Positions 1 to 35,438 of a stretch of 35,438 bases of DNA are shown piece by piece. The DNA comes from a virus: positions 1 through 35,438 of the IMG/VR virus record IMGVR_UViG_3300022816_000038; one strand, written 5' to 3'. The notes under the pieces are model-generated. The model saw only the letters and a program-made list of their open reading frames with translations. It did no database searches and was not told the origin of the DNA. How positions within the stretch are numbered: position 1 is the stretch's first letter; every line of letters begins with the position of its first letter. The position numbers and the translations under genes are program-made.

Positions 1-1269
1 AGGCGCAACTTCGGGCTTCACCACCTCCGCCATTGGCGCTTGCTGTATTGGCTCGCCAGTAGAGGCAAGTGGGACTTCGGGCGTCTTTGGCAAGGGCGGC
101 GGTTCCGACGCGCCAGCGGGCTTCACGGACTCTTTCCCGACTGCATTAGAAGCGTGCGCCAAGGCATAAACCGCATTTAGCGTCGATTGCTCCAAAGTTG
201 TGTCTTTCAGGGCGTTTAGCGCGGCTTCGATTTTCCTTCCATCGGGCGCGTCCGATGCAGCGTTCCAGGCATTTATCGCCCGGCTGCTCGTCTCATTCGC
301 AACCTCTTGTCCGGTAAATTGGCTCACGAACTTAGTCAACGGGGCCGCCCCTTCCGGTAAGAGCTTCGCCACTCCGAGAGCCGCCGCTTTACTTGCCCCG
401 CCAAAGATCGCTAGTCCGATAGCTGATCGCACTCCGGCGGATTCGGCTTCTGCATCCGTTTTACCGGCGTTTTTGGCCTCAGCTTCGGTCGCTAGTGCCC
501 CGTGCGTCACCATCAACGGTATTCCGGCCCCTGGAATAAGACTCTCGACTGCCATCACTCCCGCTGACCCAGCCGCATGAGCGATTCTGGCCGTGACGGT
601 ACTCGCTAGCTCGGGGTCAACATAGTTCCGCTTGTCAGAGTTTTCCGCAGCCTGCTTGAAATAATCCGCCTGCGCTTTTGCGTCTGGAATCTGCGCCATG
701 ACGGTATCGTGATACTGTTTTTCAAGCGAGTCCTGTAATTGTTTCGGCACGAGTAATCCATCAGCTAAGACCAGATCGCCCTGCTGTGGATGAACCGATT
801 TGGGGTCAGCACTTCGCGCCTGCATGTTCTCCAAACCTTGCAGTCCCTCGAAGATGTATTTTCCCGCTCCGGCCGCCAGACTGCGGACAGCATTCAGCGA
901 CTCGTGGAACGGCAACCCCGACATTGCCGAAACACCTTTCTCTAAATCAAATTGGTCTTTTACTGCGGCGGGCAACGGCGCGGCAGCGGCTTTCTCTGTC
1001 TCGGCAGTTGGAGATTTTGGCACCAGATCGTGGAACAATCCGTAATCCTGTGACCCGGCCACAGCGCCGCCTGCGCTTACCGGATTCGGAACCAGATCGG
1101 TGAACGCGCCAAAATCTGTCGGGGAGTTTATTTCAGCTTTCGGAACAGTACTAAATCGCCCGCCGACAATCTGTTCGGCCGGCGCGCCGTTCTCGCCCCC
1201 GATAATGTCTTTCGGGATTAAATCGCTGAACGGATTAGGTTCAGTCGGCGCTTCAAGCAGAGATGGCAT
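1..1269 (-). CDS. Internal virion-type protein, N-terminal part (gene runs off the window)
   Basis: The frame is open from the ATG at 1269 to the window edge, giving 423 residues with no stop; the C-terminus is missing. The ATG lies one base after the TGA of the upstream gene, so it is translationally coupled and last in the visible late operon. The first 85 residues are low-complexity and carry three copies of an F-x-D-L-[IV]-P motif (residues 14-19, 56-61 and 79-84). The rest is Ala/Gly/Lys-rich and helical-looking, with a hydrophobic stretch near residues 225-250. No catalytic domain is visible. Position after the tail genes suggests a large internal or ejection protein; a lytic transglycosylase or other enzyme could lie in the missing part. 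Function is inferred from position only. Confidence 0.75.
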   Translation of the reverse strand, partial: MPSLLEAPTEPNPFSDLIPKDIIGGENGAPAEQIVGGRFSTVPKAEINSPTDFGAFTDLVPNPVSAGGAVAGSQDYGLFHDLVPKSPTAETEKAAAAPLPAAVKDQFDLEKGVSAMSGLPFHESLNAVRSLAAGAGKYIFEGLQGLENMQARSADPKSVHPQQGDLVLADGLLVPKQLQDSLEKQYHDTVMAQIPDAKAQADYFKQAAENSDKRNYVDPELASTVTARIAHAAGSAGVMAVESLIPGAGIPLMVTHGALATEAEAKNAGKTDAEAESAGVRSAIGLAIFGGASKAAALGVAKLLPEGAAPLTKFVSQFTGQEVANETSSRAINAWNAASDAPDGRKIEAALNALKDTTLEQSTLNAVYALAHASNAVGKESVKPAGASEPPPLPKTPEVPLASTGEPIQQAPMAEVVKPEVAP

Positions 1270-1270
1270 T

Positions 1271-2320
1271 TCACGATTGCCACAGTTGCGCTGGGTCGAT
1301 GCTCATATCCTGCAACCGTTTCGCCACGTCTGCCATCGGAGCGCCAGCGGCTATCGCCGCCTTGGCGTGCGCCAAGTATGTGTCCACTTCGGTAGGTGCG
1401 GAAGCCTGCGGATCAGTCATTAACCCCATTGGATCGGGCGGAGATGAATCTGTCGGCGGGGCTGGTTCGCCTCCTCGAAAATCGCGCGTCTTTTGATTCA
1501 ACGGTGGTTGTGCACGAGTAGGCGTTCTATTGAAATCTCCCTTGCTCGACAAATCCAGTAACTTCGACGCTTCCGGGCCGGGTTGGTCGGGCGACATGTA
1601 CTTCTTCTGCCACCACGAACTCAAATCTTTGCCCGGTTCGATGTATCCCCCGGCTTTCAGACGGTCGTAAGTAAGATCGTGTGTATCGGGATTGTGCAAG
1701 TCCTCCACGATTTGTCCCACAACAACCTTTGGTGCCATCCGTTTCGATACGACCTGATTCCCGTTGTCGTCATAGCTCACTTCGGGCAACGGAATCTTGT
1801 GCTGTTCCGCGCGCATCTTGAAATTCCGCAACGCCTGCGGGATACCAGCCAAGGTTGATGTTCCGTACTCGCTCGCCAAATCTTTGTAGTTCAGATAATA
1901 CTGTGCCGGATCGGATGTTTCCAACTTCGGATCGTTCAACTGCAACTTCTGCGCGCGATCCTGAAATTCTTGCAGGTAATCGTTCTTTTGTTTGTCTTGC
2001 TCGACCATGCCTGAAAATCCGCGCGAATACGCTTCCGCCTTCGTCTTGAGCGCATCACCAGCATCCTTGTAGTACTGAGTGTGTGCCTTCGTCATGGCAT
2101 CCTGAACTTCGGTATCCTTGTTCAGCTTCTCACGCTCGAAAGCGTGTTGATCCTGTGCAATCCGTTCCTGAGACGCGAGCTTCAATACCTCATCTTCGCT
2201 CTGCCGTTTTACCTCTGCGAACTTGGCAGCAGCAGCCAGACCAGAACCAAGAGCTGACAGGAATAGTTTCGGCCCCTCATTTTGTTGGGCGTCAGGAATA
2301 ATCGGAGCAACCAAGTCCAT
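1271..2320 (-). CDS. Putative internal virion protein, coiled-coil rich
   Basis: 349 residues, start ATG directly abutting the TAA of the upstream gene. Residues about 30-130 are rich in Glu, Lys, Gln and Ala and look like a long coiled coil. The C-terminal third (about 250-310) is Pro/Ser/Asp-rich and probably unstructured. No signal peptide, catalytic motif or known domain is recognised. It lies in the late operon between two other virion-type genes, so a structural or DNA-ejection role is the best inference. A short-tailed phage normally has two or three such proteins in this position. Confidence 0.7.
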   Translation of the reverse strand: MDLVAPIIPDAQQNEGPKLFLSALGSGLAAAAKFAEVKRQSEDEVLKLASQERIAQDQHAFEREKLNKDTEVQDAMTKAHTQYYKDAGDALKTKAEAYSRGFSGMVEQDKQKNDYLQEFQDRAQKLQLNDPKLETSDPAQYYLNYKDLASEYGTSTLAGIPQALRNFKMRAEQHKIPLPEVSYDDNGNQVVSKRMAPKVVVGQIVEDLHNPDTHDLTYDRLKAGGYIEPGKDLSSWWQKKYMSPDQPGPEASKLLDLSSKGDFNRTPTRAQPPLNQKTRDFRGGEPAPPTDSSPPDPMGLMTDPQASAPTEVDTYLAHAKAAIAAGAPMADVAKRLQDMSIDPAQLWQS

Positions 2321-3067
2321 TTATCCGCTCCAATTCGACCAGTTGTAAAATGGATTGTTGGCAGGCGCAGATGTAGCGTAATTCCCGCCGCCAGAACCAC
2401 CGCCACCAGCAGCAGTCGCGGGCACGCCGCCGCTCCTCTGTGCCCCCATTGCGCTTCCCATCCCGAATGATGCTGCCGTGCCGCCAATCGTTGCGATGGT
2501 GTTGAATAATCCGGCTGCGCCCGGATCAGGCGCGGCCAGAACGTTGTATTTGAATTGGTCGGTGGCCTGCTTGTAGAGATTATTTTTCGTAGTCTGGTCG
2601 GCTTGCTCCTTTGCGCTAATCGAGAATGGAGCAACTGCGCCTTCGGTCAGTCCAGCCCAACGTTGTGCTGAATTTTCCCCTTTGCCCATCAAGTCGAGAC
2701 TCGTTAGACCAAAGTCGCGAGCGGTCAGAGCCTTTGACATTCCGCTGCCCCCGAATCCGCCAGAAAGAGACTGGAATGCGGAGTTGCGGCGAACTTTGTC
2801 CTGAACGTCTTGTGGAATTTCACCGCGCAAGAGAGCCTGAGTGTTTTTAGACCCCTGCGCGACCATGTTGCCGTAGCCGGGCAAAATTTTCTCAAGAAGT
2901 GCCTGAATGTCCGGCATGTTGGCCGAATTTTCCGCTGTAGCCTTTTTTGCTTCTGCGCCAAGGTCTGTCGGTACGTAATCAGCGACACCCGGCTTTGATC
3001 CAAAAACGGATTTCTTGCCACCGGCGGAGTCAATCGCCATGTTCGCCATCCAATCAAAAAGTGCCAT
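2321..3067 (-). CDS. Putative virion protein with Gly/Ala-rich C-terminus
   Basis: 248 residues; the ATG overlaps the TAA of the upstream gene by one base (TAATG). The N-terminal 80 residues include a predicted amphipathic stretch (around 45-75). Residues about 185-215 form an Ala/Gly/Met-rich, weakly hydrophobic segment, followed by a Gly-rich linker and an Asn/Trp-rich tail. Such a combination is common in ejection or internal head proteins, but no family is recognised. Function is inferred from operon position. Confidence 0.7.
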   Translation of the reverse strand: MALFDWMANMAIDSAGGKKSVFGSKPGVADYVPTDLGAEAKKATAENSANMPDIQALLEKILPGYGNMVAQGSKNTQALLRGEIPQDVQDKVRRNSAFQSLSGGFGGSGMSKALTARDFGLTSLDLMGKGENSAQRWAGLTEGAVAPFSISAKEQADQTTKNNLYKQATDQFKYNVLAAPDPGAAGLFNTIATIGGTAASFGMGSAMGAQRSGGVPATAAGGGGSGGGNYATSAPANNPFYNWSNWSG

Positions 3068-4833
3068 TAGAGCCTCCCTCCCAAGTCCCCGAAGCCGTAT
3101 CCGGCTGTTTGCGCGCTCTGGACGTGCTGAATGCCAGACAGATACTCACGCAATTCTTTTTCGAGAACTGCGATAGCGTTTGCTTGCGATGCCTGAGCGT
3201 CCTGCCATTTTTCGGCCCGTTCCAGCATAATTGCTTGCGACATCAGACGCAGAGCCTCAAATGCCTTAATCACAAGTTCGTCTCCGCTGACTTTTTGAAT
3301 CCAGCGGATTTTGCAAATTGCGGTGAACTGAACAGAATTGGTCAGCGAACCGTTGAAAAAGTATTTCCTGCGCTTGAATCCGGTCTGCGGAAAATAAACT
3401 TCTCCACGATCCACGAAACGCTGACTGCACCCGCTGAACTTGCCGGGGCCGTTCTGCTGATATTCAAAGAGCACGGAACGCATATCAACCGGATGCCCGT
3501 CTATGTCCGTCACAAGAACCGCCTCAATATCGCGCGGGAACAGAACTTCTCCGCCCGTGATTGTTGCGTTCACCTCGCGTAAGGAACCCTTGAAAATCCC
3601 CTGCTCCATCAATCGCATTTCGGCCATGCTCAGGATACGTTCCAGTTCGGTCGTGGTCAGTTGTAGCCCGCCCTGCATTTCCAGCGCGAGTCTTGCAACA
3701 GCGTATCCGAATGATCCGGGCAGATAAACGCCTAGATCGGTCGTGTATGTCGTGTGACGCGCAAGTTCGGTCGCCTCGATCAGCTTAGCTTTCTGTGATT
3801 CAAATGCCTGCTGCTGCATTTGCTGCGCCAACGCGGCATCACCCTGAATCGCATATTGATTTTGGGCGGTCGCGGCAGCATCAGTCACAACGAAACTTTG
3901 TACCATTAGGCGAATATCGTTGTAATCGTCCCATGCCAACGCATCGGTCGCAGCCGTCACTGGAGCGTAAACCAATTCGGCAATCGTCCCATGCACGCTA
4001 ATTCTGCCCGAAATGGCAAGTTGGTTTCGATTGTCCACCAGCATTTGTTCGGCGCGATTGACAAGATACGTGATCTCCGCTTTTCCCATTGTCAGAAAGC
4101 CGCGAAGTTCCAATGCCAATCTCGCCCGCGTTCGGCCAAGCGTTCCTTCGGCGTAGGTAATCAGATCGCTCTGGTAATTTGCTTTTCGCTTGAGTGAGTT
4201 AGTCGGGTCAAGCTGATGTTTCTGAACTTCCGCCTGTAAAATCTTGAGAGCTTTTTGCAGATACCCTTCACCCTCCGGCATGGCGTTATTTTCATCCCGT
4301 TCAATCGACAAGATCGCCAGTTTCAGCGCGCGGATGTTCTGGACGATCAGATAATCTCCGTCTGCCGTGATCGGCACGTACCGTTTTGCGCCGGTAACGC
4401 GCACGGTTGAGGCTGCCGCCAGTCCGGGGTAAATGTATTTCCTGCGCAGAATTGTTGGATCGCCGCCGTCTGGCACAAGCCCGAGATCGATCAACGGATT
4501 GTCATGCGCGCTGGACGGATCAACGTAGGTGAAATTCGTTACCAGATTCCAGCCCTGCGTCACATCGGTTTGGGAGAGCACCGTTGCTCCGCTCAAGACT
4601 TCGACCTCGATTGCATTCTCAAGTTCTTTAGGAAGCAACAAGACTTGTTTGCCGGATTCGGTTGTGGAAACAACGTCGTATGTTGCCATTCCGTTTACAG
4701 GAATCATTTCATCCAAGATGGCTTTCGTGCCTTCATTAGCGCGAGGACGAACACGCGGGTCAGACGCACCGACGCCATTGGCTACAACTGTTGCCAACTC
4801 CGTCTTGCACACTCCGTAAGTCAGTCCACCCAT
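3067..4833 (-). CDS. Structural (tail/connector-like) protein with degenerate internal repeats
   Basis: 588 residues, coupled to the collar gene by a TAATG junction. The protein is built of degenerate repeats. Residues 237-262 and 380-405 match (ARLALELRG versus ARLALEMQG, each followed by a helical stretch with an RAEQML/MAEMRL core). Residues 130-180 and 488-540 also match (RRKYIYPG versus RRKYFFNG, then a beta segment and an ALKLAI/ALRLMS helix ending in ER). Beta segments 63-80 and 428-446 (VLLLPKELENAI, VLFPRDIEAVL) are similar too. This helix plus beta-sandwich pattern and the location fit an adaptor, connector or tail-tube type virion protein, but no named family was recognised. Confidence 0.75.
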   Translation of the reverse strand: MGGLTYGVCKTELATVVANGVGASDPRVRPRANEGTKAILDEMIPVNGMATYDVVSTTESGKQVLLLPKELENAIEVEVLSGATVLSQTDVTQGWNLVTNFTYVDPSSAHDNPLIDLGLVPDGGDPTILRRKYIYPGLAAASTVRVTGAKRYVPITADGDYLIVQNIRALKLAILSIERDENNAMPEGEGYLQKALKILQAEVQKHQLDPTNSLKRKANYQSDLITYAEGTLGRTRARLALELRGFLTMGKAEITYLVNRAEQMLVDNRNQLAISGRISVHGTIAELVYAPVTAATDALAWDDYNDIRLMVQSFVVTDAAATAQNQYAIQGDAALAQQMQQQAFESQKAKLIEATELARHTTYTTDLGVYLPGSFGYAVARLALEMQGGLQLTTTELERILSMAEMRLMEQGIFKGSLREVNATITGGEVLFPRDIEAVLVTDIDGHPVDMRSVLFEYQQNGPGKFSGCSQRFVDRGEVYFPQTGFKRRKYFFNGSLTNSVQFTAICKIRWIQKVSGDELVIKAFEALRLMSQAIMLERAEKWQDAQASQANAIAVLEKELREYLSGIQHVQSAQTAGYGFGDLGGRL

Positions 4834-5552
4834 TATGCGTACCCCACGAATTTAACCAACCCCAGCGCGAAATAAGGTGGCAATGCAGGGATAACTGGAG
4901 GAGTCGGATTACCTGCGTCCGCGTCAATTAAGGTTTGGGTTGTGCCAGCCCCATAAAGTCCACTTCCGGCGTCCGGCGCGTTACCGTCCGCCTTCCATTT
5001 TCCGACCTTCACTTCTGCCGTGGCCGGTCGGTATGTATTGGCATCGCTTAAAAGGATGCTGTTATCTCCGCCTAACGCCAATGCAGCTCCGCTCACAGAC
5101 GATCTCCAGTCGGATGGATGCCCGATAGCAAGATCAGTCATGTGCGCGGCCACAATGAAACGGTCTGACAAATCAGACGTGGCATTATTGCCATTGCAAA
5201 GCGCCCAGCCGTCCCACTCGCCACCGACTATCCCGAGTCCCGTCCCGTCAAAATCAACCGCCGGATCGCCCTGATAATAAGAGAGTTGACCTATTTGACC
5301 TTTGTATTCCCGTCTCCATGAACCAGAATAATAGACATAGGTACCCATCGGCCTTCCGCCATTATCCGTTCTGTGCCAGACTTTATCCTGATCGCCCACT
5401 GCCGGCGTGGCTGATCCTTGGACATAGGGAACGTACGTGCCAGTCACGACCGCCGTAATCAACGTCCGTAAAAGCACGATCAGTTGCGTCAGCGTTGTTG
5501 GCGCTGCCGCAGGATCAGGCGATGCAATAGAGACTGCGACTGGTAAACTCAT
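4833..5552 (-). CDS. Tail-collar-like / tail fibre protein
   Basis: 239 residues, ATG overlapping the previous stop (ATGA). Residues 112-135 (EWDGWALCNG followed by DLSDRF) match the hallmark of phage tail-collar and microcystin-dependent-type domains, in which a GW-x-LCNG turn is followed by a PDL-x-x-RF motif. The extreme C-terminus (ALPPYFALGLVKFVGYA) is the usual aromatic closing strand of such proteins. The N-terminal 40 residues form a helix that could trimerise or attach to the tail. Likely a distal tail or fibre component; host binding is plausible but not shown. Confidence 0.7.
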   Translation of the reverse strand: MSLPVAVSIASPDPAAAPTTLTQLIVLLRTLITAVVTGTYVPYVQGSATPAVGDQDKVWHRTDNGGRPMGTYVYYSGSWRREYKGQIGQLSYYQGDPAVDFDGTGLGIVGGEWDGWALCNGNNATSDLSDRFIVAAHMTDLAIGHPSDWRSSVSGAALALGGDNSILLSDANTYRPATAEVKVGKWKADGNAPDAGSGLYGAGTTQTLIDADAGNPTPPVIPALPPYFALGLVKFVGYA

Positions 5553-7357
5553 GGCACCCTCGCTTTATCGTCCTCGACCAGTTGTTTGGCGTGCAGCCGA
5601 AGTTTTCTTAGAGCGCAATGGCCGGTACCCCGGATACGGGGCTGAAATTCAAAACCCCTTCTCATGCTTCTGCCGGTAAATGATGCGTTGTCCACGTCGT
5701 TCTCTGGTTTCGCTATTGTGCGCCGTGGAAAGAAGTTATGCAAGAGCGTCGGAACACCCCCCGACGTAATCGCCTGCGCTGTTCCGACTACATCAATCTC
5801 TGGCAAAGTTTGCCATGCCGTCCAGATGGGATGCTGGTCGGGCCGGTATTCGAGTGAAATCGTTAACGGGTCTTGCACATCATCAATCCAAAGATCGGCT
5901 CCAAACAATTCCTTTTCGTTGAACGGACTTTGGAAGTTGAGTGATTTGGCGACAATCTCCCACGGAATAGGCGTGTCGCCGCCGTCCCGAATACCGTCCT
6001 TTGTGATCTCGGATACAACAAAATTCGGCCTGCCAGCAAGCGGATCGTTAGTCAGCGAAAGACCGAGCGAATAAGCCCGATGAACCCCGCCAAAACTCCC
6101 TTCGATTAGCTGCTGAGTTCGCAGTTGCGTCCAGTGACCGTCCCATGCCGGTTTAGTCGCCTGACCAAAAGTGGAAAGAACGTCAAAATCCAAGGACAAC
6201 AGCCCATTATGGAACACCCGCCATTCGTTCGGTTGCGGTGTGCATGTGCAAATCAGCCGGTTATCGAAATTGATTGCAGACCCGTAATCGAGCCATTCGG
6301 TTGTGTCGTTATCCGTCCAGATACGAACATTCGTGCTGATCGGAAGATGTGCCCAACTCGTTGCTTCTGCGCGAGCCTGACGATAGCTGCGCCATCCATC
6401 GTCACTCCTGAACCAGACATCCTCTACAACCGACACAATCGAGCGCCAGCCGCGCGCTCCGGTATTATAAAGGAGCACCCGTTGAAAGGCAGATTGTTTC
6501 CATTGATCGCGAGGAATCGCCAGTTGGAACGAGGTAATGCCGCCTTCTGAAAACGCGAGAAGTTCGCCGTCGCCCACGCTTGAATCTTGTTGTGGAAGAA
6601 AGTGCATACCGGAAAGTTTCCCGAGAGAGAATGCGATGCTCGCTGTGCCTCCTTCGTTCAGAAAAGTTGTTTCAGTGAATTTCAAGACCGCCGCGCCTGG
6701 ATCATTCGCGTCGATTCCACTTCCGTAAAGATCGCTGAACTCAATTTCCCTGAAATCGTTTACGACAACGATCAATCGTCCCATTCCATAGGCCATGATC
6801 GTACCAACCGGAACCTCATCATCTTTTGCCCGACGTGCCACCACTCCGTCATAGATGATCGGCTTGGATTGGCCGTCTTGGATCACGCAAAATCTGTCTG
6901 CTTGGACGAAATACGCTCGGTTGTTGGTCGGGAAATTGAGTTTGTCGAGAGCAATTTCCTGCACATCTAAATCCGTGACTTCGCCGAATTTTATTCCGAA
7001 TTGTGGCGTTAATTTGAACAGCCGTCCCCCTGCCGTCATCATTATGCACTCGGGTTTGCCGCCGCCCGGAGAATAATAGCCAGCGCCTTGAAACAGACCT
7101 TGGTAAAACGTATCCAAACCTTCCGGGCCGCTCAGTCCAACAAAAAACCCTTGCGAATCGTAGTGAACACCGACATCGCTAAAGCTGATCGAGCAAGCCG
7201 CGAAAGCAGGTCGAGTGGTTGGCACCCCGCCACGAAACACCATGTTGTCGGCGGTCGCGCATTGAATTTCGTCTATCAGGCTAGGATTGCGCCCGCAATC
7301 GACCCCCGCTGCCAAGCTGGAGAATCCATCGTACGCTCTATTTTGGTCGGAAATCAT
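5549..7357 (-). CDS. Putative tail (nozzle/tubular B-like) protein
   Basis: 602 residues, 4-base ATGA overlap with both neighbours. The N-terminus contains a DNMVFRGGVPTTRPAF segment, resembling the 'N-x-x-x-R-x-G-x-x-x-RP' opening of beta-propeller-type tail nozzle proteins of short-tailed phages. The remainder is beta-rich with many Trp, Asp and Gly, as expected for stacked strands, and the C-terminus ends with a basic RMRRG..RIRGTGH segment similar to those at the end of such proteins. The assignment rests on this pattern and on position; it could also be another tail hub component. Confidence 0.6.
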   Translation of the reverse strand: MISDQNRAYDGFSSLAAGVDCGRNPSLIDEIQCATADNMVFRGGVPTTRPAFAACSISFSDVGVHYDSQGFFVGLSGPEGLDTFYQGLFQGAGYYSPGGGKPECIMMTAGGRLFKLTPQFGIKFGEVTDLDVQEIALDKLNFPTNNRAYFVQADRFCVIQDGQSKPIIYDGVVARRAKDDEVPVGTIMAYGMGRLIVVVNDFREIEFSDLYGSGIDANDPGAAVLKFTETTFLNEGGTASIAFSLGKLSGMHFLPQQDSSVGDGELLAFSEGGITSFQLAIPRDQWKQSAFQRVLLYNTGARGWRSIVSVVEDVWFRSDDGWRSYRQARAEATSWAHLPISTNVRIWTDNDTTEWLDYGSAINFDNRLICTCTPQPNEWRVFHNGLLSLDFDVLSTFGQATKPAWDGHWTQLRTQQLIEGSFGGVHRAYSLGLSLTNDPLAGRPNFVVSEITKDGIRDGGDTPIPWEIVAKSLNFQSPFNEKELFGADLWIDDVQDPLTISLEYRPDQHPIWTAWQTLPEIDVVGTAQAITSGGVPTLLHNFFPRRTIAKPENDVDNASFTGRSMRRGFEFQPRIRGTGHCALRKLRLHAKQLVEDDKARVP

Positions 7358-8751
7358 TTCTTTTTGGAAACTGGAGCTTTACCACTGGTCGCACGATTGT
7401 ATAAATTTGGCGTCCTGATTACGCTCCCCGAGATAGGGTCGGTGGTCGGATCAAGCATCCATTGACCTTGCGAGAATATGGTGTGCCCTTCGTCGCTTAC
7501 TCCGACCGGATTATTGGCACGCCCAGGATCACCGCCCCCTAACAAGTATGCGTTCGTTGTTTGGTCTGCCATCCAGTTCCCGGTTACATTGTTTTGAGAA
7601 AACCGTTGCGCCTGATCCATCGGACCCGCCGGAAGTGCGGCGCGAACTGGGGGCGAAACCGCTGTTCCAGTTGGCGTAGTTCCGTCTGGATTCAACTGCC
7701 CTGATGCTTTTAACGCAGCGGTTTCTTGCGCTCCCGCTGCCTCGGCGTCTGAAAAAGATGGCGGATCAGATTCGCCTGGAGTGGTTGAACTGGTATCAGC
7801 GTAAGTTACCGTCCCGCTCCCAACTGGAGTTTGATAATGGTCGCCACCAAATCGCAGCATCGCCATCGGAGTACTGAGAAATTGCCCGAGCGACATGTTC
7901 CCGCCGAATTGCCCAACATCATTTCCACCGGGATTGTAACGCGGTGTGGGCGGTTGATCCCAATATGGAGCGCCGCCGGTTCCCTTCCAATTTACATCAA
8001 CCTGCGGGCCATCCGAAGCGTTCACAGGATCGGGTCGCGGTCGAAGGTTTGGACTGGCGTAACCCGCACCGGATGGGTCCATTGTTACTGGTGAATCTGG
8101 ACCGCCAATCCAATCTTCATTTGGGTCCGATATGGGGCCGGGAGAACGTCCACCACGAGACGCAATCATTGGCGTATCTGGCGCTTGATAAACTGTCGTG
8201 GGTAGATTCCTGTCGTCATATGGACCGGCAGGATTATATGACGGGTTGTTGACGCCCCCTGAAACTCCAGCAGTTGCACTCGGTTCATCCTGTTGAGCGG
8301 AATACCACGGTTTATCACGAATCGACCATTCGCGATTATTAAGCCCCGGACTAGCGTATCCAGCCCCGGAACTGTCCATTGCGCCCGGCGGAGCTGCCGT
8401 GGATTGTGGCGACGGAGTTGCAGTCGGAGTCGCGACTTCCGGCCCCGAACCGCTATCTTGAAAATAATTTTTGTAAGGAGCGTTCGGGCCGCTGCCAATT
8501 AGCGGCATGTGATTCTGGTCGAAGTCATTATAGAAAGGTCCGTAAAAGTCTCCGCTGGACGGCGAAGGACTCGCGCTTGGCGCTGGAACCGCAGCGCGCG
8601 GAGCTGGAGTTCCCCCGAAATCCAACGCGTCACTGGCCTGCTGCACATCACTGGTAAGCACGCGACCGCCGGGATAAGGAATTGTTGGATTCGGCGCGAT
8701 TCCGCCAAACCCTCCAAACCCGTTAGCTAGTGGCTGGTACCTTCTCCCCAA
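7354..8751 (-). CDS. Pro/Gly/Ser-rich virion-region protein
   Basis: 465 residues of strongly biased composition (Pro, Gly, Ser, Asn, Asp), likely disordered. A 13-residue unit occurs twice, M-D-[SP]-SGAGYASP-x-L, at residues 125-137 and 224-236. No hydrophobic core or enzyme motif is evident. The start used is TTG at 8751, right after the TAA of the upstream gene and 6 bases from a GAAG; no earlier ATG fits. It sits between capsid and tail genes, so a linker, decoration or tail-completion role is possible but unproven. Confidence 0.65.
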   Translation of the reverse strand: MGRRYQPLANGFGGFGGIAPNPTIPYPGGRVLTSDVQQASDALDFGGTPAPRAAVPAPSASPSPSSGDFYGPFYNDFDQNHMPLIGSGPNAPYKNYFQDSGSGPEVATPTATPSPQSTAAPPGAMDSSGAGYASPGLNNREWSIRDKPWYSAQQDEPSATAGVSGGVNNPSYNPAGPYDDRNLPTTVYQAPDTPMIASRGGRSPGPISDPNEDWIGGPDSPVTMDPSGAGYASPNLRPRPDPVNASDGPQVDVNWKGTGGAPYWDQPPTPRYNPGGNDVGQFGGNMSLGQFLSTPMAMLRFGGDHYQTPVGSGTVTYADTSSTTPGESDPPSFSDAEAAGAQETAALKASGQLNPDGTTPTGTAVSPPVRAALPAGPMDQAQRFSQNNVTGNWMADQTTNAYLLGGGDPGRANNPVGVSDEGHTIFSQGQWMLDPTTDPISGSVIRTPNLYNRATSGKAPVSKKK

Positions 8752-8752
8752 C

Positions 8753-9151
8753 TTATTCTTCTGCCCCCGGTGTGATTACGAAACCCTCAAAAGACACTCG
8801 CACGTCGTCGCTGAGGTTGGCCGGAACAGCGGTTGCGATGTACGGCTCGATCTCAACCTCTTCGTCCAACAGTTTTCGCTGTTCCTCGACAACTTTCTTC
8901 AAGCCTTGTTTGGAGAATTTGTACTGTTGACCTTCCATCAGCACCGCCTTGGTTTTTTCGTCCTCCAAAGCTTCATTCAGACGAATGTCCTCGTTCCTGG
9001 CGTTGTAATCCTCGATTGGTTTCTGGCATCGCTTGAGCATGCGAGCCACGGCGTAGCTCAGTTTGGTTTGCGGTTCATCTTTGTCTCGCATCGCCGTCCA
9101 GCGTGAAGCGGAATTAGCGAAGTTGATTACATCTCGAAGGGTTTTTTTCAT
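8753..9151 (-). CDS. Small helical protein downstream of capsid gene
   Basis: 132 residues, mostly charged and helical. Residues 28-105 (LSYAVARMLKRCQKPIEDYN, then a Glu/Lys-rich stretch with KKVVEEQRKLLDEEVEIEPY) resemble small phage proteins in which a helical pair is followed by an acidic strand (a DUF1617-like layout); the resemblance is only by eye. No good Shine-Dalgarno precedes the ATG. It follows the capsid gene after an 89-base gap holding a strong hairpin. A structural or assembly role is inferred from position only. Confidence 0.7.
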   Translation of the reverse strand: MKKTLRDVINFANSASRWTAMRDKDEPQTKLSYAVARMLKRCQKPIEDYNARNEDIRLNEALEDEKTKAVLMEGQQYKFSKQGLKKVVEEQRKLLDEEVEIEPYIATAVPANLSDDVRVSFEGFVITPGAEE

Positions 9152-9190
9152 AAAATGAGATTATGCCGCGCGCGTTCAACTTGCAATAAC

Positions 9191-9239
9191 CAACTCAGGT
9201 CTGCGGCACCAGACCTCCGATGCCGCAGGGAATGAGTTG
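9191..9239 (-). other. Nested hairpin directly after the capsid gene
   Basis: On the transcribed strand the capsid stop codon is followed at once by an outer 7-bp stem (CAACTCA with TGAGTTG) enclosing an inner 7-bp stem (TGCGGCA with TGCCGCA). An alternative 6-bp pairing, AGGTCT with AGACCT, uses part of the inner stem. No T-run follows, so it is not a classical terminator. A partial terminator, a processing site or a 3'-end stabiliser of capsid mRNA are all possible. Confidence 0.6.
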
Positions 9240-9240
9240 A

Positions 9241-10470
9241 TTAGATGCTGTGGACCAGCTCGTAGTTCGGCTCGTAGCAGCTCGTCTTGAGCGTGCGGAG
9301 CGGAGCGCAGCGTTTGTGGAAAATGCTGAACCCGAACCATGTGTCCATCGGCCTTGTGGCCGACGTAAACACGGCGTCGAAAAACCCTTTTTGGTTTCTC
9401 GGATTGCATTTCACGTCCTGGATGTTGAGCCAAGCGAAGTCGCCCATGTAATCCACAGCCTTGAAGGAGGTACTGCCTCCGGGGCTGGTGATTTGGTTTG
9501 GCGTTTCGATGGTCATCACCTGTTTCATCACGACGTAGGATTTGGCGTAGGAAGCGTACAGATATGCCTTTTGGAACGTCTGTTTCTTGCCTTTCACCGC
9601 AGCCACGGGATCAGAATACGGCTGTACCCGAACGAGGTTGCCCCCGACGATCTCGTACCGAGGCTGGAACGGATTGTAAACGTGCTGGTAATTGTCCCAT
9701 GCGCGCTCCATGCCGTATGCCTTGGTCAGCAACTTCACCTTGTCAGGATCGTACCGGAAATCCATCCGAAGTTCCGGGTCTTGAGCCATCAGGTCAGCCG
9801 ACGTGTTGAAGTCGGTGAAGAGTTGCAGTACCGGCGCTCCCATCGTGGTCAAGCCAATCCCGCCTTCCTCGCCCGCTCCATCGCCCATCAGCCACTCGTA
9901 GATTTGGCGGAGGGTGCCCGTAAGCAACTTCGACGTTGGCGGGTTAGCGCCGCTGAACGAACTGCCGTTGATGTCGAATGAGCCGTTTTCGGTGATCTTG
10001 TGCTCGCACATCCGCTCGTACTCATCCTGAATACGGTTTTCCCAAACGTAGTGCGTTACCCAGCCAAGGTTCTTGTCCAAGGCCGCGAGCATGTCCTTGA
10101 CGCGATGATCGTCCCGCAAATCTTCCAAACAGAACCAGTCCGTTCGGATATTGCGGCTCGATTTGCGCCAGGAGCGCGTGCTCTGGCCGAACTCGATCAG
10201 CTCGGGGTCAAGATCGCATTGGCTGTCTGCTGTTCCGGTTGACGGTGTATTTTCTGTCCACTCATCCCCGACATTCGACGGAACCGTTCGTTCCCAAATG
10301 ATAGAGTTGTGAACCACGCCCAAGCCATCTTCCCATTTTTCAAAGGGGACGGCGTTGCGCCATCTCCCGCGCGGGGATAGGCGTGTCGCTAATGCGCCCT
10401 GCATGTAGCGACCTGTTTCCGCGATGAGCATATTATCAATCTCTTCGCATGTGTAATCGTAAGCTGGCAT
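9241..10470 (-). CDS. Major capsid protein
   Basis: 409 residues from the ATG at 10470. This start is chosen because GAAAGG sits 9 bases upstream; an in-frame upstream start adds only 7 residues and has no ribosome site. The product is soluble, alpha/beta, without signal or membrane segment, and of the normal size for a coat protein. It follows the portal-scaffold block, is the only gene here with a long structured leader upstream and a strong hairpin downstream, and so is expected to be highly expressed. The call rests on position, size and composition rather than on a recognised motif; Trp-rich stretches (GRWRNAVPFEKWEDG) are seen near the N-terminus. Confidence 0.75.
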   Translation of the reverse strand: MPAYDYTCEEIDNMLIAETGRYMQGALATRLSPRGRWRNAVPFEKWEDGLGVVHNSIIWERTVPSNVGDEWTENTPSTGTADSQCDLDPELIEFGQSTRSWRKSSRNIRTDWFCLEDLRDDHRVKDMLAALDKNLGWVTHYVWENRIQDEYERMCEHKITENGSFDINGSSFSGANPPTSKLLTGTLRQIYEWLMGDGAGEEGGIGLTTMGAPVLQLFTDFNTSADLMAQDPELRMDFRYDPDKVKLLTKAYGMERAWDNYQHVYNPFQPRYEIVGGNLVRVQPYSDPVAAVKGKKQTFQKAYLYASYAKSYVVMKQVMTIETPNQITSPGGSTSFKAVDYMGDFAWLNIQDVKCNPRNQKGFFDAVFTSATRPMDTWFGFSIFHKRCAPLRTLKTSCYEPNYELVHSI

Positions 10471-10479
10471 ACTTAAGTG

Positions 10480-10485
10480 CCTTTC
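10480..10485 (-). promoter_or_regulatory. Ribosome binding site of the capsid gene
   Basis: GAAAGG on the minus strand, 9 bases before the ATG at 10470. It decides the start in favour of MPAYDY rather than the in-frame codon 21 bases further upstream. Confidence 0.65.
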
Positions 10486-10522
10486 TTGCAAACTGTTAGC
10501 CAGTAATGTTCCACGTATGTAT

Positions 10523-10822
10523 CTATGCTCGATGAAGATTCAAATGGCACGACCTGCACAGCCAGATAACTTCGAGTGGTTTGGAATAATCCTCGTGGTG
10601 CATCTGCGATTCGGTTGAACCGCAATGCGCGCAATTTTCCTTAACGAGCTTTCCCCGTTTCAGATAAACATGCGCGTATGATCGGGCATTCATCTTCATC
10701 CTTTGAATCGGATTAAGCCTGTGCGATTTCCACCATTTTCGGAGATACGCACTATGACATTCCAAACAATACCTACCAGAAGCCCTTTGAGGCTTCCCGC
10801 ATTTACAAACACTCTTGGTCAT
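10523..10822 (-). CDS. HNH homing-type endonuclease, free-standing
   Basis: 99 residues. Cys pairs at 6/8, 19/22 and 64/67 are followed by HH at 75-76, then a PLEV-x-WLC-x-x-CH-x-x-LH motif (residues 82-97). This is the zinc-stabilised HNH fold of small phage endonucleases, in which the last His pair coordinates the catalytic metal. It lies alone between the structured leader and the capsid gene, 52 bases before the capsid start, and breaks an otherwise continuous assembly operon. That is the usual behaviour of a mobile, selfish HNH gene. Its only ribosome site (AGGTGG) touches the start codon, suggesting weak expression. Confidence 0.85.
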   Translation of the reverse strand: MTKSVCKCGKPQRASGRYCLECHSAYLRKWWKSHRLNPIQRMKMNARSYAHVYLKRGKLVKENCAHCGSTESQMHHEDYSKPLEVIWLCRSCHLNLHRA

Positions 10823-10924
10823 CCACCTGTTCTACATTAACAGGCCGATTCAAGTCAATCTTTCAAAGAACAAAACACGCGGTACTAGCGTTTTCCGGTG
10901 ATGAAGTCCGGTACAATCCAGTTT

Positions 10925-11002
10925 GCTCGCAGGCTCGGTCGAGCTATACCCTTACGCCTGATTGTTTTGTGAGTAGGCTCGGACTCACACGCTTACGCCT
11001 GA
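10925..11002 (-). promoter_or_regulatory. Two tandem hairpin/pseudoknot RNA units upstream of the HNH and capsid genes
   Basis: On the transcribed strand two units follow each other (11002-10968 and 10961-10925). Each begins with TCAGGCGTAAG and ends with a hairpin whose 8-base loop, CCGAGCCT, is identical in both. The stems differ in sequence but both pair: TGTGAGT with ACTCACA in the first, GCTCG with CGAGC in the second. AGGC in the 5' box can pair with GCCT in the loop, so each unit could form an H-type pseudoknot. Conserved loop with changed but still paired stem is direct evidence of selection for RNA structure. No known riboswitch class is recognised. Confidence 0.6.
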
Positions 11003-11012
11003 AAATGTATGT

Positions 11013-11031
11013 GGCAGACTTTGCGCCTGCC
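11013..11031 (-). other. Short hairpin after the FlbD-like gene
   Basis: Minus-strand GGCAG pairs with CTGCC around a 9-base loop, 8 bases after the TAA of the upstream gene. The 5' arm contains CAGGCGCAAAG, nearly the same as the CAGGCGTAAG box of the two tandem units that follow, so it may be a third, degenerate member of the set. The downstream ACATACATTTT is too weak for a confident terminator. Confidence 0.4.
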
Positions 11032-11039
11032 GTCAAGAT

Positions 11040-11288
11040 TTATTTTTCGGCAACCAACTGCTCAACTTGATCAAGAGATTCCTGAACGAAAGCTCCGCTG
11101 TTGTTTTTGAACTGGATGAACGTCAAAGAGTCGGTCTTTGTCTGGCCGACGATATGGATGCCTCCGTCAGTGGCATTTGCCAATTTTCCAGTCGTGACAG
11201 TCGCGATGATGTCGGGGTTTATCAGCATGGGCTGAAACTTTGTGCCATCGCCTTCCTTCGTGATTTCCGTTAATTTTATCAGCTTCAT
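11040..11288 (-). CDS. Small FlbD-like protein of the head operon
   Basis: 82 residues. The layout, an N-terminal MKLIKLT strand, then an INPDIIATV segment, a beta hairpin, and a final ESLDQVEQLV helix, is like that of FlbD-type small proteins (strand, NPD-x-I turn, strands, helix). The resemblance is structural and by eye; no flagellar role is implied. It overlaps the scaffold gene by 4 bases (ATGA), so it is co-translated with it. Perhaps a head-assembly accessory protein. Confidence 0.65.
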   Translation of the reverse strand: MKLIKLTEITKEGDGTKFQPMLINPDIIATVTTGKLANATDGGIHIVGQTKTDSLTFIQFKNNSGAFVQESLDQVEQLVAEK

Positions 11289-12511
11289 TTCCTGTACGCT
11301 CCAGTTCGCAGTCTCGAAAGAATATCGTCGGGAGCAACACCGTCGCCCTCAACTTTAGTTGCGATCCGGTCTTGACCGAGTTTCGGATCAGCGCCTTTCA
11401 GTTCACGATTTTCTTTGTCGAGAGCGTTCGCGCGTTTCCGTTCGGCTTGCCACATTGATCGCAGCGGCCCTGCGGATGCAGCCAGATATGCGGCGATGGC
11501 TGCTTTTTGCGGGCTGCTTTTCAGCAGAATCTCCTGCGCAACGGCATCAATCTCGTCAACCTGATTGTCCCACCATTCAAATTCCGGCTTGTTGACCTTC
11601 TGCAAGGTTTCGAGCTTGATATTCTCCAGCAAATCTGAACGCGCGGCCCCGAGCAAAGAAACCCATTCCTTCGCCATTTTCTCGTTATCTTCGTGGCGTC
11701 GGATCGTCTCGTTTTTCGCTTCTTCTTGAGCGAACTGCTTGGCGTTTGCCAGTTTTTCGTTTATGACTCGTGAATCAGACTCGATTCCCTCGATCAGCCG
11801 CTCGAAACGTCCGCGCATCATTGGGCTTTGAATGCCCCTGGCGATTTCCTCAAGGGCCTCAATCCGTTGTGCCCCGACCAGAGGCATTGCGCGACCCAGT
11901 GCGTCAGCATCACCGCCAGCGTCCTTTACCAACCTGTACGCGTCATCGAACTTTTGCTGGCGCGGTTTCATGTACTTCTCTTGAAACGCAGGACTGGCCT
12001 GCAAATCGTACCGCTCAAGCCGGGATAGCGCCTCATCACGCTCCTTGGTGGTCATATCCAGAACGGTCTTGATTTCTGGATCGTCGGTCGGCACGACGGG
12101 CCTCGATTTGAGGGTCAAATTCTCCGTCTTGAGAGTAGCCAGTTGATCCCTGAACTTCCTCAAGTCGGCTTTCTTTTTTGCCGTCTGCGCCTGCTCGATG
12201 GCAGCGTCAATCTCGGCCAAATCGGGGTCAGGAGCGGCAGGAATTACCGGAGCCGTCTCAAGAGCGGCAAAATCGGGCGCTAGACGGCTCGTCAGGTCGT
12301 CTTTCTTCGTTTCCTTGGGCAGAGTTGCGGCAGCGGCTTCCGGCTCGACCTTGGGCTTTGCTGGCGTCTCCGGTGCGTCGGGAGCTTCCGTGGTTTCTGG
12401 TGGATCATCGACCAGATTGCTCGGAATATCGAAAAGCGATTTGAGATGTATTTCTTTCGCTGTCGGTTCGGCTGTTTGTGGCGGCGGTTCGGCTATTGCT
12501 GATTCAGGCAT
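11285..12511 (-). CDS. Probable scaffold protein
   Basis: 408 residues, highly charged, without a hydrophobic core. The N-terminal 90 residues are Pro/Ala/Glu-rich and disordered. Residues about 95-290 are long charged helices rich in Lys, Glu, Ala and Gln, and the C-terminus is basic and helical. This composition, and the location between portal and major capsid protein, is typical of internal scaffolds that direct coat assembly and then leave or are digested. No protease domain is seen in it. Confidence 0.75.
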   Translation of the reverse strand: MPESAIAEPPPQTAEPTAKEIHLKSLFDIPSNLVDDPPETTEAPDAPETPAKPKVEPEAAAATLPKETKKDDLTSRLAPDFAALETAPVIPAAPDPDLAEIDAAIEQAQTAKKKADLRKFRDQLATLKTENLTLKSRPVVPTDDPEIKTVLDMTTKERDEALSRLERYDLQASPAFQEKYMKPRQQKFDDAYRLVKDAGGDADALGRAMPLVGAQRIEALEEIARGIQSPMMRGRFERLIEGIESDSRVINEKLANAKQFAQEEAKNETIRRHEDNEKMAKEWVSLLGAARSDLLENIKLETLQKVNKPEFEWWDNQVDEIDAVAQEILLKSSPQKAAIAAYLAASAGPLRSMWQAERKRANALDKENRELKGADPKLGQDRIATKVEGDGVAPDDILSRLRTGAYRK

Positions 12512-12516
12512 GATTT

Positions 12517-12813
12517 TTATTCGGTTTCTGGTGCTGGCTCTGCGTAAGTTTGGTCTGCTGCTGTTCCTCCTGGTGTTGGAGTCTCAATCGGAACGGCCCC
12601 GAGCACGAAACGAGTCAGGCATTGCCGCCAACCAGTTTGCTCGCCAAGCATGATATATGCACCGTGCGGCGTAATGCTGGGCGGTGCGACCTTATTCATC
12701 GGATTGTCATCTTGCTCAAATGTTTCGAGCCAAATTTTGAACGTATCGTCCTCAAAAATCTGTCGCATCCGAGCTACTAGTTCAGGCGAGTTACGAAATT
12801 GGATACAAGTCAT
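12517..12813 (-). CDS. Small protein between portal and scaffold
   Basis: 98 residues; ATG overlaps the portal TGA by 4 bases. The N-terminal half is acidic and helical (RMRQIFEDDTFKIWLETFE), the middle carries an LGEQTGWRQCLTRF segment, and the tail is Pro/Thr/Glu-rich. Not recognised. Its fixed place between portal and scaffold suggests a head-assembly role. Confidence 0.7.
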   Translation of the reverse strand: MTCIQFRNSPELVARMRQIFEDDTFKIWLETFEQDDNPMNKVAPPSITPHGAYIMLGEQTGWRQCLTRFVLGAVPIETPTPGGTAADQTYAEPAPETE

Positions 12814-15335
12814 GGCTTAGCTGTGACGGGTTGCTTGGGCTTGGGCAGCGCACTCGGTGGTACTCTCGTAAGCGAAGGGCCGGGATCAAGTCCCGCCTGT
12901 CGCTCCATCTGCTGTTGAATAAACGGACGGGCGTCTTTGTAGCTGATAGATTCCGAGATTTTCTGTGCTGTAGAAGGCTCCTGTTCGTCCTGCGGAGCAG
13001 CAGTTGCCCCGTTCGGTTGCTGAACACTAGCCGTTGCATTTTTCAGCCCAATACCGTGTGCTGTTGACAAATCTTTCAGGCGCAACTGAACATCTTGCTT
13101 CTGTTGCTTCAATGCCATATCGCCCTGCATCTTGGTCTGCTTTATTTGCAAGTCACCGTGAACTTTTGCCAGCGCGGCGATCAAAGCCGGGTCGGGCTGT
13201 TGCTGCGGTTGATTATCGGCCTGCGCTTTTTGCGCTTCGTCAATGTGCTGCTTCAACTGGTCGGCCATCTTCGACATTTCGATCCAAGATTTTGTCATCT
13301 GATCCACTTGCGCTTTGCGTGTCGGATCGCCCTGCATCGGCACCAGATGATCGTGCATGTGCGGCCCGGCCTGCTCAAGATGCACGTAAAGACCCATCGG
13401 ATCGCTCTGTCCTGCCTGTAATTCTTTCGCGTGATCTTGAACGTCCTGCCCGTGCATTTGGAAATGAACAAAATTGTCTTGGCTTGGATCGACCAAAACT
13501 TTCCCGCCAGGAACTCGAAGGAAATTGTTTTCGAGTTGCGCCAGGCTCATGTGTGAATCGACAATCTGCGGGGTATCGTACGGCGGAAAAATCGCATCGG
13601 CGTACGTCTCGCCAGCGTAGGAAGAGACAACCGAACGAAGAGTAAATGTGCGACCGCGCTCGTCCATTGTCGGCACAAGAGAAAGTAATTTGTCCCCGAT
13701 CATTTGGCGCATCTGGATGCTACCGTTGCCAACCAATCGAGTTGCTTTGATCCGGCAGAAGTTATCGAAATCCATGATCTCTTCTGGAATCTGGTCTGTC
13801 ACGATGCAGCTTCGATAGAATTTCAATGCACCACGTTCGCTCGGGGTGAGCGCGGTTTCGTTTTCGATGTCCACGGGGGCAACATCTTTCCGGCTCGCAA
13901 AGAGTTTTTTACCCATTGCCAATATACGCCGGAAACGTTCCCTATGGAAACGGTCGAGATATTGCAGGTATCGGCTGGCATCGAAATCGCTCAGTACCGA
14001 TTCCCGCGTCTCCTTGATTTGCTGTTGCCCCAAAGTTGGTTCTGGTTCGGACTCCCATCGCTGCCGATATTGGCCGGTGTTTTCTGCCAAGGTTTTGTTA
14101 AGCTCGCGCTTCATCAGGAGCGGAGATTCGAGATTCGGCGCGATCCGTTGCTGCACGACTTCGTACTTCGGCCCGATCACTGTCCCGCCCGATACGTCGG
14201 TGAATGCTGCTTCCTGTAGGGCCTGGCCGTCCCTGGCCTGAACGATTACGCCACTCGCTTTCATGGCCCCGTCCAAACTACGGCACGTTAGTCGATCTGA
14301 GGCGCTGAAAATATCGAACACCTTCGGTCCTGCGCCCTTAATGGAATGCCATTGCCCGTCAGGGCCAACGTCATAGAGGAATGGGCAAATGATTTGGCTC
14401 CAGCTTTCGTACCGGCCAATCTTGCGGAAAAGAAAACCGCTGTTCGGATCGCCTTCTGCGTCGGTTTCAACTGTAGCCTCTTCAACCTGCAAAACAATGA
14501 AGTGACTGATCCGGTTGGTGAACTCTTTCTGGAAAAGGTCGGTGACAAAGATTCGTTTCGACTTGGAATCCCATCCCGTCGCACCCTTCCGCATCTCAGC
14601 TTCGTAGTACTCAAAATTCAGGCCGTAGGTGCCTCGTAAATTCTCGGGAGCGGCGTCCATGATTGCCTTTTTACAGGCAGGCACGTTCCATTTCATCGCC
14701 GTAGCCGCTGATTCGTTCTTGATCTTCGCCCAAAGTTGCGTTGGCGTGTACGATCGCCGACAAGCAGCGGTATCCCATTCGTCGATGTCGGCAGAAGCGT
14801 CGTCAGGAACCATGATCTGACCTGCCATGCGGGATTTGGCGTGCCAATCTTCGGTATCTTCCCAAACCATCGGGCCGCTGCCGTGCGCGACCATCTGGAA
14901 TTGCGACCGCTGCATGTGCATATCAAGGCTGTCATCATCCTCGTTCGCGTACTGGTAGCGGGTTGCAATTTTACCGGCCCATTCCGCGAGCAAGCCGGGA
15001 TAAGCACTGCCGTAATCGAGGGTCAACTGAACGAATCTATCGGCCTTGAACGCAAGTCCGTAGTACGGCGTTTTAGCAGCGGCAATGAATCCCTCTGCCT
15101 CGCGTAAAGTGAAATTGGCGCGGTCGCCTTGTCCTTTGTCGCGAAGCAATCCCGGCCAAGGGGGATTGCCGTTAAGCATTCCGTTGAACTTTGCACGTCG
15201 CTTGGCGCGAATGCCCTCGGCTTTAACGAGAACGCCGATTGTCGTGCGCGCGTCTTTTGCGCTTCCGATACACGAGTCAGGAATTTCGTATGTCTTGCCC
15301 TGATCCTCAGAAGTTAAAGTTGCGACGGCCTGCAT
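12810..15335 (-). CDS. Portal (head-tail connector) protein
   Basis: 841 residues, long for a portal but in range for those of short-tailed phages with extended C-terminal domains. Residues 1-600 are mixed alpha/beta. Residues about 690-780 are Gln/Lys/Asp-rich helices that look like a C-terminal helical barrel or crown, and the last 40 residues are Pro/Lys-rich. It lies between large terminase and scaffold, the standard portal position. It would form the dodecameric channel for DNA packaging at the unique capsid vertex. No single signature motif was recognised, so the call is positional plus size. Confidence 0.8.
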   Translation of the reverse strand: MQAVATLTSEDQGKTYEIPDSCIGSAKDARTTIGVLVKAEGIRAKRRAKFNGMLNGNPPWPGLLRDKGQGDRANFTLREAEGFIAAAKTPYYGLAFKADRFVQLTLDYGSAYPGLLAEWAGKIATRYQYANEDDDSLDMHMQRSQFQMVAHGSGPMVWEDTEDWHAKSRMAGQIMVPDDASADIDEWDTAACRRSYTPTQLWAKIKNESAATAMKWNVPACKKAIMDAAPENLRGTYGLNFEYYEAEMRKGATGWDSKSKRIFVTDLFQKEFTNRISHFIVLQVEEATVETDAEGDPNSGFLFRKIGRYESWSQIICPFLYDVGPDGQWHSIKGAGPKVFDIFSASDRLTCRSLDGAMKASGVIVQARDGQALQEAAFTDVSGGTVIGPKYEVVQQRIAPNLESPLLMKRELNKTLAENTGQYRQRWESEPEPTLGQQQIKETRESVLSDFDASRYLQYLDRFHRERFRRILAMGKKLFASRKDVAPVDIENETALTPSERGALKFYRSCIVTDQIPEEIMDFDNFCRIKATRLVGNGSIQMRQMIGDKLLSLVPTMDERGRTFTLRSVVSSYAGETYADAIFPPYDTPQIVDSHMSLAQLENNFLRVPGGKVLVDPSQDNFVHFQMHGQDVQDHAKELQAGQSDPMGLYVHLEQAGPHMHDHLVPMQGDPTRKAQVDQMTKSWIEMSKMADQLKQHIDEAQKAQADNQPQQQPDPALIAALAKVHGDLQIKQTKMQGDMALKQQKQDVQLRLKDLSTAHGIGLKNATASVQQPNGATAAPQDEQEPSTAQKISESISYKDARPFIQQQMERQAGLDPGPSLTRVPPSALPKPKQPVTAKP

Positions 15336-15336
15336 C

Positions 15337-15594
15337 TCAGTTTCTTTCTGGAGCGACCAATTCCATCACGCCGTTGTTGCGTCCGTTCAATAGCAGCGGT
15401 GGCCTTTTACGAATCGGGAAAAACTTAATCTCCTTCGCCTTGTGCCGAATCCGGCGAGACAACTTCGACATGACGACGCGAATATTTGGGTCTGCGACGG
15501 TCACTGTCTTTTTGTCGGTCAACGAGTTTACGATGGCGCAGTAATTTCCGGTCTCTTCGTCAAAGCCAATGCCAAGATCGAACAGCTTTTTCAT
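15337..15594 (-). CDS. Small protein upstream of portal
   Basis: 85 residues; strand-rich N-terminus followed by a strongly basic middle (KLSRRIRHKAKEIKFFPIRKRPP). It overlaps the preceding gene by 4 bases and ends one base before the portal ATG. Not recognised. Basic charge allows DNA or RNA contact, but this is a guess. Confidence 0.65.
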   Translation of the reverse strand: MKKLFDLGIGFDEETGNYCAIVNSLTDKKTVTVADPNIRVVMSKLSRRIRHKAKEIKFFPIRKRPPLLLNGRNNGVMELVAPERN

Positions 15595-16211
15595 TCGCTG
15601 ATGTAATTTTCACCGCCACGTTTTCGCCAACAGAAAATTGGATAAGCTTCCTGCTTTTCGGATGAATCAACTTCGGGTTTTTCAAGAATCGACATTGAGA
15701 AGTGAACTAACGATGCTACGGGACACGAGCAAATCGCGCAAGCTTTGTTTACGAGCAAATCGTCGTACGGAGTTTTCTTCTGCGCGATACTGCCAGTAAT
15801 TAGCGATGCGATCTTTACGCAAGTTCCACATCCCTGCGGCTGAACGCGGAGATAGCAGCCACCACAAATCTGTGCGCGCCGATTCGCCTCTTCCTGCGAA
15901 GCGGTGTTGCCAAAGAGAAAAGCGAGGTACGGTTTCACGCCACGAACAATGTCTCCCCACCGCAGTCTTGTGTTTACGAAAAAAAAATCTCCGGGTTGCT
16001 CCTGCTCGCAAAAGTCAGGCCCGATTTGTTTGCAAAGCTGATCCTCTGCTGCCGCTTCGGTAATCGGAGCATAGCCATTCGCAGTTCGATGTTTGACAAT
16101 CGAATCCCACCAGTCCCACCAGTTTACTCCTCTGCTGACAAATCCGCTCTCGGCATGGGTGTACCGAAACTGGTCTGGCACGCCAAGCGATCTGTCTTTC
16201 AGGCGGAGCAT
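15591..16211 (-). CDS. Cys-rich, probably zinc-binding protein next to terminase
   Basis: 206 residues. The N-terminal half is Trp-rich (NWWDWWDSIV). The second half has a Cys cluster: RAQICGGCYL, QGCGTCVK, then KACAICSCPV, seven Cys in CxxC-like spacing followed by a hydrophobic VASLVHF strand. The pattern R-x-x-x-C-x-x-C...C-x-x-C...C-x-x-C-x-CP is seen in other phage proteins near the terminase or portal genes and probably binds one or two zinc ions. It lies 3 bases after the large terminase gene. Role unknown. Confidence 0.7.
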   Translation of the reverse strand: MLRLKDRSLGVPDQFRYTHAESGFVSRGVNWWDWWDSIVKHRTANGYAPITEAAAEDQLCKQIGPDFCEQEQPGDFFFVNTRLRWGDIVRGVKPYLAFLFGNTASQEEANRRAQICGGCYLRVQPQGCGTCVKIASLITGSIAQKKTPYDDLLVNKACAICSCPVASLVHFSMSILEKPEVDSSEKQEAYPIFCWRKRGGENYISE

Positions 16212-16214
16212 TCG

Positions 16215-17975
16215 TTATACCTCTATCAGATAGCCACTATCGGCGTCAAGCAATGCGGCCTGTTCACGTCTAAATTTTTCCCACCGATTATCTGTCTGCC
16301 CGTTTCCCGTCTCGCCGCTCCCACTCAGATTTTGCGTGCGACGAAACATATCCAAAAGAACTACGGTCGCATCCGCTAAGTCAGGAGATTTTCGGGTGCG
16401 CTTTTTCATATCGGCCTTCGACTCAACCATCTTGAGATTGCCGCGCATGGAATAAATCCGCTGGCAAAACTCGATGGCCGTTTCGGTGTCGAGTCCACGG
16501 ATAATTCCGTTCTGCACCATAGTCCGTGCCTGATACCAAAGCTCTGTCACCTTGTAGAGATATTCCTGAGAACACGGTTTCGGATCGTGCTCGCTTACCG
16601 GAAGGTCACTGGCTCTTCCGTTGAAATCCGTCAACGTAATTGCAGGCGACCATTCTCTTTGAAAAATGCTGGCAAGGCCGCGCCCGGTTCCTGTGCAATC
16701 TGTAGCAAAATTTTCTGGCGCAACGGGCGGATCGTGCTGCTCACACAGCAGTCGAACCTGTTCTAAGATTTGATATTCAATGGGGATTTTAGAAGTCGCG
16801 CTGACTTTGATCTGAACCAATTTTCCAAGCTCGATGCCGGTCTTTCCGTCCGTCATTGCCCCGCATTTCCCGAACCGAAGCATACATCTGTCGCCGCCCT
16901 CAAAGGCAGGGTCGAGTCCAGCTCCCATCACGTAACTACCAACCCAAATCGCTTTCTCTTTCGCCTTGAACTTCTCGATGATCGACGGCGACAGAACAGT
17001 TTTTGTTACGCCCTGCGGCGCGATGAATCCTCTGCGGGTGCGCCAGAACTCTGGTGAATCTTCGCCGTACTGGTTGACCGCCGAATCAATATCCCTCTGC
17101 CGCAACAGACCGGGATAATACTGATCGCCTTCCTTGACGCGCGGACTTTCGAGACCATCCAGATGAACGCATACGCCTCTCTTAGTCGTCCACAAATCCA
17201 TTTCAGCCGTGATCGTGTGATAGCCGTCAACGGGTTCTGACATCTGGCCCAACGTGTCCAGCTCGGTATCTGGATTGCCAGGAATGATGAGTTGGAAGTT
17301 TTCCGATCCAGCCTCAATCGAAAGGCACGCCGTAACAATCGCGAAGTTCGTCGCCTGCCCTTCGTCCAGTCCGGCATAGGCATACGTGTTGTGGAACCCG
17401 ATTATTTTGTCAACCGCCTTCTGAATATCTCCTTCATCCTGCCCCGTCGCGACACCAAATATCCCGGCTTCATCAGACCCCTTTTCAAATCGGATGGCAA
17501 AATCGCTGGCATGGACGTACCCAAAACCGGGATTGGCGAGCCGATGATATTTCAGAACCTCTTTCCAGACCCGTTTCCGCAACCCCGGCAAACTCGTGGT
17601 TGTCAGAACAACGATGGTATTGGCCGGACTCGCGTACCACGCTACCAAAAAAAAGACGGCCATGCAGGTCGTTTTCCACGAGGCGTTCGGTCCCCACACC
17701 GCCGTACACCAGTGCCCCTCACAGAACGTCTGTATCATCAGCTCCGACCATTCATTCCAGATCAGCGCATCATCTTTCCGAAAATCGTACGCCATTTTCC
17801 GCTGCTCCGCGTACACCCGCCTCGGGATGTTCCACAGCAAATCAATAGCGTTCCGACAATGCTGGTACCTAGTCAGTCCGCTCTGTTCCCGCGCCCAGCC
17901 ATGCGCAAAACAGAACAGCTCCACCGTTGCCGGGGTCGTACCGTCGGGGAAACTCAGGCCGTAGGCTTGGATCAT
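16215..17975 (-). CDS. terL: Terminase large subunit
   Basis: 586 residues, normal length. N-terminal ATPase: a Walker A-like loop at 95-102 reads GPNASWKT, with Trp100 where Gly is expected before the Lys. A hydrophobic strand plus TTTS (about 121-128) follows, and Walker B with catalytic Glu is YAYAGLDE (D204, E205). The C-terminal RNase H-like nuclease shows its three acidic sites: GAGLDP (D355), NFATDCTG (D426) and KSPDLADA (D532/D535). The enzyme cuts concatemeric DNA and drives it through the portal. It overlaps the small upstream gene by 4 bases. Family is clear; the exact packaging type (cos or headful) is not readable. Confidence 0.92.
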   Translation of the reverse strand: MIQAYGLSFPDGTTPATVELFCFAHGWAREQSGLTRYQHCRNAIDLLWNIPRRVYAEQRKMAYDFRKDDALIWNEWSELMIQTFCEGHWCTAVWGPNASWKTTCMAVFFLVAWYASPANTIVVLTTTSLPGLRKRVWKEVLKYHRLANPGFGYVHASDFAIRFEKGSDEAGIFGVATGQDEGDIQKAVDKIIGFHNTYAYAGLDEGQATNFAIVTACLSIEAGSENFQLIIPGNPDTELDTLGQMSEPVDGYHTITAEMDLWTTKRGVCVHLDGLESPRVKEGDQYYPGLLRQRDIDSAVNQYGEDSPEFWRTRRGFIAPQGVTKTVLSPSIIEKFKAKEKAIWVGSYVMGAGLDPAFEGGDRCMLRFGKCGAMTDGKTGIELGKLVQIKVSATSKIPIEYQILEQVRLLCEQHDPPVAPENFATDCTGTGRGLASIFQREWSPAITLTDFNGRASDLPVSEHDPKPCSQEYLYKVTELWYQARTMVQNGIIRGLDTETAIEFCQRIYSMRGNLKMVESKADMKKRTRKSPDLADATVVLLDMFRRTQNLSGSGETGNGQTDNRWEKFRREQAALLDADSGYLIEV

Positions 17976-18145
17976 TCTTTGGGCACGGGGTTTTTCGTGA
18001 ATGGTTTGCCGCGCGGTTTTGGCGGCGGTGGTGGCGCTGATTTCCTGGCTTCGGCTGCTCGCGCGTCACAGACCACGCACAGCCCGCTATCGAACAGATA
18101 CCAGACATTCTCTCCGCAGCCGCCTTTTTCAGTTGGGCACCTCAT
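17972..18145 (-). CDS. Tiny zinc-ribbon protein upstream of terminase
   Basis: 57 residues from the ATG at 18145, chosen because it overlaps the upstream TGA by 4 bases and has GAGGA just upstream; a longer in-frame start at 18193 would overlap that gene by 52 bases. Two Cys pairs (MRCPTEKGGC and CVVC) probably bind zinc; the tail is a run of Pro and Lys. Role unknown. Confidence 0.65.
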   Translation of the reverse strand: MRCPTEKGGCGENVWYLFDSGLCVVCDARAAEARKSAPPPPPKPRGKPFTKNPVPKE

Positions 18146-18345
18146 GGCTTTATCCTCTTCAATTCCCTGAATGTATGCCCGCACGCCGGACAAACAACCG
18201 CTCTCTTCCTGAATGCCTTCATATACGTCGCTCGACTGCCACTGACCTTTGTTTTGGGCTTGGCCTGCGGCAAGACGGCGGGAACCTCTCCCGGCGATTC
18301 CGCCGGCTTCTCGCCGTGCTGCGCTTTCCAGATTGCGTCGATCAC
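18142..18345 (-). CDS. Small basic protein with CPACGH knuckle
   Basis: 67 residues, GTG start overlapping the upstream TGA (GTGA). The C-terminal part is basic with a single CPACGH knuckle (residues 52-57). It is one of three tiny coupled genes heading the late operon. It could be a small DNA-binding protein; nothing more can be supported. Confidence 0.6.
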   Translation of the reverse strand: MIDAIWKAQHGEKPAESPGEVPAVLPQAKPKTKVSGSRATYMKAFRKRAVVCPACGHTFRELKRIKP

Positions 18346-18509
18346 GTTTGCTCTGGCTGGTGATTTAACACAAACCCTCGCGTATGCGCAACACGGACAA
18401 CTTTCAGAAACTCGCGGACCTCGGCAAGTTGAGACTCCAATGATTCAATGTCCGTTGTCGCTTCAATCCCGATGTGTTCGATCAGCCGCTCCCTTTTATC
18501 TTGTTTCAT
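18342..18509 (-). CDS. First small gene of the late operon
   Basis: 55 residues, from ATG at 18509; charged and helical (ERLIEHIGIE, then SLESQLAEVREFLKVV), a likely short coiled coil. AGCAGG lies nearly against the start codon, so translation initiation may be poor, or the transcript may begin close by. The TGA overlaps the GTG of the next gene. It begins 5 bases downstream of the TACGTA palindrome cluster, so it is the first gene under that control region. Confidence 0.55.
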   Translation of the reverse strand: MKQDKRERLIEHIGIEATTDIESLESQLAEVREFLKVVRVAHTRGFVLNHQPEQT

Positions 18510-18513
18510 TCCT

Positions 18514-18576
18514 GCTACGTAACATCTGCTACGTAACGCGTCAAGCTGATTCTGTTACGTAACGCTGCTACGTAGC
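18514..18576. promoter_or_regulatory. Operator-like array: four TACGTA palindromes before the late operon
   Basis: Four copies of TACGTA occur within 63 bp, centred about 14, 26 and 13 bases apart. Two lie in perfect 10-bp palindromes (GTTACGTAAC at 18554-18563 and GCTACGTAGC at 18567-18576), two in near-perfect GCTACGTAAC (18514-18523, 18528-18537). They sit immediately upstream of the leftward late operon. Iterated palindromes in such a place are typical binding sites of a dimeric regulator. No obvious regulator gene was identified. Confidence 0.6.
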
Positions 18577-18677
18577 AAGGCCCGATTTGGGTGAAATTTC
18601 TCAGAAGGTGCATATCGGGGTCAAACCCCACCCACAGGCAGGGGCTACCGGGGCCGGGGCGGCTACCCTCTGGCCAG

Positions 18678-18718
18678 AGAAAAGAATGCTTAACTCCCTT
18701 GGCCTGCGCTTGTTAAGC
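18678..18718 (-). terminator. Candidate terminator of the 18809-19709 unit
   Basis: On the minus strand GCTTAAC (18718-18712) and GTTAAGC (18694-18688) form a perfect 7-bp stem with a 17-base loop, followed by ATTCTTTTCT. The stem is AT-rich and the loop long, so efficiency is uncertain. The intergenic stretch 18580-18808 also holds the 12-bp palindrome CTCTGGCCAGAG (18668-18679) and a GGGGT-CAA-ACCCC hairpin (18617-18629); I see no gene in it. Confidence 0.45.
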
Positions 18719-18808
18719 TAATAACATCAGACAATGGGTCTAGCATGAAGTCGGATTGTAACCGCCTCAGTACCAACGCTCCAGTATAGAGCGAGCGCGA
18801 TCCTATAA

Positions 18809-19330
18809 TTACTGGAGTGCTTCCGGCGAACTGCCAGAGTTGATTTGCACCGCTGCTTGCCCGGTCAAGATGTTCAGGGAAATGCTTCCCCCGGGACGGG
18901 TTGTGTCCCATGCAAGGAGTTGACTCGATCCGCCTACGAAGTTCTTAAATGCTTGATGCTGTTTGAGTAATGCGTTGCCCTTTTTCTTCAAAAGCTCTTC
19001 GCTAGCGTTCTCTGCCACCTCTGCCAGGTTGGATTTTATCTTGTCGGATCGCTCTTTTAGCTCGGTTGAGAGCACGTCTGCACCAGTTTGGACAACGTTC
19101 GGACTAGGGGTTTTGCCCTTGGATTCGTCAAGCCAACGTTCGCGGTAAGCACGTTTGTTTACACGCTCGACAAAGCGGTTGCGGTCCTCCGGGCTGATGA
19201 GAGTACCCGCAGCTCTGATTGCGGCGTCTCTGACTGATCCTAGAGCGATTGCGGCTGTCTTTAGACCAGACCAGTCTATGGCTTGAGGGTTACTTTTCAC
19301 GGATTTGGATAAGTTCGCACCGGCGTTCAT
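18809..19330 (-). CDS. Candidate terminase small subunit
   Basis: 173 residues, ATG overlapping the preceding TAA (TAATG). Residues 20-70 (IDWSGLKTAAIALGSVRDAAIRAAG, split as LKTAAIALG and VRDAAIRAAG, then RAYRERW) look like an N-terminal helix-turn-helix. Residues 85-130 are a charged coiled-coil region, and the end (HQAFKNFVGG, then SISLNILTGQAAVQIN) is the kind of beta tail seen in small terminases. Position two transcription steps upstream of terL agrees. A small terminase recognises the packaging site and loads the large subunit. It could instead be another regulator; the call is by pattern and position only. Confidence 0.45.
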   Translation of the reverse strand: MNAGANLSKSVKSNPQAIDWSGLKTAAIALGSVRDAAIRAAGTLISPEDRNRFVERVNKRAYRERWLDESKGKTPSPNVVQTGADVLSTELKERSDKIKSNLAEVAENASEELLKKKGNALLKQHQAFKNFVGGSSQLLAWDTTRPGGSISLNILTGQAAVQINSGSSPEALQ

Positions 19331-19491
19331 TACTGTGCGTTTCGGTTCAATCCCGGCTCGCGAGGTTGACCGCCATCAGGTTTGTTTAGGCTGGGTGCCA
19401 CTCTGATATGGCTTGAGTCTTTGGAGTGGTTGCGGACGTATCCTTGCCCCTTTATCCACTTGAATCCGCAGGTGGTGACAAGCTCGTTCAA
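19330..19491 (-). CDS. Small coupled gene, TTG start
   Basis: 53 residues. No ATG exists in this frame, but a TTG at 19491 overlaps the upstream TGA (TTGA) and has GGGGGAG 6 bases before it; the frame ends in a TAATG junction with the next gene. The product begins LNELVTTCGFKWIKGQGYVR and is soluble and basic. Two tight junctions and a strong ribosome site support a real gene. No family recognised. Confidence 0.6.
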   Translation of the reverse strand: MNELVTTCGFKWIKGQGYVRNHSKDSSHIRVAPSLNKPDGGQPREPGLNRNAQ

Positions 19492-19709
19492 TGGTTCTCC
19501 CCCTGAAACCGTGCCATCGACATTTCACGGCTCGTTTGCCGATCCTTGGCGCATTTTTGTAAGTTCCCACCGGCGCACATCGCCGCGCTGCTTCCATGCT
19601 TTTCGTGCGTCTTTACGGTGCTCGCGTTGGCGAGGATGCGCGCTTCTATCTTCGCCATGTCGCAAGGTGCGATCTCTGTCAGATCAGGGTTTTCTCGAAA
19701 ATATCTCAT
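19488..19709 (-). CDS. First gene of the small leftward unit
   Basis: 73 residues. AGGTG lies 9 bases before the ATG. The N-terminus is MRYFRENPDLTEI; the C-terminal half has two Cys (MCAGGN..KCAKDR) and many basic residues. Not recognised. It faces the rightward promoter at 19771, so 19710-19770 should hold its own promoter; only a weak TTGAGA box is visible on the minus strand (19758-19763). Confidence 0.55.
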   Translation of the reverse strand: MRYFRENPDLTEIAPCDMAKIEARILANASTVKTHEKHGSSAAMCAGGNLQKCAKDRQTSREMSMARFQGENH

Positions 19710-19770
19710 CTTGTAAACACCTGCGCTCGTGAGGGTAGCAAACTAAATGCATGTTGTCTCAATTTTTCTC

Positions 19771-19799
19771 TTGCCATATCCCAAACGCTTTGCTTTATT
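19771..19799 (+). promoter_or_regulatory. Promoter for the rightward block, apparently leaderless
   Basis: TTGCCA (19771-19776, 5 of 6 to the -35 consensus), a 17-base spacer, then TTTATT (19794-19799, 4 of 6 to the -10 box). The ATG of the next gene begins only 7 bases after the -10 box, where transcription itself should start, and no ribosome site is present. The mRNA would be leaderless. Confidence 0.5.
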
Positions 19800-19805
19800 G
19801 GTCGC

Positions 19806-20060
19806 ATGTTAAATACATCAACTAAAGCTGGCGAGCGAACGCAAAATTGGACAACTCCGTTTCATGGTGTTGAGCACCTTGGGGAATTCGGGACGGGTAC
19901 CTATTGGGCGACCGTAGAAGATCGCGGCTCGTTTACAACCTTGCTCCGCTGGTTTCCGGGCTGCCAATTTCACCCGCACAGCAGCACGCACGAAACTCTT
20001 GCCGAAGCAAAGCGAAATGGGCGGCGATGGGTTACGGCAGGAATCCTCAACAATATCTAA
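19806..20060 (+). CDS. First gene of the rightward accessory block
   Basis: 84 residues from the ATG at 19806; the open frame extends upstream, but the promoter position decides this start. The product is aromatic-rich (TGTYWATVED, then TTLLRWFPGC) with a C-terminal helix (HETLAEAKRNGRRW), soluble, one domain. No family recognised. It is followed by a 20-base gap and the next plus gene. Confidence 0.55.
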   Translation: MLNTSTKAGERTQNWTTPFHGVEHLGEFGTGTYWATVEDRGSFTTLLRWFPGCQFHPHSSTHETLAEAKRNGRRWVTAGILNNI

Positions 20061-20079
20061 CCTGAAAGGAAACAAGATC

Positions 20080-20424
20080 ATGAATAAATCACATATGGCT
20101 AACGCCAAAACCCCCGAAAGCGAAACGGCTACGGTCCCCGAACGACAGATGGAACTCGGCTCGTGGACAAGCGTCGAATACAGCGACGGCATCACTGAAA
20201 TAACGCGCTGCACTGGCGAAGCGGTCGCGTGGATTGAACCGGGCAAGTCTCAAAGCAAGGCGGAGAGGCGCGCTATTGCTCGCTTGATTGTCGCCGCACC
20301 TGAACTGCTGGCGGCGTGCAAAGCGTTCGAGGGATATTACTGCGGCGCACCAGATTCGCCTACTCGCGGCATGGCGCACGCATTCGAGATCGTCAAGGCG
20401 GCCATTGCTAAAGCTGTTAAATAA
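20080..20424 (+). CDS. Small phage protein with 'APELL' signature, copy 1
   Basis: 114 residues; AAAGGA precedes the ATG at 20080 by 9 bases. The C-terminal half has the segment ARLIVAAPELLAACKAFEG (68-86) and a second helix ending IVKAAIAKAVK. This 'A-x-LI-x-AAPELL-x-A-x-x' helix pair is widespread in small phage and prophage proteins of unknown role. A related gene lies at 21847-22245; both also share an ANAKTP stretch near the start. Function unknown. Confidence 0.75.
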   Translation: MNKSHMANAKTPESETATVPERQMELGSWTSVEYSDGITEITRCTGEAVAWIEPGKSQSKAERRAIARLIVAAPELLAACKAFEGYYCGAPDSPTRGMAHAFEIVKAAIAKAVK

Positions 20425-20425
20425 G

Positions 20426-20593
20426 GTGAATACCAAACCTAAAAACCCCGCAGCCGTTGCCCTTGGCAAGCTTGGCGGAGCGGTGAAGTCCGCTGCCAAG
20501 TCTGCCGCTTGCCGTGCCAATGGCCGTAAAGGTGGCCGTCCCAAGCTCAAGGTTGCCCCAGGATCGCTCACTGGAAGCTCTCCGCTGCCTTGA
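20426..20593 (+). CDS. Short basic GRKGGRP-type protein
   Basis: 55 residues, GTG start one base after the preceding TAA. The sequence has repeated AxxLGKLGGAVKS and RANGRKGGRPK, a well-known short basic pattern in bacterial and phage genomes, probably nucleic-acid binding. The 3' end overlaps a minus-strand gene by 26 bases (convergent). Role unknown. Confidence 0.55.
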   Translation: MNTKPKNPAAVALGKLGGAVKSAAKSAACRANGRKGGRPKLKVAPGSLTGSSPLP

Positions 20594-20756
20594 CCCGATC
20601 CTTGGCGCTAACCGACTTGAAGTTGCGTCTCTGCCGGCTGCTGGGCGCTCTTTTTGAAGCTGACGCAGGCGTCCCATGCCCCTTAGCTTGCGGCCCTGCT
20701 AGTGCGTCATCACGCTTCCCGAGCGCTCTGTCCCATGCTTTGCGTATCCAGCTCAT
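20568..20756 (-). CDS. Small basic protein (uncertain)
   Basis: 62 residues from the ATG at 20756 (MSWIRKAWDRALGKRD); an in-frame ATG at 20840 would overlap the upstream gene by 50 bases. No clear ribosome site. The tail is Ala/Ser/Lys-rich. It is third in a short minus-strand cassette embedded in the plus block. Could be a chance frame. Confidence 0.4.
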   Translation of the reverse strand: MSWIRKAWDRALGKRDDALAGPQAKGHGTPASASKRAPSSRQRRNFKSVSAKDRVKAAESFQ

Positions 20757-20790
20757 GTGAAGTGTTTTATGAATTGAATGGTGACGGGAG

Positions 20791-20982
20791 TTATTGAAAA
20801 TGCGGATTTCGTAAACTGCCATCGGCGTTCGTTTGCCCATGAGCTGGCAACGCGCTCCCTACGTCTTGCACGCTTCGCGTCATCGGATCAATCCAATGGC
20901 ACTTCGGACAATCGAGACGTTCGCCCATCACTGTGCCGCAATGAACGCAGGCTTGACCGGGAATTGATTGCCGAACGATCAC
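20791..20982 (-). CDS. Small zinc-ribbon protein
   Basis: 63 residues with GTG start at 20982 overlapping the preceding TGA (GTGA). A CVHCG...CPKCHW pair of knuckles (residues about 12-30) is a standard zinc ribbon. The start at 21072 in the same frame would overlap the membrane gene by 94 bases and is less likely. Unknown function. Confidence 0.55.
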   Translation of the reverse strand: MIVRQSIPGQACVHCGTVMGERLDCPKCHWIDPMTRSVQDVGSALPAHGQTNADGSLRNPHFQ

Positions 20983-21326
20983 AGGAAATTGGAGATTGCC
21001 CAAAGCAGCACGCAGATCGCCAAAATGACGGCGATAACCGTTTTCCCCGGCGCAGGGATTGGCGCGAACCATCGTTCAATGCACCAGATCAGCCCAGCCA
21101 CAATCGCCAGGATGATGATCGCGAATAGGACCGTAAGTAATAGCCCTTTCAATCCGCTGGAATCGCCCGTTGTTAAGATGCTGTTTTTGTACGCCAACAG
21201 AACAAGATTATCCATGCCCTTACGTTGGAGGATGGAGAGGGCTGTGTCAATCGGGTTCTTGCGTGTTTCGGGAAGGCGAAGCCCGGCGTCCATTACCCTA
21301 CGGCTGCATCGCTTATCGTGCGTCAT
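20979..21326 (-). CDS. Small two-helix membrane protein
   Basis: 115 residues from ATG at 21326, preceded by GAGAGCAG. Residues about 64-84 (LLLTVLFAIIILAIVAGLIW) and 96-114 (VIAVILAICVLLWAISNFL) are two strong transmembrane segments joined by a short loop with Glu-Arg-Trp. A start at the internal MDNLV would leave both helices. It could be a holin or an inner-membrane accessory protein; two-helix holins look like this, but no endolysin gene is nearby. Confidence 0.55.
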   Translation of the reverse strand: MTHDKRCSRRVMDAGLRLPETRKNPIDTALSILQRKGMDNLVLLAYKNSILTTGDSSGLKGLLLTVLFAIIILAIVAGLIWCIERWFAPIPAPGKTVIAVILAICVLLWAISNFL

Positions 21327-21439
21327 GTCACTGCTCTCGAATCTTGCAGGCAAGTCGCGTGCCAACTGATTCGTTGGGCTGAAAATATATATTCTTTTCT
21401 ATCTTGCCTCTAAGTTTCCAATATGTGAATCTCCTCTCC

Positions 21440-21641
21440 ATGCAAAACAAAACAGTTCAAGGTGGCGACCGGACGCGCGGAGTGTTGAACAGGGGGGCCG
21501 CAGGGATTCGTTAGCGAATCATGGGGAAAGACGGGCAGCAGCAATGAAGGCTACTCCTTCGCCTTTTCACCTGTGATCGGGGAAACGAAATGGTTCACAA
21601 CTTACGCCGAGGCCAAGGCAGCCTTTGACGCGGCAGTCTGA
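21440..21641 (+). pseudogene. Small gene split by a frameshift at a G6 run
   Basis: Frame one starts at ATG 21440 and stops at TAG 21512-21514 after 24 residues (MQNKTVQGGDRTRGVLNRG...). A second frame, without a start codon, runs from just after a TGA to TGA 21639-21641 and reads as good protein (SESWGKTGSSNEGYSFAF, then GETKWFTTYAEAKAAFDAAV). Skipping one G in the run GGGGGG at 21492-21497 joins them into one 66-residue product. It is a decayed gene, a programmed +1 shift, a phase-variable gene, or a sequencing error. Confidence 0.5.
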
Positions 21642-21645
21642 ATTT

Positions 21646-21816
21646 ATGACAATGACGCTAACCCAAATGGCCCGGATGGGCGGCAAGGCAAGAGCCAAAG
21701 CGTTGACCAAGGCAGAACGGGTCGAGATTGCCCGAAAGGCTGGCAGCGCTCCCAAGAAAGCACGCAAAGCTAAATCAGTCCGAGCACGGCGGAAGTCCGC
21801 TCCCGCCTCTTCTTAA
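21646..21816 (+). CDS. Short basic GGKARAKALT-type protein
   Basis: 56 residues from ATG 21646. The core MARMGGKARAKALTKAERVE followed by IARKAGSAPKK belongs to a common short basic pattern (GGKARAKALT..R.EIA.KA) found in many phages and bacteria, probably DNA-binding. The C-terminus is almost only Ala, Lys, Arg and Ser. The 30 bases after it contain the repeated word CCCTAAA. Confidence 0.6.
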   Translation: MTMTLTQMARMGGKARAKALTKAERVEIARKAGSAPKKARKAKSVRARRKSAPASS

Positions 21817-21846
21817 CCCTAAAACCCTAAAGAGAAAGACTGAAAT

Positions 21847-22245
21847 ATGACACCTCAAACACGAGCGTACCAAGCAATTCAAATCGCCGCTAACGCGAAA
21901 ACCCCTGACACCGCAAGGCCAAAGGAAACCGCACGACAGATGGGAGAAAATATGACTACAACCAAGACCAAAAACACGCCAGACATTCGCCGCGCAACCC
22001 ACGGCTTCAACGTTTACATTCACCCCGCGCTTGTTCAGGTGCATGTGAATGACGAAGATGAGGCCGAAGGAGAGCGACTAGCCAATCTGATCGCAGCCGC
22101 GCCGGAACTGCTGGACATCGCCAAGGCGCTCAACGTGATGGGCGAGCACATCGAAATCTCTCAGGGTTTGCGGCTCGACCAAATCTTCGCGGCCAACTTC
22201 AAGGCGTTGCGATCCGTCATCGCCAAAGCTGAAGGGCAGCCATGA
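21847..22245 (+). CDS. Small phage protein with 'APELL' signature, copy 2
   Basis: 132 residues from ATG 21847 (AGAGAAAG upstream); a second in-frame ATG at 21952 has an even better GGGAG site, so a 97-residue form is possible. Residues about 78-92 read LANLIAAAPELLDIAK, matching the copy at 20080-20424, and the end (RSVIAKAEGQP) is the same kind of helix. The TGA overlaps the next ATG. Function unknown. Confidence 0.72.
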   Translation: MTPQTRAYQAIQIAANAKTPDTARPKETARQMGENMTTTKTKNTPDIRRATHGFNVYIHPALVQVHVNDEDEAEGERLANLIAAAPELLDIAKALNVMGEHIEISQGLRLDQIFAANFKALRSVIAKAEGQP

Positions 22246-22571
22246 AGCCCAAACTAATTGGAATAGCCGCTGTACTGGACGACATCATGGACAGATTTAA
22301 ACCCCGTATTTTAGGAGAAAAAGAAGCCCAACAACTAACACCCGCTGGTTCCACAGATGAACCGCAAACACAAAAACAAATGAGCATAGCAACCACCGCA
22401 GTCAGCGCACATATCAAAATCAGCGCCAAGCGCAATGTCGAAATCACAGAGGATCAATGGGATGATCTAGCCGAAGCTCTCGAAATGTCCGACTTTGATC
22501 GGGCAATCCAAAACGAACTCGACGCATCCCTGAGAAATCTAATCGACATCGACATCACATTTGGCGGCTAA
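22242..22571 (+). CDS. Accessory protein
   Basis: 109 residues, ATG overlapping the previous stop (ATGA). Two parts: an N-terminal helical region with a Gln/Thr-rich linker, and an acidic C-terminal half (EITEDQWDDLAEALEMSDFD). An internal ATG at the linker (SIATTAVSAH) could give a shorter form. Not recognised. Confidence 0.6.
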   Translation: MKPKLIGIAAVLDDIMDRFKPRILGEKEAQQLTPAGSTDEPQTQKQMSIATTAVSAHIKISAKRNVEITEDQWDDLAEALEMSDFDRAIQNELDASLRNLIDIDITFGG

Positions 22572-22595
22572 CGCCTCCCCGTAAAACCCAAATCC

Positions 22596-22871
22596 ATGAA
22601 CACCACCATATTTCACGACCACGACGGACTGCCCCGCGCCCAGAGGGCCAAGATTGACCGCATTTTGGCTGCCCGCCACTCTGAGCCATGGAAGCAGGAA
22701 AAACGATTCCTGGGCCATCTGTGGCTCGTTCTAGTCATGTTCCTGTGCTGGGTGATATTCTGGGCAGGGATGAATTACGGAATCTCTAAACATTGGTCTC
22801 CGGGTACTGAGCTTTATACCAGATTGCCTGCTTTGGACCGGCAACGCCCGAGCCTAACGGTGCTGCCGTAG
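22596..22871 (+). CDS. Small membrane protein
   Basis: 91 residues. One transmembrane segment (about residues 44-62, LWLVLVMFLCWVIFWAGMNY), with a basic N-terminal cytoplasmic part. No good ribosome site. Its last 28 codons overlap a leftward ORF, so either the tail here or that ORF is suspect. Last gene of the rightward block. Confidence 0.5.
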   Translation: MNTTIFHDHDGLPRAQRAKIDRILAARHSEPWKQEKRFLGHLWLVLVMFLCWVIFWAGMNYGISKHWSPGTELYTRLPALDRQRPSLTVLP

Positions 22872-22929
22872 CCCATGCTATTGCAGCGGACTCTTCTGCG
22901 GCTCTCTTGTATTCCTCTCGAAGAATCAT
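22786..22929 (-). CDS. Very small leftward protein at the convergence point
   Basis: 47 residues, ATG overlapping the preceding TGA (ATGA). The sequence begins MILREEYKRAAEESAAIAWA and is natural-looking for a soluble helix. It overlaps 86 bases of the convergent membrane gene. It is the last gene of the long leftward early region. Confidence 0.45.
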   Translation of the reverse strand: MILREEYKRAAEESAAIAWATAAPLGSGVAGPKQAIWYKAQYPETNV

Positions 22930-22997
22930 GGAGACGGATTTGGGTAGCTGGCGCGGCGCACAATATTCCAGAACTGCGGACGTTTCTCGTGCGTCAT
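22926..22997 (-). CDS. Mini-ORF beginning MTHEKR
   Basis: 23 residues with an ATG that overlaps the TGA of the methyltransferase-tail frame and a TGA that overlaps the next ATG. The opening MTH[ED]-x recurs in this phage (MTHDKRC at 21326, MTHDEK at 24405, MTHEKE at 32929), suggesting a shared start module. An in-frame ATG 15 bases upstream exists. Short and unproven. Confidence 0.35.
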   Translation of the reverse strand: MTHEKRPQFWNIVRRASYPNPSP

Positions 22998-23146
22998 GCT
23001 AGCGTTTCCCATGCGAGCTTGACCACACTTGGAATCTGTCCATTTCCAACGGCTCTTTCCCGCTCCACCCTATCGGCCAATCTGACTCTCCGTTCCGTCA
23101 ACCCGCCCCGAGCCTTTGCAAATCGGACAGTCGGCTCGCGGCTCAC
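22994..23146 (-). pseudogene. Remnant of a DNA methyltransferase C-terminus (cytosine-5 type)
   Basis: In the frame one base off the gene at 23070-23408, the segment ADRVERERAVGNGQIPSVV followed by KLAWETLA and a stop reads like the C-terminus of phage cytosine-5 methyltransferases, where a GN-x-Q-[VI]P motif (motif X) closes the catalytic domain. The catalytic PC and other motifs are absent. Its TGA overlaps the ATG of the following mini-gene, as a real gene end would. A GTG at 23146 is in frame but may never be used. Best read as the leftover end of a gene whose middle was deleted. Confidence 0.5.
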
Positions 23147-23408
23147 CGACGTGGTTTGGAGTGCCTGCTTGTGAGCCTGCTTGTGAGCCTGCTAAAGTCG
23201 AACTGTCGTGCTGGATTCGATGCTTCCGGCAAGAGCAAAATCCGTAATCGCGCAATCCCCAATACGGCGGGGAAGTGACGCAGCATTGCACGGACTCATC
23301 GGGAAGAGTCGCAAGTTGCGTCAGTGCGTCTCCGGTGAGAATCGAGAGAAGCTGTGTCTGTCCTGAAACGGTGTTGGCTGCCACGTCTCTGGTTTCCTCC
23401 AAATCCAT
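23070..23408 (-). pseudogene. Truncated amino-methyltransferase N-terminus (TSPPY motif)
   Basis: 112 residues. Residues 24-57 (LTGDALTQLATLPDESV, then CCVTSPPYWGLRDYG) are the start of a beta-class N4-cytosine/N6-adenine DNA methyltransferase, with the catalytic TSPPY motif (45-49). A Cys-rich insert follows (CSC at 58-60, CPIC at 94-97), with a small GSQA repeat. The frame ends at TAG just after GTESQIG, where complete homologues continue with the target-recognition and SAM-binding parts. Those parts are missing, so activity is unlikely. The ATG is coupled to the preceding gene (TAAATG). A full-length gene would be 250-400 residues. Confidence 0.75.
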
Positions 23409-23639
23409 TTACCCTCTCACTACTTCTAACTCCGTCCTCTTCCTGACAATGGAGGCGGCAACGTAATAATCCGCCAGTGTCTCCGTCCTAATCGAGATCG
23501 TGTGCGGCCTCATTATCACGGTGCAGCGCAGGCCGGGGCAGGAATCTTCGATGAGGTTCTGACAGGATTGATATTCATGGACGCCTTGGTCTCGCGTCGA
23601 GTCTCCCTGAATCATCTTGAATTGATTGCGACCACTCAT
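23409..23639 (-). CDS. Small early protein
   Basis: 76 residues, ATG overlapping the preceding HNH stop (ATGA). Contains three Cys (SCQNLIEDSCPGLRC) and a strand-rich C-terminus. Not recognised. It is coupled to the methyltransferase remnant downstream. Confidence 0.6.
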   Translation of the reverse strand: MSGRNQFKMIQGDSTRDQGVHEYQSCQNLIEDSCPGLRCTVIMRPHTISIRTETLADYYVAASIVRKRTELEVVRG

Positions 23640-24082
23640 GCGCCCTCCTGTTCTGGCAGGACTTCAGATAGCCGCGCTATTGTGGTGCGAATGGTTCTTT
23701 CGCAGGCACCATGCTTGGCGGCTAATGTTGGGTAAGTTTCGCCCGCTATATGCTCATCACGGATCACTGCCGCTTGCTGCATGGAAAAGATGCGCTTCCG
23801 TCTCCCCTTGCGCACCATGTCCCGCATGTTTTCGGCGTGCGTGCCCAACACTAAATGCCTGGGATTTACGCACAGTGGAGTGTCGCAAGTGTGCATTACC
23901 TCGATTCCTTCTGGCGCGGGGCCGTTGAAAAGAATGAACGCCACTCGGTGCGCATTCGCCTTTCTACCGTTCAATCTCATCGTTCCATAATTGCAGTCTC
24001 CGACCGCGCCCTCCCATAACCAACAGCCCGAAAATGGTTCTGGCAGGAATTTCTCCATGAATCTTGTGAGTGTGGATTTCAT
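23636..24082 (-). CDS. HNH endonuclease with C-terminal helix-turn-helix
   Basis: 148 residues from ATG 24082, which overlaps the preceding TGA; a much longer in-frame start would overlap that gene by 255 bases. The HNH_3-type core runs from GCWLWEG (19-25) through NAHRVAF (43-49), EVMHTCDTPLCVNPRHLVLG (61-80) and THAENMRDM. His64, the Cys pair 66/71, Asn73 and His76 are the expected core residues. The tail (residues 98-145, AAVIRDEHIAG...LAAKHGACERTIR) is a helix-turn-helix, as in many free-standing homing endonucleases. Likely a selfish element in the early region. Confidence 0.85.
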   Translation of the reverse strand: MKSTLTRFMEKFLPEPFSGCWLWEGAVGDCNYGTMRLNGRKANAHRVAFILFNGPAPEGIEVMHTCDTPLCVNPRHLVLGTHAENMRDMVRKGRRKRIFSMQQAAVIRDEHIAGETYPTLAAKHGACERTIRTTIARLSEVLPEQEGA

Positions 24083-24411
24083 TTTATGATTTCGCGGACG
24101 TGGATCACTTCGGCCTGCATGTATCGCTCGGCCTCTTGAGTGGCCAGCACTTTGTCGTGGTATATCTCGACGCCAATTCCGGGCGCTTTGATTATCCACC
24201 ACTCTCTCGGCTTGGGTGGTGATGGTTTGATGCGGTAATCGTTGTGCCCGAAATTGAATTGCGCTGGCCCCTTCTTGATTTCCTCCCATTCCGTTTCGGA
24301 AATATGGCGACACGCAACTTCGCAGTAATGATCGCACTTGCGAGATTGTAACGGCCTGCCCTCTTTGTCGGCCTGAATCACCTCAATTTTCTCATCATGT
24401 GTCATGCTCAT
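24079..24411 (-). CDS. Small early protein with YRIKP motif
   Basis: 110 residues. AAAGG lies 11 bases before the ATG at 24411; a second ATG (MTHDEK) is two codons in. The segment FNFGHNDYRIKPSPPKPREW resembles a short strand motif frequent in small phage proteins (YRIKP). Role unknown. A promoter candidate lies just upstream. Confidence 0.65.
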   Translation of the reverse strand: MSMTHDEKIEVIQADKEGRPLQSRKCDHYCEVACRHISETEWEEIKKGPAQFNFGHNDYRIKPSPPKPREWWIIKAPGIGVEIYHDKVLATQEAERYMQAEVIHVREIIK

Positions 24412-24429
24412 TGTGTGTTTGCCTTTCGT

Positions 24430-24458
24430 TTTATAGGGGTCTCAATTTGTTTTGTCGC
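24430..24458 (-). promoter_or_regulatory. Candidate promoter upstream of the 24411 start
   Basis: GCGACA (24458-24453, 4 of 6 to -35), a 17-base spacer, then TATAAA (24435-24430, 5 of 6 to -10). The start codon follows 18 bases later with an AAAGG ribosome site. It overlaps the end of the upstream gene. Confidence 0.4.
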
Positions 24459-24930
24459 CAGCCAGCCGTGCTGCACGGTTTTTCTCTATAATTGCCGCGC
24501 GGTCTTTCTTCGCCTTCTCGAAACTTCGGATCACGGGCCGCAGTCCTGGATTCTTTGGCGCTACCGACGACAATAGCCGATCCATCAAAATTCGGCTGTA
24601 ATAAAAATGCTCGATCTTGCCGACGGCCTCAGATAGGAGTTCGATCACACGCGGCTTCGTCAAGTCTTTCGACAGCACCGCAAGCGCCTTCGTAATCGAC
24701 TTGTTATCTTCCGCGTAGTAGGTGACGCGTGGCCCGTAACCTGAACCAAAATCCGTCCAGTCGAAGTGATACGTGTCGCAGCGACCAGGAACGCAATAGC
24801 GATAGATTGCAACCTCATATGGTGTCAGACTTTCCTTGTCTCGCTCCCTGAAAAGCACCGCGAAATACTCAGCGCCCCACTTACTGCGAGAAACAGTCGT
24901 GTTGTCGCTGAAACTAAAAATGTCTCTCAT
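24442..24930 (-). CDS. Early protein of unknown function
   Basis: 162 residues, ATG overlapping the acetyltransferase stop (ATGA). The N-terminal half is aromatic and strand-rich (CDTYHFDWTDFGSGYGPRVTYY split as CDTYHFDWTDFG and GYGPRVTYY), the C-terminal half charged and helical. No membrane or signal segment. Not recognised. Confidence 0.65.
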   Translation of the reverse strand: MRDIFSFSDNTTVSRSKWGAEYFAVLFRERDKESLTPYEVAIYRYCVPGRCDTYHFDWTDFGSGYGPRVTYYAEDNKSITKALAVLSKDLTKPRVIELLSEAVGKIEHFYYSRILMDRLLSSVAPKNPGLRPVIRSFEKAKKDRAAIIEKNRAARLAGDKTN

Positions 24931-25361
24931 AGCGGTCTCTCCATTACAACATATTCGGATGCGCGTGGCACGCCCGGAGCTACGGTGGGATTGTCGATGA
25001 ACTTACCCTTGCGGATGTAGAATTGGCGGGCTGGTCCGTTATCCTTGAGCACGATTACTTCCAGTCCTTCCGCGTCCTGCTTCCGCGCCCACTCGGTCAA
25101 CTCATTCAGTAGCGCGGTCGCCACCCCAGCCCGTCTGTGCCGCAGCGAGACGAAGAGCATTCGGATACTGCACGCTCTACATTCCATGATCTTCGCGACT
25201 ACTGAGCCGGCGAATTGGTTGTTGAGGAATGCGATGAACAGCGTTTCGCTGTCGCCGTCAACCTTTTGCTCCAGGCGGTGAATGACGATGTTGCTCAGTC
25301 CCCATACGTCGGCGCGTAATTCGACTCCGGGAACTAGCTCGGGCGGTGAGTAGATTTGCAT
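24927..25361 (-). CDS. GNAT-family acetyltransferase
   Basis: 144 residues, usual length. The acetyl-CoA loop is RHRRAGVATALLNEL (74-88, R-x-x-G-x-A), preceded by the beta-bulge strand IRMLFVSL (66-73) and followed by VIVLKDNGPARQFYIRKGKF (102-121), the typical strand plus N-x-x-A-x-x-FY-x-x-x-GF segment. The substrate is unknown. Phage GNAT enzymes may modify host proteins, DNA bases or toxins. The leader has GGAGAT before ATATG, shared with two other genes. Confidence 0.85.
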   Translation of the reverse strand: MQIYSPPELVPGVELRADVWGLSNIVIHRLEQKVDGDSETLFIAFLNNQFAGSVVAKIMECRACSIRMLFVSLRHRRAGVATALLNELTEWARKQDAEGLEVIVLKDNGPARQFYIRKGKFIDNPTVAPGVPRASEYVVMERPL

Positions 25362-25365
25362 ATTT

Positions 25366-26049
25366 TTATCTCCAGCTCTCCCAGGTGCAGTGAATGATGC
25401 AGCCGTGCTCCTTCATTCTTGAAAGGATGCTCGGGTCCGTGTTCTCTTGAAATTCTTCGGGGCTTTCGTTGCTGATGATGATTGAGTCTTTGAGGTTGGC
25501 GTAGCGCCGGTCAAGGGTATCAATCACGAGCCGGTTTTTGATCTTCTGCTCTTCGCACACATGGATCTCATCAATCACGATCAGCGGGTTGTTGCTGCAA
25601 AGTCTTTTGTGGCGCTGAATTAAGCCCTCGCCGTCCTTTGATCCGAAGTCCGCATAGATCGGCTTGAAGCGCGCGATCATCTCGGAGAGTTTCCAATATG
25701 GAACGATTCGGCACCACGGCAGCTCTTGAAACTTTTCGTCCTCATCCATTGCCGCTTCGATTGCGATCTGAGCCGCGATGGTGGTTTTCCCCAAGCCTCT
25801 CGGACCAATTAGCGCGACGATCGCGCCGTTGCCTTTTAGCAAGCTCTTCGTTTCTTCGAGCGTCTCAAGCTGACCGGGCTTCCATTCGGTTGCGATCTTA
25901 TGGAATCGCGGGGGCCACCCGCCACCTCGTAGGCGCGGAAGGACATCGTATTTCCACGCATACTCGCGACATTGCTCATCTGTCCCACGCGGCAACGCGG
26001 CAATCATTTTCTCGATCTTCTCCAGTTGGTCTGCGAGTTGAGTTGTCAT
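25366..26049 (-). CDS. DnaC/IstB-like helicase loader (AAA+ ATPase)
   Basis: 227 residues from ATG 26049, which overlaps the preceding TGA; the longer frame start is not needed. Walker A is GPRGLGKT (82-89), Walker B PLIVIDEIH (155-163), sensor I region IIISNESPEEF (190-200), and LSRMKEHG near the end carries the arginine finger or sensor II basic residue. DnaC-type loaders open the replicative helicase ring and place it on single-stranded DNA; no helicase gene is in the window, so the host helicase may be used. It follows the replication-protein-like gene, the usual O-P type pairing. Confidence 0.85.
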   Translation of the reverse strand: MTTQLADQLEKIEKMIAALPRGTDEQCREYAWKYDVLPRLRGGGWPPRFHKIATEWKPGQLETLEETKSLLKGNGAIVALIGPRGLGKTTIAAQIAIEAAMDEDEKFQELPWCRIVPYWKLSEMIARFKPIYADFGSKDGEGLIQRHKRLCSNNPLIVIDEIHVCEEQKIKNRLVIDTLDRRYANLKDSIIISNESPEEFQENTDPSILSRMKEHGCIIHCTWESWR

Positions 26050-26270
26050 CGCAGAAACTTCTGATGTATCACAACAGCCCGAGTGCATTTGCTTTTAACG
26101 GGCGTGAATGTCGGTTTCCACTGTTTCCAAAACTGCTTTATGGCCGCGAAATCGCGCCCGATAATAATGAAGTTCTCGCCATTGTGCCGAATAACCGTGC
26201 CGGTTCCGGCGAATCCGTGAATCCCCATCTCCGATGATTTAAGTGACATTGGTTCTCTTTTATGTTTCAT
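26046..26270 (-). CDS. Small protein before the helicase loader
   Basis: 74 residues from ATG 26270 (overlap ATGA with the upstream gene); an internal ATG at MSLKSS has a better AGAGAA site and could be the main start. The middle is a compact beta unit (GFAGTGTVIRHNGENFIII), the tail basic. Perhaps a small nucleic-acid binding protein. Confidence 0.6.
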   Translation of the reverse strand: MKHKREPMSLKSSEMGIHGFAGTGTVIRHNGENFIIIGRDFAAIKQFWKQWKPTFTPVKSKCTRAVVIHQKFLR

Positions 26271-26641
26271 CGTCTCGTTATCGGCACGTTGATGTTTTCC
26301 CGTCGAACTGGAGGCTTGTTGTCGCTCGACCTTTTCCACGTCGAAGGGTCGTCATTGAAGCGTTCCTGGTTGAACCATGTTGAGGGGTTCGGGATGAAAG
26401 ATTTGTCGCCGTTGCGGATCTTCGCGAATTCCTGAGTCCGCTCCAAAAGGAAGTCGAAGGTGTGATTACGGAGCGCCTTCGTGATCGCACGCAACGCAAC
26501 CGGCCGGCCGACTTTGTAGGGATAGGCTGCATAGATTTGTTCGGCTTCGGATGGGAAGAGGGAATCGGGGTTCATCATGTTTGCAGCAAAATCTGGTCTC
26601 GAATGTGCTTTGCTGCCACGACATTGAACGTCACGATTCAC
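26267..26641 (-). CDS. Replication protein-like (C-terminal primosomal domain type)
   Basis: 124 residues, GTG start overlapping the preceding TGA. Residues 32-100 (EAEQIYAAYPYKVGRPVALR, then ITKALRNH, LLERTQEFAKI and FIPNPSTWFNQERFNDDPSTW) match the short domain often found at the C-terminus of phage replication initiator or primosomal proteins (YP-x-KVGK-x-x-A-x-x-A...P-x-P-x-TWFNQERW). It has no N-terminal initiator domain here. Its place just upstream of the helicase loader supports a role in replication initiation. Confidence 0.7.
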   Translation of the reverse strand: MNRDVQCRGSKAHSRPDFAANMMNPDSLFPSEAEQIYAAYPYKVGRPVALRAITKALRNHTFDFLLERTQEFAKIRNGDKSFIPNPSTWFNQERFNDDPSTWKRSSDNKPPVRRENINVPITRR

Positions 26642-26988
26642 GCTCGGCCTCCCCGTTCTTCCAAATCCTCTGTCTCCTTTTTATCAGGTTGCAGGATGGC
26701 GGCTATAGACCGAATTCCAGTATCGACTAACGATTGCAGTTTGTTCGGCAAGTCCTCTGGTTCCACCCCAGTCTTTTTGATCAGCGACAAATGCGCCTCT
26801 TCTGGAAGTGCGCTCAAAAACGCCAAGGACTCGCGTAGTGCCTTTACGAGAGAGGGAACGTCGTTAGCACTTTCTTGCGTGGCGTGACGGAATTTCTCCC
26901 TTGACCCAAATTCCTTATATTGCGCGTCAAACATGCGTTGCTCGATACCGTCGAGAAGTACGTTGAGATTGGGATGGTCGGATTTCAT
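26638..26988 (-). CDS. Early protein of unknown function
   Basis: 116 residues from ATG 26988, with GGTGA 7 bases upstream; the TTG 24 bases earlier is less likely. Helical, acidic and soluble, with a Lys/Glu-rich end. Not recognised. Coupled to the replication-like gene by GTGA. Confidence 0.6.
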   Translation of the reverse strand: MKSDHPNLNVLLDGIEQRMFDAQYKEFGSREKFRHATQESANDVPSLVKALRESLAFLSALPEEAHLSLIKKTGVEPEDLPNKLQSLVDTGIRSIAAILQPDKKETEDLEERGGRA

Positions 26989-26995
26989 AAGATCG

Positions 26996-27532
26996 TCACC
27001 ACACTTCTCCAATTACAGAGGGCTTGATTATCACCCATCCTCCCGCCTGACCGCTGAATGCTTTCTCGATCGTCTCTTTCACAATCTGCGAATCATCGGC
27101 GAAGCAGATGCCCGTTAAACTGTCCTCAGTCGCTCTAGTGAACTTGAGCACGTCCGGCCTCGTAACGTGCTGTAGCGGCGATCCTGGGCGCAGCGTGACC
27201 CCATCCGAGCGGAAGTGAGACTTCGGACGCGGGATCTGAAATATCATCTCGACCTCCAACGCGCACTCAAACGGGGCAAGGTCCGCTTCCCTCATGGCGA
27301 TCAACGCGGCCTTGGCTACTTCCTGACGCCAGAGCTTTGTTTTGTCTCCACCGGCATCTGAGACGGCGACTCTCCCTGTAAACCAGCACGACGGGCAGGG
27401 ATGCGCCATGGATGGGCGTTGACCGTGGACGCATGGAGTGACGCCCTTGCGCTTGTAAATCGGAAACGCCGATTTGCTGCCTCCGGGTGCCGGGCCGGTC
27501 GGTGAGCTTACGAAGAATCGGACCTCGCTCAT
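26996..27532 (-). CDS. rusA: RusA-type Holliday junction resolvase
   Basis: 178 residues, longer than the typical 120-140. The catalytic signature is RPDVLKFTRATEDSLTGICF followed by ADDSQIV (126-151), with the acidic residues D127, D137, D146 and D147. An N-terminal addition (residues 33-50, with CVHGQ and CPSCW) contains a possible zinc site not usual in this family. RusA cuts four-way DNA junctions made during replication or recombination before packaging. It ends 7 bases before the next gene. Confidence 0.85.
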   Translation of the reverse strand: MSEVRFFVSSPTGPAPGGSKSAFPIYKRKGVTPCVHGQRPSMAHPCPSCWFTGRVAVSDAGGDKTKLWRQEVAKAALIAMREADLAPFECALEVEMIFQIPRPKSHFRSDGVTLRPGSPLQHVTRPDVLKFTRATEDSLTGICFADDSQIVKETIEKAFSGQAGGWVIIKPSVIGEVW

Positions 27533-27609
27533 ATTGAAATAGCCGGGTGCCCACCCTCCGGCTCCTTCTCCGGCGCGTCACTGCGGAAAAGCGGCTTAAG
27601 ATGATTCAA
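27529..27609 (-). CDS. 26-residue ORF fitted between two genes
   Basis: TTG start at 27609 overlaps the TGA of the preceding gene, and GGAGG lies 8 bases upstream; the TGA overlaps the ATG of the resolvase. The peptide begins MNHLKPLFRSDAPEKEP. Both junctions and the ribosome site are as good as for any gene here, so it is likely translated, either for its product or to couple translation into rusA. Confidence 0.45.
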   Translation of the reverse strand: MNHLKPLFRSDAPEKEPEGGHPAISI

Positions 27610-27866
27610 GGCCTCTGCCTCCAGGCGAGAACAAGCGCGGGCTGGATGACCGTCTGCCCGTGTTCGTCGCGCCGCCAAGGTCGGGTCAGAATCGCCCATC
27701 CTTTGTAACGGTTTCCCTCTTTATCGGACGTGAAGCACGTATCCACGAGCGGCGCATTAGCTGCTTGGTTACACCACGTCATAATCAATGGCCCGATTAC
27801 ACGCGCCTTGAATGGAAAGCGTTTCGGGGCAGAGGTTGGTATTTCGGTCGTTTGCGTTGTATTCAT
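27606..27866 (-). CDS. Early protein of unknown function
   Basis: 86 residues; GAGAG precedes ATATG. The core reads like a small beta barrel (FKARVIGPLIM, KGWAILTRPWRRD, QPALVLAWRQRP). The leader is one of three related 5' boxes in the region. Not recognised. Confidence 0.65.
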   Translation of the reverse strand: MNTTQTTEIPTSAPKRFPFKARVIGPLIMTWCNQAANAPLVDTCFTSDKEGNRYKGWAILTRPWRRDEHGQTVIQPALVLAWRQRP

Positions 27867-27920
27867 ATTTTTCTCTCAGCTTTTCCTACGTTCCTTACCT
27901 CCGGCGTCGGTCAGCGCAGC
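27864..27920 (-). repeat. Imperfect repeat of a gene-leader segment, copy 1
   Basis: About 55 bases resembling 28558-28612, shared words GCTGACCGACGCCG, GAACGTA and AGCTGAG before ATATG. In this copy it spans the end of the zinc-finger gene and the leader of the next. Confidence 0.5.
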
Positions 27921-28107
27921 GCTGCGCCGCTCCAGGCAGGCCAGAGCCGCGACGGCCAGTGCCCTTGCATGTAGGACATTCGGATGGTCCCACTTTATTC
28001 TCGCTGCATGTGAACCATCGCGCACGCCCCTTGCATACGGGGCACTGGCCTGACTTATTGGCGCGAACCACTTGCTGGAGCGGACGGGCGTTTGTTTTCT
28101 TTTTCAT
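27895..28107 (-). CDS. Zinc-finger protein with two CxxCxG motifs
   Basis: 70 residues, ATG overlapping the preceding TGA. CPVCKGRAR (residues 22-30) and CPTCKGTGR (44-52) are DnaJ-like CxxCxG(x)G motifs that probably share one zinc. Basic ends suggest nucleic-acid contact. It stops (TAA) inside a segment that is a repeat of the 28558-28612 leader. Confidence 0.65.
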   Translation of the reverse strand: MKKKTNARPLQQVVRANKSGQCPVCKGRARWFTCSENKVGPSECPTCKGTGRRGSGLPGAAQRCADRRRR

Positions 28108-28403
28108 TGTGGCCTGCCTTCCGCGCGCTCAGCGCGCCCGCTCTCCCCGCGCGGCCGTCTGCGCCGTTCTGTTTCAATGAGCCGTTTAAGCCGTCGATAG
28201 TCTGTCATCCATCTCAGGTGGGACTCGAAGTCTATCCTGCAAAGCGCGTCCACCGCCCGCGCGGCTATGAAGCTGAGATCGGCCTCAAGGTCGGCCACTA
28301 TTCGCGGGGAGAGCGTCTCGCTGCGCGAGTCGGGAGCGCCCACAGCAGCGACCCCGGCCAGTCCCTTAGCCCTCCCAATCTGGCAGCTTATTGAGTTCGT
28401 CAT
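28104..28403 (-). CDS. Early protein, start uncertain
   Basis: 99 residues from ATG 28403, which overlaps the preceding gene by 38 bases; a GTG at about residue 21 would lie downstream of that gene. The core (ADLEADLSFIAARAVDALCR, then LRWMTDYRRLKRLIETERRR) is helical, and the C-terminus is a strongly basic Arg-rich tail. Overlap ATGA with the next gene. Not recognised. Confidence 0.55.
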   Translation of the reverse strand: MTNSISCQIGRAKGLAGVAAVGAPDSRSETLSPRIVADLEADLSFIAARAVDALCRIDFESHLRWMTDYRRLKRLIETERRRRPRGESGRAERAEGRPQ

Positions 28404-28560
28404 CGGTCATTGGTTCGTGAAACACGGCTTTGAGCTTTGCCGCATCCTGATCGTCATAGATAAAATCGGCAGGTTTTCCGCGACTCCCATCGTCTGGAAG
28501 AACCAACCTCATGTCCCAATCAGGATGCTCCCATTCCGTCACCGCTATTTTGTTTTCCAT
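28366..28560 (-). CDS. Small acidic early protein
   Basis: 64 residues; GAGGA 6 bases before ATATG, the strongest ribosome site of the group. Acidic, with WEHPDWD and FIYDDQDAAKLK segments. Not recognised. Confidence 0.65.
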   Translation of the reverse strand: MENKIAVTEWEHPDWDMRLVLPDDGSRGKPADFIYDDQDAAKLKAVFHEPMTDDELNKLPDWEG

Positions 28561-28612
28561 ATTTTATCCTCAGCTCTCCTTACGTTCCTCGCTACGGCGT
28601 CGGTCAGCTTCA
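28558..28612 (-). repeat. Imperfect repeat of a gene-leader segment, copy 2
   Basis: Counterpart of 27864-27920. Here the segment encodes the C-terminus ADRRRSEERKES of one gene and the leader of the next. A shorter match of the last 20 bases occurs before the acetyltransferase gene (25359-25382). Confidence 0.5.
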
Positions 28613-28908
28613 CCGTTCTCTGGCATGGCGGGCGGTTCCGTTTCGTGCGCTCCGACAGCCGGGGCATACCACCCATGCTCTGGGAACTTGCAGCACTTGA
28701 TTTGTTGGCGCGTAAGATATTCCCTAGCCGTGTGCCATTCGTGGCGAAGTCCTCGATAGTTCGTAGTCGATGACCAGCCGAGCCACCAGAACCCCTCTAC
28801 GTCCGGCGCTTTTCGTCGCCATGCCAGAGAACCAATCGATGATGCACAACAGAAATCCGGCTGCGACCCGCTGGGAGCCGCTATGTTTTTTTCTTCTCGT
28901 CTTGGCAT
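28570..28908 (-). CDS. Trp-rich early protein
   Basis: 112 residues from ATG 28908, chosen because AAGGAAG lies 8 bases upstream; a longer frame start at 29082 overlaps the membrane gene. Contains DVEGFWWLGWSSTTNYRGLR and four or five Cys. Last residues are encoded by the leader repeat. Not recognised. Confidence 0.6.
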   Translation of the reverse strand: MPRREEKNIAAPSGSQPDFCCASSIGSLAWRRKAPDVEGFWWLGWSSTTNYRGLRHEWHTAREYLTRQQIKCCKFPEHGWYAPAVGAHETEPPAMPENGEADRRRSEERKES

Positions 28909-29075
28909 CGTTTCTTCCTTTCGGTTTCGAGGTCTAGTAGCATCGCGATAACTCCGCACGCGCCCCCGGCTCCAAACGCACATAATATTAGTATTGCAGT
29001 CAGCATTTCTCGGCTTCTCCAGTTGAGGTTTCCCGAGCCGGATTCTGGGTAGTGGGCTACTTTGATTTTGTTCAT
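28881..29075 (-). CDS. Small single-span membrane protein
   Basis: 64 residues; GGAAAG 10 bases before ATG 29075. Residues 25-47 (LTAILILCAFGAGGACGVIAML split by Gly) are one transmembrane segment, followed by a charged cytoplasmic tail. An internal ATG just before the span has its own GGAG site. The first 30 bases share an 18-base identical word with 31592-31609 in inverted orientation. Confidence 0.55.
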   Translation of the reverse strand: MNKIKVAHYPESGSGNLNWRSREMLTAILILCAFGAGGACGVIAMLLDLETERKKRCQDEKKKT

Positions 29076-29110
29076 GCGTCATAGGCTTTCCGTGTTGTAA
29101 GTTATGGGCA

Positions 29111-29401
29111 ATGAAATGCCCGAATTGCAGTCACGACTGGACTCCCGAGAGAGACGAAGTGTTGAGCGAATATGCGCGGCTTGGCGGAAGCGCCACGTCC
29201 CGAGCTAAGACCAAGGCCGCGCGTGCGAACGCGAAGCTGGGCGGCTGGCCGAAAGGCAAGAAGCGCGGCAAGCGCAAGCCGGACGCGAACCAGGTCGCGC
29301 ACGGCATCGTCGCCAAGGCTGAACGTCTTACGCAGCAAGCGCGATCTCCTCGGCTTCCAAAAGTCCTACCAAGTCCGAAAGCTCCCAAACGCGGTCGCTG
29401 A
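29111..29401 (+). CDS. Plus-strand small basic protein truncated or fused at the IS edge
   Basis: 96 residues on the opposite strand to all neighbours. CPNC near the N-terminus, then a basic stretch (GGSATSRAKTKAARANAKLGG split as GGSATSRAKTK and AARANAKLGG, GKKRGKRKPDANQVA), a pattern of short basic bacterial proteins. From about residue 69 the sequence lies inside the putative insertion element, so the natural C-terminus may have been replaced. It may be a cargo or flanking gene of the insertion. Confidence 0.5.
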   Translation: MKCPNCSHDWTPERDEVLSEYARLGGSATSRAKTKAARANAKLGGWPKGKKRGKRKPDANQVAHGIVAKAERLTQQARSPRLPKVLPSPKAPKRGR

Positions 29402-30232
29402 GGCCAGCGGCCATTGCGGGAGTTATTCGCAAGCTCGAATGGATGCGGCAAAAGTTGTAATGCACGAAGTGCAACGCCACGGCCAGCCGATGATTCTCGA
29501 TGCTCTTCGAGAACGCATTGGTCAGGCGAGTGAAGCGCCGCATTTGCATACGCATGGTGAGATTCTGGCGCTCAGCATGGCTTGTGCAGATTTCGCTTTT
29601 CAGGATGTTTCCGCTGATAATCGTGCGCTCTGTGCCGATGCACTCGCCGGGACTATATTTGCCCTCCAATGTGTTTTCTCCGTAGATTTTGCGGAGCATC
29701 CCGTAATCAATCGGCGTCAGGTGAAACGCGGCTTGGACGGCTACGAGATACGCTCTGTGCCCGTCTGTGGATAACTGGACGCGATTCTTGAGCCGCCTTG
29801 CTACGCTCCGCATAAAAGCGTAGCCGCTGGACGCTGAGCGGTCGCCAACATACCAAGCCGGGATCAGCTTCGTGTCAGGGTCAATCGCAACCCACGTCCA
29901 CACGTCGCCCGCGCCAGAGCCGCGCAGATGCTTCGGAACGTTCTTTTGTTTGGAGTAACAGAACGACCAGATTTCGTCGCACTGGATGCGCGTGCAGGGC
30001 AGGTCGCGCATGAAGTTGTCCGCGAACCGCTCGCACGCCTGGCCAAGTTCCACCGCTAGTCTCGACACGGTTTTCTTGGCCAGGCCCGTCATACGGCACG
30101 TTGCGCGTTGGGAGTTACCCTCAACGAGACACGCAATCGCGCTTGATCGGTCTTTTAAGGAAAGTCTATTCATTTTACTTCGAGCGACACTTTCAGAGCG
30201 CCCATTTTTGTTACAAGGTATCTAGCAGCCTT
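29315..30232. mobile_element. Putative insertion sequence of the IS1-like transposase type
   Basis: A complete transposase gene is flanked by the 7-bp inverted repeat AAGGCTG (29315-29321) and CAGCCTT (30226-30232). The flanks carry the direct repeat GTCGCC (29309-29314 and 30234-30239, one extra base at the right). The resulting element would be about 0.92 kb. Repeats this short could be chance, so the ends are provisional. Confidence 0.4.
29328..30173 (-). CDS. IS1-family-type DDE transposase
   Basis: 281 residues, full length. An N-terminal helix-turn-helix (CLVEGNSQRATCRMTGLAKK, 16-35) is followed by the catalytic domain with QCDEIWSF (D66), VQLSTDGHRAYL (D137) and SHAERQNLTMR (E201), and the C-terminal FSKSIENHRLAVALHFVHYN and IHSSLRITPAMAAG segments common to proteins annotated as IS1-family transposases. 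It would cut and join element ends. No ribosome site precedes the ATG. Insertion among essential early genes, in the same orientation as them, suggests recent or tolerated entry. Confidence 0.9.
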   Translation of the reverse strand: MNRLSLKDRSSAIACLVEGNSQRATCRMTGLAKKTVSRLAVELGQACERFADNFMRDLPCTRIQCDEIWSFCYSKQKNVPKHLRGSGAGDVWTWVAIDPDTKLIPAWYVGDRSASSGYAFMRSVARRLKNRVQLSTDGHRAYLVAVQAAFHLTPIDYGMLRKIYGENTLEGKYSPGECIGTERTIISGNILKSEICTSHAERQNLTMRMQMRRFTRLTNAFSKSIENHRLAVALHFVHYNFCRIHSSLRITPAMAAGLSDRVWELSDLVGLLEAEEIALAA

Positions 30233-30336
30233 AGTCGCCATCCTCCATGTCGGTTCGATTATTACGACCTTCCCTCCGGTCGGCGGGTTCCACCGAGCGA
30301 CATAGAGCCGCGTCCGATCTTCTGTGGATAACCTGT

Positions 30337-30579
30337 TCATTTTTCGAGTCGATCAATGTCCAGTTGTTTGCAAGCGAGCGTCGTAACCATGTGGAGAAGT
30401 TGAATCTGGCTGGTGTATTTTCCCTCCAGTAGATCGAGGATTATCTGATGTGCGATGCAACGCTTTTCGTTCGCCTCTTCGTCGGCAATGGGCCAAGTGA
30501 ATCCACATATTTGACACTCTAGATTATTTCGAGTGAGAATCTTGGTGGTCTTGGACCGGCAATGAGGGCAGGGGTTCAT
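30337..30579 (-). CDS. Small zinc-ribbon early protein
   Basis: 80 residues, ATG overlapping the previous stop (ATGA). CPHCRSK (4-7) and CQICGF (22-25) form a zinc ribbon; the rest is helical. Role unknown. The 163 bases between it and the transposase contain the IS right end and no gene. Confidence 0.65.
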   Translation of the reverse strand: MNPCPHCRSKTTKILTRNNLECQICGFTWPIADEEANEKRCIAHQIILDLLEGKYTSQIQLLHMVTTLACKQLDIDRLEK

Positions 30580-30794
30580 ATTTCACAATATCCGTCTTGA
30601 CCTTTTGGGGAGTGCCAAAAGTCATGCCACCACCCTCCATGATGGTGGATGGATTGATCTAATGCAACGCGCGCCTTGCTTATCGCGTTGGCCTCGTTAC
30701 AAAAGCCATGTTCAGCCAGCTTTTCGGTCTGAATTTTTTCAAGTTCCTTTAGGGCGATCTGCACGTAATTTTTCATAGGGTCTTGGAAGCTCAT
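30576..30794 (-). CDS. Small helical early protein
   Basis: 72 residues, ATGA overlap at both ends. Helical, with a His/Trp-rich segment (HHHGGWWHDFWHSPKG). Not recognised; metal binding is possible. Confidence 0.6.
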   Translation of the reverse strand: MSFQDPMKNYVQIALKELEKIQTEKLAEHGFCNEANAISKARVALDQSIHHHGGWWHDFWHSPKGQDGYCEI

Positions 30795-31330
30795 ATTGTG
30801 GTTTGGGCGGATGCACTTTCTGCGTCCGCTCGACGCCGCAGGTAATCAATCCGAGATTGCCACCAGTTGATTTCTCGGATCATTAATTCGCATCGCTTTA
30901 CTCCCTCACGCTGCCGGACGTAATCAGCAATCTCGGATTTAAGATCGCTTTTCCTACGCTCCATCTCTTCCCACAGTCCATCTACCCAGGCGGTCGAGCG
31001 AACAACGGGAAGCTCCGCGTTCGACCCGTCGAGAGATGCGCTTTCTAGGGTGTTTTGACGAATTTCAGATTCGTCCCATGCGCGATGAACGTCGCCCGGT
31101 TTTTCCCTCTCTTGCGAGTCGTAGAAGCCTTGATCGTATCCTGCGGTGAAGGCTTCCCTCAGCGCATCCGTGCGCATTGTTTCTGTCTGGTGATCGAGCG
31201 TGATGCTGAACAGTTCGCGTTTCATCTTTCCTAATTCCTCTTCGTCCGGCTCTATGTCGGCGTGCTGTGCTTCCATGTGGCCTTGGTAATCATCTGGACT
31301 CACGGTTGCGTGGCACAATTCGCATTTCAT
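30791..31330 (-). CDS. Early protein with N-terminal C2H2-like finger
   Basis: 179 residues. C3-x2-C6-x11-H18-x4-H23 (CELCHATVSPDDYQGHMEAQH, given here as CELC and HMEAQH) is a C2H2-like finger. The remainder is charged and helical (coiled coil near 110-165). AAAGGAG lies 9 bases upstream of the ATG. A DNA- or protein-binding accessory role is possible. Confidence 0.65.
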   Translation of the reverse strand: MKCELCHATVSPDDYQGHMEAQHADIEPDEEELGKMKRELFSITLDHQTETMRTDALREAFTAGYDQGFYDSQEREKPGDVHRAWDESEIRQNTLESASLDGSNAELPVVRSTAWVDGLWEEMERRKSDLKSEIADYVRQREGVKRCELMIREINWWQSRIDYLRRRADAESASAQTTI

Positions 31331-31539
31331 TGGGATCGGACTCCTTTGCGCACGTTGTAGATGATTGACAGATTATCAGCGTGAATTTTCGTCCATTTAT
31401 CGCTTTTAATAATGGCGGACTTTCTAGAACCGTCTGTATATTCAAGCGTCACAAGGTCGTGAGCTTTGAGGATTCTCCACACGCCAGTAATTGTGGATTC
31501 GGCCCGTGGAAGGATGATGTTTAATGTTGTCTTTGTCAT
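31327..31539 (-). CDS. Small protein at a promoter, probably leaderless
   Basis: 70 residues, strand-rich (SH3-like look: LVTLEYTDGSRKSAIIK). The promoter -10 box ends 6 bases upstream of the ATG, so the mRNA should begin near or at the start codon. First gene of the leftward sub-operon running to the IS. Confidence 0.6.
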   Translation of the reverse strand: MTKTTLNIILPRAESTITGVWRILKAHDLVTLEYTDGSRKSAIIKSDKWTKIHADNLSIIYNVRKGVRSQ

Positions 31540-31544
31540 GCCTT

Positions 31545-31572
31545 AGAATAGCAAACGTGTTCGGTATGTCAA
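31545..31572 (-). promoter_or_regulatory. Strong sigma70-type promoter, leaderless
   Basis: TTGACA (31572-31567, 6 of 6), 16-base spacer, TATTCT (31550-31545, 4 of 6). The ATG at 31539 is 5 bases after the -10 box. With the promoter at 19771 this makes two leaderless start regions in this phage. Confidence 0.6.
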
Positions 31573-31581
31573 GGAAAATAA

Positions 31582-31671
31582 ATGAAGATTTTCAAAGTAG
31601 CCCACTACCGGATTCTGTGGCATATCTCCGCCGCTCTCCCCGCGTGGCTCATTTCCTCCACTTCCTTCTGA
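31582..31671 (+). CDS. 29-residue plus-strand mini-ORF (uncertain)
   Basis: AAGGA 6 bases before ATG, then MKIFKVAHYRILWHISAALP and a hydrophobic end. The first bases match the start of the membrane gene at 29075 (ATGAA...TCAAAGTAGCCCACTACC). It is the only plus ORF with a good ribosome site in this stretch, but competing minus micro-ORFs (31543-31696) use the same bases. Confidence 0.25.
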   Translation: MKIFKVAHYRILWHISAALPAWLISSTSF

Positions 31672-31692
31672 ACACCAGATGCAGTTTCGTTC

Positions 31693-31920
31693 TCATGGAA
31701 GCGCACCTTTCACGGCCTCGATCATTTCTTCCTCAACGTCCTTCACCTTCTTTTGGAGAATGGCAAGGGCCGGATACCGAGACGTTATGTGCTCGGACAG
31801 GCATTTGTCCCCGACCGAATCAGCAGTGGAATCACCACCCTCTGCTCGTGCAATAATTGAGAGCGCACGGCGCGTATCTCGGGAGACGTAAATCTGTGAA
31901 GCCCTGATATTCATACTCAT
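31693..31920 (-). CDS. Small early protein
   Basis: 75 residues, ATGA overlap with the upstream gene. Begins MSMNIRASQIYVSRDTRRAL: strand, then an R-rich helix, a ribbon-helix-like opening, and a C-terminal coiled coil (LQKKVKDVEEEMIEAVK). It may be a DNA-binding small protein; no partner toxin is visible. Confidence 0.6.
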   Translation of the reverse strand: MSMNIRASQIYVSRDTRRALSIIARAEGGDSTADSVGDKCLSEHITSRYPALAILQKKVKDVEEEMIEAVKGALP

Positions 31921-32273
31921 ATCAAACCAATCTTTGCCTTCTCGGTGCTGAGGATGCTTCGGGCGCTCTCAAACATGGCCTTGGTCGCCTCGTGCTTTTC
32001 AATGACGCGCATGGCCTCTTTGTATTGAAGTTCCAGATCGGTCAAATGCGATCCGTATTGAGCCGAGGCGCGCGCTTTGTGCTCGGAAGCGCCCAATCCA
32101 TCCCCGGCAATCAAAAACTCGGCCACGGCCCCGCTGAACGCTCGCTTGAGCCGGTCAGATGAGAACTCTTTCACCGTTTTGGCATCTCCGACATCCTGAC
32201 TCATGGCCTCTATGGCTTTGGCACAGCGATTAAGCTGGGCTTCTGCATTCGTGATTATGTCTGAATCAGTCAT
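31917..32273 (-). CDS. Helical early protein
   Basis: 118 residues, almost entirely alpha-helical and charged (DLELQYKEAMRVIEKHEATK). Start coupled to a TAAATG junction. Not recognised; a structural or scaffold-like helix bundle is possible. Confidence 0.6.
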   Translation of the reverse strand: MTDSDIITNAEAQLNRCAKAIEAMSQDVGDAKTVKEFSSDRLKRAFSGAVAEFLIAGDGLGASEHKARASAQYGSHLTDLELQYKEAMRVIEKHEATKAMFESARSILSTEKAKIGLI

Positions 32274-32363
32274 TTACAAACGGGCTTTCCCCCATCCTTC
32301 GGACACGCCAGCGCACCGACCGCTGTTGCGCTTCCCGAATGCGTTGGCGTTTTTGGATTTCAT
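32274..32363 (-). CDS. 29-residue ORF between two genes
   Basis: Begins MKSKNANAFGKRNSGRCAGV, basic; ends in TAA directly before the next ATG. No clear ribosome site. It fills the gap 32274-32378 between the helical gene and the SSB-tail gene. Confidence 0.35.
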   Translation of the reverse strand: MKSKNANAFGKRNSGRCAGVSEGWGKARL

Positions 32364-32378
32364 GGTCAGTAGCTACTG

Positions 32379-32759
32379 CTAAAAAGGTACTTCTGACAAC
32401 TCATCATCCGGCCCCTGATTTGCAGAACGCGCGGGTGGCGTTTTGCTGGTCTTGAGACTGACGCGGATGGATTCCACCATCTCATCACCGAACTGGACTT
32501 CTGTGCTATAAAGTCGGATGGTCTTGCCGATCCAGTCCTCGGTGTCGCGGCTGCCGAGCGCCTTTGAAATGGTGTTCGCGTTGGTTTTGTTGCAACAAAA
32601 CCCCTTCTCTTGTCCCTTGAAGTAGATGATGGGTTTGACGGACTTCTCGCGCCCGACTTCCTCCATTTTCACTTCCTCGATGGTGAATGGAACGACCGTT
32701 TCTTCGGGCAGGTCAGAAGCCTTCATGTATTTCGATGGGAATGCGGTGTCGATGTTCAT
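32379..32759 (-). CDS. Phage protein with SSB-type acidic tail
   Basis: 126 residues. The strand-rich core (VPFTIEEVKMEEVG, PIIYFKGQEKGFCCNKTNAN, WIGKTIRLYSTEVQF) is the layout of a common phage protein of this size. The extreme C-terminus DDELSEVPF mimics the acidic tip of single-strand binding proteins, which recruits partner enzymes. I infer ssDNA binding or replication-hub contact; no OB-fold was proven. ATGA overlap with the upstream gene. Confidence 0.7.
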   Translation of the reverse strand: MNIDTAFPSKYMKASDLPEETVVPFTIEEVKMEEVGREKSVKPIIYFKGQEKGFCCNKTNANTISKALGSRDTEDWIGKTIRLYSTEVQFGDEMVESIRVSLKTSKTPPARSANQGPDDELSEVPF

Positions 32760-32950
32760 AGGTAGTTTGTTTCAGTTGGTTGTGGTTGTTCGTCTGCGGG
32801 GAGCATGGGTGATTGATTCGGCGGTAAAGGCTCTTGCCGGTGAAGCTGTTCAAGATCGTCCTCAGTGTAATTTTGGAAACTGCCGTGGCGTTCATTGCCC
32901 CACTCCAAAGTTTCCTTTTCGTGCGTCATGGAGTTTTCTTGGCTACCCAT
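32756..32950 (-). CDS. Small acidic early protein, start uncertain
   Basis: 64 residues from ATG 32950; a second start (MTHEKE, 32929) follows the recurrent MTHE pattern and has no worse a ribosome site. Acidic and Pro/Gln-rich at the end. Not recognised. Confidence 0.55.
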   Translation of the reverse strand: MGSQENSMTHEKETLEWGNERHGSFQNYTEDDLEQLHRQEPLPPNQSPMLPADEQPQPTETNYL

Positions 32951-33227
32951 TTAACGTCGCTATGGCACGCGCCGCAGCTCCCTCTCCGTTGTCGCGATCA
33001 TATCCCCACGGATCGAGCTTCCCGCTATCGTCGATCTGCACCTTCATTACGCGGCCTTTAAGGTAGTCGAAATAATTCGATCCGCCTTTCAGCAACGAGT
33101 CCGCTTCGTCGCGCGTCATTGGGGTTGGCTCGAAATGCAGAAAGCCCATTCCCTGCGGTTTACTAGCGTCGTAAAGAACGCGAAGCACGTCCGCTTTGTC
33201 ATATTTTGATGTGTCGATTGAATCCAT
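32943..33227 (-). CDS. Phage protein of the YLKGR type
   Basis: 94 residues from ATG 33227 (GGAACT upstream). The segment FDYLKGRVMKVQID, then LDPWGYDRDNGEGAAARAI is typical of a small conserved phage protein of unknown function. The longer frame start at 33317 would overlap the upstream gene. Confidence 0.7.
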   Translation of the reverse strand: MDSIDTSKYDKADVLRVLYDASKPQGMGFLHFEPTPMTRDEADSLLKGGSNYFDYLKGRVMKVQIDDSGKLDPWGYDRDNGEGAAARAIATLNG

Positions 33228-33229
33228 AT

Positions 33230-33445
33230 TTAAGTTCCGTCTGTCTGAGAGGGGTTGTTGGTTATTGCGGCCTCTTGTTGCGCCGCAGGCGCAGAATCCT
33301 GCCAGCATCCCTCGCACATCGCGACAGGACTTTTATACGGGCTTGAAATTCTTACAGAAGGCTTCATGCACGTCCCTACTTCACACAGTGGCCTGTTGTG
33401 CAAAAGCCATCGCTCGAAACTGGAAGGGGCGTATTCAGTTTGCAT
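33230..33445 (-). CDS. Small Cys-containing protein
   Basis: 71 residues, ATG sharing its A with the preceding TGA (TGATG). Four Cys (CEVGTC, CEGC) in a zinc-ribbon-like spacing, and a disordered Ala/Gln-rich tail. Confidence 0.55.
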   Translation of the reverse strand: MQTEYAPSSFERWLLHNRPLCEVGTCMKPSVRISSPYKSPVAMCEGCWQDSAPAAQQEAAITNNPSQTDGT

Positions 33446-33621
33446 CAGGATATTAGCAGGTAGTTTTCGCTTGTGTCCGTCCCGGTGGGGCAAATTTCTG
33501 TGACGGCGGATATGTCCGAATCGTAATCGGAAAGAGAGCGCGTGCTCCCAGTAATTCCAAACCTCACTGGAATCTCGTCTGGGAAGTCCGCCATCGCTGC
33601 GATAATTTCTCCTTTTGTCAT
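33445..33621 (-). CDS. Small early protein (MTKGEIIAAM type)
   Basis: 58 residues; AAGGGA 5 bases before ATG 33621. The opening MTKGEIIAAMADFPDEIPVR is a frequent start of small phage regulatory-sized proteins (helix, then LP-x-x-x-PV). The longer frame start at 33705 lacks support. Confidence 0.6.
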   Translation of the reverse strand: MTKGEIIAAMADFPDEIPVRFGITGSTRSLSDYDSDISAVTEICPTGTDTSENYLLIS

Positions 33622-33839
33622 TGCGATCCCTTCCCAAACTTGAAGTTGCCAAACCCACCAGCGCCAGGGTCGGCAAGCGGTCTTTCGGGCGGGCCTTTCC
33701 CCCAAAAGTTCTCGTCTATCGCCAAACTGACTTCCAGTTTCAAGCGGGCAAGGGAACGTTCTGCCAACTCTTCTGTACCGGAATGTCTGTTTTGAACAGC
33801 ACGGATCAGAGGCTTGTAGTTCCTTGTTTCTGTTCTCAT
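33618..33839 (-). CDS. Small early protein
   Basis: 73 residues, charged helix (ELAERSLARLKLEVSLAIDEN) then Gly/Phe-rich tail. ATGA overlap downstream. Not recognised. Confidence 0.55.
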   Translation of the reverse strand: MRTETRNYKPLIRAVQNRHSGTEELAERSLARLKLEVSLAIDENFWGKGPPERPLADPGAGGFGNFKFGKGSQ

Positions 33840-33851
33840 GGGTCTTGGACG

Positions 33852-34577
33852 TTAGATGCCACTCGTTACCTTTGGTTCCACGGATGGCGCTTCACAAAGA
33901 TCGAGCCACTTACAGCCCGGCGACTTCATTTCAATCAATACATCTAGTCCAACCTTAGCGGTGAGCTTCAATAGCTCGTGCCGATAGACGTAGGCGTGGG
34001 CGGAGGCGCAGGCGTAGGCGGAGGCGTAGGCGCAGGCGGAGGCGTAGGCGGAGGCGTAGGCGTAGGCGGAGGCGTAGGCGGAGGCGTAGGCGTAGGCGGC
34101 GTAGGCGTCGGCGCGGGCGGAGCGCGAAACCTTCTTCGCTTCCTCGAAAGTTGTGACCTCCGCCAGTTCATCGGCCCACCTGAGCATTTCCTTCTTCTTA
34201 TCCGCTGGCAACTTCTCCGCCTCTTTGCGAAATACGAAAGGGATTAAGATTTGGACCCCTCGAAGGAGCATCAATTTCCCGAACGCCATTTGATTCAGCT
34301 CGTTACTTCCAAGCTGGGCAATCGCCAGCCCCTTCATCCCCTCGGCGCGATCAGCGTTGGACGGCCAACTGCAATCGTTGAGTTTGATCTTAAAGTCGCG
34401 CACCGCACCGCCGACGCACGGAGGTTCGTCTCCGTGAGGAAGTCCGTAGGCGAAGCAAATCGCAGCCTCTACGCACATCTCGCCCGGCTTCCGGTTTCCT
34501 AAACCACTCGTAAGCCCATAGCTCAGAAGGTCGAGGATTTTAAGGACGATTTTCTTTGTTGGCTTGGTTGATTTCAT
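33852..34577 (-). CDS. Conserved phage protein with Ala-Tyr-Ser repeat
   Basis: 241 residues. The N-terminal part (CVEAAICFAYGLPHGDEPPC at 35-54, NADRAEGMKGLAIAQLGS at 74-91) matches a protein seen in many tailed phages. Residues 157-198 are a low-complexity run of Ala alternating with Tyr and Ser, coded by the tandem repeat at 33988-34110. Function unknown. Confidence 0.75.
   Translation of the reverse strand: MKSTKPTKKIVLKILDLLSYGLTSGLGNRKPGEMCVEAAICFAYGLPHGDEPPCVGGAVRDFKIKLNDCSWPSNADRAEGMKGLAIAQLGSNELNQMAFGKLMLLRGVQILIPFVFRKEAEKLPADKKKEMLRWADELAEVTTFEEAKKVSRSARADAYAAYAYASAYASAYAYASAYASACAYASAYACASAHAYVYRHELLKLTAKVGLDVLIEMKSPGCKWLDLCEAPSVEPKVTSGI
33988..34110. repeat. Tandem repeat (GGAGGCGTAGGCG units) within a gene
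   Basis: About 120 bases built of 6- and 12-base variants of GTAGGC/GGAGGC on the plus strand, coding the Ala-x dipeptides on the minus strand. Unit number likely varies between isolates. The long plus-strand Gly/Val frame over it is a shadow. Confidence 0.9.
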
Positions 34578-34608
34578 GGTCGCTTAGTCTGTCATGTTGT
34601 GTTCGATT

Positions 34609-34686
34609 TCAGCTTGTGCTTTCACGGGTTTTCGCCGGAGGCGTCTGTCTTTTTGATCTGTGGTGGGAGGATGGTTTACGTCTCAT
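34609..34686 (-). CDS. 25-residue basic mini-ORF (uncertain)
   Basis: GAAAGG 9 bases before ATG 34686; product MRRKPSSHHRSKRQTPP... is very basic. It lies in the 114-base gap between two genes. The good ribosome site is the main support. Confidence 0.3.
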   Translation of the reverse strand: MRRKPSSHHRSKRQTPPAKTRESTS

Positions 34687-34691
34687 GGGGG

Positions 34692-35123
34692 TTAGCCTTT
34701 TTCTGTAGAAGCCCCCGATGCCTCATCGGACTTTGTTACCTCGGGGACGGACGGCGCTTCCATTGTTTTCACGAACGCGCGACAGTGATCTTGCGCCGTC
34801 GCGTCAATTAGGAACCAGTATGGCGCGTAAACATGGTCACGCTTCGGATGCAGCATGTCCCATAGAATGTTCCCGTAAACACCATGTTGTTTTCTGGTAA
34901 GACTTTTGCGAAACTCCGCGCAGGCGTTCAAGTCGTTGCAGTAGTCGGGGATACGCTCGCGAACTACGGTTCCCTTTCTATTTCCGTAAATGAACTGCGG
35001 CATATGCCGTCCATCCGGTCCGATATTCTCCCACCCGCGCAACTCCGCGACTTTCACGCGAAGCTCCATCTGTCCTTGAGCGTCACAAGGTCCGCTCACG
35101 TCTCTTTTATCCGAAGAACTCAT
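34692..35123 (-). CDS. Phage ABA-sandwich-like early protein
   Basis: 143 residues from ATG 35123 (ATGA overlap with the membrane mini-ORF); a longer frame start at 35252 is a shadow of the upstream genes. Residues 20-65 (ELRVKVAELRGWENIGPDGR then IPDYCNDLNACAEFRKSL) and 110-125 (DATAQDHCRAFVKTME) fit the layout of a small phage domain in which a helix and strand hold a V-PDY-x-NDLNA motif. Function unknown. Confidence 0.65.
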   Translation of the reverse strand: MSSSDKRDVSGPCDAQGQMELRVKVAELRGWENIGPDGRHMPQFIYGNRKGTVVRERIPDYCNDLNACAEFRKSLTRKQHGVYGNILWDMLHPKRDHVYAPYWFLIDATAQDHCRAFVKTMEAPSVPEVTKSDEASGASTEKG

Positions 35124-35185
35124 TGGATCAGCGCCCCTATTGCTCCGAGAAGGAAGGCGATGGCGAGGTAAAGGTAGGAGCTCAT
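35120..35185 (-). CDS. 21-residue single-span membrane mini-ORF
   Basis: GGAAGG lies 8 bases before ATG 35185; the ORF ends in ATGA overlap with the next gene and starts in ATGA overlap with the previous one. The product (MSSYLYLAIAFLLGAIGALIQ, split YLYLAIAFLL and GAIGALIQ) is almost entirely one hydrophobic helix. Confidence 0.5.
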   Translation of the reverse strand: MSSYLYLAIAFLLGAIGALIQ

Positions 35186-35355
35186 TGTGTGGCCCTTCCG
35201 GCTCTCTTGTGGGTTCGCCGATTACGTGCGTTTCCAGCTCTTGTGTCGCCACGGCGTTTCATCCTGAGTTTTGAGTAGTATTTGCTGTCTCCGCGAACCT
35301 TCGCTTTCCCGGTTCCAGCTTTCCCGCCCTTGCTGCTAAATTCCTCATGGTTCAT
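35182..35355 (-). CDS. Small basic protein
   Basis: 57 residues, ATG sharing its A with the upstream TGA. Lys/Gly/Arg-rich (KGGKAGTGKAKVRGDSKYYS, KLRMKRRGD), likely nucleic-acid binding. Ends by ATGA overlap. Confidence 0.55.
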   Translation of the reverse strand: MNHEEFSSKGGKAGTGKAKVRGDSKYYSKLRMKRRGDTRAGNARNRRTHKRAGRATQ

Positions 35356-35438
35356 CACAGACCGTTGATTGCCTTAATGACGGCGTTAAGGTCGAGCGTT
35401 TCGAGCGTCTGCTTCAAAACTTCGCGATCCACCGAAAC
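35355..35438 (-). CDS. C-terminal end of a gene cut by the window
   Basis: 27 residues (ending TLDLNAVIKAINGL) before TGA, open to the right edge; overlaps the next gene by one base. Identity unknown. Confidence 0.5.
   Translation of the reverse strand, partial: VSVDREVLKQTLETLDLNAVIKAINGL

Follow-up and report, generated by a model that had tools for sequence, protein, structure and literature searches.

Upstream of a putative major capsid gene, a phage genome and its relatives carry what sequence comparison argues is a structured RNA of mRNA sense, with its shape kept by compensatory changes. The window analyzed here is the whole 35,438-nt stretch of IMG/VR virus record IMGVR_UViG_3300022816_000038 (positions 1 to 35,438). 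Two tandem RNA units were located on its minus strand by sequence inspection (10925-11001), matching the description given in an earlier sequence-only reading. Scans of IMG/VR with the box-and-loop pattern and the downstream protein retrieved a near-identical record, 3300022816_000024 (L006), and the relatives 3300025898_000008 (L003/L005) and 3300044455_000043 (L007), whose downstream proteins are 91% and 78% identical, respectively. Both L003/L005 and L007 have two units at the corresponding place.

Architecture of the tandem units

In the window, TCAGGCGTAAG is found twice on the minus strand (10992-11002 and 10951-10961), as is CCGAGCCT (10975-10982 and 10931-10938), each copy of the latter within a stem. 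The box of each unit contains AGGC, which is complementary to GCCT in both cases. The features of the two units are:

10992..11001, minus strand: unit 1 box CAGGCGTAAG, identical in the window, L003/L005, and L007
10997-11000, minus strand: unit 1 pseudoknot 5' strand, AGGC
10968..10989, minus strand: unit 1 hairpin, TGTGAGT-CCGAGCCT-ACTCACA, 7 bp
10983-10989/10968-10974, minus strand: unit 1 stem arms, TGTGAGT/ACTCACA
10975-10978, minus strand: unit 1 pseudoknot 3' strand, GCCT
10951..10961, minus strand: unit 2 box TCAGGCGTAAG, identical in L003/L005 and TC-GGCGTAAG in L007
10956-10959, minus strand: unit 2 pseudoknot 5' strand, AGGC
10925..10944, minus strand: unit 2 hairpin, GCTCG-ACCGAGCCTG-CGAGC, 5 bp
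10940-10944/10925-10929, minus strand: unit 2 stem arms, GCTCG/CGAGC
10931-10934, minus strand: unit 2 pseudoknot 3' strand, GCCT

A descriptor of the tandem architecture, composed after that architecture was known, matched the window solely at these units and gave 0 matches in 20 dinucleotide shuffles. Single box-and-hairpin matches lacking the repeated words number ~90-110 per strand in the window, the same as in shuffles; because such matches are common by chance, the weight of the evidence rests on the tandem repeat and its conservation. The pseudoknot-free folding energy of the region was ordinary (z = -0.41), so energy alone would not have backed the claim, and pseudoknot-free thermodynamic folding prefers the box-loop helix to the hairpin in 3/6 units. 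Elsewhere in the records of the window, L003/L005, and L007, no paired GGCGTAAG words are present, and third matches are isolated single words (context inspected in the window). One of the proposed features did not hold up: the third word, CAGGCGCAAAG (11019-11029), which had been placed in a hairpin just upstream, lies directly 3' of TTGACG and is missing from both relatives. A leader peptide was also rejected: the GTG that follows box 1 starts a frame of 12 codons in L003, but in the window TGA comes immediately after it, and L007 lacks this GTG.

Compensatory changes in stems and box-loop pairs

Standard pairs are retained at 36/36 positions in the stems of the six units from the three phages, although the stem sequences differ. 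The unit 1 arms read TGTGAGT/ACTCACA in the window, TGTTGGT/GCCAACA in L003/L005, and GTCGAGT/GCTCGAC in L007; those of unit 2 read GCTCG/CGAGC, GCGG/CCGC, and GTCGGG/CCCGGC, respectively. Stem length varies on both arms in concert. When the 3' arms were permuted among the units, the observed order alone reached full pairing (1/720), against a mean of 17.5 cells paired. The sequence-only reading had claimed compensated stem substitutions and named, as an outcome that would count against it, a failure to find homologous, covarying units among related phages; the comparison bears the claim out on both points. Three stem pairs are non-Watson-Crick, all of them U-G on the mRNA-sense strand and never A-C, which argues that the folding strand is mRNA-sense RNA.

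The box and loop are complementary in 6/6 units. In unit 2 of L007, the box A and the loop U are both missing, leaving C-GGC/GCC-G. This paired deletion, a single event, supports box-loop pairing within one unit. Together with the complementarity in all units, it agrees with the H-type pseudoknot that had been proposed for each.

Conservation and distribution

The box, the loop, and a 30-nt downstream block are nearly invariant across the three phages: GGCGTAAG, CCGAGCC, and the block ACTGGATYGTACCGGAYTTCATCACCGG are retained, the last with two differences. The noncoding leader is better conserved than the gene behind it. In blastn of the window against L007, identity is 81% for the leader and 73.8% for that gene. 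At fourfold-degenerate sites of the capsid-like gene, identity is 59% between the window and L003 and 40% between the window and L007, close to saturation. Variable stems around invariant loops and boxes indicate, at the level of sequence, that these parts are probably recognized by something, beyond stabilizing a fold.

IMG/VR was scanned with the unit, the tandem, the downstream block, and the protein as queries. Other matches were sifted by stems and tandem words, after which their contexts were read. Among the matches listed, the element was found only in L006, L003/L005, and L007; the remaining listed matches that were inspected lacked the architecture and were taken as chance. The sample comprises only three independent lineages in the collections searched. 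GTDB bacterial and archaeal genomes gave a single match, in Microtetraspora (L150), also attributed to chance. A blastn search against phages and plasmids returned no record carrying the element, and a weak match within a Rhizobium phage terminase gene was discounted in the same way. Against Rfam 15 (4227 families, including STAXI and the known riboswitches), the window had no match at the gathering threshold, and the three leaders gave only chance-level matches at E<=10. The earlier statement that no known riboswitch class fits is consistent with this absence of an Rfam family match. The sequence family, the tandem form, and the target gene appear new, while structured mRNA leaders and tandem pseudoknots are already known.

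Probable extension to the ribosome-binding site

The first description covered part of the element, which appears to continue as far as the ribosome-binding site. Its wider anatomy comprises:

11031..11036, minus strand: TTGACG, a hexamer resembling a -35 element; distance to CAGGCG exactly 29 nt in each of the three phages
10919..10926, minus strand: GCAAACTG, 5' arm of a possible closing stem (P3), after unit 2; inverted repeat in L003 and L007
10891..10924, minus strand: conserved downstream block AAACTGGATYGTACCGGAYTTCATCACCGGAAAA, two differences among the three phages
10895-10911, minus strand: possible CCGG/CCGG hairpin in the downstream block
10523..10822, minus strand: HNH endonuclease gene (PHROG 2340, E 1.7e-16)
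10488..10495, minus strand: CAGTTTGC, P3 3' arm, directly 5' of the Shine-Dalgarno sequence of the capsid-like gene; invariant
10480..10487, minus strand: Shine-Dalgarno sequence AAGAAAGG of the capsid-like gene
9241..10470, minus strand: downstream gene encoding 409 aa, assigned from gene order as a putative major capsid protein

The spacing of TTGACG suggests that the transcript begins at unit 1 or slightly ahead of it, since counting 6-7 nt from a -10 element would put the start at unit 1. Consensus-based promoter scans require T at position 6 and called no promoter. Farther downstream, GCAAACTG, which shares its first two bases with the stem of unit 2, is complementary to CAGTTTGC. A P3 stem is plausible on this complementarity; both arms are invariant and so offer no covariation support.

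The leader precedes the same capsid-like gene in all three phages, directly so in L003/L005 and L007. In the window and L006, an HNH gene comes after the leader; in the window it sits between the two P3 arms, both of which are intact. This gene is missing at the site in L003/L005 and L007, in line with the suggestion that it came to separate the RNA from the capsid start later, by secondary insertion. As a separate observation, GGCA of the Shine-Dalgarno sequence and UGCC of the start region could form a weak 4-bp hairpin (10463-10487, minus strand) in all three phages, with a loop length that differs among them.

Proposed function and alternatives

We consider it reasonably probable that the element is a cis-acting structured 5' leader RNA that controls how well the putative capsid mRNA is translated or how stable it is. 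Transcription would probably begin at or just before unit 1, from the presumed promoter, and the first ~77 nt would fold into two H-type-like units, each with a hairpin loop of 8-10 nt that pairs with the AGGC box lying upstream of it. P3, if formed, would together with the conserved block bring the units beside the ribosome-binding site. The invariant boxes and loops may be recognized by a trans-acting factor, which would most likely be a protein of phage or host origin touching both copies, and the folded or bound state could alter translation initiation or mRNA lifetime. One possible route would be a swap of short GGC/GCC pairings, with the box pairing to the loop in the pseudoknot, the box GGCGU to the start codon AUGCC, and the loop GCCU to the Shine-Dalgarno sequence. 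Compared with shuffled boxes, pairing between the box and the start codon gave values of 0.088, 0.032, and 0.198, which is not better in two of the three phages; this pairing hardly varies among them and so offers no covariation support.

Several other functions would explain parts of the same pattern. Like HK022 putL, the element would lie just 3' of a promoter heading a long operon and comprise ~80 nt in two structural units (PMC9378689), which raises the idea of a put-like RNA that would bind RNA polymerase during transcription and keep it from pausing or terminating within the head-and-tail genes. We regard this as unlikely, given that putRNA consists of two stem-loops with a triplex and no pseudoknot is mentioned (PMC9378689), that the coding strand showed no terminator-like site from the leader to the following gene, and that the sequence resembles no Rfam family. 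If transcription does start as the TTGACG spacing suggests, the structure would form the very 5' end of the transcript, where a passive stabilizer or RNase processing site could serve the abundance needed for a capsid message; however, invariant unpaired loops and boxes exceed the needs of a plain stabilizing hairpin, making this explanation improbable.

The same invariant loops with variable stems, along with the tandem arrangement and the possible stem beside the ribosome-binding site, are typical of riboswitches. A metabolite-binding riboswitch with tandem aptamers is nonetheless quite unlikely, as metabolite logic is not evident for a head gene, the matches listed place the element in a single phage group, and Rfam gave no match. 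Tandem repeats in a phage intergenic region might also be a DNA element, such as an origin, a packaging site, or a protein-binding site, read as repeats. The covarying stems, the G-U pairs, which are wobbles in the mRNA sense alone, and the constant position before one gene leave that prospect very slim. Type III toxin-antitoxin RNAs, with ToxI-like tandem pseudoknots, were also considered and rejected: no ToxN/CptN/TenpN gene lies directly downstream, where the HNH endonuclease gene and the capsid-like gene have no ToxN/CptN/TenpN Pfam match. Under the favored reading of a cis-acting leader, a narrower and decidedly tentative version is that these tandem pseudoknots form a new class of regulatory RNA that lets a dsDNA phage sense some protein or small molecule and tune expression of its major capsid gene accordingly, with capsid or scaffold feedback on the capsid mRNA as one example.

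Relationship to known systems

The balance among phage structural genes is usually ascribed to promoters, gene order, and the strength of ribosome binding. If the leader acts as proposed, it would add a compact new example of head assembly controlled at the RNA level, one that belongs to none of the catalogued RNA families, and at ~110 nt it is small enough for direct tests. The T4 gene 32 leader is the nearest worked-out case; its pseudoknot is the first contact of the repressor in autogenous repression by gp32 (PMC535899). In both systems a pseudoknot, predicted here from sequence, lies in the 5' leader ahead of a phage gene's ribosome-binding site, and both have an adjoining homing endonuclease gene: HNH between the leader and the gene here, and segG next to gene 32 in T4, though not in RB69 (PMC535899). 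The T4 operator differs in having one ~28-nt pseudoknot before an SSB gene, whereas two tandem units precede a head-region gene here, and its UUAAA/UAAA repeats at the ribosome-binding site are not repeated in the three leaders.

STAXI motifs also form tandem pseudoknots, with two or three repeats, and lie partly near phage-type genes (PMC2864571). They differ in their UUCG tetraloops and in their proximity to ssDNA-binding, integrase, and antirestriction genes, and their Rfam model gave no match here. HK022 putRNA is similarly a two-part phage RNA just 3' of a promoter (PMC9378689), the promoter here being a presumed one, but has two long stem-loops with a triplex, serves early genes, and is described without a pseudoknot (PMC9378689). 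The tandem pan motif and tandem riboswitches share the placement of two like RNA units in a row before a controlled gene (PMC2864571); they have another sequence and fold and are associated with metabolic genes. In these systems, the arrangement suggests a dimeric protein or cooperative binding (PMC2864571).

Downstream gene and genome context

The sequence-only reading had placed the RNA upstream of a capsid gene. Its position before the capsid-like gene stands, while the capsid identity of the 409-aa protein is our assignment from gene order alone. This protein had no match in PHROGs, Pfam, the PDB, or phage records, and its AlphaFold prediction from a 3-row alignment had a pLDDT of 29; the model was not used. 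A terminase-like gene (16215-17975) has distant phage terminase matches. Most structural-region genes tested (window 1271-17975), including those encoding the 841-aa and 409-aa proteins, had no PHROG, Pfam, or phage-record match, and these unmatched genes point to a poorly sampled phage group.

Elsewhere in the window, a protein with an IS1-like DDE transposase match (PF03400) and a weak KorA-like N-terminus is encoded at 29328-30173 (minus strand), and a second HNH endonuclease gene (HNH_3, PF13392) at 23636-24337 (minus strand) is of a different type from the one adjoining the leader. A 65-nt stretch at 23242-23306 shares 81.5% identity with the most distant relative and exceeds most surrounding matches by a clear margin.
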